Source: an uncultured Thermogutta sp.
GTDB taxonomy: Bacteria; Planctomycetota; Planctomycetia; Pirellulales; Thermoguttaceae
Assembly: GCA_937128505.1 (NCBI GenBank)
Contig: CAKZMM010000130.1
Location: forward strand, 1 to 56,590
DNA length: 56,590 nt
Direction: 5' to 3'
Part shown: positions 1-56,590 of the stretch, in pieces
Numbering within the stretch: position 1 is the first letter of the stretch
How the letters are laid out: each line of letters begins with the position of its first letter
The notes under the pieces: generated by a model
What the model was told of the DNA's origin: nothing
Database searches by the model: none
What the model saw: the letters and a program-made list of their open reading frames with translations, nothing else
Position numbers and translations under genes: made by a program

Positions 1-343
1 GATAAGAGTTTTGGTTGATAAGAGTTTTGGTTGATAAGAGCTTCGCAGCTAGTTTCTTGTCTTAACGACGAGAAGTATGATTAAGTTTGGGGAGCCACGA
101 AGTCATTGACCCGAGAGACTTTGAAAGCAGTCAATGGTAATATTTTGTAGGGTATTTTTTCGGCATGGCGCCCTCGTTTGCGGAAATTTGCTTAGGGGGG
201 CCTGGGAGGCAGTGCTGAACCCCAAAACGAGCGGCTTTGCCCATCCCGGAGAAAATTTTCCAAGAAATCTGCGGCACAATGCCTCCCGGTTGCCGAAGCG
301 TGGGCGGAGCACAAAGGCAGGTTTTGCGGGTCTGGAGTGAACG
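1..343. other. Spacer upstream of der, with a 16-bp tandem repeat at the window edge
   Basis: Bases 1-48 hold three head-to-tail copies of a 16-bp unit, GATAAGAGTTTTGGTT. The first two are identical and the third diverges in its second half. The array probably continues outside the window. The rest of the spacer has no open frame I would defend; the two short frames in it have no recognisable content. Confidence 0.6.
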
Positions 344-1720
344 ATGCGATTACCGCAGGTTGTGATCGTAGGTCGCCCGAACGTGGGCAAATCGAGTATT
401 TTCAATTGGCTAATCGGCCGTCGCGTGGCCATCGTTGACCCACAGGCCGGCGTGACCCGAGATCGCGTAACGCACTTGCTGGAAGTGCGGGATCGATTCG
501 TTGAGCTGGTGGATACCGGCGGAATGGGAATCGAAGACACCGACAATCTGACGCAGGCCGTCGAGCAGCAGATCGAGGTAGCAATTGACACGGCCTCGGT
601 GATCCTCTTTGTAGTCGATGTCCGTGCGGGAATTACCCCTCTGGATGAGTGGGTGGCCAAAAGACTGCGATACGTCAATGTGCCGGTTCTTTGTGTCGCG
701 AACAAGACCGATGTGGAATCGCTCGAGGCTCAGGCGGGAGAGTTCTATCGTTTGAGGCGGAAGGTGGTTCCTGTCAGTGCGGCGCATAGCCGGGGCAGAG
801 AGCAGCTTTTGGAGGAGATCTATCAGCTTCTGCCGCCGGTGGCCCAGGGGGTGGAGCCAGTGGAGCCTGAGATGAAACTGGCGATCGTGGGCCGCCGAAA
901 CGTGGGGAAAAGCACCTTCGTCAATACGCTGGCTCAAGCCGAAAGAATGATCGTCAGCGAAGTACCGGGCACCACCCGCGATAGTGTCGATGTCCGCTTC
1001 GAGCTCGATGGGAAAGTTTTTGTGGCGATCGATACGCCCGGGTTTCGTCGCCGGAAATCCGTTTCCACGAGCATCGACTTTTATAGCATGCATCGGGCTC
1101 AGCGGAGCATTCGTCAAGCCGATGTTGTGCTGCTTTTCTTTGATTGTACGGAGCAGATCACCAAGCTCGACAAACAATTGGCCGATTATATTGCCCGGCA
1201 TTACAAGCCGATGATCTTCGTGGTCAATAAATGGGATCTAGTGGATCGACAAATTGCTCCCGAAAAATGGGTTTCCTATCTACGGGATAATTTCCGGTTC
1301 ATGTGGTATGCACCGATCGCCTTCATCAGTGGGAAAACAGGAAAAAACGTGAAGTGGCTACTGGACTATACCCTGCAACTCTATCAGCAAGCAGGTGAGC
1401 GCCTTCCCACCGCAGAGTTGAATCGGCTGCTTTGCGAAGCCATAGAGCGCAATCCTCCACCTCTGAGCGGAACTATTCGGCCAAAGATTTATTACGCGAC
1501 TCAAGTGGGGGAAAGGCCGCCGACCATCGTCATGTTTTGTAACGAACCGAAAGCACTTTCGCCCCCGTACCAGCGATACTTGCTCGGGGCTTTGCGCGAG
1601 AGGGCCCCCTACCGGGAGGTGCCCATCAAGCTGTATTTTAGGAAGCGTTCTCGCTACGATCGCACCAATCATATCGACGCAAGGCTACGAATATCGCAGA
1701 AAGAGACAGATGTCGCATAG
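344..1720 (+). CDS. der: Ribosome-assembly GTPase Der (EngA)
   Basis: Tandem-domain GTPase needed for maturation of the 50S ribosomal subunit; it acts in the cytoplasm on the pre-50S particle. Two complete G domains are visible. The first has GRPNVGKS near residue 11, DTGG and NKTD. The second has GRRNVGKS near residue 183, DTPG and NKWD. A KH-like C-terminal domain of about 110 residues follows and ends in a basic RKRSRYDR stretch, as is usual for Der. The 458-residue length fits the family. The ATG at 344 leads straight into the first beta strand and P loop, so the start is secure. No partner gene is joined to it; the next gene begins more than 700 bases away. Confidence 0.97.
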   Translation: MRLPQVVIVGRPNVGKSSIFNWLIGRRVAIVDPQAGVTRDRVTHLLEVRDRFVELVDTGGMGIEDTDNLTQAVEQQIEVAIDTASVILFVVDVRAGITPLDEWVAKRLRYVNVPVLCVANKTDVESLEAQAGEFYRLRRKVVPVSAAHSRGREQLLEEIYQLLPPVAQGVEPVEPEMKLAIVGRRNVGKSTFVNTLAQAERMIVSEVPGTTRDSVDVRFELDGKVFVAIDTPGFRRRKSVSTSIDFYSMHRAQRSIRQADVVLLFFDCTEQITKLDKQLADYIARHYKPMIFVVNKWDLVDRQIAPEKWVSYLRDNFRFMWYAPIAFISGKTGKNVKWLLDYTLQLYQQAGERLPTAELNRLLCEAIERNPPPLSGTIRPKIYYATQVGERPPTIVMFCNEPKALSPPYQRYLLGALRERAPYREVPIKLYFRKRSRYDRTNHIDARLRISQKETDVA

Positions 1721-2481
1721 AGGTCGCATAATGAGATGGATATCGCATGAAGAGTCCGATGGAATGGGCGCATGTGCCTACGTGGCTATTTGCGTTGCTA
1801 TTGGCGCAATGAGAGAATCGAGATGGCCTCGTGTTGATTTTTGAGGGGAGCTGGAAGAGGATAAGGTTCGCTTAGAGGATGGGTTCGCTAGGGGCGAGGT
1901 GCTCTTCCTCGGAGTGAGGGCTACCCGCCGGTGTGAGGATGGATTTAATCGTGCGCGTTATGAGGTGGCCAATAATAAGTTACCGCCCGGTCCAATGATG
2001 GATTGGTAAGTCCGCGGTAGCGAGCGATTAGATGACAAGATTACCCCCCGGTGCAAGGATGGATTCCCCGAAAGAACGCCCCCTCCGCAGGAGGCGGAGT
2101 AAGATTTGATTTTCCCGGCGGTTAGCCATGAATAAATCTTTCCTCCCCAGCAAGCGGAAGTAGAGATTTAAACCCGCCGGCGCACGAAAATCGAGTGCAG
2201 AAAGCCAAAAGAGCTCAAACGAGCGAAGCCAAGCGATTCGAAGTGATTGGTGGGGCGAAGCCATGGAGGGAAGCAATCTGAAGTAACCCCTGCTTCGTGA
2301 TTCGAATTGCTCAGGGCAACCGGAAGCCGTGTAGTCGGGGCAAGAGAATCTAGCGCGATTCCTAACCTGCGAGGTACGCGAATCGAACTGGCTCAGAACC
2401 ACTTGTGCGAGGCAGCTTAAACTGGCTACGGATCACGGCTCTCCTATGTCAATCCATCCTTCTGGCGACGGAGTATGCGAG
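1721..2481. other. Long spacer carrying a degenerate ~60-bp periodic array
   Basis: No convincing gene. A minus-strand open frame at 2028-2402 is made largely of the repeats and is not believed. The main content is the repeat array at 1924-2190, described separately. Confidence 0.55.
1924..2190. repeat. Degenerate direct-repeat array, period about 60 bp
   Basis: An eight-base core of the form CCSNCCGG recurs at 1924, 1983, 2044, 2114 and 2173, giving steps of 59, 61, 70 and 59. In the first three copies the core is followed by GATGGATT at a near-constant distance; copy three reads CCGGTGCAAGGATGGATT. Between the last copies a second block also repeats at 60 bp: CTCCGCAGGAGGCGGAG at 2083 against CTCCCCAGCAAGCGGAAG at 2143. 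The copies are clearly related but none are identical. The geometry recalls a type I-E CRISPR array, but degeneracy, few copies and lack of cas genes prevent that call. Confidence 0.55.
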
Positions 2482-5400
2482 ATGAATGCGACTTTTAATT
2501 CCGCTAGTTCCGCTGATAAGCTTCTTCATCTTTCATCGGGCTTCTGCACCGTTGGTAGGCGGCTTTTGTGCGGAGGAAACCGGGATGATGCCTTACCTTT
2601 TCAACGTTTTCAACGTTTTGTTGTTCTTGGCATCTTCGCGTTTTCGTGCTGGACAGGGGAAGCTCTGGCTACTTCTCCCCAGGCGATTTCTCCGCAGGCG
2701 GTGCGGGCTTGGGAGGAGACGGTCAGTCTGCCAACATATCCATGGGAAGATGATATCAACCCCAAATTCTGGGCTCTTGAGGGCGGCCCGCGGCTGTCGA
2801 CCACGGTACATGGGTCGATCACCTATCCGTACACCATGCAGGATCATCTTTCTCGGACGAAGGAGGACTGGGAATATCGGGCGGTTTTCCTGGAAAACGA
2901 GTATCTGCGGGTGATGTGCTTGCCGGCCTTGGGCGGCCGATTGCATTCGGTTTTCGACAAGGCAAGCAAGGCGGAGATGTTTCATCTCAACCGGGTCATC
3001 AAGCCGGGAATGATTGCCATGCGGGGAGCATGGATCAGCGGTGGCGTGGAATGGAACGCCGGGCCGCAAGGGCACACGGTCACCTGCCTTTCACCGGTTG
3101 ATGTGCGACACGGTACTTTGCCGGATGGGGCCGGTTATTTGGAGATCAGCAATCAGGAAAAGATCTTCCGCACCCGCTGGACAGTTCGCTTGATCCTCAG
3201 GCCGGGGCGATATTTCCTGGAAGAGCATATCCGCCTGGAAAATCCGACCGATGGAGTCCACCCGTATTACTTTTGGAATTGCACGGCTTTTCCCAACCGG
3301 CCCGGGACCCGCTTCATCTACCCGATGAGCTTGGGAATGGACCACAGTGGGCGAGAATTTTTCCGATGGCCCGTGCACGAGGGCCGCGATCTTTCGTGGC
3401 TGAAGAATCACGAAACCTGGGCCTCGGTATTCGCCTACCGCTGCACGTTCGACTTTTTCGGGGCTTATGACGTGGAGGCAGACCGGGGAATCGTTCAAGT
3501 CGCAAACCATCACGAGCTGCCGGGCAAAAAAGCCTGGACTTGGGGCACGTGGGAGTTCGGACTGGTGGCCCAGCAAAATCTTACCGATGAAGACGGCCCT
3601 TATATTGAGGTGCAGAGCGGTCCGCTTCCCACCCAGTCGGACTATGGGATGCTTCTTCCCCGGCAGCAGATTTCGTGGCGGGAGTGGTGGTACCCGGTGC
3701 ATGGTTTGGGCGATGGATTCGAATTTGCCACGCGCGAAGCTGTGGCGCAAACTTACCGCCGAGACGGCCGGTTGGAAGTGCGGCTTCTGGCTACGGCGGT
3801 CTATCCGCAGGCGCGGTGCCAGATTCGGGCCGAAGATGGCACGGTGCACGCCGACGTAACCGTGGATTTGCGGCCGGAGCAAACCCAGGTCCTGCGGATT
3901 GACGGTCTCGGCGATAAACCCGCCCGGATCGCTTTATCGACTGCTGAGGGGCGGAAACTCTTAGAGTACACGACGCCCCTGAAAATCCCCCATGTAGATC
4001 CGCCAGACCCGGCTATATTCGCCGAAAAACCGGACGAAGAAAAATCGGCCGAGGAACTCTTTCTCAAAGGCCGCCGATTGGATCGGGATACCAATCGTCT
4101 TCAAGCCCGCCGCTATTACGAATTGGCACTTGCGCGCGACCCAGGATATACAGCAGCACTCCGGGCGCTGGCAGTGCTGGACATGGAGGCCGCGCAGTAC
4201 TCAAGCGCTGCGGAGTGGCTGGAGAAAGCCCTCCTGCGAGATGGGGACGACGGGCTAAGCTGGTATTGGCTCGGGGTGTGTCGACTCCATTTGGGAGATT
4301 TTGCCGAGGCACTCCGCTGCGGCTTCGAGGCGGCACGTTGCTTTGGCACGCGGAGTTTGGGCTACGACTTGGCGGGCCGGGCCTGCATGCGGACCCGCCG
4401 CTTCGGCCAGGCAGTGGATCTTTTCACCCGGGCCGTGCGACTGAACCCTGATGACGCCCAGGCGGAAATGCACCTCCAATTAGCCCATTGGGCAGCTGGG
4501 CAAAAAGAGCTGGCCGCCAAGCGAGCAGAAGCACTCGCCACGCAACGGCCGACACTCCTGCTCCCCCAAGCCCTTTTGGAACTTGCTCGTTCTCAGAGTA
4601 CCCAACAGCGTGCTGCCGATCCGGCTGGTTCACAAGTCGGGGAAACTAACACCCAGGACCCCTTAGTGGCCTGGGCAAAGGAGGTGCGCCGCTGGTGCGG
4701 TGAATATCACTTCAATATGCAGGAGGCAGGCTTGACGGCCGCTCAACTAGGCCTCTACGAATTGGCGGCACGAGTTGTTCAGGCGGCCTGTTACGACGCC
4801 TGCATCCCGGAGGAAAGAGACCCAGTCAGCCTGTATTCGCTGGCGTACCTCTGGGCAGCGGCCGGCCGAGAGGTCAGAGTCCCCGCTTTGCTCCGAGAGG
4901 CCGGCGAGCGGCGGTCGGATCTTGTTTTCGCATCCAGACCTGAGGAGCTGCCCGTTCTTCGTTGGGTTATCGAGCGAAATCCCCACGATGCCTATGCCCA
5001 TTATCAATTAGGAAACCTTTTGGCGAATTTAGGTCAGGTCGAAGCCGCCGAGGAAGCATGGCGGCGAGCGGTCGGTCTTGACCCGCGGATGAGTGTGCCG
5101 TGGAGAAACCTCGGATTGGCCGCGGCGAAGCGAAGCGAATTGGAGCAAGCCGTTCGATATTATGAACGGGCGATCGAGGCACGCCCCTCTGATCAGACGC
5201 TTTACCGGGATTTAGCCGAAATACTAATTGCTGCCGGGAAGCGACCCGAAGCCATCACCGTTTTGGAGCGAATGCCTTATGAGGGGATGCGTCGGGCCGA
5301 TGTCATCATCCTCTTGGCACAAGCTTATTACGACGAAAAGCAATACACCGACGTGATCCAGCTCTTGGAGGCCACGCCGTATTTTGTCAATTGGGAAGGG

Positions 5401-5721
5401 CAGGATATAACCTGGAGACTTTTCCACCAGGCACGGGTGGAACGCGGCATCCAGGCGTTCGAGCGGGGAGACTATTCGGCAGCCCTTTCGGATTTTGAAG
5501 CGGCTTTAACTTACCCGCAAAACCTGGGGGTGGGTCGCTCCAACCGTCCCCCGGAAGCGCGCGCCCAGTATTGGCGGGGGAAAACCCTTGCCGCTATGGG
5601 GCGGGTCACCGAGGCCCAAAGTGCCTGGAAAGCCGGAGCTTCCTTGCCCAGCGGCACACCGGCGCAAAATCGCTATCGCGAACTTTGTCAAAAGGCGTTG
5701 GACACAGGTGCCGCCGACTAA
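2482..5721 (+). CDS. Secreted DUF5107 / tetratricopeptide-repeat protein
   Basis: A protein of about 1080 residues. After a hydrophobic export segment (FVVLGIFAFSCW, near residue 50) comes a DUF5107 region of roughly 400 residues, with the beta-sandwich features of galactose-mutarotase-like folds (ALGGRLHSVFDK, GGVEWNAGPQGH, YYFWNCTAFPN). The second half is a long run of TPR units, for example HYQLGNLLANLGQVEAAEEA. DUF5107 proteins are thought to bind or process carbohydrate; the substrate cannot be read here. I prefer the ATG at 2482, which has GGAG eight bases upstream, over the in-frame ATG at 2446, which has no ribosome binding site. The orphan ATPase begins 128 bases downstream. Confidence 0.85.
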   Translation: MNATFNSASSADKLLHLSSGFCTVGRRLLCGGNRDDALPFQRFQRFVVLGIFAFSCWTGEALATSPQAISPQAVRAWEETVSLPTYPWEDDINPKFWALEGGPRLSTTVHGSITYPYTMQDHLSRTKEDWEYRAVFLENEYLRVMCLPALGGRLHSVFDKASKAEMFHLNRVIKPGMIAMRGAWISGGVEWNAGPQGHTVTCLSPVDVRHGTLPDGAGYLEISNQEKIFRTRWTVRLILRPGRYFLEEHIRLENPTDGVHPYYFWNCTAFPNRPGTRFIYPMSLGMDHSGREFFRWPVHEGRDLSWLKNHETWASVFAYRCTFDFFGAYDVEADRGIVQVANHHELPGKKAWTWGTWEFGLVAQQNLTDEDGPYIEVQSGPLPTQSDYGMLLPRQQISWREWWYPVHGLGDGFEFATREAVAQTYRRDGRLEVRLLATAVYPQARCQIRAEDGTVHADVTVDLRPEQTQVLRIDGLGDKPARIALSTAEGRKLLEYTTPLKIPHVDPPDPAIFAEKPDEEKSAEELFLKGRRLDRDTNRLQARRYYELALARDPGYTAALRALAVLDMEAAQYSSAAEWLEKALLRDGDDGLSWYWLGVCRLHLGDFAEALRCGFEAARCFGTRSLGYDLAGRACMRTRRFGQAVDLFTRAVRLNPDDAQAEMHLQLAHWAAGQKELAAKRAEALATQRPTLLLPQALLELARSQSTQQRAADPAGSQVGETNTQDPLVAWAKEVRRWCGEYHFNMQEAGLTAAQLGLYELAARVVQAACYDACIPEERDPVSLYSLAYLWAAAGREVRVPALLREAGERRSDLVFASRPEELPVLRWVIERNPHDAYAHYQLGNLLANLGQVEAAEEAWRRAVGLDPRMSVPWRNLGLAAAKRSELEQAVRYYERAIEARPSDQTLYRDLAEILIAAGKRPEAITVLERMPYEGMRRADVIILLAQAYYDEKQYTDVIQLLEATPYFVNWEGQDITWRLFHQARVERGIQAFERGDYSAALSDFEAALTYPQNLGVGRSNRPPEARAQYWRGKTLAAMGRVTEAQSAWKAGASLPSGTPAQNRYRELCQKALDTGAAD

Positions 5722-5849
5722 TCCATGGCAAGCCGCGCGGATGTTCTCAGCTTATCGCGGGGCGGATTGCCACGAGAGTTTTGCGGCGGATCGGCTCACC
5801 TCATGTGCTTAATGAACTGTCTGCATTTTCGCGGATTACCCGAGGTGTT

Positions 5850-6494
5850 ATGTATCCATATAATCCGTTTTCCGCCGATCGGATCAAACCGGGGGTAATC
5901 CCCTTTCGATTCCCCGAGGATTTCTCCGCCGAACGCCTTTGGGAAAAATTTCTCGCCCACGGGAGGCGGGGGCAAATCGTGGGAGCGCACGGCTCGGGCA
6001 AATCGACGCTGCTAGCCACCTTACGCCGGAGCGAGCCTTGGTGCGATCAACGCTTAGAATTTCTGGAGGTAAAATCGGCGGGCTATTCCTTCCTTAACTG
6101 CATGTGGCGACTCGCGACGATAGGCCGCGAGCGGATTGTCTTGATCGATGGGTTGCCGCTCTTTACTCGCTGGCAGCAATGGCTGCTGATAAGGCTTGCG
6201 ATTTGGCGCGGATTGGGGATTCTTGTAACCACTCACCAAGACGTGGGACTGCCTTCGATCATTCAAATTTCTCCCGCCTGGGAGACCGTTCGGGAAATCG
6301 TGCGCGGTCTTGTCTTGGAAGCCAATGCCGTCCGGAGGACTGCAGGTTTACCCCCAGTGGAAATCTCCTTAAACGAGGTCGAATCCCGATTTTGGCACTG
6401 GCGAGATAACGTCCGCGAACTTTTCTTCGAGCTTTACGATTTGTACGAGTTGCGGAGTTGTAATCACGCCACCGGGCCCGCAAAGCCTGCGTAA
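5850..6494 (+). CDS. Small P-loop ATPase of unknown function
   Basis: About 214 residues from the ATG at 5850, preceded by GAGGTG. The open frame extends upstream into the previous gene but that part is not protein-like. A Walker A motif, GAHGSGKST, lies near residue 48 and a Walker B-like strand, RIVLIDG, near residue 95. A hydrophobic strand ending in VTTHQD follows, where AAA-type ATPases carry sensor 1. No DNA-binding, protease or transporter signature is visible. It sits alone between two exported proteins, so context gives little help. It could be a compact NTPase of the AAA or STAND type. The family is not recognised; the nucleotide-binding assignment is firm. Confidence 0.75.
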   Translation: MYPYNPFSADRIKPGVIPFRFPEDFSAERLWEKFLAHGRRGQIVGAHGSGKSTLLATLRRSEPWCDQRLEFLEVKSAGYSFLNCMWRLATIGRERIVLIDGLPLFTRWQQWLLIRLAIWRGLGILVTTHQDVGLPSIIQISPAWETVREIVRGLVLEANAVRRTAGLPPVEISLNEVESRFWHWRDNVRELFFELYDLYELRSCNHATGPAKPA

Positions 6495-6996
6495 TCGATA
6501 TGCTTCGCACGATCCTAACAACTTGGCTGCTTTGGGCAGTTTTCGTAAGAATCCTAAGCATGTCGGTTCCCGGCTTTTTCGGGGCATTTCTTGAGGATTT
6601 GCAGCGAAATTCTCTAAAGTGAATTAGCTGCTTTGCTGGCACAGGTGAAGTTTTTGAGCTACATTTAACGGGTGAATCATCCGGTTCTCGTGCGGAAGCA
6701 CCGAGTGGCGGACGCAGCGGAACACGGGAGAGTCGCGGCCTCGTTTGAACGTTTTTTGTGGCGTGAAAACCAATCCGGTACTTAAACAAACAAGGTAGAT
6801 AGGTTCTTAAACAAACAGGGTAGATAAATAGCGCAGAATTAGTGTTCAGTAGTGATTAGGCTAAGCGCGGGAGAAACAAATCCTTATTAATGATTGGCGT
6901 TTTCCACGAATTTGGGTCAGGGGGTAAAGCCGGTGCCATTGGGCAGTTTGCGATCCTAATGATGGGGTTGCCGGATCGAACAGGTGGAGTCGAAAA
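6495..6996. other. Spacer with a 25-bp tandem duplication
   Basis: No gene seen. Bases 6781-6805 and 6806-6830 are two copies of a 25-bp unit starting CTTAAACAAACA and containing GGTAGATA, with few mismatches. A similar CTTAAACAAATAAGG string occurs just upstream of queG at 21110. Nothing else stands out. Confidence 0.5.
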
Positions 6997-8022
6997 ATGT
7001 GGTTCATGAAGGCGGCGAAAGCGATTTTGGGCCTAATCGTGGTCGTGGTTTTGGGAACCTTCACGGAGGCGATGGGACAGGGGCTTTTAGATTCACTGGT
7101 GCCCGACTGGCTTAGGCCACAGCCGGTGGTGGTCACAGCCTACTCTCCGGTGGTGACGTATTCGCCAGTGGTTGCGACGGCTTGTGCCCCGGTGGTTCAA
7201 ACCTGCTATTATGCTCCGGAAACCCGATACCGTTGGGTGTACGGTCGGATGCCCGTGACCAGCTACCGACCGGTAAGCACGGTGGACCCGTGCACGGGGG
7301 CAGTGACTACCCGATACGAACCGTACACCCGGCTGAGCCTTTTGCCGTGGCTACACCGGGAACCTTATACCACTTACCGCTGGGTATGTACGCCGAGTGT
7401 CCCGACGGTGGTGAGCGAAACCTCTTTGGTTTGCCCTGATCCTTGTGCCCCCATTTCCGGATCAATCATCTCGGGGGGGACCTCGAGCTGCCCGCCGGGT
7501 TGTGTCCCGGCTCCATCAAGCACATTAGCGCCAACACCGGTGCAGCCAACCCCCAGTACCGATTCGGGCTCCGGACAACCGCAAACCTTCCGGCAAGCTC
7601 CCTCGGGCAGTGGTGGCTCCGCAACTACCCCATCTCCATACGGGGTGCAGAAACCCGCAGACTCTACGGATTCCATCGTGCCGGCGCCCGGAAATTCGGG
7701 AAATCCAACTTCCTGGGATCGAAACGGTGGGTTTCCGGCACGACCTCAGATCATTGATCCTTCGGCTAAGACGGCCCGAGACTGGCCCTCGCATGATGCC
7801 GGTGGTGCCGGACGAGAGCAGGATAGTTCACCGATTCGTGTCCAGCCCATCCCTTGGGCTCCGGCACAGGGAGGAGCAAGTGGCTCGGAAGTGCCCCGGG
7901 TAGCAGCCGCCCCGTCGGTTCCATTTGCGATATGGGCGGTAGGCAATCCGGTTGCTAGCACTTCCGCAAGTGCTCGCATGTCGCCCGTGGATACCGGGGG
8001 ATGGCGGGCCGCGAAGCCGTGA
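6997..8022 (+). CDS. Secreted Pro/Ser/Thr/Tyr-rich protein, planctomycete type
   Basis: A protein of 341 residues with a clear signal peptide: basic start, then the hydrophobic core ILGLIVVVVLGTF and a cleavage region near AMGQ. Residues 40-150 repeat short motifs built on YSPVV, YRPV and RYRWV with several cysteines (SPVVTYSPVVATACAPVV). Similar Tyr/Pro/Val/Cys repeats are common in exported proteins of Planctomycetota, where their role is unknown. The C-terminal half is Pro/Ser/Gly-rich and probably disordered. GGTGGAG upstream of the ATG supports the start. No enzyme motif is present; a surface or wall-associated structural role is inference. Confidence 0.8.
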   Translation: MWFMKAAKAILGLIVVVVLGTFTEAMGQGLLDSLVPDWLRPQPVVVTAYSPVVTYSPVVATACAPVVQTCYYAPETRYRWVYGRMPVTSYRPVSTVDPCTGAVTTRYEPYTRLSLLPWLHREPYTTYRWVCTPSVPTVVSETSLVCPDPCAPISGSIISGGTSSCPPGCVPAPSSTLAPTPVQPTPSTDSGSGQPQTFRQAPSGSGGSATTPSPYGVQKPADSTDSIVPAPGNSGNPTSWDRNGGFPARPQIIDPSAKTARDWPSHDAGGAGREQDSSPIRVQPIPWAPAQGGASGSEVPRVAAAPSVPFAIWAVGNPVASTSASARMSPVDTGGWRAAKP

Positions 8023-9006
8023 CCGGCTCTGCTGCGAACACCCGCCATTTAGCCCAGCGAGCTCGACTTTTGAAGGTATTAAAATTTAAGAGCTATAAGA
8101 GCGCTAAAATCGTGCTGCTCATCCGATGGTAACTTGCTCAGCCGATTGCGGCGGATCCATCGGCTCGACTCCCTGGGCGGGGAATACTTTTTAAGCTTGC
8201 GGCGATCCCCCCTGACTTGTGTCCTGCCGACGGTGGGGGCCATCGCGGGCAAACCGGCTGTTTGAAACGCCCAAGCAATGCGCGGTTTGCTCCCTCGGCT
8301 TTGGATTCCCTTATCTTTAGTGGGCCGCCCCTCTGCCTTTTTAGTGGGCTGCCCCTCTGCCTTAGTAATCTGATTAAGTCTGAATCTGATTAAGTCTGAC
8401 TCGCTCGTTGCCGGCAAAAGTCGTAATTTGACGACGACGCGGTAGTTCGGCGCATGGCTCCGGTATCCAAATCGGGCTTTCCCATGTTGAGGTTGCTGGG
8501 TAAATTCCGCCAGGAAAGCGGAAGTCATGGTCGGCGAGAACCCTGGTGTCAATCGCGGCCCCGGCACTTGCGGGTGAATCAGAAGTGAAAGGGGATTCTG
8601 CGGCCGAGCGGTTCAACGGCACGTGGGGGCCAAACGCCCCCAATGGCGCGGCGACGATGCTCAAAGATCAATCCGCGACACCTGTCGATGGCGTCATCGA
8701 GGTGTTCGTCTTTGGACAGGTTACGGAGGAAACAGTATCGACGTCACTTTTTCACCGGTCTTGCTGACCACTCTTTCGCCGGTGGCACCAAGCTCCGTCG
8801 AAGACGGTAAGGTGGGAAGAGTGATAAAGCAACAGGGTTTTAAGAAATGGGAAACGGTGCCGTGTAATTCGCCAAAAAAACGTTAGCTCTAGATAGGGTC
8901 CGGGGTGCTCCTCCCCTACCCTCCCTTGCACGGCAAGCCGCAAAATTTTTCAGAAGGAACCGGTGCGAAGGCGTTGGAGTTTTCAAGCTCGAGAAGGTAT
9001 CGGCTC
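8023..9006. other. Long spacer with two adjacent tandem duplications
   Basis: No gene I can support. Bases 8316-8339 and 8340-8363 are two copies of a 24-bp unit with one mismatch (core TTAGTGGGCCGCCCCTCTGC). Right after, AATCTGATTAAGTCTG (16 bp) is exactly duplicated at 8367-8382 and 8383-8398. Bases 8625-8641 can form a hairpin with a 6-bp GGGGGC/GCCCCC stem and a CAAAC loop, but no T run follows. The short frames here overlap on both strands and look like chance. Confidence 0.5.
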
Positions 9007-10323
9007 ATGATGGCGTGGTTCCTCAACTTGGCGTATTTGGTGGGGTTGGTCGTCGCGTTGCCATGGCTTTTATACCAGGCGATTGCCCGGGCCAAATATC
9101 GAGAAGGTTGGGCGGAAAAACTCTTGGGTTTGGTTCCCCAGCGGCTCGGGCGACAGCCATGCGTGTGGTTTCATGCCGTCAGCGTAGGTGAAGTAAACCT
9201 GCTGGCACCGCTGATTGAGCGGCTTTGTCGCAGCCATCCAGAGTGGGAGTGCGTTATATCGACCACGACCGCCACCGGGATGGCGGTTGCCCGAACCAAA
9301 TTTCCCGAAATTCTCGTGTTTTACTGCCCGTTAGATTTTAGTTGGGCCGTTCAGAGGGCAATTCGGCGTATCAGGCCAAATATCCTAGTTTTAGTGGAGT
9401 TAGAGATTTGGCCGAACCTTATCAGATTTGCGCGTAAGTTTGGCGTTAAAGTTGTGATTATCAACGGGCGATTGGGTAATCGCAGCTTTCAAGGTTATCA
9501 GCGGCTAGGAGGTTTAATCCGTTCCGTCTTGAGAGATGTGGATGGTATCGCGGCTCAGAACGCCGTATATGCAGATCGCTTTCAATCGCTGGGCGCCGAC
9601 CGAAAGCGCATTTTGATTACCGGATCGATGAAGTATGACGGGGTGGAAACGAATCGCTCCAATCCGTCCACGTGCTATCTGCGAGGTTTGGCACACATCG
9701 GCGACGAAGATGTAGTTTTCTTAGCCGGTAGCACCCAGGAGCCCGAGGAGGCGCTGGCCCTCGAGACGTTCCGGAGTTTGTCAGAGGAGTTTCCTCGGCT
9801 GCGGCTCATTTTGGTGCCGCGTCATCCGCACCGGTTCGAGAGCGTGGTGCGGCTGTTGGAAGAATCGGCGCTAAACTGGCAACGTCGTAGCCAGCTCATC
9901 GGCCGTGGTCACAATCCGGAGGCGCGCATCCTACTGATCGACACCATTGGGGAGCTCCGCGCTTGGTGGGGGGTTGCGCAAATTGCTTTCGTCGGGGGAA
10001 GCCTGGGGAACCGCGGTGGCCAAAACATGATCGAGCCGGCGGCTTATGGGGCGGCTGTCTGCTTTGGACCCAAGACCTGGAATTTTCGGGATATCGCATC
10101 CGCTTTGGTAGAGCGGGAAGCTGCAAAAGTCGTTCACAACGGGGAGGAGTTAACCCTTTTTGTCCGTTGGTGCTTGGAGCGCCCGGATCTGGCTGCGGAA
10201 ATGGGGGAGCGAGCAAAGCGGTTTGTCTTAACTCAGCAAGGGGCTACAGAGCGTACGCTAAAATTTCTGGAAGCTTTCATGGAGCAAGGGCGGGTGAGCC
10301 GTTCCATACGATCCGCTGCCTAA
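9007..10323 (+). CDS. waaA: 3-deoxy-D-manno-octulosonic acid (Kdo) transferase
   Basis: Transfers Kdo from CMP-Kdo to lipid A precursor at the inner face of the cytoplasmic membrane, the first core step of lipopolysaccharide synthesis. About 438 residues from the ATG at 9007, close to the family norm. An N-terminal membrane anchor (FLNLAYLVGLVVALPWLLY) is followed by WFHAVSVGEV, ISTTTATGMAVA and VELEIWPNL, which are typical of the WaaA/GT30 fold, and a C-terminal FVGGSLGNRGGQNMIEPAA nucleotide-sugar motif. The open frame extends to 8905, but GAAGG ten bases upstream of 9007 and the immediate membrane anchor favour this start. It supports the presence of an LPS-type outer membrane. Confidence 0.95.
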   Translation: MMAWFLNLAYLVGLVVALPWLLYQAIARAKYREGWAEKLLGLVPQRLGRQPCVWFHAVSVGEVNLLAPLIERLCRSHPEWECVISTTTATGMAVARTKFPEILVFYCPLDFSWAVQRAIRRIRPNILVLVELEIWPNLIRFARKFGVKVVIINGRLGNRSFQGYQRLGGLIRSVLRDVDGIAAQNAVYADRFQSLGADRKRILITGSMKYDGVETNRSNPSTCYLRGLAHIGDEDVVFLAGSTQEPEEALALETFRSLSEEFPRLRLILVPRHPHRFESVVRLLEESALNWQRRSQLIGRGHNPEARILLIDTIGELRAWWGVAQIAFVGGSLGNRGGQNMIEPAAYGAAVCFGPKTWNFRDIASALVEREAAKVVHNGEELTLFVRWCLERPDLAAEMGERAKRFVLTQQGATERTLKFLEAFMEQGRVSRSIRSAA

Positions 10324-11186
10324 GGGGCGGTTTGACCGCGTGCGTTGGGGGGCGACGACTGATCGTTCTGTTTACGCTTTTTATCGGCGCATCGCAAGCC
10401 GCAATCGCAGGTTTTTGTTGCCGGGGGACTGCTTGTCAGCAGCGGTCGCTTGCTGCGGGGGTAAAGCCTGCGTTTGCCGAGCCTGTCCGCATTTCTGCTG
10501 TTATGTGAGCATCATGGTTGACTTTTTGTGTTTGCGGACCGGCTCCCCATTTGGGCAATTCATGCCGGCTCTTGTCGGTCGTATCGGTAGCAATTGATGC
10601 GGGCTTTTGTTGGTAGTAATTGATGCCGGCGATTGTTGGCAGCACTTGATGCCGGCTTTTGTTGGCGGTGTGAAGGGGGAACCCATTGGGGTCAAATACT
10701 CGGGAAATGGCCCCGCATTTGCGGCCGGCGTGCGGCGGGATCCGAACCCTTGCTTCAGGTTGATCACCGACCGGAACGATTGCGGCCGGGTTGCGTAAGC
10801 ATCGAATTCAGAGGCCAGGAACTTGCCAAGCCGGTATGAGACGGGTATCGTTTTGGCGGAATTGTTGCCCGATTGCTTGGCCAAATCCGTGTCTTGGGGA
10901 CGGAGGTGCTCTACGAGAGGCCCTAAATGGATTAGAAAAGAGACGAGCAGTTTGTTCTCCACCGAGGCCTGAAGCTGGTCTGCGTAAGCACTTGGCGTTA
11001 AGGGGTTTCGACTCTGAAGCTTTTTCTGAAGCTTTTAAGGCGTTTCGAGTGGGTGTCTCCGATTCAAAAGGTTAATGTCTCCGCCCCAGATGGGCGATTT
11101 TGGTTATCGTCGTCTCCAGGCCCTTCGGCGAGCGGTCCAACGGGGCAATCCGGGCAAAGAGCGAGCGAAAGGAGAGCGGTAACGTG
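10324..11186. other. Long spacer between waaA and purN with a 26-bp hairpin repeat
   Basis: No credible gene. The short frames in it are rich in Cys, Gly and Arg and have no domain content. The visible structure is the 26-bp tandem repeat at 10556-10668, listed separately. Confidence 0.5.
10556..10668. repeat. Four-copy 26-bp tandem repeat, each copy able to form a small hairpin
   Basis: Copies start at 10556, 10591, 10617 and 10643. The last three are spaced exactly 26 bp and the first is separated by nine extra bases. Each contains a variant of TTGATGCCGGCTTTTGTTGG. As RNA, GCCGGC can pair with GTTGGC across a four-base loop using four Watson-Crick and two G-U pairs. Three of the four copies keep this pairing although their bases differ, and the second has one mismatch. 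Confidence 0.6.
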
Positions 11187-11849
11187 ATGCTTCCGCTGTC
11201 ACAGAAGTTGCTTCGTGTCGCGGTGCTCATCTCCGGAGGCGGCACGACGCTCAAGAATCTTATCGATAAGAAGAACGCCAAGCAGGTGCCAATCGATATT
11301 GTGCTTGTGATTTCGAGCACGGCCAAAGCCGGTGGCCTTCGATTTGCTGAAGAGGCGGGGATTCCTGCGATCGTAGTCCCCTTTAAGGATTATCCGTCTG
11401 AGCGGGAGTTCAGCGAGGTCATCTTCGATCATTGTCGAAAATCGGAAGTGGATTACGTCCTTATGGGGGGCTTTTTGAAACGGTTAGTGATCCCAAAGGA
11501 ATTTGAGTTGCGAGTCCTGAACATCCACCCGGCTTTGATCCCGGCTTTTTGCGGTCATGGTTACTACGGCCGTCGGGTACACGAGGCGGTTTTGCAATTC
11601 GGGGCCAAAGTGAGCGGTTGTACAGTTCATTTTGCTGATAACGAGTACGACCATGGCCCCATCATTTTGCAACGCGCGGTACCGGTGTATGAGAATGATA
11701 CGCCCGAGACCTTGGCTGCCCGGGTCTTCGCCGAGGAATGCGAGGCGTATCCGGAGGCGTTACGCCTTTTGGCAGCCAACCGGATCCGCGTCACGGGCCG
11801 TCGGGTACGGATTTTGCCCGAAGTAGCCCCGGGCTTGGCTATGCCCTGA
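11187..11849 (+). CDS. purN: Phosphoribosylglycinamide formyltransferase (GART)
   Basis: Third step of purine synthesis: transfers formyl from 10-formyltetrahydrofolate to GAR. 220 residues from the ATG at 11187, which has an AAAGGAGAG ribosome binding site; the upstream extension to 11100 is unlikely. The phosphate-binding loop reads ISGGGTTLKNL in place of the classical GSGTNL form. The catalytic residues are present: Asn112 and His114 in LNIHPALIP and Asp155 in DNEYDHGPII. The segment AFCGHGYYGRRVHEAV, after the HPALIP motif, differs from the usual proteobacterial sequence, so this is a divergent member. No other purine gene is adjacent. Confidence 0.93.
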   Translation: MLPLSQKLLRVAVLISGGGTTLKNLIDKKNAKQVPIDIVLVISSTAKAGGLRFAEEAGIPAIVVPFKDYPSEREFSEVIFDHCRKSEVDYVLMGGFLKRLVIPKEFELRVLNIHPALIPAFCGHGYYGRRVHEAVLQFGAKVSGCTVHFADNEYDHGPIILQRAVPVYENDTPETLAARVFAEECEAYPEALRLLAANRIRVTGRRVRILPEVAPGLAMP

Positions 11850-12435
11850 AAGGCCGTGCGGCGGGCATGCTGAGCGGCTCTCTTCGCTTTTTGCTGGATG
11901 AATCCGATCTTGGGTATTTGCGAGATATATACACGGACGGGGTGGTGAACGGCGGCAGTTCGGATCCCGCATGATTTGCCGGAGTCTTCGCTTCGGTCAA
12001 TCGAAGTTTTCCCCGGGTTGAACGTGTGATGAACCATTCACCGCAAAGGGCAAAGCAAAGGGCAAAAAGGTCAGCAAAAACTGGCGAAAAGGCGCGACTT
12101 TGGGCGGATTGGCAGCGGCAAATAAGCACCTTAAAATAATGCTTTCATGCTGCGAGGCCCCGCCCAACCTACAAAGCTGCCCAAGAATGCGGGCTGTTCA
12201 TAGTCATCGGCTTTCCAGGGGACAAGGAACCGCTTTCGTGGGTTTCCGGGGCTCGGCAGCAGTGACGCCCCGCGGGTAAGTAGTGGGATCGAAAGGTCTT
12301 GCGTGTATCCGCTCGCCTGATTGTTGCGGAGATTTGGTAACGCGGACAAGCGGGTTTTGCGGCGAGGCTCAGGGAGTACCCAAGAAAAAAGAACAACCAC
12401 TCGGGATTCCTACAACGATTTGATCGGGAAAAACC
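11850..12435. other. Spacer between purN and pfp
   Basis: No gene seen. Bases around 12045-12075 are a run of related GCAAAGG/GCAAAAAGG units. A minus-strand frame at 12131-12400 has no recognisable content and is not called. Confidence 0.4.
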
Positions 12436-13725
12436 ATGGCTAAGGCAAAGAATTTGGTCGTGGCTCAAAGCGGCGGACCGACGCCGGTAATCAACAATAG
12501 TCTTAGAGCGGTGGTGGAGACGGCACGGGAGTATTCGCAAATCGGGACGGTCTATGGTGCCCGGCACGGGATCGAAGGCGTGCTCAAGGAGGAACTGATT
12601 AATCTGTCATCGCAGCCGGCGGAGGAAATCGCGCTTTTGCGCTATACGCCAGTGGCAGGGTCGATCGGGACATGCCGGTATAAGCTTAAAGAATCCCAGC
12701 GAGAGGATTTCGAACGGGTCATCGAGGTTTTCAAAGCTCATAACGTAGGGTATTTCCTATACATCGGCGGCAATGATTCGATGGACACGGCCCACAAAAT
12801 TGCCAAGCTGGCCGAGGCTCGAGGGCTAGATTTAATCGCCGTCGGAGTCCCAAAGACCATCGACAATGACGTGGGTGATAGCGAGTTCAAACTGATCGAC
12901 CACACGCCGGGCTACGGTTCTGTGGCTCGATATTGGATGCATATGGTCCAGTATGCGGAGGAGGAAAATCGAGGGAGTTGTCCTGCGGATCCCGTCTTGG
13001 TCATGCAGGCCATGGGAAGGAAGATCGGGTTTATTCCGGCGGCTGCCCGGCTGGCGGATCCGGAGCGGCAGTTCCCCTTGCAGATCTACCTGGCGGAGGC
13101 ACCCGTCAGCTTAGAGCAGTTGGCGGACCAAGTGAACGATCAACTGCGTCGCTGCGGTCGGTGTTTGTTGGTCATCAGCGAAGGCTTCGAGGTAGGAGAT
13201 TTAGGGAAAATTACCGATGCTTTTGGGCATCAAGCTTATGGCTCCAGCAAAGCGACGGTGGCTCAGGTAGTAGTCAACTACCTCAACGATAAAGGGCTTC
13301 CCGTGAAAGGAGCCGCCCGCGGGAATGTGCCGGGAACCGACCAGCGGCACTCGATGGCGTATGCTTCGGCGGTGGATTTGGACGAGGCCTACCGAGTTGG
13401 GCAAAAGGCGGTGGAATTGGCAGCCACGGAGCAGGGAGGCTTTATGGCGACCATTCTTCGCGAGCCAGGGCCCATTTACCGCGTCCGGTACGATAGGGTG
13501 CCATTGGTCGAGGTGGCCAATAGCGAAAGGAAATTTCCGCGGGCGTGGATCGCTCCGAGCGGTACCGATGTCACGGACGACTTCATTCGATATGCCATGC
13601 CCTTGGTGGGGGAGGAGATGATCCATCTTCCCTTGGTGGGTGGAAGACATCGTTTGGCCCGATTGCAACCGATTTTTGCCGAAAAGAAACTGCCGGCTTA
13701 TGTCCCACAAGCCGACCGGAAGTAG
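12436..13725 (+). CDS. pfp: Pyrophosphate-dependent 6-phosphofructokinase
   Basis: Interconverts fructose 6-phosphate and fructose 1,6-bisphosphate using pyrophosphate as phosphoryl donor, so the reaction is reversible. The fold is clear: QSGGPTPVINNSL at the N terminus, GGND at 111-114 and PKTIDND at 139-145, then QAMGRKIGFIPAAA. In ATP enzymes the corresponding positions read GGDG and PGTIDND. The Asp at 114 and Lys at 140 are the residues that specify the PPi-dependent class. The 429-residue length fits. The ATG at 12436 leads directly into the first strand. It stands at the head of a co-directional group with the HAD hydrolase, gnd and zwf, but long gaps suggest separate promoters. Confidence 0.93.
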   Translation: MAKAKNLVVAQSGGPTPVINNSLRAVVETAREYSQIGTVYGARHGIEGVLKEELINLSSQPAEEIALLRYTPVAGSIGTCRYKLKESQREDFERVIEVFKAHNVGYFLYIGGNDSMDTAHKIAKLAEARGLDLIAVGVPKTIDNDVGDSEFKLIDHTPGYGSVARYWMHMVQYAEEENRGSCPADPVLVMQAMGRKIGFIPAAARLADPERQFPLQIYLAEAPVSLEQLADQVNDQLRRCGRCLLVISEGFEVGDLGKITDAFGHQAYGSSKATVAQVVVNYLNDKGLPVKGAARGNVPGTDQRHSMAYASAVDLDEAYRVGQKAVELAATEQGGFMATILREPGPIYRVRYDRVPLVEVANSERKFPRAWIAPSGTDVTDDFIRYAMPLVGEEMIHLPLVGGRHRLARLQPIFAEKKLPAYVPQADRK

Positions 13726-14206
13726 CCGGGTCGGCACGGGGACGCATTGTGGATGAGCCGGCGAGAGGTTTGCCTTCGTTGGGAGCAAGCCTCTAAGATT
13801 AGCGGGACGATGTTTCTTCGATCTTAGGAGGATTTTTCTCAGCGATGGTTGAGGCTGGAAAAGGAGGTTTAGGCCGTTTGTTTCGTTACACAGCCGAGGT
13901 TTTTGACCCATGGGCTTAAAGGCGAAGGCCGCGGTGTTTGCTGAATACTTTGCGAGTGATTCCTGATGAATCTTAGATGGCTGCATTATGAATCTCAAAT
14001 GCCTGCGTTACGAATCTTGAGTGGCTGCGTTCTGAGAGATTTGTTGAAATTGGGCAAAAGCTTGTGCGATTTGGGTTGCACGGCCTTGCTCTCGCAAGAT
14101 TCTTCAAAGTTTCACAACTCTTAAAGGCTCGCATCTTGAAGGCTCGAAGCGTTGCGGGACCAAAGCACTAGATTTCAGAGAGGATGGAGAAGGGACTTTG
14201 GTTGCC
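13726..14206. repeat. Spacer with a three-copy 22-bp tandem repeat
   Basis: Bases 13966-13987, 13988-14009 and 14010-14031 are three copies of a 22-bp unit, core GAATCTTAGATGGCTGCGTT, differing at a few positions each. The remainder shows no gene. Confidence 0.55.
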
Positions 14207-15091
14207 ATGTTCGAATTGGTTCGCAAGCACGATTTTCTGGTGGGAATTGACTCCGACGGCTGCGCATTCGACACGATGGAATTGAAGCACAAGGAGTGCT
14301 TCATCCCCAATACGATCAACTATTGGAACTTACAGGCTGTGAGCAAGTATGCTCGGGAAGCAGCCGAGTTTGTCAATTTGTATTCGAAAAGTCGCGGCGT
14401 GAACCGCTTCCCCGCGCTGATCGAAACCTTAGAGTGGCTCCGTCGTCGGCCGGAAGTCCGGGCCCGGGGGGTTCGTATCGAGATTCCGGAAAGCCTCCGT
14501 CGCTGGGTAGCCAACGAAACTAAGTTAAGCAACGAACGGCTGAAAGAGGTTGTGGCCGAATCGAATGATCCGGACCTCCGCCGAACGCTGGAGTGGTCTG
14601 AGGGCGTGAACGAATCGGTGCGGCGAATTGTGCGCGCTGTACCACCATTTCCCTTCGTGCGCGAAAGTTTGCAGCGGCTTAAGGATTATGCGGATATCCT
14701 GGTGGTCTCGGCCACGCCTCAGGAGGCTTTGGAGCGAGAGTGGGAAGAGCATGATCTGAAAAAATATGTCGCCGCCATATGCGGGCAAGATATCGGCACG
14801 AAGAAGCAATGCTTAGGACATGCGGCCAAAGGGGGTGGGCATCCGTATCCGCCGCAGCACGTGTTAATGATTGGCGACGCCCCGGGCGACTATCAGGCGG
14901 CGAAAGCCAATGGTGCCCTTTTCTTTCCGATTAATCCCGGTCATGAAGAGGCGAGTTGGCAGCGGTTTTTCGAGGAGGGAATCGATCGTTTTCTTTCGGG
15001 GACTTTTGCCGGCGCATACGAGGAGCAATTGGTAGCCGAATTTCAGCGGTATCTGCCGGAAAAGCCCCCTTGGCCAGTCCTTACGGATTGA
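14207..15091 (+). CDS. HAD-superfamily hydrolase
   Basis: About 294 residues from the ATG at 14207 (a TTG at 14198 is a possible alternative). Motif I is LVGIDSDGCAFDTM, with nucleophile Asp15 and acid/base Asp17. Motif II is VVSATP near residue 165 and motif IV is MIGDAPGDYQAA near residue 225. A helical cap of about 130 residues lies between motifs I and II, placing it in the C1-capped branch with phosphoglycolate-phosphatase-like enzymes. The substrate is not readable. The position between PPi-PFK and 6-phosphogluconate dehydrogenase hints at a sugar phosphate, but that is inference and the spacers are long. Confidence 0.85.
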   Translation: MFELVRKHDFLVGIDSDGCAFDTMELKHKECFIPNTINYWNLQAVSKYAREAAEFVNLYSKSRGVNRFPALIETLEWLRRRPEVRARGVRIEIPESLRRWVANETKLSNERLKEVVAESNDPDLRRTLEWSEGVNESVRRIVRAVPPFPFVRESLQRLKDYADILVVSATPQEALEREWEEHDLKKYVAAICGQDIGTKKQCLGHAAKGGGHPYPPQHVLMIGDAPGDYQAAKANGALFFPINPGHEEASWQRFFEEGIDRFLSGTFAGAYEEQLVAEFQRYLPEKPPWPVLTD

Positions 15092-15530
15092 CGAATGCAG
15101 AATCGACGGCTGTGATGCGGCGTCGACGGCATCGATGCGGTGTGGGGCGAAATCACCGATCAAACGATCGATATTTTCAGGTTTCATGACCACATTTTCA
15201 GGCTCTGTCTCCGCATCACGTCTGGATCACGAAAGGGGTGGGGATCGGAAGGAAGTCGAATCCGTTTTGCGGGGTAATAACGGGGAACATCAGTATTCGG
15301 GGAGCACAAGAATTCGGGGGACACAAAAAAGGCGAAAACGGGTGGGGCGGTCTCCCTGTCAAGGGGCGGTTTGTCCCAGCCGGGTACAAAAACTTTGGAT
15401 CGATGTGTGATGGGGACGATTGAAACAGCCGTTTGATTACCAGATACGTGCGAGGTTGCAGATTCGCACTCTGAAAGCAAATTGTGCTTGAATGGCGAAC
15501 ACAGCTTTCCCAATGGAGGACTCGAACATC
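15092..15530. repeat. Spacer with a 17-bp tandem repeat
   Basis: Bases 15281-15297, 15298-15314 and 15315-15331 are three diverged copies of a 17-bp unit beginning CGGGGRRCA (CGGGGAACATCAGTATT, CGGGGAGCACAAGAATT). Further upstream, near 15100-15145, an ATCGACGGC...GATGCGGYG unit occurs twice. No gene seen. Confidence 0.5.
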
Positions 15531-17024
15531 ATGGCAGAAAAGTGCGATATCGGTTTGATGGGCTTGGCCGTCATGGGTCAGAATTTGGTCCTCAATATGG
15601 AGGACCACGGTTTCAGCGTGGCGGTTTACAACCGCACGACGAGCAAGGTGGATGAATTCGTTCGATCTCCGGAGGTTCAAGGGCGGCGAATCGTCGGTTG
15701 CCACTCCCTGGAGGAATTGGTTGCCCATTTGTCGCGACCCCGGAAAGTGATGTTGATGATCAAGGCCGGCGATGCCGTCCCGGCTCCCGAGCCGAAGCTT
15801 TATCCGGAGCTATCGCCGACGGATGCGGTGATCGATCAACTGTGCCGATTGCTGGAGCCGGGCGATGTGATTATCGATGGGGGGAATACCCACTTTAAGG
15901 ATACCGAACGACGTACGCGGCATGTGGAATCCCTGGGGCTGTTATACGTGGGAACGGGGGTCTCCGGCGGCGAAGAAGGAGCGCGGCATGGCCCTAGCAT
16001 GATGCCCGGGGGAAGTCCCGCCGCGTGGCCGATCGTCAAGCCCATTTTTCAAGCAATCGCAGCGAAGGTAGGTCCGGAAGGAAACATTCCCTGCTGCGAC
16101 TGGGTAGGGCCGAGAGGAGCGGGTCACTACGTAAAAATGGTGCATAACGGCATCGAGTACGGCGACATGCAACTCATCGCCGAGGCCTACTGGATGCTCA
16201 AGAACGCCTTGGGCCTCAAGAATTCCGAACTTTACGACGTATTTGCCCAGTGGTACCAAGGCGAGCTGAATAGTTACCTCATCGAAATAACCCGCGACAT
16301 TTTCAGCGTCAAAGATCCTGAAACGGGGGCCGATTTAGTGGACCTCATCCTCGATGCAGCCGGGGCCAAGGGCACCGGCAAATGGATGAGTCAGCACGCT
16401 TTGGACTTGGGCATGCCGAGCACCCTGGTGACCGAAGCCGTATATGCCCGGGCGCTATCCGCCATGAAAGAGGCGCGTCTGCGTGCCAGTCGCATCCTTG
16501 GAGGGCCTTCGGGACGCTACACCGGCGACCGCCAGCAATTCATCGAGCAGGTGCGACAAGCCCTTTATGCCTCCAAAATCTGTAGTTACGCCCAGGGATT
16601 CGTGCAACTGCGGGCAGCGGCTGCCGAGTACCAATGGCCACTGGATTACGGGGCCATTAGCCTCCTGTGGCGTGGGGGATGTATCATTCGGGCGGTCTTC
16701 TTGGAACGGATCAAGGAGGCCTTCGATGCCGATCCGAATCTGGAAAACCTTTTGCTGGCTCCCTATTTCCGGGAGGCTGTTCAGAAGGCGCAGCCCGCCT
16801 GGCGGCACGTGGTGAAGACGGCTGTAGATTTGGGAATTCCCGTTCCGGCCTTCTTGGCGGCGCTAGCGTACTACGATGGATATCGTTCCGAGCGGCTCCC
16901 GGCTAATCTGATTCAGGCCCAGCGCGATTATTTCGGTGCTCACGAGTACCGGCGTATCGACAAACCTGGCGAGGGTCCCTTCCACACCGATTGGCTCCGG
17001 CAACGCCGTGTGCCCGCCGGCTGA
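15531..17024 (+). CDS. gnd: 6-phosphogluconate dehydrogenase, decarboxylating
   Basis: Oxidises 6-phosphogluconate to ribulose 5-phosphate and CO2, making NADPH. About 497 residues from the ATG at 15531, which has GGAGG ten bases upstream; the ATG at 15492 would add 13 residues before the Rossmann strand. Visible motifs: GLMGLAVMGQNL (dinucleotide-binding loop), NRTTSK (NADP phosphate contact), VGTGVSGGEEGARHGPS (substrate loop) and KMVHNGIEYGDMQL (catalytic Lys and substrate site). This is the long, two-domain form. It works with the G6P dehydrogenase encoded downstream. Confidence 0.97.
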   Translation: MAEKCDIGLMGLAVMGQNLVLNMEDHGFSVAVYNRTTSKVDEFVRSPEVQGRRIVGCHSLEELVAHLSRPRKVMLMIKAGDAVPAPEPKLYPELSPTDAVIDQLCRLLEPGDVIIDGGNTHFKDTERRTRHVESLGLLYVGTGVSGGEEGARHGPSMMPGGSPAAWPIVKPIFQAIAAKVGPEGNIPCCDWVGPRGAGHYVKMVHNGIEYGDMQLIAEAYWMLKNALGLKNSELYDVFAQWYQGELNSYLIEITRDIFSVKDPETGADLVDLILDAAGAKGTGKWMSQHALDLGMPSTLVTEAVYARALSAMKEARLRASRILGGPSGRYTGDRQQFIEQVRQALYASKICSYAQGFVQLRAAAAEYQWPLDYGAISLLWRGGCIIRAVFLERIKEAFDADPNLENLLLAPYFREAVQKAQPAWRHVVKTAVDLGIPVPAFLAALAYYDGYRSERLPANLIQAQRDYFGAHEYRRIDKPGEGPFHTDWLRQRRVPAG

Positions 17025-17897
17025 TGACGCCCATTCCTTTGGAAACAAGGATCTCGTTGATTGGAAAAAGCGATTGCCGCACCGCTAAGGTCGGTAGATC
17101 CTTTGCGCGGTACCTTTGTGCCGTAAATCTCAATTAGGAATCTCAACCAGGAAAGGGAAGGCTAGAGCGTAAACGCGTGCCTTTCATCCGTGTCGGCCTT
17201 TTTTTGCAGCCATCACGGTGCGTATTCCGCCCAGTAGTGCTGGCGGTTTTACAGCTGTCAGAGGTTCGCGGCGATTGCTCGGGGAATGCACCGTGCTCCG
17301 CCTTGTTGGGAAAGGGTACGACGCAAAAAGCCATCTTGCAAAGTGGCAGATATTCCCCCGCTTTGCGGAGATGCAAAGCATAATGAAGGCAGAGCACCAT
17401 GATTGCAGAGGTATAATTGCAGCCAACTAAAGACATCATTGCAGTCAACTACGATCGTAGCCAGATAGTAGCCGAGTAATCGCAAGACCGGCGGGGGTAT
17501 AGATAGCAGGATTGTCGGTCCCTAGGGTCTTGAGTTATGGGGCGCTCCGGCTGACAGTAAGAGCACTTAAACCAGACGCGAGGAAGGCCGGACAAGTGAA
17601 TCGGCATTCGCCACTGAGGGGCAAAACGAGCATGATCCGTGGAAACGATGTCGGCCGCAAGAACTATTCGGCCAAAGCTTTAACCGCGGATTTATCGACC
17701 GAGGTTCCGTGGTCTAGAAGCAAGGCTCAGGCTTTGAGCCTATAAGCAGGTTAGAAAGCGATTTGAAAGTTATTTGAAAGTTAAAAGTAATACCGCGAGC
17801 TGAAAAATTCATCTCTGGTCGCGTCCGAAAAATTTCGCGACCGGATTGCTAGTCCGCCGCAGAGTCGTTTTTCCCAGCGGTGGGGAAGGTTGAATCG
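17025..17897. other. Long spacer between gnd and zwf
   Basis: No gene supported, and no 6-phosphogluconolactonase remnant is seen between the two dehydrogenases. ATTGCAG recurs at 17402, 17416 and 17438, the last two within ATTGCAGYCAACTA. Several short frames overlap on both strands here and look like chance. Confidence 0.45.
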
Positions 17898-19349
17898 ATG
17901 GCCCAAACCATTGTCATCTTTGGTGCTAGCGGGGATTTGACCCGCCGGAAACTGATCCCCGCTTTGTACGAATTGGCCCGAAAGGGCCGTCTCCCCCCGC
18001 AGACGCGGGTGGTGGGTTTCTCGCGTACTCAATATAGCGATGAGTCTTGGCGGCATTACCTGTCGGAGACAACGCAGCAGTTTCTGGGCAGCAAGTTCAC
18101 CCAGGCCGCGTGGGATCAATTCGCCCCTTGGCTTTTCTATCAGCCGGGAGATATTACGCAGGCGGATTCGTTCCCGGCCCTCGAGGAGCGTTTATCCCAG
18201 TTGGAGGGAGGCGAGCCCACACCGCGGATCTATTATCTAGCCACGGCGCCTGAGTTCTATGAATCGGCCATCACGCACTTGGGCTCTTTCGGCATGGCTA
18301 AAGAGGAGGTAGCCCTGCGGCGGGTCGTGATCGAGAAGCCTTTCGGGATCGACTTGGCCAGTGCGAGGCGTCTCAATCAATCGGTGCACCGTGTTTTCGC
18401 GGAACATCAGGTTTATCGCATCGATCATTATCTCGGTAAGGAGACGGTTCAAAATTTGTTGGTGTTGCGGTTCGCCAACACCATTTTTGAACCCATTTGG
18501 AACCGCAACTATATCGACCATGTTCAAATCACGGCGGCCGAAGCGGTTACCGTGGGAAGCCGTGGGGCTTACTACGAATCGGCCGGTGTCCTGCGGGATA
18601 TGTTCCAGAATCATCTCCTGCAACTGTTGACCCTGACCGCCATGGAGGCTCCGGCGCGATTCGAGGCCGACTTCATCCGTGATGAGAAGGTAAAGGTCCT
18701 CCGAGCCATCCCGCCCATGACGCCGGAAGAAGTTGCCCAGGCCACCATTCGCGGCCAATACCGCAAATATCGGGACGAGCCGCATGTGAGTCCCGGGAGC
18801 ACGACGGCAACCTTCGCGGCTGTTCGCTTGCACGTGGAAAACTGGCGGTGGAAAGGAGTTCCATTCTATCTCCGCTCAGGAAAAGCAATGTCGTGTCTGA
18901 CCACGCAGATCGTCATTCAATTCCGAGAGCCGCCGCACATGGTCTTCCACAGTGGCCCACGCAGTGTGCAGGAAGCTAACCGCCTGGTGATTCAGATCCA
19001 ACCCGCCGAAGGCATTCAACTCCATTTCCACACCAAAGTACCTGATGCGGGGATGCAATTGCGGCTTACGGATCTGAATTTCCGCTTCCGCGACAAATTC
19101 GCGGGCGAGATTCCCGATTCCTACCAACGATTGCTTCTCGATGTAATGCACGGCGACGCCAGCTTGTTTGCCCGGGCCGATGAGGTGGAGCTTGCCTGGG
19201 GAATCATCGATCCGATTGCCCAAGCTTGGGAAGCGGGGGAACCACCGCTGGCCCTTTACGAAGCCGGCGAATGGGGGCCGCCGATCTGCGCCCAATGGAT
19301 GAAAGCCCAAGGCCGCCAATGGTTCGACCTTTGCCCGGTTTTGCCGTGA
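17898..19349 (+). CDS. zwf: Glucose-6-phosphate 1-dehydrogenase
   Basis: Oxidises glucose 6-phosphate to 6-phosphogluconolactone with NADP, the entry to the oxidative pentose phosphate pathway. About 483 residues from the ATG at 17898, which follows GGGGAAGG; a GTG at 17880 adds only six residues. The N-terminal FGASGDLTRRKLIPALY is the dinucleotide loop, EKPFGIDLASA follows, and RIDHYLGKETVQNLLVLRFA is the active-site signature with the catalytic His and substrate Lys. Length and order are normal. It ends about 360 bases before the convergent queG stop, with a repeat array between them. Confidence 0.97.
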   Translation: MAQTIVIFGASGDLTRRKLIPALYELARKGRLPPQTRVVGFSRTQYSDESWRHYLSETTQQFLGSKFTQAAWDQFAPWLFYQPGDITQADSFPALEERLSQLEGGEPTPRIYYLATAPEFYESAITHLGSFGMAKEEVALRRVVIEKPFGIDLASARRLNQSVHRVFAEHQVYRIDHYLGKETVQNLLVLRFANTIFEPIWNRNYIDHVQITAAEAVTVGSRGAYYESAGVLRDMFQNHLLQLLTLTAMEAPARFEADFIRDEKVKVLRAIPPMTPEEVAQATIRGQYRKYRDEPHVSPGSTTATFAAVRLHVENWRWKGVPFYLRSGKAMSCLTTQIVIQFREPPHMVFHSGPRSVQEANRLVIQIQPAEGIQLHFHTKVPDAGMQLRLTDLNFRFRDKFAGEIPDSYQRLLLDVMHGDASLFARADEVELAWGIIDPIAQAWEAGEPPLALYEAGEWGPPICAQWMKAQGRQWFDLCPVLP

Positions 19350-19500
19350 GAGGAAGTATTCCGATTGGTTTTTGGGCCCTCTTGGGCCCTCAATTGATGG
19401 GGAAAAATGCCTCGTGCTTTCTCGGGCGATCCGTCGTCCATAAAGCTCGCGGGGAGAGCGGAGCGGAGTCGATTTTGAACTTTCCGGCAGAAAGAGCTGG

Positions 19501-19715
19501 TCTGTACCCTGGTCGCGTAGAGGGGTTATCGGCGAGGCAGCAAAGAGATTTACTGAGTGCGTTTCCCCGCTGGGGGTGTAGAGGGGGGGTCCTCATGATT
19601 CTTGGAGCAAAACGATTTAACCTTTCTCCCCCGGCGGCGCAGAGGGGGTTTCTTAACGAGGAACACGCAACGAGTTGAGCAAAGCAGCCCCCTAGGGGCG
19701 CAGAGGGGTTTTTCA
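19501..19715. repeat. Four-copy degenerate repeat with exact 61-bp spacing, palindromic core
   Basis: The heptamer AGAGGGG occurs at 19519, 19580, 19641 and 19702, exactly 61 bp apart each time. Each is preceded by a C-run then a G-run; the fourth copy reads CCCCCTAGGGGCGCAGAGGGG split over 19688-19708. Aligned units of about 32 bases share most positions in the second half, and the intervening ~29 bases differ. On the minus strand each unit can fold as a C-run/G-run hairpin, with the first copy keeping pairing through changed bases. The last unit runs into the stop codon of queG. The period equals that of type I-E CRISPR arrays (29-bp repeat plus 32-bp spacer), but the copies are too diverged for a firm call. 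Confidence 0.6.
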
Positions 19716-21104
19716 CACCGTTTTCGCGGGTGGGCCAAGTTCTTTTTCTTTCAGGACCCTCGGCACTTCTTCTTGAAAAAGAGTAATTTGAGCTTCTTGG
19801 CAATCCCCGGGCTGATGCGGCTCAAAAGCGGCGATCAATTCCGCCTGAACCATTGAGTCGGTTTCGACGCGAAGCCGCTCGGCGAGTTTTGCCCGGGTTA
19901 ATGGACTCCCATCGGCGGCCAACGCCCAGGCACACGCCGCGCGAACAACCGGTTCAGGATCGAGCAAACCGCCCTGTAATGCATTGCGAATTCGCTCTTC
20001 GAGGCCTCGATCAACCTCGCTTTCTGAGGGCAAACCTACCGAGCAGCTTATCCAATCCCCCTTTTTGCCCGGCCCAGCAGCGGCCGAAGCGGTGGGGACG
20101 AATTGTGTGTTTGCGCTTGCTTCCGCCTTGGCCCCCGAATTGCCGGAATTCTGCTCGAGCAACCGGCGAAGAGTATTCCCCAAGACAATGGCGGCGCTTC
20201 GGGCCAGCCCTGCACGTCCTGCACGTTTCAATGGGCTATGCCGGAACCGGGCGCGGAACTCCTCATCGGTCATCAATAGCAGATCAATGGCCGATAAATG
20301 CGGGCCAAAAACGGGTTGATATTCCGGTCGGCTACTCAGAGGAGCACGGTGGTTCCACGGGCAGACAACCTGACATAGATCGCAACCAAAAAGCCAATCC
20401 CCCTGCGCCGCTCGCATCCCCGCCGGGGGCAATTGCTTGGTCTCGATAGTCCAAAAGCTCAAGCATTTTCGGGCGTCAAGGACCCCAGGTGCGACAAAGG
20501 CCTGGGTCGGACAAACTTCCAGGCAAGCCCGACATTTGCCGCAGTGATTCCGCACGAAAGGCGGATCGGGCTCAAGGGCCTCGCTAGTAAGCAGAATTCC
20601 GAGGAATGTGTAGCTGCCCAAGCGGGGATTAATAAGAAGCGTGTTTTTCCCAATCCAGCCAAGCCCTGCCATTTGGGCATACGAGCGTTCTAGTATGGGG
20701 GCGGTATCCACCACGATACGCGTCTCCACACTGGGCCGATATTGTCGCAGTTTTTCCGCCACACCCTCCAGCGTCCTTCGGACCGTTCGATGATAGTCCT
20801 GGCCCCAGGCGTAGCAAGAAATGCGGCCGTAAGCCGGCGGGCCTTCCTCCGCGTTTGCTACACGGTATACCGAGCCAACAACCACCAAGCTTTGCGCCGA
20901 AGGAAGTACGGACCGCGGATCTCGATAGGCCGGAAGTCGCCGGGCAATGTAGTCCATATCTCCAACATATCCCGCCGCGACCCACTCCACCAAAAAATCC
21001 CAATGTGGGGATGGGGCCGCTCGACAAATTCCGACAAGCTCAAAGCCGGCGGAATAAGCCTCATCTTTCAGCAGGCGACTTAGTTCGGTTGGGGTGATAG
21101 ACAT
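19713..21104 (-). CDS. queG: Epoxyqueuosine reductase
   Basis: Cobalamin- and 4Fe-4S-dependent enzyme that reduces epoxyqueuosine to queuosine in tRNA, the last step of the pathway. 463 residues. The catalytic Asp133 lies in VVDTAPILERS. The first cluster ligands are in CGKCRACLEVCP (Cys188, 191, 194, 198); the second set is RKCLSFW and CDLCQVVCPWN. A C-terminal HEAT-like tail contains an Ala/Ser/Gly-rich insertion of about 30 residues (AKAEASANTQFVPTASAAAG), which makes it longer than short homologues. No other queuosine gene is nearby and no preQ1 riboswitch is evident upstream. Confidence 0.95.
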   Translation of the reverse strand: MSITPTELSRLLKDEAYSAGFELVGICRAAPSPHWDFLVEWVAAGYVGDMDYIARRLPAYRDPRSVLPSAQSLVVVGSVYRVANAEEGPPAYGRISCYAWGQDYHRTVRRTLEGVAEKLRQYRPSVETRIVVDTAPILERSYAQMAGLGWIGKNTLLINPRLGSYTFLGILLTSEALEPDPPFVRNHCGKCRACLEVCPTQAFVAPGVLDARKCLSFWTIETKQLPPAGMRAAQGDWLFGCDLCQVVCPWNHRAPLSSRPEYQPVFGPHLSAIDLLLMTDEEFRARFRHSPLKRAGRAGLARSAAIVLGNTLRRLLEQNSGNSGAKAEASANTQFVPTASAAAGPGKKGDWISCSVGLPSESEVDRGLEERIRNALQGGLLDPEPVVRAACAWALAADGSPLTRAKLAERLRVETDSMVQAELIAAFEPHQPGDCQEAQITLFQEEVPRVLKEKELGPPAKTV

Positions 21105-22350
21105 GCGTCTTAAACAAATAAGGCGTTTTCAACCCGGAAAAATTGAGCAAGCTCGGTAACAAACGAATTCCCGAACCATTGCTTGAGCGCGCCGGAGCGG
21201 TAGGGTCCTTGAATCGAGCAAAGAGCGGCATTACGAACTACGTTCCGGGGCAAGTGGTTGCCACCCGAGGGCCGGCGGAGTCTTCCTCAGCAAGCCTTTC
21301 AATAGCCTTTTCCTTCTCCGAAGCTAGGCCGGCGTGTATGCTTGAGAGTGAAGGTTGGCATCGGTTCAACTCGGGGACCGCACGTCTTTGGCATAGCATA
21401 AGCAAAAAGCAAGCGTTTTTATCTATTTTTTATCTACATTATCTCCGCAATCTTACAAAGTTTCCATTTTTTATCATGGTAACAATGTAACCGGGAAAGT
21501 CTTGTGGGGGTCAGTGATCAAACTCTGCGGATTAACAAACTTAAACGGCTTCGAGAGAAATTTTTGTTTTTATGCGTAAACTTTTGCAATTCTTGGGAAG
21601 TGTGGGCAAGATGCATCATCAATATCACCGTCTCAATGGTGATTATCAAAAGTTGAAAGAGGGCTTTAAGCTTATTTTTTGGTTGCGTTGACCTGGCCCC
21701 GTGCCAAACATTCGAATTTGCTGAAGCGACGTAGGGCCCTTCATCGCAGGTGATCCGATAATTCTTATCACATGTTATATGATAATGTTTGCAATCAATT
21801 GTGAGATTTGCTGAAATCGGGACGAGAAACGTGGAATTTGCTGAAATCGGCACAAGAAACCTGCTCAGAAACGGGGCGCACAATCGGTCACCGGTGTTTT
21901 CGGCAATGGATGGCGGTCGCTTGCCCACAACTTTGTTCCGCGATTCGTTTGTTGGAGTTCACCTACCAGATAAGTTCTCATTTTTACCAAAGTAATTCAC
22001 CAGCACACTTAGCAGATTATTTTACATTGTTTACCAAATTGGTTCGTAACTTAGCTGAAATCTAAAGTACCCTGGGTAAATTGGCGGCTTCTGGCGAATA
22101 TTAATCACGGTATCAACAACGGTGAATTTTCTCGGCTTACGCCGTAAATTTTTTGGTTAAGCCGTCTTGGGTTTTTCATTGAAGGAAGCCTACTGACTGA
22201 GATTAGGATCGGTTTAAGAATCCGAGGCTCCGACTTGAAGCGGCGGCAAGGGAAAAGCGGGACTGGGAGTTTCCTGCGGTCAAAAAGTCGGTCCCCTGGA
22301 GTCGTTTCCGATTGCGGGAATGGCAAGGTGCGGTCCTCGAATGGTGAGGA
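21105..22350. other. Long AT-rich spacer upstream of the envelope operon, with a 30-bp tandem duplication
   Basis: No gene supported. Bases 21806-21835 and 21836-21865 are two copies of a 30-bp unit (core ATTTGCTGAAATCGG), and a related GAATTTGCTGAA lies at 21714. A minus-strand frame at 21518-21928 (136 residues) owes its length to these repeats and lacks domain content. The base composition is richer in A and T than the neighbouring genes. A small CGGC/GCCG hairpin followed by TAAATTTTTT at 22133-22152 is a weak terminator candidate. The promoter for the following operon probably lies here, but I cannot place it. Confidence 0.45.
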
Positions 22351-24627
22351 ATGATTAGCTTTACTCGGCCTGAGATCCTCTGGGCATTGCCCATTGCCCT
22401 TCTGCCGGTATTGATCCATCTGATCAACCGTCTGCGATACCGCCGGGTTCCTTGGGCTGCCATGGAGTTTTTGTTAGAGAGTCATCGTCGGTATAAGGTC
22501 CGGATCCGCCTGCGCGAATGGTTCTTGCTTTTGGCCCGGGTGACGGCGATTGCCTTGATCGTGCTGCTTTTGGCTCAGCCGTTGATTCAAGCCGGTTGGG
22601 CTCCGTGGTTGGCCGACTCGAGCAGGGACCATGTGATTCTTCTGGATGACAGCTTCTCGATGTCGGAGTTGGCTCCCGATCAATCTCCGTTCGAGTTGGC
22701 CCGACAGTCGATGGTGGATTTTTTACACTGGGTCTCCGGCCGTGGTAGCCCCCGGCGAGTGGCTTTGATCCGTTTCTCAAAGGCGGCCCAAACGGATGGC
22801 TTTCGGCCTGATTGGACCGGGCAGACTATTTCCGGGGAATCTTTGGCCCAGTATGTGGAGCAAGTGTCGAGGCTTGCCGTTTCTTACTCAGACGCAGGAC
22901 CACTACCGGCAGTGGAACGGGCCGTGGAGTGGGTAGAAAGCAACGACAGTATTCAGCCATTCATTTACATTTTTTCGGATTTTCGGCTCAAAGATTGGGA
23001 GAACCACCAACCCTTGCGATCTCGGCTGGCTCAGCTGCAAAGGGCTGGGGCAAAAATTCGGCTAATTCGTTGCGCTGAAGATGAGGGTGATAATTTGGCC
23101 ATTCAGGCTGTCACGGCCGGTGGCAGCTTAAAGGCAGCAGGGGTTCCCCTTCCGGTCGAATTGAGCGTGGTCAATTACTCGCAGCAGCCGGTGGAAAAGG
23201 TGGCGGTATCGATTGCTGCGAACGAAACGCCCTTGCCCGCCGTTTTGTTGCCTCGGATTGCAGCGTTTGAATCTGCCCAAGAGCGCAGTCATTTATGGCT
23301 GGCTTCGGCTGGGGAATATCGATTTGTGGTTCAATTGCCGCCGGATCGACTTGCGGCCGACAACGTGCGCTATGTGGTGCTTCGGGTCGCGGAAGCAGTG
23401 CGAGTGCTTTTGGTGGAGGATATGCCGGGGACCCCGAACGCTCGATATATTGAAGCGGCCTTGCGTCCGACGCGGACGGTGGAAACGGGGATCCGCGTGC
23501 GGTTGAGGACCTCGCGGGAGCTTGCGCCTGCGTTGCTCGAGGAATCGGAGGTAGTCTTCTTGCTGGATGTGGAGCGGTTGGAGCCCTCGGCGGTTCAGGC
23601 CTTGAAGGATTATGTTGGAGTCGGCGGAGGGCTGGTCTACTTTGTGGGAGAGCAGGTTAACGCCCCCTTTTACACGGAGACGCTTTACGAGAATAGTCGC
23701 GGGCTATTTCCCGCCCCTTTGGGTACACCGCGCGATTTGCCCCCTGATTTCTTGAGCAATCTACCCGATGTGCAAGTGGGGGATCACCCGATCTTTCGCG
23801 TCTTTCAGGGGGCACGCAACAGCTTTTTGGCCATGGTGAATGTGGATCGCTACTTTACAGTAGCCGAGGGCTGGAGCCCTGAGGAATCAGGGGCCCAAGT
23901 GCTTGCTCGGCTGCGGAACGGGGCACCGTGGGTAATTTACCGTCCCTGGGGCGAAGGAGTGGTGGTTGCGTTTCTCACGACGGCGGCTCCCGTGTGGAAT
24001 AATTGGGCCCGAGGCAACCCAAGTTTCGTAATCACCTTGCTCGAGCTGGTATCGGCGGTAGCGCGGAAAAGTAGGGAAATCCCTGAACTCATCGTGGGTC
24101 AGCCGTTTGTGTGGCGGTTGGAGCGGGACAGATACCGGCCGCAGCTCCGTTACCGGCTTCCGGACCAAGGTGGCACGGTAGCCGGTGCCCTTGAGGCTAC
24201 CGCAGGTGATGGGGGGGCACTCGAGGTGAAGGTGCCCCCACCGATGGAGCCGGGATTTGGCACGCTGGAGCTGACCGACATTCAGGGGGAAACGCAGGAG
24301 CATCTTTTTGCGGTCAATGTCAATCCTCAAGAAGGGGACTTGCGGCTGATTGGTACCCGGGAGCTTTCGGAAAAATTGGCCGGCTTAGATTGTGAGATTC
24401 TTTCAGCACGAGCGATTCGGACGCTGGAAGAACCGGAGGGGAGTGCGGATTTGGTAGGCCCCTTCTTGATGGCCCTCTTGGTTCTGCTCATGGCGGAACA
24501 ATCGCTGGCTTATTGGGCGAGCTATCACTCTCGGCAAAAGACGGCCCACAGATACAGCCGGCAAGAGGCTAAACACGTGGAGAAGCCGACGGCTGCGCTT
24601 CCGCTTGGAAGTGCACCGCGCGTTTAA
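22351..24627 (+). CDS. BatA-like von Willebrand A membrane protein
   Basis: A protein of 758 residues that opens a ten-gene run. The N terminus is the BatA aerotolerance-type domain: a membrane segment at 9-25 (ILWALPIALLPVLIHLI), a basic loop, and a second at 58-80. The VWA domain begins at once with VILLDDSFSM; Asp99, Ser101 and Ser103 form the metal-binding MIDAS. Residues 350-480 resemble a glutamine-amidotransferase-like region found in these planctomycete and Bacteroidetes proteins (VLLVEDMPGTPNARYIEAAL, DYVGVGGGLVYFVG). A last membrane helix lies near 707-730. The VWA region should face the periplasm and bind partner proteins through a metal. GTGAGGA lies directly against the ATG, closer than normal. 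Confidence 0.9.
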   Translation: MISFTRPEILWALPIALLPVLIHLINRLRYRRVPWAAMEFLLESHRRYKVRIRLREWFLLLARVTAIALIVLLLAQPLIQAGWAPWLADSSRDHVILLDDSFSMSELAPDQSPFELARQSMVDFLHWVSGRGSPRRVALIRFSKAAQTDGFRPDWTGQTISGESLAQYVEQVSRLAVSYSDAGPLPAVERAVEWVESNDSIQPFIYIFSDFRLKDWENHQPLRSRLAQLQRAGAKIRLIRCAEDEGDNLAIQAVTAGGSLKAAGVPLPVELSVVNYSQQPVEKVAVSIAANETPLPAVLLPRIAAFESAQERSHLWLASAGEYRFVVQLPPDRLAADNVRYVVLRVAEAVRVLLVEDMPGTPNARYIEAALRPTRTVETGIRVRLRTSRELAPALLEESEVVFLLDVERLEPSAVQALKDYVGVGGGLVYFVGEQVNAPFYTETLYENSRGLFPAPLGTPRDLPPDFLSNLPDVQVGDHPIFRVFQGARNSFLAMVNVDRYFTVAEGWSPEESGAQVLARLRNGAPWVIYRPWGEGVVVAFLTTAAPVWNNWARGNPSFVITLLELVSAVARKSREIPELIVGQPFVWRLERDRYRPQLRYRLPDQGGTVAGALEATAGDGGALEVKVPPPMEPGFGTLELTDIQGETQEHLFAVNVNPQEGDLRLIGTRELSEKLAGLDCEILSARAIRTLEEPEGSADLVGPFLMALLVLLMAEQSLAYWASYHSRQKTAHRYSRQEAKHVEKPTAALPLGSAPRV

Positions 24628-24756
24628 ATGCACGCTGAAGGTGTTCCGCCAGTGTAACTTGAGCCGGGAGGTGATCGCGGGTGTAAGATTCCGAAGACAC
24701 CGACGGGTAGGGAAACGCTTTTCCAATCATTCGTCAAAAGGAGTGCTGCGAAACCA

Positions 24757-27753
24757 GTGGTGCACGAAGTCTTCGAATGGGGAAGGCTAAACGAACCGTG
24801 GACGATCATCGCGGGAATGGTCCTCGGTTTGGGGGTGCTTGCTTTGGCCGCCAGCTTCGCTCGGCGGGAGGCCGCACAGCAAAGCAGCCTTCGTATGCTT
24901 CTGTTATGGACGCTGCGAGGCCTTTCAATCGCAGCCTTAATCATCTGGCTTTTGCAGCCGCAGTGGCGAATACATCGTGAGCAGGTACGGCCGAGTAAAG
25001 TTCTGTTATTGGTTGACACAAGTGCCAGTATGGCGCTTCCGGTGGAAGTAGGTTCGATACGGGGCAGTGGGCCGGGGAGTGAAACAGGGGGTCGAGTTGG
25101 TGTCGTCGGGGTACCTTCCCGCCTGGAGGCAGTGATTCAGAACCTTCAAGGCTCGCAACTTGTTGAGCAGCTATCCGGCACTCACGAGGTGCTAATTTAT
25201 CAATTTGGCGAATCGAGTCCCCGGTTGGTGGGAATGGTGAGCCGGCGGGGATCTCACGAATTTAATTCTGGCGACTCTGGGGGGAATGCATATTCTTTAG
25301 GGTATGATGATGCTGCGGATAATGGCAGCTCTGGGAGAATTGTAGATCCGGCGAAGGAAAAAGCCTCGGGAGGAGATGAAGAGTCTGCGCGAAATGGCAA
25401 GGATGTGCGCGGTTTTGGATCGCCGCCTGGGGAAGCGGAGCGTTGGTGGGAGCAATTGCAACCGATGGGTCGTGAGACCCGGTTGGCCGAGGCCATTACT
25501 GAGACATTACGGGCAGTGGCCGGGGATCCGGTTGCCGGGGTCATTGTTTGCAGCGACGGGGGGCAAAATGCCGGGCAGCCGGTGGCAGTTGCCATTCAAG
25601 CTGCCCGAGAGGCCCGCACGCCCATTTATACGATTGGCGTCGGGCCGAAAGGCCCGCTGGTGGATGCTCGCATAGCGGAGCTGCAAGTGCCACGCCAAGC
25701 GCAGCCCGCCGACCCGTTCCAGGTGGTCGTGCTTGTGCAAGGAAATGGGTTGGGAGGAGCAAAGGGTTTGCTTGAAGTAGGGCTTAAGCCGGAGACTAGC
25801 CCGGAGACTCAACACACCCCCACGGCCCCCTCAAGAAATGGATTAAATGCTGATTTGCCCGCAGCTCCTTCTTCCGCAGGTGAGTTTGGCGATAATGCTT
25901 CAAATACCTCTCGGAGAGACCCTACGGATAACACAGGGAGCACTTCTGCGAACGCTTCCGCAAATGATTCGGCTAATATCCCTTTGGAAACCGCGGGGAA
26001 TACACCGGCAAATGACTCCGGCGAAAACTCGGCGAATAACTTCGCAAGCGTGCCGGCAGGCTCGTCGGGTGAAACTGCGCGTGAGACCGGAGGTTTTCCC
26101 GGCGGTCTGCTCCAGGTTCAGCGTACAGAGGTGGGGTTTTCCAACGAGGGGGGACCGGTTTCGGCCACGTTCGAATTCAACGTCTCCACCCCGGGCCGGT
26201 ATCGTGTGGTTGCTCGATTGCAGGCTCAGCCGCGGGAACAAGATGTGAGTAATAATGTGGCGGAAATGTCCTTGGAAGTTTTGGAGCGGGAAACTCGTGT
26301 GTTGCTTTTGGCGGGGGGGCCGAGTCGGGAATATCAGTTCTTACGGGGCGTGCTTTACCGCGAGCCACGAATACGGTGCGATATCTTGCTTCAATCGGCG
26401 CAACCGGGTACCTCGCAGGAGGCGAATGCTTTGCTGGAAAAATTTCCGGAGTCGCCCGGCGAGTTGGCAGCGTACGATTGTGTCATTGGGATTGATCCGG
26501 ATTGGGGGCGACTACGTCTTTCGGCGGAATCGACTAGCCGAGCTTTGGAGGCGCTGCAGAGCTGGGTGGCCGAGCAAGCTGGCGGGTTGATTGTGGTTGC
26601 CGGCCCGGTTTGTGCGGGGGATACGGTGCGTGGTTGGTTGAGGGAACCGGTGACCGCAAAAATCCGCGAACTTTACCCTGTGGAACTCTTGGACCGGCAA
26701 GGGCTCACGATCACGCGGATGCATCATTCGGAGGAACCGTGGCCCATCGAGTTTACTCGAGAGGGTTTAGCGGCTACCTATCTTTGGCTTGAGCCCAGCG
26801 GCGCCGCCAGTCAGGCGGCTTGGTCGGCATTTCCCGGGGTGTATAGCTGTTTTCCGGCAAGGGGGCTCAAACCGGCGGCTTTGGCGTTAGCTTATTTTAC
26901 AGATCCCCAGACTTTTGAAGGCGATAAACGCCTTATTTTATTGGCTGAACAATTTTTCGGTGCCGGGCGTGTTTTCTATCTTGGCAGTGGCGAATTGTGG
27001 CGGCTCCGCAGCGTCAAGGAAGGATATTTCGAGCGGCTTTACCTACAACTAATCCGCCATGTGTCGCAGGGGCGGGCGGCACGGCAATCGCCCCGGGGAC
27101 TCCTTTTGGTTGATCGCGAAAAGTACTTTTGGGGTGATCCCGTGACCATTCACGCCCAAATCGCCGATAGCCAATTGCGTCCTTTCTCGGCCAGCGACTA
27201 TCCGATCGAGGTGATGGAACCAGATGGCAGACTCCGCACTCTGAGGATGGCGGCGGAGCCGGGCCGGGCGGGAGCCTTCCGCGGCACGTTTACCGTCTTG
27301 AAGCTGGGAACCTACCGAATAGTGTCGGAGCTGCCTGATGCGCCGGGCGAAAAGCTGCTCCGGGAAATTCATGTTGAGTTGCCTCAGTTGGAGAATCAAC
27401 AACTCCTTTGCAATGAGGAGCTTCTTCGCACTTTGAGCGATGCCACCGGGGGGCGATATTACGGGGACTGGTCAGAGATTGATGATAAAAATTCCGCCGG
27501 CTTTTTGCCGCGGCTTTTGCCGGATGGGAGTCGGGTGGAGACGATTGTTGGCCCGGCGTACCAACCTTCGTTCCGACGATGTTTGGAGCTACTATTCGGA
27601 CAAAGCACGTGGTTTAGTTGGATCGCGGTGGTAGCCGCCTGGTGGCCATGGCGAGCGCTTACCGATTTGTCGCTGGCCTGGTGGCTTTTCGGGATGGCGG
27701 CGATGCCGCTACTGGTGCAGTGGACCTTGCGTCGGCTTTGGCAATTAGCTTAG
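24757..27753 (+). CDS. Large membrane protein with VWA and amidotransferase-like domains
   Basis: A protein of 998 residues starting at GTG 24757, with AAAGGAG 12 bases upstream. Two N-terminal membrane helices (15-35, 47-67) are followed by VLLLVDTSASM, a full MIDAS at Asp87, Ser89 and Ser91. Residues about 344-446 form a low-complexity Asn/Ser/Thr/Ala linker that interrupts the fold. An amidotransferase-like region follows (VLLLAGGPSREYQFLRGVL, VIGIDPDWG, GGLIVVAGP), then a beta-rich part and two C-terminal helices near 950-990. It is a larger relative of the preceding protein, and both probably sit together in the membrane facing the periplasm. Confidence 0.88.
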   Translation: MVHEVFEWGRLNEPWTIIAGMVLGLGVLALAASFARREAAQQSSLRMLLLWTLRGLSIAALIIWLLQPQWRIHREQVRPSKVLLLVDTSASMALPVEVGSIRGSGPGSETGGRVGVVGVPSRLEAVIQNLQGSQLVEQLSGTHEVLIYQFGESSPRLVGMVSRRGSHEFNSGDSGGNAYSLGYDDAADNGSSGRIVDPAKEKASGGDEESARNGKDVRGFGSPPGEAERWWEQLQPMGRETRLAEAITETLRAVAGDPVAGVIVCSDGGQNAGQPVAVAIQAAREARTPIYTIGVGPKGPLVDARIAELQVPRQAQPADPFQVVVLVQGNGLGGAKGLLEVGLKPETSPETQHTPTAPSRNGLNADLPAAPSSAGEFGDNASNTSRRDPTDNTGSTSANASANDSANIPLETAGNTPANDSGENSANNFASVPAGSSGETARETGGFPGGLLQVQRTEVGFSNEGGPVSATFEFNVSTPGRYRVVARLQAQPREQDVSNNVAEMSLEVLERETRVLLLAGGPSREYQFLRGVLYREPRIRCDILLQSAQPGTSQEANALLEKFPESPGELAAYDCVIGIDPDWGRLRLSAESTSRALEALQSWVAEQAGGLIVVAGPVCAGDTVRGWLREPVTAKIRELYPVELLDRQGLTITRMHHSEEPWPIEFTREGLAATYLWLEPSGAASQAAWSAFPGVYSCFPARGLKPAALALAYFTDPQTFEGDKRLILLAEQFFGAGRVFYLGSGELWRLRSVKEGYFERLYLQLIRHVSQGRAARQSPRGLLLVDREKYFWGDPVTIHAQIADSQLRPFSASDYPIEVMEPDGRLRTLRMAAEPGRAGAFRGTFTVLKLGTYRIVSELPDAPGEKLLREIHVELPQLENQQLLCNEELLRTLSDATGGRYYGDWSEIDDKNSAGFLPRLLPDGSRVETIVGPAYQPSFRRCLELLFGQSTWFSWIAVVAAWWPWRALTDLSLAWWLFGMAAMPLLVQWTLRRLWQLA

Positions 27754-27801
27754 CGCTACTGGGTTAGAATTCTTGAGGGGGCGCCGTCCTGCGGCAAACC
27801 G

Positions 27802-30603
27802 ATGAATGCATCGTCAAAGGCAACTTGGAGTATGCCGGATTCTATCACCGTCTCAATGAAGACTTCCGCCGAAGCTGCACCGCCGGAATACACCGCGGCA
27901 CTTAAAGCAATTAAGGGGCGGCTTTCGCTTTTGCGATGGACCATTCGCGCTTATTTGCTCGGACAGAGCCTTCTCGGTTTTTGTATTTTGGCGGGGGGCT
28001 TTTTCTGGATCAGTCTTCTGCTGGATCGGCAGTTTCATTTTTCGCGGGAAATACGCGCAGTTTTGCTCATGGTGGCAGCCGCGGCGGGGGTGGCGGCACT
28101 TTGGCGATGGACGTTGCGGCTGGTTTTTCGGCAACTTTGGGACCGGCAAATGGCCTTGGTTTTTGAGCGGAGCTATCCGAAACTCAAAGAGGCGCTTTTG
28201 ACGGCAGTGGAGCTTGCCGTACATCGTGCGACACCGGGCGAAAATGGGCGTCCTACAGGCGTGTATTATGAGCAGCTATTGCGGCGGACCATCGACCTGG
28301 CTACCCAGTTTTTGCCGGAGTTGACTTTGCGCAAAATCTTTCGGCTTGCTCCGCTTGCACGGATTGGCGGGCTGGCGTTGGTGGCGATCGGCTCATGGGC
28401 AGCCGCTGCGCAGGTTTGGCCTGCGGATTACGCCATTTGGACAAAACGGTGGTTCGGGCTAAAGGAAATTCCGTGGCCCACGCAGACCGGCCTTGTGCTC
28501 CAAGGGTTTTACCGCGGTAAAGCACTCGTGGCTAAGGGAGAAACCGCGGAGATTCGTGCGGCGGTTGATACCACGATGCCACTTGTGCCGAGGAATGTGC
28601 GCGTTCGTTTTTGGGGCCCTGCGGGGGTGGTTCGCCGGGCTATGATGATCCGCGAGGGACTGGCCCCCTCGGCTACCACACAATTTCAAAGATTTTATTG
28701 GAGCGTGGGACCGCTTTTGGATCCGGTTGAGTTGGAGATCACCGGCGGCGATCGAACGATACGCGGTCTGAAAGTGGAGGTGGTCGATCGCCCGCTTTTG
28801 ACGGAAGTATTGTTGGATTGCATGTTCCCACGGTATATCGGGAAGAGCCCCCAGCGACTCCCGCTGCGGGGTTCCGTAGAAGTGGCGCAGGGCTCTCAAT
28901 TAGTATTGATAGCTCGGGCCAACAAGCAGTTAGTATGGGTGGAGATTGATCGCGGCAAGGAGCGATTGGAAATCACGGATGAATTCTGGCGGCAAGTAAT
29001 CGAGATTCAGAAGTCGCAGGAAGCGGTATTCGAGCGGTATCTGCAAGGGGAGTCGCCACAAAAGCTCGTCAATCTTCAGGCAGAAATTGCTCGGCGGTTG
29101 GGGGACTTGCGAAAGCCGAATGAGGGCTCGATCTCGGGTATGCAAAACACGCGGTCGGCTGAAAGGGTTGACCGAAATCAATTCGTTCGAACTCCGGGGG
29201 ATGCTGTTTATTGGCATCATCTTGCGAAAGCGGGCGAGCGTGCGGAGCAGTTGTCGAAGGTCCTCGGAGGAGATCCGCTTGCTGTGGAAAGCGAGATTGA
29301 CCGGGGGGGCGAATCCGAGATATTCCCGGTGATTCAGCTCTCCACCTTGCCGAGTGACGGCGGAGCGCTGCGGCCGGTCGCGGTCGCTTACTCCTTTTGC
29401 GAAATCTTGGGTTATTTAGAACATGCGGCGGAACTTCGGGCCGAAGAGGCAGGCTTTACCGAATTTCGATGCGACTTAGGGGTGCTTGAGGAGCCGGTTG
29501 AACTTGCCGTGACCATTCAGGACGTACATAGGATCCAGGGCGCGGAGCCGGCACGGTTAGTGATTAGCCCGCGGGCGGATGCACCGCCGAAATTGGCCGT
29601 GGAGCTTCGAGGGATCGGGTCGGTGATTAGCCCCCAAGCGAAAGTCCGTTTTGTGGGCCAGGTTGAGGATGATTACGGCATTCGGGAGGTGTGGTTGGAA
29701 AGTGCGAAGGATGCCGGGCCTGAACGGCGGAAACAGCTTGCCGGCTTTAGCCAGCCCCTGGAACGGTATGAGTTAGAAAGTTCTTTCGAGGTAGCGGAAT
29801 TGGACGCCACTCCGGGAGAGAAGTTGACTTTGAAACTGCTTGCCTCGGATTTTTGCGATCTGAGAGAGGAGATCAATCGGGGGTCGACACCGCCGTGGAT
29901 TCTCGAGGTTGTCACGCCTGAACAATTGCGATTGGCGTTGGAACGTCAAGAACTTTTGCTGCGGCAGCAATTAGATCAAATCGTTCGCGAATTGGAGCAA
30001 ACCCGCGATCTCTGGGCAGGTTTGAGCGAGGAGATTTCGCGGGTGGAGACGCCTCCTTCGCAAACCGAGCAATCCGACGGGGCAGGTGGCGAAACGAGTG
30101 CCACTGCCCCGAGGAATCCAGCGGATATGGATCAGTCGGCAATCCGACGCACTAAGGATCGCGTGCTGCAAAATTTGGAAAAATCCGCTCAGGAGACCCA
30201 AGCGATCGTCGGCGCGGTGGATCATCTATGTGAACAGATAGTGAACAATCGTTTGGAAGCCTCCGCATGGCTTGAGCGGCTTCAAACGCGGGTCCGGCCG
30301 CCGTTAGAACGGGCTTTGAGCGAAGCACTGCCTCAGGCGAAGCAAGCGGCGGAGGGCTTGAGCCAAAACTTAAGCGAGGACCGGCAGCGACTTCGAGAGG
30401 CCCATCGGGAGGGTTTGCAGGCGCAGCAGCAGGCTATTGCTCTACTGCTTCAGTCCCGGCAAGCCATGTTGGAATTGGAAGATTTGAAACGGGTGCTCGA
30501 GGTTCTTCGCGCCGTGATAGAATCGCAGGAACAATTGCTCGATGCGACGCGGGAAAGACAGCGACAGCGGCTTCGCGAGCTTTTTGGGGAAAGACCGCGA
30601 TGA
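27802..30603 (+). CDS. Large membrane protein with C-terminal coiled coils (DUF4175-like layout)
   Basis: A protein of 933 residues, 48 bases after the previous gene. Three N-terminal membrane helices are visible: YLLGQSLLGFCILAGGFFWI, VLLMVAAAAGVAALWRW and IGGLALVAIGSWAAA. A long, probably periplasmic beta-rich region follows. The last 250 residues are Glu/Gln/Arg-rich coiled coil (LERQELLLRQQLDQIVREL, EDRQRLREAHREGLQAQQQ). The layout resembles the DUF4175 proteins of other phyla, though I cannot confirm the family by eye. The ATG at 27802 is the first of several; an ATG at 27835 is also possible. A scaffold role for the VWA proteins upstream is inference. Confidence 0.8.
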   Translation: MNASSKATWSMPDSITVSMKTSAEAAPPEYTAALKAIKGRLSLLRWTIRAYLLGQSLLGFCILAGGFFWISLLLDRQFHFSREIRAVLLMVAAAAGVAALWRWTLRLVFRQLWDRQMALVFERSYPKLKEALLTAVELAVHRATPGENGRPTGVYYEQLLRRTIDLATQFLPELTLRKIFRLAPLARIGGLALVAIGSWAAAAQVWPADYAIWTKRWFGLKEIPWPTQTGLVLQGFYRGKALVAKGETAEIRAAVDTTMPLVPRNVRVRFWGPAGVVRRAMMIREGLAPSATTQFQRFYWSVGPLLDPVELEITGGDRTIRGLKVEVVDRPLLTEVLLDCMFPRYIGKSPQRLPLRGSVEVAQGSQLVLIARANKQLVWVEIDRGKERLEITDEFWRQVIEIQKSQEAVFERYLQGESPQKLVNLQAEIARRLGDLRKPNEGSISGMQNTRSAERVDRNQFVRTPGDAVYWHHLAKAGERAEQLSKVLGGDPLAVESEIDRGGESEIFPVIQLSTLPSDGGALRPVAVAYSFCEILGYLEHAAELRAEEAGFTEFRCDLGVLEEPVELAVTIQDVHRIQGAEPARLVISPRADAPPKLAVELRGIGSVISPQAKVRFVGQVEDDYGIREVWLESAKDAGPERRKQLAGFSQPLERYELESSFEVAELDATPGEKLTLKLLASDFCDLREEINRGSTPPWILEVVTPEQLRLALERQELLLRQQLDQIVRELEQTRDLWAGLSEEISRVETPPSQTEQSDGAGGETSATAPRNPADMDQSAIRRTKDRVLQNLEKSAQETQAIVGAVDHLCEQIVNNRLEASAWLERLQTRVRPPLERALSEALPQAKQAAEGLSQNLSEDRQRLREAHREGLQAQQQAIALLLQSRQAMLELEDLKRVLEVLRAVIESQEQLLDATRERQRQRLRELFGERPR

Positions 30604-30758
30604 TTTGCAATCTTTGGGGTGAAATGTTCCTTCTCAGGAATCCGAGCAAAAGATGCACAAAGCGGTTTGGAGGGTGGCTAAGCGGGTAACAAATGGCACA
30701 AGAGTGTGGCAAGGCAGGTGTTTTTCGTCCGCACGGCTTGCCGGGGAGAGACTGAACA

Positions 30759-32549
30759 ATGGCGAGGGTACCGGGGCCCTTAACTTGGTTTGCACGGATT
30801 TTCCTGCTTTTGGTGGGGGTGGCGGCTATCGATCGCTCGAACGTGCAGGCGGCAGTTTTTTATCAGGCGGAGGGTCCAGGGCAAGATTCCGCGGGTCAGG
30901 CCGATCTAGAAGGCGAAGAAAAGACGGGGGGCGACCAGAACGCGGCGGAAACCGCTGGGCGAAGGGCGGCGGATGGTGCGGCTTCTGAGCGGATAGGCTC
31001 CTCCCCGGAGGTCCTCCCCCAACGGCAACGGCAGGTGGCAGAATCGTTCGAGCAATTTCAAGCGATGCTTCTTCGCCTGTCGGAACTGAGCGAGGTCACC
31101 GATCCGCGACGGGCAGCGATGTTTCGGCGAGCAGTTCGGCAAGCGGAAGATCGGGCTTTGGCCGGCCGGCTCATGGAAGCTGCCGAAATGCTTTCCTCGG
31201 GTCGCCTGCAAGCGGCCGCCGAGGAGCAGCAACGCATCATCGACGAGTTGCGAGCTCTTTTGAACTTGCTTCTTTCCGAGGATCGGGAGCGCTTGCTCCG
31301 CGCGGAAAAACAGCGTCTGGAGGCGATTGCCCGGGAAGTGGGCGAGCTTCTCCGCCGGCAGAAGGACCTCCAAGCGAGGACCGCTCTTCCGGCGCAAGCT
31401 TCGGCTCCTTTGGAGCGTCAACAGCACCAGTTGGCTGAGGACACCGGGCGGTTAATCGATCAACTTGGCGGCCGCAGTAGAACGCAAGAAGGGAGCCCCT
31501 CTGCCGAATCACCCGGGGGAAAAGCGACCGACCCGATGGGCGGCTCGGAAGTCCCGGTGCCGGGGCAACCTGGCGAGCAGGCGCTTGAATCGTTGCCGGA
31601 GGATTTCGGCCAGCGCTCTCCGGGTGAGAATCAACCCAGCTCATCTCCAGGCGGTTTGCCCGCGGGAAGCGAAGGCTCAGTGCCTTCAAGCGAGGCGTTA
31701 GGATCCCCGGATAACTCCGCTTTAGAAAGCTCGACGCCAAGCGACGAACTGCGGCAGAGACTCGAAGCGGCACGAAAACGGATGCTGGAGGCGGAAAAAC
31801 GCTTGGCTGAAGCCAAGCGCGAGGGAGCTATCGCCGAGCAGGAAGAAGCCATCCGCGAGCTGGAAGCAGCGAAGGCAGAACTCGAGCGAATTTTAAGGCA
31901 ATATCGGCAAGAAGAGTTGGGGCGACTGCTGGCAAATCTCGAAACGCGATTTCGTCGAATGCTGGGGATGCAGCAGGCGGTGTATAATGAAACGGTACGG
32001 CTTGCGGGCATCGAGCCTACAAAGCGCACGCGAGAGGATGAGCTGGCTTTGAGCCGTTTAGGTCGCCAACAATCGTCGATCGGCCTGGAAGCCACGCAGG
32101 CCTTGGCACTGCTGCGGGAAGATGCGACGGCGGCCTCCATGATCGAAGCCGTGGAGCAGCTTGTAAGCGATATCGGGTGGGTGGAAAAGCTCTTCGCGGA
32201 GGGTAACTTGGGGCCGCTCAATCAGGCTACGCAGCAGGCCATCATTGCTGCGCTTAAGGAGCTCTTGCAGGCCTTGGAAGAAGCTCAACTTGCTCTCGAG
32301 AGCGCGGAGCAATCCTCCGGGGGAGAGGGAATGGCCGGCGAACAACCGTTGGTTGATCTGTTGGCGGAACTTCGGATGCTCCGAAATCTTCAAGCCCGAA
32401 TCTACCAGCGGACCCAGCAATTGGGAGAGTGGGCTCGGGAGGCCCCCCGCATCGATGAGCGCTTGATGGAGGCTTTTCAAGATTTGGCCCAGCGGCAGGA
32501 GCGGCTCCATCGAATTGCGCGGGAGCTTGGTGCGAGGATTCAGCCATGA
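30759..32549 (+). CDS. Secreted coiled-coil protein
   Basis: A protein of 596 residues with a signal peptide (LTWFARIFLLLVGVAAI) and a cleavage region near VQAA. Almost all the mature chain is charged helix rich in Glu, Gln, Arg and Leu, typical of long coiled coils (AEKRLAEAKREGAIAEQEEA). A Ser/Pro/Gly-rich linker near residues 240-320 breaks it in two. GGGGAGAG precedes the ATG. Its stop codon overlaps the next start in ATGA, so the two are translationally coupled. No enzymatic motif is seen; probably a periplasmic structural or adaptor protein. Confidence 0.8.
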   Translation: MARVPGPLTWFARIFLLLVGVAAIDRSNVQAAVFYQAEGPGQDSAGQADLEGEEKTGGDQNAAETAGRRAADGAASERIGSSPEVLPQRQRQVAESFEQFQAMLLRLSELSEVTDPRRAAMFRRAVRQAEDRALAGRLMEAAEMLSSGRLQAAAEEQQRIIDELRALLNLLLSEDRERLLRAEKQRLEAIAREVGELLRRQKDLQARTALPAQASAPLERQQHQLAEDTGRLIDQLGGRSRTQEGSPSAESPGGKATDPMGGSEVPVPGQPGEQALESLPEDFGQRSPGENQPSSSPGGLPAGSEGSVPSSEALGSPDNSALESSTPSDELRQRLEAARKRMLEAEKRLAEAKREGAIAEQEEAIRELEAAKAELERILRQYRQEELGRLLANLETRFRRMLGMQQAVYNETVRLAGIEPTKRTREDELALSRLGRQQSSIGLEATQALALLREDATAASMIEAVEQLVSDIGWVEKLFAEGNLGPLNQATQQAIIAALKELLQALEEAQLALESAEQSSGGEGMAGEQPLVDLLAELRMLRNLQARIYQRTQQLGEWAREAPRIDERLMEAFQDLAQRQERLHRIARELGARIQP

Positions 32550-33604
32550 ATTTTATAGGCGGGTTAATCTTGGCTGCACCATTTGCGGGTCTTATAGCCT
32601 GGCAAGGTGCGGCACCTTCCTCTGGGTCGCTGAATTCATTAGAGCTTGCTTTGCGAGAGTATTTCGCCGCGAACTCGGAGAACAAAAGTACGGATCAAGA
32701 GCTCGACGCTAGCCCGCGAACTGTGCCAGCATTGTCGGACGAAAGCGCGCAAGGGGTGTGGCTTATTACAGCCGAGAGTGAAGAAGATCGCTTAAGTGAG
32801 TTTATCCGCCGGTTTTGCGAGATGGATCCGCGGGGTCAATCGTTACTGCGGTTGTGGAACGGAAAGTGGGCCCCGGGCCAGGTTGCTACGATTCCCTGGT
32901 TAAATGAGGATGAGTTGCCCCGCTTGGTTTGCAGTCAGTTACGCCTAGCCCATGGTCGGTGGCTTATCGAGGGGCGACTTTACGATGAAGCCCGGGCAAT
33001 TCTTGAGGATTTAAGGCCCGAGGAAGTGATCGCCCCCAAGACGCTTCTTTTCTGTCAAGCGATAGTGTATCACCAACTTTTGGAAGCGGATCTGGCCCGA
33101 AAAACCGCGGAAGAGTTGCTCAAACAAAGTCGGGACGGACCGGCTCGGTACCGCGTTTTGGCGGAGATGATCTGTGCGGATTGGGCGCGTTTTGAGGCGG
33201 GGAGTCTAAACGATATTTCGCGGCAAATGGGGGATGTGGCTCGACGGCTGGAATTGGGAAAAGCCGATCAGGAGGTTTTGGCACGGGAAGAGCGAATCCT
33301 TGAGGCCCTCGATAAATTGATCAGAGAGGCGGAAAAACGGGCTCAGAAGCTGCGGGGTGCTTCTGCCGGAGGAGCCACGCAATCATCATCCCCGGCCCCA
33401 GATAGTCTTCCTTTGGGCGGTAAAGGCCGCGGAGAAGTCACCGCGCGACCCGTGGGGAGTTCCCGGGGTTGGGGCGATTTACCGCCGAAAGAGCGAGATG
33501 AGATCTTGCAGAGTTTGGGTCGCGAATTTCCGCCTCATTATCGAGAGGTGGTGGAGCAGTACTTTCGCCGCTTGGCCGAAGAAAGTGAATCGACTCGCGA
33601 ATAA
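32546..33604 (+). CDS. Exported helical protein, possibly TPR-like
   Basis: A protein of 352 residues, overlapping the previous gene by four bases. The N terminus is a signal-like segment (FIGGLILAAPFAGLIAW). The middle is all-helical with a TPR-like rhythm (RLYDEARAILEDLRPEEV, HQLLEADLARKTAEELLKQ). The C terminus has a short linker and then a conserved-looking PPKERDEILQSLGREFPPHY block of the type that closes many planctomycete exported helical proteins. No catalytic residue pattern is seen. Being coupled to the coiled-coil protein, it probably acts with it. Confidence 0.75.
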   Translation: MNFIGGLILAAPFAGLIAWQGAAPSSGSLNSLELALREYFAANSENKSTDQELDASPRTVPALSDESAQGVWLITAESEEDRLSEFIRRFCEMDPRGQSLLRLWNGKWAPGQVATIPWLNEDELPRLVCSQLRLAHGRWLIEGRLYDEARAILEDLRPEEVIAPKTLLFCQAIVYHQLLEADLARKTAEELLKQSRDGPARYRVLAEMICADWARFEAGSLNDISRQMGDVARRLELGKADQEVLAREERILEALDKLIREAEKRAQKLRGASAGGATQSSSPAPDSLPLGGKGRGEVTARPVGSSRGWGDLPPKERDEILQSLGREFPPHYREVVEQYFRRLAEESESTRE

Positions 33605-33815
33605 AAGCCTCGCGCGTTCAAGCAAAAATGACTCGCGCGTTGAAGCAAAGATATAAGTTGAAGCAAAGATATAAAGAGGAAGCGAAAGATAAGGTTTATA
33701 GCCAGAGACCACATATTATATCACTAAGGTACGAGAGGAACCACGATATCAGGGCACGCTTTAGCCCCCCGCTTTTGTATTGCTTATGAGCTGTGAAGTA
33801 TCGGTTTAACCGGAT
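33605..33815. repeat. Short spacer with an 18-bp tandem repeat
   Basis: GTTGAAGCAAAGATATAA is exactly duplicated at 33639-33656 and 33657-33674, with a third diverged copy after it. A related CTCGCGCGTTNAAGCAAA pair lies just upstream with a 24-bp step. This is the only repeat-bearing gap inside the long operon. Confidence 0.6.
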
Positions 33816-35072
33816 GTGGAGATTCCTGTGTTCGGTCAATGGCTTGAGCTTTTGATCGGGGTCAGCTTTCTTGTGGCGGGGGAACCGCCGCAGCCGCTGC
33901 CCGGGGTTGAGGTGGAGCGAGTCAACCGCTCCCGTATCGTAGGCCAGTGGTTGGGGCTAGAAGAGGATGCAATCGTTTTGCGTGCAGAGTCGGCCGAAGA
34001 GTGCCGCGTCCCGCTTGAGGAGGTGGTCCGAATCCGCTTTTTCCCGTTGGCATCGGGTCCAACTTCCCCGGTGGCGGCAGGGGCGGTTTGGATCAATCTT
34101 ACGGATGGTTCTCGGATTGTTGCCCGGGCTTTGGACCCCGGCGGATCCAAAGAAGAAGTCGTTTTGCGGGGGCTTGTGGGATCTTGGGATCTTCTGAAAG
34201 TGCCGTTGGCAAGTATCGCCGCCATTCAGTTCCGCGAGCTTTCACCGCGGCAATCCGCGCAGTGGCAAGCACTCCTGGAGCAGGTGAGCGAAGCGGATCG
34301 TGTGGTGGTGGCTCAGGGGGATAACTTGGACTATTACCCGGGGGTCGTCGAGGGGGTGAGTAGCCGGGGGATCCTTTTTGCTATCGAGGGGGAGCGATTG
34401 GAGCTGGGGCGAGAAAAAATCGTGGGGGTGGTTTTGTATCGTGCGAGTGGTGCGGGCGGATCGCGGGGAATAGGTCGCATCGTAGATCGATTTGGGTGCC
34501 GATGGGTGGCCAGTAGCCTGGAGATGCACCAGGGCAAACTCCGGTGGAAGACGCCGTATGGTTTGGTCGTGGATCAACCGCCGGAAGATCTGATTGAGAT
34601 TGACTTCGCTGCGGAGCGGGTCGTCTATTTGGGTCAATTGCCGGCCGAGGTTCTGGAGGTGACGCCGGGGCTCAGTGTGGGCGAGTTGGATCGCATTTTG
34701 GCCGAGTTTTATCGACCCCAGGTGGATCGCGGTTTCGGCGGCGAGCCTCTGAAGCTGGGAGGGACTACCTACAAGCACGGTGTGGCCATGCGAAGTCGAA
34801 CTCGGGTGGTTTACCAGTTGCCGGCAGGGGCGCAACGATTCCAAGCGTGGGTGGGGATTGACGACCGCTGCCGGCCGGGGGGCCAGGTGAAGCTCTCCAT
34901 CCGGACGGAGCATGGAAACCTTTGGGAAGGGGTGATCTCGGGAAGCGAGCCGGAACAGTTTCTGGATCTTCAACTCGGGGGAGCGTCCCGGTTGGAAATC
35001 TTCGTCGATTTTGCGGGCTCGCAAATCCTAGGTGGTCATATTAACTTCTGTGAGGCTCGGGTAATTCGATGA
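33816..35072 (+). CDS. Exported protein with C-terminal NPCBM-like domain
   Basis: A protein of 418 residues from a GTG at 33816. A short hydrophobic segment (WLELLIGVSFLVAG) suggests export. Residues 25-130 contain repeated small beta units (EVERVNRSRIVGQWLGLEED, RIVARALDP). The last 150 residues match the NPCBM pattern, a carbohydrate-binding jelly roll: LKLGGTTYKHGVAMRSRTRV, then AWVGIDDRC and a terminal LGGHINFCEARVI. NPCBM domains bind glycans or accompany glycosidases, so a peptidoglycan or polysaccharide ligand is plausible. Its stop overlaps the next start in ATGA. Confidence 0.82.
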   Translation: MEIPVFGQWLELLIGVSFLVAGEPPQPLPGVEVERVNRSRIVGQWLGLEEDAIVLRAESAEECRVPLEEVVRIRFFPLASGPTSPVAAGAVWINLTDGSRIVARALDPGGSKEEVVLRGLVGSWDLLKVPLASIAAIQFRELSPRQSAQWQALLEQVSEADRVVVAQGDNLDYYPGVVEGVSSRGILFAIEGERLELGREKIVGVVLYRASGAGGSRGIGRIVDRFGCRWVASSLEMHQGKLRWKTPYGLVVDQPPEDLIEIDFAAERVVYLGQLPAEVLEVTPGLSVGELDRILAEFYRPQVDRGFGGEPLKLGGTTYKHGVAMRSRTRVVYQLPAGAQRFQAWVGIDDRCRPGGQVKLSIRTEHGNLWEGVISGSEPEQFLDLQLGGASRLEIFVDFAGSQILGGHINFCEARVIR

Positions 35073-37153
35073 AGCTAGCCCACGGCCATCGGCGATTGGA
35101 TGCTGAAACTGGGGTACGGAGAACCCTTCTGGGACAGGTGCCTTTTTTCATCGTCGCCGTAACCTTTTTTTGTTTTCTTGCTTTCTGCTTGTTCGGTATC
35201 TTGTACGGTTTTGAGCGGACCGTGGACGCAAGCGAGGAGATGCATCGGTCGGCCTCGGCCGAGTGGTCACACATCGCCCTGAACTCAGGTTTGCGTGCGG
35301 CGGAGGGAACCGGAGTCCAGGAAAATCCGAATTTGCGGGGCTATGGCTCCCCAGCGGCGGAGCTGTTGCCCACGCCAGATTCCCGGCTTTTGGCGGCACA
35401 AGCGGCACGGATCAAACTCATCGAAAAGCTTACGAGGTGTGTCGTAGCCATATTTTCTTATTCGGGAAGCGAGGGAGGTTCTGGGGTTCTCATTTCGCCG
35501 GACGGGCTTGCGCTAACCAACTTCCATGTCGCCAAACCTTGCGGATTGGCCATGAAGTGTGGACTGCCGGACGGAAAGCTTTACGACGCCATAACCGTCG
35601 GTTGGGATCCTACCGGGGACATCGCTCTGATTAAGCTGCTGGGCCGCACGGATTTTCCTTATGCGCTTTTGGGGGATAGCGACGAAGTGCGGGTGGGTGA
35701 TGAAGTCTTCGTCATGGGAAATCCGTTCATGTTGGCCATGGATTTGCAACCGACAGTTACCTGGGGAATTATCTCGGGCACGCATCGCTATCAGCATCCT
35801 GCGGGAACCATTTTAGAGTACACGGACTGTTTACAGACGGATGCGTCGATCAACCCGGGCAATTCCGGCGGGCCGATGTTCGATTGTCGCGGAAGGTTAA
35901 TCGGCGTCAACGGTCGGGCATCGTTCGATCGTCGAGGCCGGGTAAACGTCGGGGTGGGCTATGCCGTATCGATCAACCAGGTGAAGAACTTTCTGGGGCA
36001 TTTGAAAGGCGGACGTATCGTGGATCATGCGACCTTGGGTGCCCAAGTGAATTTCGATCAGGAAGGTCGTGTGGTGGTCAGCAATATCGTGGAGCATTGC
36101 GACGCCTGGCGGCGGGGGCTGCGGATGGATGACGAGCTGGTGAGCTTTGCGGGGCGTCCGATTCGTTCGCCGAATGAGTTCAAGAACCTCCTGGGGATTT
36201 ATCCGGCGGGGTGGCGTGTGCCGCTAAGCTTTCGGCGGCAGGGGACGCGGTTCGATATTCTGGTGCGGCTCGAACCGCTCCATTCGGAAGCGGAACTGCT
36301 GGAGAAGACCGAACGGTTCTTCATGGATCCTCCGCGGCCAGAGATGCCGATTCCGCAGCCGGGTCCACAAGGCGTCGATGCACCGAATGTGCAGGAAAGC
36401 GAAAATGCGGATCCCCCCGAGGCCCCCGAAGGAAATACTCGCGAACGAAAGTCGGTGGATAACCGGCAGGAGCCGGCTCCCGGGGCTTTATTGCCGCAAG
36501 GAACCGACGCGGCCGCGGCTCTTCCCAAGGTAGTGCGTCCTTATTACGAAGCGAAGAGAGGGTTCGCGAATTTTTATTTCAACCGGTTGCATCAGCGGGG
36601 GGTGTGGCAGCCGTGGCGAGATTCTCTGGGGAGTTGGGGTGAAGCTGCCGAGTGGCATTTTCGGGGGCAAACCGAGGGAGGAGTTGCTTTTGAAATGCGC
36701 GTGGATGATCGATCGGCCCGTTTGAAACTGCCGCAATTGGAGCACATTTGGGAAAGCTCAAGGACGGAGACATTCCACTGGCAGCCGCCTCAGCCGGCGG
36801 GTTTGTTGCTGTGCCTGTATTTATGGCGACAACTGGCGATGAATCCGCCGGAGCGATTTCCTGGGCTTTATTATTGGGGAGTCGAACCTTTATGGGGCGA
36901 GGGACCTTCGGCGGACGTGTTGGCGGCGGTTTTCGGTCCGGGTGAGTGCCGGTGGATCTTTCAGGGGAACATGTTAGCCGGTATGGAACTAGGCGCTGAT
37001 CCGGCGAAAGATCCATGGGAAGTACGCTTTTTAGGGGAGCAGCGAATTGGTGACGGCATCTTCCCTGCGGTCATTGAAGTGCGTTGGGGAGATTTCATTT
37101 TCGAAAGGCTGAAGCTCGAAGGCGTGGTGGAAGGTTCGCCCTCAAATCCGTAG
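35069..37153 (+). CDS. Membrane-anchored HtrA-like serine protease with PDZ domain (active triad)
   Basis: A protein of 694 residues, coupled to the previous gene by a four-base overlap. A membrane anchor at about 25-46 (PFFIVAVTFFCFLAFCLFGI) is followed by the S1C protease domain at 120-320. The triad is complete: His153 in LTNFHV, Asp184 in TGDIALIKL and Ser266 in NPGNSGGP. One PDZ domain follows (GRVVVSNIVEHCDAWRRGLR), then a Pro/Glu-rich linker and a C-terminal domain of about 200 residues with no match I recognise. It should cleave misfolded or specific proteins in the periplasm. The extra C-terminal domain is unusual for HtrA and may bind the neighbouring proteins. Confidence 0.92.
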   Translation: MKLAHGHRRLDAETGVRRTLLGQVPFFIVAVTFFCFLAFCLFGILYGFERTVDASEEMHRSASAEWSHIALNSGLRAAEGTGVQENPNLRGYGSPAAELLPTPDSRLLAAQAARIKLIEKLTRCVVAIFSYSGSEGGSGVLISPDGLALTNFHVAKPCGLAMKCGLPDGKLYDAITVGWDPTGDIALIKLLGRTDFPYALLGDSDEVRVGDEVFVMGNPFMLAMDLQPTVTWGIISGTHRYQHPAGTILEYTDCLQTDASINPGNSGGPMFDCRGRLIGVNGRASFDRRGRVNVGVGYAVSINQVKNFLGHLKGGRIVDHATLGAQVNFDQEGRVVVSNIVEHCDAWRRGLRMDDELVSFAGRPIRSPNEFKNLLGIYPAGWRVPLSFRRQGTRFDILVRLEPLHSEAELLEKTERFFMDPPRPEMPIPQPGPQGVDAPNVQESENADPPEAPEGNTRERKSVDNRQEPAPGALLPQGTDAAAALPKVVRPYYEAKRGFANFYFNRLHQRGVWQPWRDSLGSWGEAAEWHFRGQTEGGVAFEMRVDDRSARLKLPQLEHIWESSRTETFHWQPPQPAGLLLCLYLWRQLAMNPPERFPGLYYWGVEPLWGEGPSADVLAAVFGPGECRWIFQGNMLAGMELGADPAKDPWEVRFLGEQRIGDGIFPAVIEVRWGDFIFERLKLEGVVEGSPSNP

Positions 37154-37262
37154 GCTCTTGCCGTATCATTGAGGGGAGTTCGGAGCCTTTCATGAATCGC
37201 AACTTTGATGCGAGTTGGGGCGGGAACTTTTGAACTTTGAGCGAGAGAGGAAATTGCGTTTC

Positions 37263-38336
37263 GTGGAAATCTTGAGTCATCGGATAGTGACGATCATTGC
37301 CGTTTTTGTGGGCATGAGCATAGCGGCGATTCCCGGAATCCGTTCCGAGACGGGAGATACCCCCGGTCAAACCTCGGAATCATTGGGAGGCGTGTTGGAC
37401 ACCGCGCTCAGTCGGGTGGTCAAAATCACAGGGGCGGGTGGGTACCGGGGATTGGAGCCATATCAAACGGGCATACTGATTTCCTCGCAAGGGCACGTCT
37501 TGACGGCGTGGAGCCACGTCCTTCAGTCCGAAAGCGTCACGGTCACCTTAGCAGACGGACGACGCGAACAAGCCGAATTGATTGCGGCCAACCTCGCCTT
37601 TGAGGCAGCAATCCTCAAGCTGCCTCGGCCTACAGCGGCATGGTTTGAGCTTGGCGAAAGTGACGAGGTTTTGCCGGTGACCCGGGTCTTTGCGCTTAGT
37701 AATGCCTTCGCGGTAGCGGTCGGTAACGAGCCGGTGAGTGTCCAGCGGGGATTTGTAAGCGCGGTCACCCAGATCGAGGGGGGACGAGGGATCCTCGATT
37801 TGATGTACCGAGGCCGGGCTTACATTCTCGATTTTGTAAGTGGCAATCCCGGTGCAGCTGGGGGTGCGTTGGTGGATAGTTCTGGTCGGCTGATCGGTAT
37901 GCTGGGAAAGCCTTTGCAAAACCGCCTCAACGGGGCCTGGATCAATTACGCCATCCCTACGACGGTACTTCGTCCTTGGGTCCAACAGGTATTGGCGGGC
38001 AAGGGCAAACCGGTTGAGACAGATGACCGGCTAAAGCCCTCCACTGCGTCGCGCGCGTGGAGCCTTGAGCAATTGGGAATAATCCTGGTGCCGGAAATTG
38101 CGCCGGAAACTCCCGCTTATGTGGATCGTTTACCAGCGAATAGCCCTGCACGAATGGCCGGATTGATGCCGGACGATTTGATTGTTCTGATCAATGGTCG
38201 GGTCGTTCGATCGGTGCGGGAAGTGCGAGAATTCCTAACCGAGTGCCCCTCCACGGTTTCGGTGGTTTTGGGTGTGGATCGGGGAGGGGAATTGGTGGAG
38301 ATCACGATTGAACCTGCGATGGTCAGTAGCCTGTAG
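37263..38336 (+). CDS. HtrA-like pseudoprotease with PDZ domain
   Basis: About 357 residues from the GTG at 37263, which has GAGAGAGG upstream and leads into a signal peptide (IVTIIAVFVGMSIAAIPG); the frame is open to a TTG at 37215. The protease fold is recognisable from GILISSQGHVLTAWSHV onward. His85 remains, but the Asp position reads FEAAILKL and the catalytic Ser block reads GNPGAAGGALVD, with Ala198 replacing Ser. Hydrolysis by the normal mechanism is therefore not expected. A C-terminal PDZ domain is intact (DRLPANSPARMAGLMPDDL). It probably binds or regulates, perhaps as a partner of the upstream active protease. Confidence 0.88.
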   Translation: MEILSHRIVTIIAVFVGMSIAAIPGIRSETGDTPGQTSESLGGVLDTALSRVVKITGAGGYRGLEPYQTGILISSQGHVLTAWSHVLQSESVTVTLADGRREQAELIAANLAFEAAILKLPRPTAAWFELGESDEVLPVTRVFALSNAFAVAVGNEPVSVQRGFVSAVTQIEGGRGILDLMYRGRAYILDFVSGNPGAAGGALVDSSGRLIGMLGKPLQNRLNGAWINYAIPTTVLRPWVQQVLAGKGKPVETDDRLKPSTASRAWSLEQLGIILVPEIAPETPAYVDRLPANSPARMAGLMPDDLIVLINGRVVRSVREVREFLTECPSTVSVVLGVDRGGELVEITIEPAMVSSL

Positions 38337-38740
38337 GGTACCGGGATCCCATGTCAAGTGATCGCTTCGGATTCTGAATCGCGAAGATTGAATGAACTTC
38401 GAAATTCCGTGCAAGGGATGAACTGCGGGTTTCCCTTCGGTGCCAGAAACCCAATGAAGCCGCGCCTTGTGCGCCCGGGGCTTGCCGCGGTGCAAGCGAT
38501 GAATTTGGGACCAAGTCCGCCGGTTAATAGATCTATGAAGAATGAAACTTTTATTCGTTTGCCGTAATGTTTGCTGGAAAGCTGTTGCTTTTAACGTGTT
38601 GCTTTTTTGATCCTCAACCTCGTTTTCCCACAGCGGTTTTTATGGATTTGCTCACGCGGTGGCATAACTGAAACATTTGTTACGTTGCAGGATGCGGGAA
38701 ACATTAAGCCATTGAAGCATATTCAAGCGGGGGGGATCCG
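38337..38740. other. Spacer inside the protease group
   Basis: No gene or repeat I can support. It is the longest gap in the 22.3-40.4 kb run, so a separate promoter for the last two genes is possible. Confidence 0.4.
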
Positions 38741-40060
38741 TTGCACTTATACTGCTGGGCTGTAAGACAAGCGACCAATCGCTTTTGCGGCTATCCTCGC
38801 TCTTCCCAAGTTTTGGGCGGCAAGGACTTGGGTGGGTGGTGGTCCGGAATCAACCTGCTTAAAGCCTGGAGGCGGTTTGTGCTCCTGATTGCGTGGCTTC
38901 TGGCGAGCTGGCCAGTAGAAATTTGTACAGATATTTGCCTTTCGGATTTTATTTCGAGGCAAGCATGCGCTTTCGTATTACAGGAGGCCTCTACCGGGCA
39001 GGAGACAGATGGCATTTTCGGTGGGTCCGCCAGCGGGCAATCCCCTGCAATAAGCGAGTATCGAGGGGTTGGCGATCTGGCTTCCGCTGAGCAGGCGGCT
39101 ATCTTGGGGGCATTGCAGCGGATACAACCTTCGGTGGTGCGGATTGAAACGGTTGGCCGGGCAAGCGCCGGTGCGCGAACTGCTTTGGCAGGGGGGGTGG
39201 GGACGGGGGTAGTCGTCTCACCTGATGGGCTGATCGTAGCCAGCGTGTTCCATTTTTTGAATCGCCCGCAATCGATTCTTGTACGGCTTGCTTCCGGCGA
39301 ACGGGTCTCGGCGCAGTTGGTCGGCCGGGATTACAATCGGATGCTTGCGTTGCTAAAAGTACCGTCAAATCGCCCGCTTTCGGTGCCGGAGGGGGTACCG
39401 CCTGACGACGTGCAGGTGGGAATGTGGACCATTGCCGTCGGTTGGACGTGGGACGATGTGCGGCCGCATGCGGCAGTGGGCATTCTCAGTGCAAAAAACA
39501 GGATTTGGGGCAAGGCAATTCAAACGGATGCCGCGGTATCCCCGCACAACTACGGGGGGCCATTGATCGATTTGTGGGGACGTATCCTCGGAGTTCTCGT
39601 GCCGTTTTCGCCCGATGGGCGTGACCCCCTCGCGGGCGTGGAGTGGTATGATTCGGGGATTGGGTTCGCTGTACCTTGGGATCAAGTGTTGCAATCTGTG
39701 GAACGGCTGCGTGAAGGGGAGGATTTGTTTGCCGCGGCGCTGGGAATTGGGTTTGGTGAGGGGAATCCGATCCTAGCCCCGCCGATCGTGGGCACAGTTG
39801 CCGCTAATAGCGCGGCTGCGCGGGCGGGTTTACTTGCCGGGGATCGCATCGTGGCTGTGGACCGAAAGTTGGTGGAACGACTTTCGGAATTGTGGCAGCT
39901 CTTGGCCCAACGTTACGCGGGACAGGAAGTGACCCTTACCATCGAACGAACGGGAAAGCGTTGGGAGGCAACAGTAGTGCTCGACCGAGTGCCGGTCCCC
40001 ACGAGCGTGCCGGGGTTGACGGCAGAAGCTCCTGAGCGCGGTGCGGGAGGCGGACCGTGA
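38741..40060 (+). CDS. Second HtrA-like pseudoprotease with PDZ domain
   Basis: Up to 439 residues from a TTG at 38741; the true start may be further in, since the signal-anchor segment (FVLLIAWLLASW) begins only at residue 46. The S1C fold runs from GVGTGVVVSPDG. His171 is present (SVFHFL), but the Asp position reads NRMLALLKV, with Met201, and the Ser position reads SPHNYGGPLID, with Tyr271. Two of three catalytic residues are lost and the oxyanion Gly is replaced by His. A PDZ domain follows (GTVAANSAAARAGLLAGDRI). The lesions differ from those in the upstream pseudoprotease, so the losses look independent. Its stop overlaps the next start in GTGA. Confidence 0.87.
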   Translation: MHLYCWAVRQATNRFCGYPRSSQVLGGKDLGGWWSGINLLKAWRRFVLLIAWLLASWPVEICTDICLSDFISRQACAFVLQEASTGQETDGIFGGSASGQSPAISEYRGVGDLASAEQAAILGALQRIQPSVVRIETVGRASAGARTALAGGVGTGVVVSPDGLIVASVFHFLNRPQSILVRLASGERVSAQLVGRDYNRMLALLKVPSNRPLSVPEGVPPDDVQVGMWTIAVGWTWDDVRPHAAVGILSAKNRIWGKAIQTDAAVSPHNYGGPLIDLWGRILGVLVPFSPDGRDPLAGVEWYDSGIGFAVPWDQVLQSVERLREGEDLFAAALGIGFGEGNPILAPPIVGTVAANSAAARAGLLAGDRIVAVDRKLVERLSELWQLLAQRYAGQEVTLTIERTGKRWEATVVLDRVPVPTSVPGLTAEAPERGAGGGP

Positions 40061-40377
40061 CGGTAAAGCGACATGCCATAGGCGTCGTAGCCCTTATCCT
40101 TTTAGCCGTGGGGGGATGGCTTACTGTGTTTCCCAGCGAGTGGGCGGGCGGCCAATCGCTGCGGGCGGCCTCCTTGCGATTAGGCCCATTTTTGGTGGTC
40201 TTGTGGCTGGCCTTCCCCCAATTGGCGAGATTACCGGCGTGGCTTCTGAGCACGGTGCCTGTATTGGTATTGCTGCTTGCCTTTCGACCCCGGTGGTTTT
40301 TTATTGCGCTACCCGTGGTATTAGCTCTTGCAATTTTGCGGCCCCGGAGTAGTACTCGCAGGGGAAACTCGGGTTAA
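40057..40377 (+). CDS. Small membrane protein
   Basis: A protein of 106 residues from a GTG overlapping the previous gene by four bases, so it is translationally coupled. Four hydrophobic stretches fill most of it (GVVALILLAVGGWLTVF, LRLGPFLVVLWLAFPQL, WLLSTVPVLVLLLAF, FFIALPVVLALAIL), with a basic C-terminal tail. No family is recognised. It may anchor the protease-like proteins or serve as a small membrane subunit; that is inference from position only. Confidence 0.72.
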   Translation: MTVKRHAIGVVALILLAVGGWLTVFPSEWAGGQSLRAASLRLGPFLVVLWLAFPQLARLPAWLLSTVPVLVLLLAFRPRWFFIALPVVLALAILRPRSSTRRGNSG

Positions 40378-40714
40378 GCAAAAGGTCTTAAAATCGCTGA
40401 GATAAAAGCGCGCAGAAAAGATAAAAGCGCGCAGAAAGTTGCTTGCATTGAAGCAGGCAGAATTTTTCGCCTCCTGGTTCCACCTCGCGCAGATGTTTCC
40501 CAGGCCATAAGCGTAGATGCTTTTGTAATCGCTCGGAAGATGCTGCCGTTGATCTTTGAGCTCTTCCGTGCGAAACAGGGGCGACAACACCTGGTTGACG
40601 TGGCGGCAACTCCTCCTTTGTTTGCCTGGGCCAGGTGAATCATCCAATCCCGTTTTAGCCCAAGCGGGCCAGGTAACATCAATTATGCTAAAAGAGCCAC
40701 GACCAGATTTGTCC
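40378..40714. other. Spacer after the envelope operon, with a 19-bp tandem duplication
   Basis: GATAAAAGCGCGCAGAAA is repeated at 40401-40419 and 40420-40438 (19-bp step). On the minus strand, bases 40400-40647 translate to a protein-like stretch (FRTEELKDQRQHLPSDYKSI) without a good start or ending. It may be a decayed gene fragment; I cannot identify it. Confidence 0.4.
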
Positions 40715-41668
40715 CTAAGCCAGGTCGCGATCCTCGAAAAGCAGAAGCGCTAGGATCATAGCCACTAAACAATAGAGCGATGTGTACAGGACCGCTACCC
40801 CCAAATACTCCATGGGGACCACTCTGCCCGTGGAAATGGCAGTTTCCACACTCAGATGCCCAAGGACAGGTAAGACGGCGGCGATCAGGTTGCTGACAAA
40901 ACCCACGATTGCAAAGCGTCCCAGCGCAGAGTTCAAAAGCAGAGGCACCATGTGTCCGACAATATAAATCGTTGCGCATATGAGTAGGTTAGGCAGCATC
41001 GGTAACCGGGTGGAAATGGCGACGGCAATCGAGGCGAGAATTACGGCTTCTAAAAAAACCAAGACAAGTCCCGGTACGGTCTGCACGATCTCACGCTGGC
41101 AATCACTCGATTTCGGCTCAGGTGCGGCGGTTTCCCGGGCATCGTAAACCACCTTGTAAGAGACGCTGGCGAGGAAAAGCGGACTGAGGATTAAAAACAC
41201 GAGCACGACCGGTCCGATGACGCCAAGGAATTTCCCCACCACCAACATCCAACGAGCGATAGGTTTGGAAAGGAGCGTAAGTGCCGTACGTCCTTCGATT
41301 TCCTCGGAGATGGACACACTTGCCGTCCAAACGGCGAGAATGACCGCGAGCACCTTGAGGAGTGTCAAACCTTCGGCTTTGAGCATTTTTAGGTCTTCGC
41401 CGAAGGTGTTATACGGGATAAAGGGAAAAATAATGATGGCCGAAATACCCACCGCCAAAAGCACGTAAAAAAGCGGCTGAGCCAGCGATTCCTTAGCCGC
41501 CGTCCTTGCGATGGCATAGATCCGCGGGGCTACCGCCTGAATTACCCAGCAAATGATCCAAAATACCGCGAAAAGAGCTAAAGTTCCTGCCACGACTAAC
41601 CAAAGTGGACGGACCCAGGTCAATAACGCGGCAACAAGCAGTTGGGAAGGGGCGATCACCGATGCCAT
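40715..41668 (-). CDS. ABC-2 type transporter permease
   Basis: About 317 residues from the ATG at 41668, which has GAGGAG five bases upstream; the open frame begins with a GTG six bases earlier. Six or more hydrophobic helices are visible (LWLVVAGTLALFAVFWIICW, FYVLLAVGISAIIIFPFI, VLAVILAVWTASVSI, VIGPVVLVFLILSPLF). The segment SISEEIEGRTALTLLSKPI is characteristic of ABC-2 permeases, where a cytoplasmic loop after the second helix precedes a lysine/proline turn. The cognate ATPase is not in the window, so it may be encoded elsewhere. The cargo is unknown. Confidence 0.85.
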   Translation of the reverse strand: MASVIAPSQLLVAALLTWVRPLWLVVAGTLALFAVFWIICWVIQAVAPRIYAIARTAAKESLAQPLFYVLLAVGISAIIIFPFIPYNTFGEDLKMLKAEGLTLLKVLAVILAVWTASVSISEEIEGRTALTLLSKPIARWMLVVGKFLGVIGPVVLVFLILSPLFLASVSYKVVYDARETAAPEPKSSDCQREIVQTVPGLVLVFLEAVILASIAVAISTRLPMLPNLLICATIYIVGHMVPLLLNSALGRFAIVGFVSNLIAAVLPVLGHLSVETAISTGRVVPMEYLGVAVLYTSLYCLVAMILALLLFEDRDLA

Positions 41669-42211
41669 AAACACTCCTCAAACTTGACCACATTCACAAG
41701 GGTGTTTTTAAAAAAACAAGGGTGTTTTTAAAAAAATTGGAATGAGGTGGTTACTTCTCAGTTCCCCTCGAAGGGGGTGCACCAATTTGCACCCTTATTG
41801 ATCTTACGAAGAAAGTTTGGCTTTAGGAAGAAACGGAAACGAGTTTATGACAGCACTTTTCGTGCTCGGCTAAAGATTGGTGCTGGAGGTCGAGGCGGAA
41901 AGCCGATGCGGTGCTGCCATTGCCGGTTTGATGATTTTGCCGAAGTATTACCCAGCTTGTAGTCGGCCATCTATTTTCCCAGTATCAAAGCAGATTTCGA
42001 GGCTCTTTCGGTTCATAACCGCATTTAGTGCCCACTGCATTTGCCGCATTTAGTGCCACCTGCATTTCCCGAGGTCAAATCCTGATATTTCATGTTATTT
42101 CATGCGACATGCTTTTCCCGAGGTCGCATTCTTTCTTTCATGAAGGCTAAAACGATCGGTTCTTGGCGGATATTGTGCATCTTTTTGGTGGTGAATAAGC
42201 GACCGTTTCCG
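41669..42211. repeat. Spacer with a perfect 20-bp tandem duplication and a 25-bp tandem duplication
   Basis: CAAGGGTGTTTTTAAAAAAA is exactly repeated at 41697-41716 and 41717-41736, 28 bases upstream of the permease start codon. Two copies of a 25-bp unit (core GCATTTAGTGCC) lie at 42021-42045 and 42046-42070. A CCCGAGGTC string also recurs at 42068 and 42117. No gene seen. Confidence 0.55.
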
Positions 42212-42550
42212 TCAATAACGAATCTCAAATCGCGAGAATTCATCGGTTGCCGGCATTTCGTGAATGTCGATCCCACGAATGTATCGGTCCATGGCACGGG
42301 CGATTGCAGCTAGGAAGCGGTCTAATTCCGCCGGAGTCGCTTCCGCCACCAGCCGCACGGTACCGTCGGGCTCATTTCTGACCCAGCCTGTAACGGCAAA
42401 CCGCCGGGCAATACTCATCACGGTATAGCGAAACCCGACTCCCTGGACTCGGCCCCGATATCGTACCTCGCGCCGTTGCCGAGTTTTTTCTGGCTCCCTA
42501 AAAGAAGAGAAAGACGGCTCGGACTGAGGAGGAACTTCTTCGGCTATCAT
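42212..42550 (-). CDS. acyP: Acylphosphatase
   Basis: Hydrolyses acyl phosphates such as 1,3-bisphosphoglycerate and carbamoyl phosphate. 112 residues, longer than the usual 90-95 because of a 28-residue charged N-terminal extension. Both signatures are intact: GRVQGVGFRYTVM, with the phosphate-binding Arg41, and GWVRNEPDGTVRLVAE, with catalytic Asn59. The C terminus FSRFEIRY is normal. The extension may be real or the start may be wrong; the next in-frame Met lies after the active-site Arg, so a shorter ATG start is impossible. Confidence 0.93.
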   Translation of the reverse strand: MIAEEVPPQSEPSFSSFREPEKTRQRREVRYRGRVQGVGFRYTVMSIARRFAVTGWVRNEPDGTVRLVAEATPAELDRFLAAIARAMDRYIRGIDIHEMPATDEFSRFEIRY

Positions 42551-43664
42551 TCACGACCTGTGAAAAATACGGTTTGTTCAGTGAAGATCAGTTAGTTAAT
42601 CATAACACTTTTTTTCGAATGAGCCTGGTTTTCAATCAGTAAAACGGATGTTAACTCATCAACAAGCGAGGAATTCTTTAGCCCGTTGCGACAACCGCTA
42701 ACTCTTTTTCGATCCCTCTTCGGAGAACTCAACCGTAGATAGGAATTTGTGCTCTAAAACTAAGCATATTTGCGAGCAATATACGGTTTGAGTCTACGGC
42801 CGCCTAAAGGATTCCACAACATGGGGTTACAATCAGCTGAAGCGATGAAGGGTCCGAATCCGATAAGGCAATCCCCATAACTAACCTATTTTTTCGAGAT
42901 TTATCGCTGCCGATACCGACATCTTTTTAAATTGCTAGATAATTAGCGCTTAATTTGTGACATAAGTGCCTTTCAATAATGACCTTGCAATATTTTGTTG
43001 TTTTAAGAAGTCATGCCTCCAGAGAACAATGAGCTTTCGAACTACGACTTTTTGCTTGAAGATAACAAAAAGAGGTCCTTGATGGGCCAATCATCATCGG
43101 CACTTCGACGTTGGCTTCAAGGTTTCCCTTATTGCCGATAGCTTTCTTTTTCCGGCAGACAGTTTATCGCCAATCGTTAACGGGGGTGCCCGAGGAAGCT
43201 GCTTCGGCCCTTTTTGGCGCGAGTGAGAATTCCTATAATCAGGAGCAACACAACTTTTTTAATCAGGGGCTCCGCAACGCAAACCGGGGAGCAAAGACCC
43301 AAAACGATTGCACACGTAGGCAAGTACGAAATCGTCGTGCGTATGGTTCGTGACCAACTGACCTACCTTCGTTAAGAGTGTGTGGAGTGACAGGGCTGGC
43401 GGCTTTTAAAAAGTAATTTTAAGAAAAATATCCCTCGGGCGACCATGAAAGATTCATGCGACCAGCCGATGCAGGCAAGAAGCTGAAGGAGTTTGGTAAT
43501 TTTGCTGCCTTGGGAAATTCACAAATCTATTAAAGGGTTAGACTCTATTAGTCTTCTAGATTAGTCTTCTACCCAATTAAATAGTTGAGTTAGTAGATTG
43601 CTATTGATTGTGAATCTACGATTCAGCCCCATTTGTCGATCAGGTTGAGCAAACGAGGACCTCT
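42551..43664. other. Long AT-rich spacer upstream of rpmG
   Basis: No gene supported over 1.1 kb; a plus-strand frame at 43111-43353 has no domain content. CCGTAGA at 42733 and TCTACGG at 42793 form a 7-bp inverted repeat around about 53 bases. ATTAGTCTTCTAG is duplicated at 43547-43559 and 43560-43572 (13-bp step, last base differs). An rpmG promoter probably lies at the right end but I cannot place it. Confidence 0.45.
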
Positions 43665-43844
43665 ATGGCAAAAGGCAAAGGCAAAGGGAAAAAGAAGAAG
43701 GCAGAGACTGTTTTTTTGGTCTGCGAAGAAACTGGTGACTACAACTACGCCATCCGTCGTAAGCCCGGCGGCGAAAAACTCCGACTTCGGAAATTTTGCC
43801 CGCGGTTGCGGCGCCACACTTGGCATGTTGAAAAGAAGAAATAG
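43665..43844 (+). CDS. rpmG: 50S ribosomal protein bL33
   Basis: A short gene of 59 codons, ATG at 43665 to TAG at 43844. The protein starts with a lysine/glycine-rich stretch (MAKGKGKGKKKK) and continues FLVCEETGDYNYAIRRKPG and LRLRKFCPRLRRHTWHVEKK. The GDYNY, LRLRKFCP and HT.H blocks identify bL33. Zinc-ribbon forms of bL33 have CxxC pairs; here only Cys20 and Cys45 remain, with Thr at the second position of the first pair, so zinc is unlikely to be bound normally. recJ starts about 200 bases downstream. Ribosome component, structural. Confidence 0.93.
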   Translation: MAKGKGKGKKKKAETVFLVCEETGDYNYAIRRKPGGEKLRLRKFCPRLRRHTWHVEKKK

Positions 43845-44039
43845 AGCAAGTCGAGTGTGGGTTTTTGATGCAAAACCCGGTTTGCCGCTTGGAGAGATGT
43901 GCGTTGGTTAAGACTCGGGCCACGGCGTGTAAGACAATAGTACGGTGCTGGGAGCTGTTTGGGCCGAGGTGAGAGGCCGGGTAAATCCGCGAAACTTCGG
44001 CCGAAAAGCGGCATGGGGGAGCGAGGGTCTTCCTTAGTC

Positions 44040-45818
44040 ATGCAGTCTATTTGGAAAGTCCGCCCATGTGATCTCAGTGAGGTCAATCGTCTTCTCCAGG
44101 GGGGGCTCTCTCCGATCACTGCTCAAGTGCTTGTGGCCCGGGGTATTGGGAATTTGGAGGCGGCACGGCGTTTTTTGGAAGGTAAGTTGACGGATCTCCA
44201 CGATCCGAGTTACTTGCCTGGGTGCGATCGGGCGGTCGAATTACTGTGGGAGACGATTTGCCGCGGAGATGGCATCGCGATTTACGGTGATTATGACGTT
44301 GACGGGATCACCGGCACCGCAATTCTCTGCGGTTGTATACGCTTGCTCGGTGGGCGGGTGATTTCGTATATCCCGAGTCGATTGGATGAAGGCTACGGCC
44401 TCAATCGCTCCGCGATCGAATATTTGGCCGACTCAGGCACGCGGGTTTTGGTAACCGTGGATTGCGGGGTGGCAAGTCCCGAGGAAGTGGCGGCCGCTCG
44501 GGCACTGGGGATGGAGGTTCTGATCACCGATCACCATACGCCTGGACCGGTGCTTCCGCCGGCTTCGGCGATTGTGCATCCTCGGTTACCGGTCGGCTCC
44601 AATCCCTTTCCTTTTCTGAGCGGGGCGGCGGTCGCCTTTAAATTGGCCTGGGCTTTGTGCCGGCGTGCAAGCGGTGGATCGCGGGTGGGGGAGGCCATGC
44701 GATCTTTTTTACTTCAGGCGACCGGCTTGGCGGCCCTGGGCACGATTGCGGACGTGGTCCCGCTGCTAGATGAGAACCGCATTTTGGTACGGCAAGGTTT
44801 AGCGGCCTTGATACACACCATGCCGCTGGGGCTGAGGAAACTAGCGCAAGTCGCGCGGCTGAAAACAGAGGACTTATTGGATGCGGAGAAGATAGCGTAT
44901 CAGATTGCTCCACGGCTCAATGCCGCGGGTCGGCTTAGCCGAGCGGATCTCGCTGTTGAATTGCTTTTGACCGATCAAGAGGACCTTGCCGAGCGATTGG
45001 CCAGCGAACTAAACCAACTCAACGAGGAACGCCGAAGCTTGGAATCGGGGATTCTCGAGGCAGCCATGGAGCGGTGGATGCTTGTTCACTCCGAGGCCGA
45101 TCCGGCGGCTTTGGTGCTCGATGATGCCCGGTGGCATCCAGGGGTCATTGGGATCGTAGCCGGAAAGCTGGCAGAGCGTTTGGCGCGGCCGGTTGTCCTG
45201 ATCTCTTCCGGGGAAAACAATGGCCGACGCGGCGTGGGATCGGCTCGCGGCGTTCCCGGGTTCAACCTTTTCGAGGCGTTGCAAGCCTGTGCCCATCTTT
45301 TGACGAGTTTTGGGGGACATGCCGGGGCCGCAGGCCTTACGCTTCCTGTGGAGCAAATTCCCGAATTCCGCCGACAATTCGTGGAAGTGGCCGAGAACAT
45401 GTACCCCCGAACGGCGGAGCCGAACGTGCTTTGGATCGATGCCGAGGTTCCGTTCGGATTACTCACAGAACAAGTCGTGGAACAATTGGAACGGTTAGGG
45501 CCTTTTGGTCATGGGAATCCGCGCCCGGTTTTGTGTGCGCAGGGCGTCAGGTTAGCATATCCACCGCAATCCTGCGGGGCGCAGGGACAACATCTCGTCC
45601 TCCGAGTGGTACAAGGGGACATCGGTCTGCGTGCCGTGGCGTTTCAACGGGGGCATTGGGCGGCAAGCCTTGCTCCGGAGATGTTGCTGGATATGGCTTT
45701 TCAGCCGGTCCTGAACCGGTTTGGGGGAACAGGGCGGGTTGAGCTGCACTTGATCGATTGGCGGCTCCATGCGGCCGACAGTGGCGGCGCCGGTTCTCTA
45801 CCCGGAGGGGTTCAGTAA
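44040..45818 (+). CDS. recJ: Single-stranded-DNA-specific exonuclease RecJ
   Basis: 5'-3' exonuclease on single-stranded DNA used in recombination and mismatch and base repair. 592 residues from the ATG at 44040; the frame opens at 43959 and an ATG at 44013 is a possible alternative. DHH-family motifs: IAIYGDYDVDGITG (motif I, Asp84, 86, 88), VTVDCGVAS (motif II), LITDHHTPG (motif III, the DHH triad), and later FGGHAGAAGL, the DHHA1 GGH motif. A C-terminal OB-like part follows (GPFGHGNPRPV). All metal-binding residues are visible, so it should be active. Confidence 0.95.
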   Translation: MQSIWKVRPCDLSEVNRLLQGGLSPITAQVLVARGIGNLEAARRFLEGKLTDLHDPSYLPGCDRAVELLWETICRGDGIAIYGDYDVDGITGTAILCGCIRLLGGRVISYIPSRLDEGYGLNRSAIEYLADSGTRVLVTVDCGVASPEEVAAARALGMEVLITDHHTPGPVLPPASAIVHPRLPVGSNPFPFLSGAAVAFKLAWALCRRASGGSRVGEAMRSFLLQATGLAALGTIADVVPLLDENRILVRQGLAALIHTMPLGLRKLAQVARLKTEDLLDAEKIAYQIAPRLNAAGRLSRADLAVELLLTDQEDLAERLASELNQLNEERRSLESGILEAAMERWMLVHSEADPAALVLDDARWHPGVIGIVAGKLAERLARPVVLISSGENNGRRGVGSARGVPGFNLFEALQACAHLLTSFGGHAGAAGLTLPVEQIPEFRRQFVEVAENMYPRTAEPNVLWIDAEVPFGLLTEQVVEQLERLGPFGHGNPRPVLCAQGVRLAYPPQSCGAQGQHLVLRVVQGDIGLRAVAFQRGHWAASLAPEMLLDMAFQPVLNRFGGTGRVELHLIDWRLHAADSGGAGSLPGGVQ

Positions 45819-46087
45819 AGGGCTTCCCGGCTAGCAGAACGGATGGAAGGGGGTAGATCTCTTTCGTTGTGGCGGCTTTTGTATGGCTGAAGGCGTTAGC
45901 GGCAAAGGGTATTGAGCGGAAGAGCGTCTTGCAACCTTGGGGCAATGTGTCGGTGGACGGCACAAATCGATGCCCGGCACAACGGTGCGACCATGGATCG
46001 AGGTGATTATCTGTTTTTCGGCGCCGCATAACACGTTGTGGCGAGATAAGCACAGTGTCGGGATGAGCACAGAGGCAGCTTGAGCCG

Positions 46088-47218
46088 ATGGCATGGCATG
46101 GACTCGAGGAGCATGACCATATTGTGGAGCAATTTCGCCGAGCCATCGCCCGCGACCGGTTGGCACATGTATATATGTTCACTGGGCCGGCGGGCGTAGG
46201 AAAGCGGCGGTTTGCCCTCCTGCTGGCAAAAAGCTTGTTTTGCCGCGAAAGGTCGCCGCAGTTACTCGACCCGTGCGGTCATTGTCGCAGCTGCCGGCTG
46301 ATTGGTTCCGAAGCGCATCCGGATCTTCTTTTGGTGGCTAAGCCCGAGGATCGAGCCGAACTTCCCCTTGAGCTTCTCATTGGTGGCCGGCAAGAGCGGG
46401 GGCAAGAGGGCGTTTGTCGTCGGCTGGCGTTGACTCCACAGTTGGCAGACCGGCGATTTTTAATTATTGACGATGCCGATTATTTGAATCCGGAAGGGGC
46501 CAATGCGTTATTGAAAACACTCGAAGAGCCGCCGCCGGGGGCAATCATCGTCTTATTGGCGACGTCTTTGGCGAAGCAACTGCCCACCATACGCTCCCGG
46601 TGCCAAGTGGTCCGCTTCCGACCGCTCTCAAGACGGCTGATTGTGAGGCTACTTTCGGAGACCCTTCAACTCGCAAGCCGGGCCGAAGCTGAGCGAGTGG
46701 CTTTGTACTCCGGCGGCAGTATGCAGGTAGCCATGGAACTCTTGGAGCCGCGGATCTGGGAATCTCGCACCGAGTTATGCGAGCATTTGTCGAGGTATCC
46801 GCTGCCGATTGTGCCCTTGGGTGAGCTAATATCGGATTTTGTAACCCCGGATAGAAAGAAAGACGACAGCGATGCGGATGCCGACGGCAGTAAACGCGGT
46901 CAGTCGGTTCGGGCTCGAAACCGGTTGAGGTATGCCCTGCTTTTTGCCGCAGATTTTTTCTGGCGCACTTTGGGTTGGAAATGGGGAATCGAGGATGTGC
47001 AAAATCTGCCGTACGATCCCGATGTTTTGAAAAAATCATTAAAAGCATGGCATGCGGAAGATCGCCTTTTGGCTGCGGCGGAGCGGACCGTGTTAGCTTT
47101 GGACCATTTGGAGCGGAATGTGAATCGGAGTGTTTTGATTCTCAGTTGGCTGGATGATTTGGCCAAAATACAACTGGGCACGACCACGGGAGTGCTGCGC
47201 CTTGTGAGTCGCGGCTAG
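46088..47218 (+). CDS. holB: DNA polymerase III clamp-loader subunit delta'
   Basis: Part of the clamp loader that places the sliding clamp on DNA. 376 residues. A P-loop-like GPAGVGKR (33-40) lacks the usual Ser/Thr after Lys, as in delta' proteins that do not bind ATP. The zinc module has Cys52 and then CGHCRSC (63, 66, 69). The IIDDADYLNPEGANALLKTL strand, LEEPPPG and IRSRCQVV, with the SRC arginine finger, are all present. GAGG lies ten bases before the ATG. dnaX and tmk, frequent neighbours elsewhere, are not in the window. Confidence 0.93.
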   Translation: MAWHGLEEHDHIVEQFRRAIARDRLAHVYMFTGPAGVGKRRFALLLAKSLFCRERSPQLLDPCGHCRSCRLIGSEAHPDLLLVAKPEDRAELPLELLIGGRQERGQEGVCRRLALTPQLADRRFLIIDDADYLNPEGANALLKTLEEPPPGAIIVLLATSLAKQLPTIRSRCQVVRFRPLSRRLIVRLLSETLQLASRAEAERVALYSGGSMQVAMELLEPRIWESRTELCEHLSRYPLPIVPLGELISDFVTPDRKKDDSDADADGSKRGQSVRARNRLRYALLFAADFFWRTLGWKWGIEDVQNLPYDPDVLKKSLKAWHAEDRLLAAAERTVLALDHLERNVNRSVLILSWLDDLAKIQLGTTTGVLRLVSRG

Positions 47219-47466
47219 TGATCGCGCGGTAAGGGAGGTGCCTAACGTCTATGCTTTCCGTGACGAGCGAAAGCCTTCAGGAAGCCGTCAGCCGCGATGG
47301 CCAAGTGGAATAGATGGCCAAGTGAAATATTCGTATCCTTATCGAAAAACTATAGTAAACAAAGGTGCAGGCGTGTTTGCTTCGTGAGTGAATGCTTCTG
47401 GCAACGGGGAACAACAGAAAAGTGGGGCGTACCGGATAAATATATCTTTTTTTCGCTTCTAGGGGG
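47219..47466. other. Spacer after holB
   Basis: No gene seen. The tandem GATGGCCAAGTGRAATA occurs twice near 47297-47328. It ends at the promoter of the candidate small RNA. Confidence 0.4.
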
Positions 47467-47495
47467 TTGACTGGCAGCGTGAGATTGGCATAATT
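47467..47495 (+). promoter_or_regulatory. Sigma-70-type promoter for a candidate small RNA
   Basis: TTGACT at 47467-47472 and CATAAT at 47489-47494 are separated by 16 bases (17 if ATAATT is taken as the -10 box). This predicts transcription from about 47501, exactly where a stem-loop begins. Confidence 0.6.
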
Positions 47496-47499
47496 AAAA

Positions 47500-47600
47500 G
47501 GTAGTCGGTGCTACCCCATCTAATCTTATTGAAGAGCCATCGCGAGAAACGCGTCGGACCGGACGGTGCCATTGCGAGCATGGCCGGTCCGATTTTATTG
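47500..47600 (+). ncRNA. Candidate structured small RNA of about 100 nt
   Basis: Three hairpins follow the promoter. The first is GGTAG/CTACC at 47500-47515 with a six-base loop. The second is CGCG/CGCG around AGAAA at 47541-47553. The third has an eight-base perfect stem, CGGACCGG at 47555-47562 with CCGGTCCG at 47584-47591, plus an inner CCAT/ATGG stem, and is followed by ATTTTATT, a good intrinsic terminator. No open frame is evident. I checked by eye for SRP RNA, 6S, tmRNA and RNase P signatures and see none. It could instead be a leader with an attenuator for the 73-residue gene at 47744. Confidence 0.5.
47555..47599 (+). terminator. Intrinsic terminator of the candidate small RNA
   Basis: A stem of eight perfect pairs with an inner four-pair stem, then a T-rich ATTTTATT tract. 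Confidence 0.6.
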
Positions 47601-47655
47601 GTGCCCGTTTAGGTTTTTTGCCCAATGGCGGGTTGCCTTTGTTTAAGGTTAGCCT

Positions 47656-47743
47656 TCGGTCCGTGCGTAGGTTTTGTGACCGGGGTGTGAGGTTGGGTTA
47701 GTGTAGGTTAGGTTTAGGTAAGGGTGAGGTAGTTTTTAGAGCG
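47656..47743 (+). promoter_or_regulatory. G-rich degenerate GGTTAG-type repeats before a small gene
   Basis: From 47684 to 47734 the plus strand carries repeated GGTTNGG, GGTTAG and GGTAAGG units (for example GGTTAGGTTTAGGTAAGG), close to the start codon at 47744. The G pairs and triplets could form two-tier G-quartets in RNA or DNA. Whether this matters for expression is unknown. Confidence 0.35.
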
Positions 47744-47965
47744 ATGAACAACCGAAACGTCTTTCAAGCAATTCAGGAATGTGGACATGACGAAGATTTC
47801 ACGCCGGTAGAAACCGAGGAATTCGTTCCCACAGATGCTCCGGCTGGCTCTCGCCGAAAACTGGAGGTGCTTGCCGAGCGGGTCCGCAAAGGGTTGCCGT
47901 TGTGGCATCCGCTCGATCGCACGGATTACAGCGGGCTGACGGGTATTCCGGACCGCCGCAGATGA
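47744..47965 (+). CDS. Small conserved-looking acidic protein of unknown function
   Basis: A protein of 73 residues: an acidic N-terminal half (GHDEDFTPVETEEFVP), then a basic helix (SRRKLEVLAERVRKGLPLWH) and a terminal DRTDYSGLTGIPDRRR. The helix followed by PLWHPLDRTDYSGL resembles small planctomycete proteins of unknown role that I recall, but I cannot confirm homology. Codon use is like that of its neighbours and there is no overlapping better frame. No membrane segment or metal site is visible. Confidence 0.6.
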   Translation: MNNRNVFQAIQECGHDEDFTPVETEEFVPTDAPAGSRRKLEVLAERVRKGLPLWHPLDRTDYSGLTGIPDRRR

Positions 47966-48094
47966 GAAGGAGCCTCGAGTCCGTCCGAGGGAGGTTCGTC
48001 CCTTTTCGCCTTGAGGGTAAGTCAAGCAAGAATTGAGAAGTAAAGCGCATTTTGGGGAGGAGTAAAAGAAGCTATAGCGGGAGAGATAGGAAAT

Positions 48095-48132
48095 TAAAAA
48101 ATGCGGCCGTTGGAGCAAGCTCCAACGGCCGC
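48095..48132 (-). terminator. Strong intrinsic terminator of tRNA-Val
   Basis: A perfect 14-bp inverted repeat (GCGGCCGTTGGAGC at 48103-48116, its complement at 48119-48132) with a two-base loop. Read on the minus strand it is followed by ATTTTTTAAT, so it terminates leftward transcription from the tRNA gene about 100 bases away. Confidence 0.85.
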
Positions 48133-48233
48133 TGTCGTTTGTGATCCAACGATTCTTGTAATCCAACGATTCACTGATTCGGTGGTCAGTTTCCGTTTGC
48201 TTTATACTGAGTACGCTCAGCCCATCGCTTTAA
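48133..48233. repeat. 17-bp tandem duplication downstream of tRNA-Val
   Basis: ATCCAACGATTC begins both 48144-48160 and 48161-48177 (17-bp step). It lies between the tRNA gene and its terminator. Confidence 0.5.
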
Positions 48234-48307
48234 TGGGCGATACAGGACTTGAACCTGTGACCCCCAGCTTGTCGAGCTGGTGCTCTAGCCAACTGAGCTA
48301 ATCGCCC
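48234..48307 (-). tRNA. tRNA-Val (anticodon GAC)
   Basis: A full cloverleaf on the minus strand. The acceptor stem is GGGCGAT/ATCGCCC, the D arm GCTC...GAGC, the anticodon stem CCAGC/GCTGG around loop TCGACAA with anticodon GAC, and the T arm ACAGG-TTCAAGT-CCTGT. The discriminator is A. The CCA end is not encoded. Confidence 0.97.
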
Positions 48308-49020
48308 GATCTTCTCTAATTATTTGGTCAATTATCCGAATTCGTCCGATTATCCGTATCTTTTGAGTTATCCCAATTTATTCGACTAATTTGTTGAATT
48401 ATTAGAATTTATTATAATTTGTTCAAACATGCCAATTTGTTCAGTTATCCGAATTTGTTCAATTGTCCGTAAAAATCATGAGACCCGAAAAATCATGAGA
48501 CCCAAAAGCTCTCGCCTAATACCTCTCTTTTCCAATTCAGACCTAAATCCATTTTTTGCATTCAGTTCGCAATTAAACCAATTTTGGTTGTCTCAATTTC
48601 GGCCCAAATGGGCAGGCCCAAGGTTACGCGGATTCACCGAAGCACCGGTGTCCGGGTAATGCTGTTTTTTTCTCAGCGTCCGCTTTCTGGAACAAATTTC
48701 TGTCAGGAAGAAGGCTCGGATTTTTGCGGATTTCCGACCGCCGAAATCTATGTTAGCTAGATCGTCAATCGTAAGGAATCTTCCTAAATAACGAATCTTC
48801 CTAAAAAAGCCGTCATCTCGTAAAAGCTCGCTGATCTTGTAAAAAACATACGACAGGCCGCGGTAGATTTCAAGCACACTTGCTACCCTTGGTGCGTGTT
48901 ATGTGCTCGACCTTAAACGGCCCTTAGCATCTCCAAGATACAGCTTGTGTAGTTTCTAAGTTTTTTTTGATCCTTTTTGTGAATTCGCCGATTGTCTTTC
49001 TCAAATTGCCAATTTTTATG
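48308..49020. repeat. AT-rich minisatellite (~18-bp period) upstream of tRNA-Val
   Basis: Bases about 48317-48477 consist of eight or more diverged copies of a unit like GTTATCCGAATTTGTTC; good copies lie at 48330, 48348, 48367, 48425 and 48443. A separate exact 17-bp duplication, AAAAATCATGAGACCC plus one base, covers 48471-48487 and 48488-48504. GAATCTTCCTAAA recurs near 48776 and 48793. No gene is supported to 49020. Confidence 0.6.
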
Positions 49021-50421
49021 CTATTTGTGCCTTGTCCAGGGTCCGGGGAGCCAACGGCCTAGAGGCCACAAGCCCCAATCCTCCAACCAGGTGATCAGCC
49101 AAATCCGAGTTCGCCACGGAATCCACGCCTCGGAGACGACCGTTACTGCGATTCGATCATCCAGGTTCGGCCGGAATATGGCCAAAATCAAAAGCGGCAA
49201 ATACCAGCCCAGGTAAAGCCCCCCTTGATACGGATGCCAAAATTGGCAGCCTAGCATCAAAGCAGCCGAGCAACTCAGAAGGCTACCTAAGTGTTTTTGT
49301 GGTGGCCAAAGGGCGAAACCGGCGGCCACGGCTACGTACGTGGCCACCACCGGTAAACGCACCGCTTGGACGCGGTTTGCCCAGAATCCATCGGCCTGCG
49401 GCAGTTTCCACATCATCCAGGAAAGGGCGGCCCTCCAGTTGGCACTGGCTGAGCCGGGCTCAGTCACCCCAGCTAACGAAGCTACCCAGGTTCCCAAGGT
49501 AATCACGAGCCAAATCACTAGCCATGCCAGAGCTAAACCAACGAGGAACCGGACCAAACCCCGCCGCCAATAATAGCTTGCCCAAAGGGGGATGAGAAAT
49601 AACGGATACCCGATGAAAAGGCCGGCGGAACCCACGAAAATGCCGGCCAAAAGCGGTTGCCGATAGACCGCGATTGCCCAGACCAAAAGCATCCCCGGCA
49701 GGAAGTGGTCCAAGCGGGCGGTCATCTGGGTCGTGTAAGGGAGCATCAAGTAGAGCGAAGCCACCCCCATACCGGTGTGGATATTCTCGAAATGCCATTG
49801 CCCCACGAGTACCAGACCTACCACAGTCGCCAAATGGGTAAGAATGACAAGCCCACGAACGAGGTTCGCTGCAGCGGCGTGATGCGAAGATTGTTCGGGC
49901 CGTCTGCCCGACAAAGCCTCCCCGCGGAGATCTTCTCCGCTGGCGACGTCCGACTCCTCGGCGGTAAAGGTTGCTTGGCTTACTCCGAGGAAACCCAGCT
50001 CATAAAGGAGTGGCCTGGAAGTTCGAGTATTCAAGGGGCCTTCAGGCACACCAATTTGCGCCATGGGGGATAAACGGCCGGTCAGCAGGCCCCCGATCAC
50101 GAACCCAAGGAGGGCAATCGTAGTGAATGTCAGCCCGCTGACGTTTAAATTCGGTTCCAACAGCGGGCGGCGGACCATGAGTGGATCGATCAGCATCCGA
50201 AGGGTGAAAACACTCCCGAGTATGAAAAGCCAGGTATAGCCGGTGGAATAACCGCGGGAGATCCACAGGAGTGCAGGCCCGAACAAAATCAGCGCCAACA
50301 GATCGAAATTCCGCGGGCTCAACAAGCGGTAAAACTTGAAAAAGATCCCGATAATAAGAAGCGACGACAGGTAAAACCATGTCGCAGGGTTAATCTCATA
50401 TTCGGGTAAAAAACCCTGCAT
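49021..50421 (-). CDS. Polytopic membrane protein, possibly glycosyltransferase-like
   Basis: A protein of 466 residues with about ten membrane helices, for example WFYLSSLLIIGIFFKFYRLL, LALILFGPALLWI, TTIALLGFVIGGLL, MLLVWAIAVY and LALAWLVIWLVITLGTWV. Residues 160-185 form an acidic hydrophilic loop (EESDVASGEDLRGEALSG). The general layout resembles GT-C type mannosyl or polyprenol-phosphate sugar transferases, but I see no clear acidic catalytic motif in the first loop, so the assignment is open. No neighbour points to its role. Confidence 0.75.
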   Translation of the reverse strand: MQGFLPEYEINPATWFYLSSLLIIGIFFKFYRLLSPRNFDLLALILFGPALLWISRGYSTGYTWLFILGSVFTLRMLIDPLMVRRPLLEPNLNVSGLTFTTIALLGFVIGGLLTGRLSPMAQIGVPEGPLNTRTSRPLLYELGFLGVSQATFTAEESDVASGEDLRGEALSGRRPEQSSHHAAAANLVRGLVILTHLATVVGLVLVGQWHFENIHTGMGVASLYLMLPYTTQMTARLDHFLPGMLLVWAIAVYRQPLLAGIFVGSAGLFIGYPLFLIPLWASYYWRRGLVRFLVGLALAWLVIWLVITLGTWVASLAGVTEPGSASANWRAALSWMMWKLPQADGFWANRVQAVRLPVVATYVAVAAGFALWPPQKHLGSLLSCSAALMLGCQFWHPYQGGLYLGWYLPLLILAIFRPNLDDRIAVTVVSEAWIPWRTRIWLITWLEDWGLWPLGRWLPGPWTRHK

Positions 50422-51072
50422 AGAATTTCCACGACATTCTCAAGAAGCCAGCGACACGCAGCGAGCAACACCGACTGGAGCGCGGGCGGAAAAGGCCCCA
50501 CCCGGTCTTGTTCTCACAAGCGGGTCAGACACAGCGGCGGCCATCCTTTCAGAAATGCACCCGTTCTAAATACGCTATCGCGCACGGCTCGCCCATTGTG
50601 TTGGCGAGATGGAAACTCCGCCATCCTAAGGCTGCTGCACATGCTCATGCCGCTTTTAGAATAACCAAATACTTGCCATCCGCAAGGGGCTTAGCCGCGG
50701 AATTGCCCCTCGGGCAAGTTGTTTTTCCGGTGCCGAGTCGATACAAATGGTCGCAATGAAGCACTTGGCTTCGTTGTCGGCCGCGCTCGGATGGAATGGC
50801 TCGGGTGCTGGCGTAGGTGAGGGAAGGTGGTTATATTAAAACTTGTTTTACATTGAGTTAAAAAATTCTTTTTGGTGAAGTTTTTTCGCTCCGACCTAGG
50901 GAGCTCGAAGGGAGTGTGTACCTCAGCTTGGGAAGATCAGGACCAAACGTTAATAGGAGGAGCCTGGTTCGACGTTGTTAGAAGTTTTCTGGGTGATGTT
51001 TAAAGGGGGCTTTACACATCGGCTCAGCGACGAGGGCAGATCAAGGAAAGTAAAAGTAGGAGACGAGGCTCA
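50422..51072. other. Spacer between divergent membrane protein and DUF1559 genes
   Basis: No gene supported. The right half (50830-50890) is AT-rich, with TTATATTAAAACTTG, and probably holds the promoter of the DUF1559 gene. GGAGACGAG precedes the start at 51073. Confidence 0.4.
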
Positions 51073-52020
51073 ATGAGAATTCGATCGCGGTCCCGGCTGC
51101 CTGGCTTCACGTTGGTTGAACTTCTTGTTGTGATTGCCATCATTGGGATTCTCATTGGCCTTCTCCTACCGGCCGTGCAAGCTGCCCGAGAAGCGGCCCG
51201 CCGCGCCGAATGTTCCAATAAGCTCAAGCAACTCTGCTTAGCGTATCACAACTACGAGAACGTGTACAAGGCCCTGCCGCCCGGGTATATCTCCGATCCG
51301 ACTAAGACCGTGGGTTGGGGAATTTTCGTTCTCCCTTATCTGGAGCAAAAACCCCTGTATGACCAATACAATTGGTCGGTCCCGTTTTACTATTCAAACC
51401 CCTCTGTGGGGATCGATAATCAAAGGGTGGTGAAGACCCGATTGCGCGTGGGTGAATGTCCCTCCGCGCCATATCGTGAGCCGTATACATACACCTTTAA
51501 TTATCCGGGATATCCGGTCTTGACCTGGCAGGCAGCCGCGTCGGATTATACGCCCCTGGCATCGATCAGCCGGAGTTTGAATACGTACTTAAACCTCAAC
51601 TATAGCGATGCCCAGCGTTCCGGGGCACTCGAGCCGGACCGTCCCACCCCGTTCAGCGCAATACAAGATGGAACATCAAATACGATCCTTCTGGCGGAAA
51701 TCGCGGGGAAAAATCAGTTATGGCAAGCGGGCAACGTGGTGGGGACTTTATCTGGATTTTATGGAGGGCAAGGGGGTTGGGGTGATCCGACTAGTGCGGC
51801 CTCGGCACTTTTCGGATCGAGTTTCGACGGAACCATTTCGCCGGGACCGTGCGGTGTCAATTGCTCCAATGATTTTGGCCTTTACAGTTTTCACAGCTCG
51901 GGGGCGAATGTTGTGCTCGCCGATGGATCTGTACGTTTGATCACTGTGACCGTTGACATTCGGGTCTTGGTTGCGCTTGTCACCCGCGCCGGCGGCGAGA
52001 TCGGTACGACAATCCCGTAG
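51073..52020 (+). CDS. DUF1559 protein with type IV pilin-like N terminus
   Basis: A protein of 315 residues. The N terminus [18 protein letters not shown] is a prepilin-type cleavage and methylation signal, followed by [13 protein letters not shown] as in nearly all planctomycete DUF1559 proteins. The body has the family's conserved [31 protein letters not shown] and [13 protein letters not shown] blocks, and [12 protein letters not shown] near the C terminus. These are pseudopilin-like proteins abundant in this phylum, probably surface or secretion associated, with individual roles unknown. A small lipoprotein gene follows, as in the second copy at 54.2-55.7 kb. Confidence 0.93.
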
Positions 52021-52372
52021 GGTTGGTCTTGCTGGAAAAACGAATTCAGTTGATCCGGGACTAAAGTGTTTATATTCTGAGTTGACCTGGGATCTTGAAA
52101 ACCGACCGAGGAAACATCAATTTAGCCGGCAAACACCGGGAGCCGACTCGATAGTCCAGGATTGAGCAGCGGCTGCCGTTTTGCTCAAAGCACTCCCTGG
52201 TAACTTCGTGGCTTGTTGCCGCATGGTGAAGCTGCCGCAAAAGGTCGGGCTGAGTTTTCCTGCCGAGGAAGGCAGCGAAAAAGAGGCTTTCCAGTCGCTG
52301 CGATTGCCTCTCAGCCACTTCATGATACCGTTTGTTTGGAGCGAATCGGTGCCTAGGGAGAAGCCTTGTGTC
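52021..52372. other. Spacer before the lipoprotein gene
   Basis: No separate gene. An in-frame extension of the lipoprotein gene back to 52181 exists, but it lacks protein character and would bury the signal sequence. Confidence 0.4.
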
Positions 52373-52870
52373 ATGGATCAAAGGCCATGGTGTCCCGAGA
52401 AAAAGGACCTTGTCACTTCTCGACCAATTCGCGGTGAACCCAGGGTTGCGGTTGTTTGGGGGATTATTCTTCTCTTGGTTTCCACGGGAATACTGGCCTG
52501 TAGAGGCTCCGACCGAGAGGTGGTCTATCCCGTTCGGGGAAGGGTGGTCGATCGACAGAATCAGCCGGCAAAAGGGGCGCGTGTGGTGTTCCATCCCGTG
52601 GGGCAAACGGGCAAATCCCTGCGGCCTTTGGGCTATGTCGACGAGCAAGGCGAGTATCAGTTGACCACTTACGAGCGAAACGACGGGGCGCCGGCGGGCG
52701 AATACATCATTACCGTGGAATGGCGGCAACCGCCTCCGCACCCTTTCGCCGCCGATAAAGAGGGACGCGACTTACTAGGGGGCAAATACAGTAGTCCAGA
52801 CACCTCTGAATTAAGATTTCGGGTGGAGCCAAAAGCCGAAAATGTGGTGCCGGAGATCCGCTTGGAATAG
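52373..52870 (+). CDS. Small lipoprotein with a carboxypeptidase-regulatory-like domain
   Basis: About 165 residues from the ATG at 52373. A signal helix (VVWGIILLLVSTGILAC) ends in a lipobox with Cys43. The mature part begins VVYPVRGRVVDRQNQPAKGA, the start of a transthyretin-like, carboxypeptidase-regulatory-type beta domain, and continues with GEYQLTTYERNDGAPAGEY. Such small lipoproteins often follow DUF1559 genes in planctomycetes and may act with them at the membrane. The signal peptide is preceded by a rather long n-region of 25 residues. Confidence 0.83.
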   Translation: MDQRPWCPEKKDLVTSRPIRGEPRVAVVWGIILLLVSTGILACRGSDREVVYPVRGRVVDRQNQPAKGARVVFHPVGQTGKSLRPLGYVDEQGEYQLTTYERNDGAPAGEYIITVEWRQPPPHPFAADKEGRDLLGGKYSSPDTSELRFRVEPKAENVVPEIRLE

Positions 52871-53052
52871 AAATCGTCGCTTGGAACTGCGATAAGAATC
52901 GTTGGAATCGCGATAAGGGTCTTTGAGATGAAAAGCCGTCCGCCTGCTGTTGCTGTAAGGAGCCAGCGAAAGGGTGAGGACGTGCCGGCGACCCGCGAGC
53001 CTTAAGCGCAAAGAAAACGGAAAAATATCATCTAGGAGGGAAAAAGCCGGTA
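52871..53052. repeat. Short spacer with a ~21-bp near-duplication
   Basis: TTGGAACTGCGATAAG at 52881 and TTGGAATCGCGATAAG near 52902 are related copies. The two genes around it converge; no terminator is clear. Confidence 0.45.
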
Positions 53053-53385
53053 CTACGAAGGCTGCCGAGACTCGCTCTTCGGGGGCGGATCGGTCAGCTC
53101 GAAGGTCACGCGATAAGCTTTTCTGCCTGAGGTCGATCCATCGGGATAAAGTTCGTGAAGCTCCCGGCACAGCGCGTCGGCCGAAGGAAATCCGTCCGCC
53201 AAGGCGTCTTCGTCCGTCAGTTGATCCAGTTCAATAGCCTCGACCTTAAGGACCCGGATGTAACCCACCCCCGGGATGTAGCTTCTCTGCCCCGGCCGCA
53301 TTCGACGGAATTTCCAGATTCGAATCGTTTGCCTTTTCTGGCCGGAGCGGATGGCCGACAAGAACCTCTTTTTGAAAAGAAGCAT
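53053..53385 (-). CDS. ASCH-domain protein
   Basis: A protein of 110 residues. The pattern FKKRFLSAIRSGQKRQTIRI, then a proline/glycine turn and a strand pair (GYIRVLKVEAIELDQL), fits the ASCH fold, which is related to PUA and thought to bind RNA or modified bases. The conserved block DEDALADGFPSADALCREL is typical of ASCH proteins. GGCAGGAG precedes the ATG. The tRNA-Gln gene lies 120 bases upstream on the same strand, so they could share a transcript. Confidence 0.85.
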   Translation of the reverse strand: MLLFKKRFLSAIRSGQKRQTIRIWKFRRMRPGQRSYIPGVGYIRVLKVEAIELDQLTDEDALADGFPSADALCRELHELYPDGSTSGRKAYRVTFELTDPPPKSESRQPS

Positions 53386-53504
53386 TGCAAACGATCTCCT
53401 GCCCTGGCAAGTCTTCAGAAGCTCAGCCTACCTATCTTAAGCAAAAATGGGGTGAAATCGGCAAATTGCTTACTATTTAGACAAGAATTGGAGGTTTTAG
53501 AAAG

Positions 53505-53575
53505 CTGGGGAACTAGGATTCGAACCTAGACTAACTGATCCAGAGTCAGTTGTGCTGCCGTTACACTATTCCCCA
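53505..53575 (-). tRNA. tRNA-Gln (anticodon CTG)
   Basis: A full cloverleaf on the minus strand: acceptor TGGGGAA/TTCCCCA, D arm GTGT...GCAC, anticodon stem ACTGA/TCAGT around loop CTCTGGA with anticodon CTG, and T arm CTAGG-TTCGAAT-CCTAG. The discriminator is G. The CCA end is not encoded. U1-A72 at the acceptor end is typical of tRNA-Gln. Confidence 0.96.
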
Positions 53576-54203
53576 GTGCCGGTGAGTTCACTCCAAATAA
53601 AGCTATAGCTGTCTTTCCGTCCGCCGTCAAGCTCTAGCTTTGGAGATCACGTGCGTTTCGCTTTCCGCCAGAGATCCAATTGGGCAAGTCTCCATCGCAG
53701 AACGAGCTTACACGGCACGTGTTTTGCGCCCCGGCACCACTGATCTTGTTTATCGGGTTTTTCCGCTCGCCAAGAGGATCTTGCTTCAATCATCCGGGCG
53801 GGCGGGTTGAAACCAAGCTGTGGGGTTCTTTATATCCCGCAAATCAAGCGTTGAATCCCGCCAACCGAACGTTCCGCTTCCCGGAGGAACATGCGTAAGC
53901 CGGCGTCCCCCGACGACCATATCTCGGATAATGCGTGCTTCCCTTACCTATCTGCTGCCGCCTGTTTCCCTGATTGCTACCGGGATCAAAGCATAACACC
54001 CCGAACAAGGCATTATACCGTGACCGAAGCCCGATACCACCATCAAAGCGCGATGATCAGGGATGGACTTGCAAGTGTACAATACTGAGCGGTTGACGGC
54101 GTCGGGTGCCTGTGCAGGAGCCGCTCCAATTTCTTACGGCTAACCGCTTATGGTAAGGCGGACCGAAATGCCGAGGGCCCGATTTCAAACCCTTAGCAGT
54201 GTT
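53576..54203. other. Spacer between tRNA-Gln and the second lipoprotein gene
   Basis: Apart from the tRNA promoter at its left edge, I see no gene, repeat or clear terminator. Short frames here have no content. Confidence 0.4.
53602..53630 (-). promoter_or_regulatory. Sigma-70-type promoter of tRNA-Gln
   Basis: On the minus strand TTGACG (53625-53630) and TATAGC (53602-53607) are separated by 17 bases. The predicted start near 53595 gives a 20-base leader before the tRNA. Confidence 0.65.
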
Positions 54204-54659
54204 CTATCGCGAAGAGAGTTCTAATTTCACAGGCTCCATTCCGGGCTTGACCTCCACGGTCAATCCGGAGGTTGTGGGATTCACGTATCTAACAGGCACC
54301 AACTGTTTAGGTCCCGCAGGGGGCCGGGCTCCCTCGACACCCAAATCCGGGGGTGATAAATCGTCGCCCGATCCGCCCGCAGCGGACTCTGTCTTCGACA
54401 CAGCCACCTTGTTCAAACCGGGGACCGCATCAATCTGAAATTTGCCGCTAGCATCGGTCACCGCGGTTACCGGCGTACCTCCTTCAGGCCCTGTGAACAT
54501 CACACTGGCGCCGTCAAGGGGACTTCCGTCGAGGGTTACCTCGCCGGAGACCCGCACAGTGTTCCGACCGCCGCCCCCGCCACAACCTGCTAGGAACACA
54601 AGCAGTAGGCTTAAACCTATTAAAGAGATCCAAACGCTCCAACTACGTGCTGCCTGCAT
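54204..54659 (-). CDS. Small lipoprotein with carboxypeptidase-regulatory-like domain
   Basis: A protein of 151 residues. The signal helix ISLIGLSLLLVFLAGC gives a lipobox at Cys26, followed by a Gly run (CGGGGG). The mature part starts VSGEVTLDGSPLDGASVMFT, the usual entry of these transthyretin-like domains, and has TDASGKFQIDAVPGLNKVAV. It lies 63 bases downstream of the DUF1559 gene on the same strand, so the two are probably one transcript. Confidence 0.87.
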   Translation of the reverse strand: MQAARSWSVWISLIGLSLLLVFLAGCGGGGGRNTVRVSGEVTLDGSPLDGASVMFTGPEGGTPVTAVTDASGKFQIDAVPGLNKVAVSKTESAAGGSGDDLSPPDLGVEGARPPAGPKQLVPVRYVNPTTSGLTVEVKPGMEPVKLELSSR

Positions 54660-54722
54660 GTCTTTCGCTCCCTAATTCAGTGCTCAATTGTGCCGGAATT
54701 ATGCAACTTTTTGTTACCGATT

Positions 54723-55706
54723 TCACGGTACCATGGCTGCCCGACCATCTCGCCGATCACCAATGTACTGGTACGTCCAATGATCAATCGTTTGGGAGAT
54801 GAATCGTACGGAACCATCCCCCAACACAAACTGAGCACCCCCGGGGTGCATGGACTTGAAACCAACCTCTGTGTTCCAGGTGCATCGGGCCGCGCAAGCC
54901 GTCCTTCCGGCCGCCTGAGCTGAGGCCACATCCGGGTAGCACGAATCATAGTTAATCGGAATCTGCGTAAAGGCACCCCACTTATTCGAGTGGCTCCACC
55001 CCTCTCGCACGTGAGCGGAGCAGTCGATCCTCACCTCTCCTACAAACAGCGTATTGGACGTACCGTCAGTCACATCGGCCATCCGGCACACAAAATTCCA
55101 ACCTCGCCGGGTAAACGGCCCCGCGGGGTTATCGGGATTCGTGGAGGCACTGCTATAGCTTTGCCACATCGGATATTCGGGACAGCTACAGCTCGGATTA
55201 TCGGAAATGCCCGCCGTCGGCCCCATGGACGGATAGTAGTTCGAAACTTGCACCTGATCAGGCACGCTCCCAAGCTTCCTGTTGGTGGCATCGCTAGGGC
55301 ACTGGAACGATGGGACAACAGCCGACCTTAAAAGCGTGTTACCGTCCGGCAATGCGGCGGGCAGCCGCTGGTTATCGGTCCCCATTCGGAAATCGTAATA
55401 CTGATACAGTTGCTGTTGTTCCATGAACGGGAGTAAACGAACATGCATCGACCCGCGGTTGTTGACGGGACCTGTGCCGAAGTCCGTGCCCCCGTAAAAA
55501 ACGGCCCCTGGCGGAAACGTTCCGTTTATGTCGTGGTAATTGTGCAGGGCTAAGCCGATTTGCTTAAGGTTATTGGCACACTGATTTCGCCGAGCGGCTT
55601 CCCGGGCCGCCTGAACGGCAGGTAATAGTAAGGCGATCAAAATTCCGATAATTGCTATGACCACCAATAACTCGACCAACGTAAACCCTTTCGTGCGATT
55701 GAACAT
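54723..55706 (-). CDS. DUF1559 protein with type IV pilin-like N terminus (second copy)
   Basis: A protein of 327 residues. The N terminus [18 protein letters not shown], then [16 protein letters not shown], is the prepilin-like signal. The body keeps NNLKQIGLALHNYHD, LLPFMEQQQLYQYYD, DVTDGTSNTLFVGEV and, near the end, FVLGDGSVRFIS. AAGGAGGAC seven bases before the ATG is the best ribosome binding site in the window. It is a paralogue of the protein at 51073-52020, on the other strand. Confidence 0.94.
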   Translation of the reverse strand: MFNRTKGFTLVELLVVIAIIGILIALLLPAVQAAREAARRNQCANNLKQIGLALHNYHDINGTFPPGAVFYGGTDFGTGPVNNRGSMHVRLLPFMEQQQLYQYYDFRMGTDNQRLPAALPDGNTLLRSAVVPSFQCPSDATNRKLGSVPDQVQVSNYYPSMGPTAGISDNPSCSCPEYPMWQSYSSASTNPDNPAGPFTRRGWNFVCRMADVTDGTSNTLFVGEVRIDCSAHVREGWSHSNKWGAFTQIPINYDSCYPDVASAQAAGRTACAARCTWNTEVGFKSMHPGGAQFVLGDGSVRFISQTIDHWTYQYIGDRRDGRAAMVP

Positions 55707-56590
55707 GGTACAGTCCTCCTTCAGTCAAACGCACTATCCACCACAGCGACTCAACTCACCCCTACGACCTAAAAATTTCGAAGCGCGCTTACCAAGAAGA
55801 CTTCATTAAAGAGTTTGTAGATAGTCTAAATTGGCTTTCTCAGTCGCCTAATCCAACTCAGAGAAATTTTGATTGAACTCAGAGGAATTACAAGTGAGGA
55901 AAGGGTGTGTACTCCAACTTTCAATTTTGCGTCCACTGCCGTGGCCTAATAATCTGCTAATCTGCCGGGGCTCCGCAATGAGCTGCGCTAATCCCGCGCA
56001 TTAACACCCGGGATAACTTGCCGGTGACGTAGTGGGCTCACAATGCCGAAAACGGCAACTGTTGAAATCCCCCGAGCTATGTGGGGAATTTCTTGGTTTC
56101 TGCCACAAATTTCCCGAAAATCTACCGAAAGAAGAATTCGCCGATTTTCCTGGAAGCAGTGTTACCCATGTCTTAAAGGCCGCTTCAAGAAAAAGCAAAG
56201 AAGCAATATCCACTACGAATAGACCGCAAGGAAACAGCATTTAACCCGCGAAAGCTGCCGCTCTTTTTCCGCACCCGGTCGACTCATTCGTCGCGCTGAC
56301 GCTACAGACCCACTCTTAACATATCAATACATAACATCAATACATACATATCATCATCAATACATCTCAATTCAATATAACCCCAGAAATTCGCCTTGCA
56401 ACAAGCTAGCCACCCAAACCTCAGAAAATAGGGTCTCAAAAAAATAGTCCGGAAAAAGTCACTCGCCGTAACCTATCTGTAGGATAAACCGCGCATTACC
56501 CAACGCTCAGAAAGCGGATTGCGGAATCCGACAGGCCCGTATTCCTCAAGAATTTATGTTATTCGATCTCTTTATGTTATGTTATTCAAT
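55707..56590. other. Terminal spacer
   Basis: No gene supported; two overlapping opposite-strand frames near 56001-56244 have no recognisable content. Bases about 56320-56375 repeat ATCAATACAT four times at varying steps. The last 40 bases contain TTATGTTATTC twice, so another repeat may continue beyond the window. Confidence 0.4.

Follow-up and report, generated by a model that had tools for sequence, protein, structure and literature searches.

Three consecutive plus-strand genes, here H1, H2 and H3, encode one HtrA-like protease with an intact catalytic triad and two relatives that have lost it, in a window of 56,590 nucleotides (the whole stretch of DNA analyzed) from an uncultured Thermogutta sp. 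Judged from sequence, the trio is real and conserved, and it has not been described as far as the literature searched reaches. The explanation that we favor, and consider probable, is an HtrA-type system of the envelope with one catalytic subunit (H1) and two dedicated non-catalytic subunits (H2 and H3).

H1 (35069..37153, 694 aa) comprises an N-terminal hydrophobic stretch, a PDZ domain, a Pro-rich linker and a C-terminal domain of unknown family, while H2 (37215..38336, 373 aa) and H3 (38741..40060, 439 aa, a short form of this protein) are pseudoproteases with a PDZ domain; direct reading of the sequence found an N-terminal hydrophobic stretch in H2 and H3 as well. The initial annotation had proposed three S1C folds with PDZ domains in a row, and this held: Trypsin_2 scored above the Pfam cut-off (27.6 bits) in H1, H2 and H3 (107.7, 69.0 and 64.7 bits), PDZ was above its cut-off in H2 and H3, and for H1, where the PDZ_2 match of 22.1 bits was below the cut-off of 27, a phmmer alignment of residues 137-402 with DegP 88-355 included PDZ1. 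In the PDB, H1, H2 and H3 each had DegP or DegQ as the best sequence match, and Trypsin_2 and PDZ were the only families found in a Pfam scan of H2 and H3. Alignment with DegP and DegQ placed the catalytic-site residues of all three proteins as they had first been described. The triad of H1 is intact, with His153 (codon 35525..35527), Asp184 (35618..35620) and Ser266 in the motif GNSGG (35864..35866), all codons being placed from ORF-start numbering. H2 has His101, Glu130 at the Asp site and Ala215 at the Ser site (GAAGG, 37857..37859), and H3 has His171, Met201 and Tyr271 (HNYGG, 39551..39553) at the corresponding positions, so that both fail the His-Asp-Ser test for an active S1C protease and only H1 is classed as a protease. 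A signal-sensing cascade had also been suggested for the trio; a proteolytic cascade is not supported, a triad being present in only one member. Triad loss as a common trait of the Trypsin_2 paralogues of this genome was ruled out: the genome has 14 Trypsin_2 matches, three of which are the trio, and His-Asp-Ser is kept in all 10 readable copies of the other 11, the copy on contig C33 not having been recovered and standing outside the count of 10.

The same residues were followed in class-level rows from 40 loci near the best matches and 40 hand-chosen from a draw of 148 genomes of the class, with the window counted and five low-scoring ORFs left out before the triads were scored. His-Asp-Ser occurred in H1 in 71 of the 71 rows covering all three sites (two further rows cover Ser only), and a complete triad occurred in none of 75 H2 rows (72 ORFs and 3 fused halves) and in none of 72 H3 rows, one more H3 row being without cover of the sites. 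The Ser site of H2 was Ala in 59 rows, Gly in 4, Pro in 3, Ser in 3, Gln in 2, His in 2, Thr in 1 and Cys in 1, and that of H3 was Tyr in 71 rows and Val in 1. At the His site H2 and H3 each show 10 residue types, and the Asp sites are also widely variable. The earlier statement that the inactive genes keep the His is correct for the window but does not hold as a family feature, since His is rare at this site in both families (17/75 H2 rows and 3/72 H3 rows); it was rejected as a functional mark, and the retained His residues of the window's H2 and H3 are, on these alignments, incidental.

A draw of 149 genomes from the phylum was searched with an H2 profile, and the scores showed a gap from 175.9 down to 133.4 bits. 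Above this gap were 18 genomes from outside the class, and all 18 loci hold H1, H2 and H3, with the H1 triad intact in 18/18, Tyr at the Ser site of H3 in 18/18 and a complete triad in none of the 16 H2 genes that are separate ORFs; intact triads were thus found in neither H2 nor H3 of relatives, within the class or beyond it (0/18 for H3 outside). An aromatic replacement at the Ser site is found in the H2 family as well as in H3, with Tyr in 4/16 and Phe in 2/16 of the H2 genes outside the class (L234, L236, L239 and L241 among them). In a scan of named genomes, 77 titles among the 80 listed of 574 confirmed places name a planctomycete group, as counted by eye. One trio locus (L299) is titled Candidatus Nealsonbacteria, and the title is probably wrong.

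It is very improbable that H2 or H3 is catalytic through other residues, i.e. through a migrated nucleophile or through the Cys found in fused genes of one genus. Such activity could be read from the Cys that 12 of the 15 fused ORFs described below have at the Ser site, from some H2 rows that retain His and Asp together, and from the 3/75 H2 rows with Ser, all three of which are without the His. Against it are the number of residue types at the His site of both families and the Gly at chymotrypsin position 193 (of GNSGG), which is kept in 1/72 H3 rows in the motif list and gone from 71/72; a non-Gly residue at this position has been argued to block the oxyanion hole in MamO (PMC4794232). In H2 this Gly is mostly kept in the listed motifs.

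Missing catalytic residues could also mark H2 and H3 as decaying duplicates of H1, i.e. pseudogenes, but we assign this reading almost no probability. The frames are long and open in the class and beyond, the Tyr of H3 is fixed, and dN/dS was low in the inactive copies and in H1 alike. Values were 0.023-0.159 for H1, 0.034-0.138 for H2 and 0.042-0.160 for H3 (0.02-0.16 in all), as estimated by the Nei-Gojobori method with our own script for 19 genome pairs whose dS was below 1.2 in each of the three genes; these were drawn from pairs with H1 identity over 0.72, share genomes and so are not independent, and come entirely from relatives other than the window's genus pair (G001/G002). On a tree of 85 rows, constructed without two generic copies (C33, not recovered, and C32, with no hit), H1, H2 and H3 each formed one group with 99-100% bootstrap support and long branches, and 11 generic HtrA rows were positioned beside H3. 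Three separate, well-supported groups show that the dead members are old lineages, not recent copies, and H2 and H3 as recent tandem copies of H1 were ruled out on this ground. Pseudogene decay was rejected on the triad rows in the class and beyond, the dN/dS values and the tree, and selection for non-catalytic roles of H2 and H3, as the initial annotation had proposed in place of decay, is strongly supported by these comparisons.

H3 differs in length among relatives. Many have a form of ~650-730 aa with a second PDZ domain and an alpha/beta-hydrolase-like end (e.g. L061, L072 and L081), and the short form, without either, is that of the window and of G001 and G002 from the same genus. Pfam hydrolase matches to the hydrolase-like end were below the cut-off, and a model of the long form had a pLDDT of 87.2 and a pTM of 0.77. 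The putative nucleophile column of this end is Ser in 3/55, in an uncertain alignment, and the end is perhaps a second dead enzyme in one chain. The extra C-terminal domain of H1 (36479-37150) had a significant Pfam match in none of the five proteins scanned, and its best PDB profile match, to LolB, was not significant (E 0.061). The best 50 matches in PDB fold searches were HtrA proteases, and those lists were scarcely a test of either the H2 half or the C-terminal domain of H1; a fold search of a viral library, which returned trypsin-like proteases and viral polyproteins, gave no further information.

The three genes are retained jointly in the class. Among 148 genomes, with cut-offs taken from score gaps (E <= 1e-65 for H1, E <= 1e-45 for H2 and >= 263 bits for H3, the next H3 match beneath being at 220.5 bits), H1 was present in 107, H2 in 108 and H3 in 107; all three genes occurred together in 107, H2 alone in 1 (G053) and none in 40, absences being less sure than presences because full scoring was limited to a subset of each genome's candidates. 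The H2-like gene of G053 (C196, 12833-13771) scored 200.9 bits and is the sole case of the 148 without H1 or H3 over threshold. The recurrence of the trio in relatives extends to its substitutions, with the Tyr of H3 and the Ala of H2 at the frequencies given above. In a set of 40 genomes, comprising the window's and 39 relatives, H2 and H3 searches matched in 40/40 at a threshold that also admits generic HtrA, and a few (e.g. G016, G021 and G022) had generic scores only. The gene order p596-p352-NPCBM-H1-H2-H3 recurs among the loci of relatives, and in a second set of loci the trio lies in one run in 37/40, as scored by eye (exceptions L134, L139 and L162). G059 and G056 retain all three genes, although these lie at distant sites or on separate contigs. 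The finding that any one gene means all three in nearly every relative examined suggests that the inactive copies function as components of a single protease system; counting against a system of H1, H2 and H3 is that 40/148 class genomes do without it.

H1 and H2 are fused in several lineages. In a survey of 30 loci of the window's family best matching a fused query, 15 ORFs contained H1 and H2 as a single frame of 873-1066 aa, whose first half has GNSGG and whose second half has an inactive site. Twelve of these, with an H2 half that has Cys in place of the catalytic Ser, come from one genus (g9, within L171-L188), and the other three are from G011, G007 and G211; in the fusion of G010, also of genus g9, the His site of the H2 half is not His. 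Two genomes outside the class, G314 and G307, also have H1 fused to H2, with Gln and Tyr, respectively, at the Ser site of the H2 half by direct reading. No fusion of H3 was found among the loci examined. Alignment A6 was used for the fusions, and alignment A4, in which lone H2 rows were set on the H1 half, was dropped. On an H1 tree of 106 rows, 17 of them fused, from which four rows of cut loci and five long-branched or incomplete rows were left out, the fused/separate label needed 4 changes, and 4 were forced by well-supported branches; an earlier tree of 115 rows, in which cut loci were mislabelled as separate, had given 8 changes with 6 forced. These label changes could be fusions or splits, separate fusions appearing the simpler reading. 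A model of a natural fusion reached middling overall confidence (pLDDT 76.1, pTM 0.63) and for this reason no interface is predicted, a defined interface being neither supported nor excluded, and DegP was the best Foldseek match of the fusion, as it was of the long H3. The initial annotation had suggested a hetero-oligomer, and for H1 and H2 contact is supported by the fusions in several lineages; for H3 the suggestion rests on co-occurrence and synteny, from which H3 may join H1 and H2 in a three-part oligomer.

Fusion, synteny and co-occurrence would also fit proteins of one pathway that never share an oligomer. H2 and H3 could act in the pathway of H1 as independent ligand-binding proteins or chaperones, neither joining nor controlling it, which we consider unlikely though worth keeping in view. 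A dead protease domain can gain a binding function, as in the di-histidine metal site of MamO (PMC4794232), the trio genes are scattered in some genomes (the two noted above), and the long H3, with its second PDZ domain and hydrolase-like end, could be a separate binding platform, but the H1-H2 fusions in several lineages fit direct contact better. Less probable still, H2 and H3 could be decoys or inhibitors that mask clients or cap H1 in the manner of a substrate trap, as opposed to needed subunits. Tyr or Ala in place of the nucleophile could preserve a binding cleft without cleavage, and substrate trapping and competitive inhibition are among the pseudoenzyme modes listed in a review (PMC10211241); joint retention with H1 and 1:1 fusion to it suggest stoichiometric subunits instead, which may raise or lower the activity of H1.

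The trio closes a BatA/VWA operon, all on the plus strand. The run is headed by a gene (22351..24627) with a BatA N-terminal domain (PF07584, 60.2 bits) and a VWA match below cut-off, followed by p998 (24757..27753), whose L069 homologue contains a VWA domain, and by the large protein p933 (27802..30603), p596 (30759..32549) and p352 (32546..33604), which are without a Pfam match; these four are assigned to the operon from the Pfam scan and synteny. Next is a syntenic NPCBM-domain protein (33816..35072, PF08305, 79.1 bits) with a 4-base overlap with the start of H1. The small hydrophobic protein p106 (40057..40377) overlaps the end of H3 and follows H3 in a number of relatives. With its BatA domain at the head, and with MoxR and DUF58 genes preceding the run in L069, the locus resembles the Bat/MoxR-DUF58-BatA operons, but it differs from them in its HtrA trio, its NPCBM protein and three Pfam-less proteins at the end, and in the window's contig being without a MoxR match (the window's genome has 8 AAA_3 matches, none on this contig). 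In the operon region of L069, which is from G005, a squalene-hopene-cyclase-like protein (934-1962) precedes MoxR. Elsewhere in the window, at 51073-52020 and 54723-55706, are two pilin-like proteins whose N terminus has a prepilin-type motif, a common type in planctomycetes.

Under the preferred explanation, an envelope-exposed system with division of labor, H1 would be the protease, and H2 and H3 would have lost catalysis long ago and been retained as partner subunits that join H1 through their protease-like domains. The PDZ domains of H2 and H3 may bind peptides or client proteins, and the two may keep H1 in an inactive state, activate it or deliver clients to it. The fixed Tyr at the nucleophile position of H3 and the loss of its oxyanion Gly suggest that the dead site could be a structural plug or a docking surface, and the position of the trio at the end of a BatA/VWA operon, which in at least one relative, L069, starts with MoxR and DUF58, suggests that the system may serve the assembly or stress control of envelope proteins. 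We infer the physical complex, the control of H1 by H2 and H3, the class of clients, the location and the role of the Tyr from these patterns. A stronger form of the proposal, that the Planctomycetota have a phylum-wide, obligate hetero-oligomeric HtrA machine in which one catalytic and two fixed dead subunits, one of them plugged by Tyr, form a single protease/chaperone complex coupled to the MoxR/BatA/VWA envelope system, is tentative and somewhat less likely than not.

The protease and PDZ architecture is that of DegP, DegQ, DegS and AlgW (HtrA, MEROPS S1C), which are homo-oligomers of active subunits, whereas H2 and H3 are without the triad and H1 has an extra C-terminal domain. Plant Deg5 and Deg8 likewise bring two different HtrA proteins together, in a hetero-oligomer, but both of these are active proteases. 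The nearest analogue of the trio would be MamE/MamO, which, like the paired active and inactive MamE copies of magnetotactic bacteria, places an active HtrA and a degenerate relative in one gene cluster. MamO is inactive and is required for proteolysis by MamE, though the authors of that work report no detected physical interaction between the two (PMC4794232); the pair is an experimentally tested case in which an active HtrA depends on an inactive one. The non-Gly residue at position 193 is shared with MamO by H3 only. Unlike MamE/MamO, the trio combines one active member with two inactive ones, all three forming old groups of their own within one phylum, is associated with a BatA/VWA operon, has the fixed Tyr of H3 and the H1-H2 fusions, and had no TauE domain matched in the Pfam scan.

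No paper describing the trio was found in the literature searched, as judged by title or opening of abstract among the matches listed, and the main text of an essential-gene paper on Planctopirus limnophila is without mention of HtrA, DegP, PDZ or MoxR (PMC10632474). As far as the literature searched reaches, the active/inactive HtrA pairs in print are those of magnetosome clusters. The pairing reported here is old and widespread in its phylum; it involves two different dead partners, and in one of them a fixed Tyr occupies the nucleophile site. Steering of HtrA enzymes by pseudoproteases becomes testable in culturable planctomycetes, and the trio offers a way into an operon whose proteins are otherwise unassigned, in a phylum whose cell biology is unusual.
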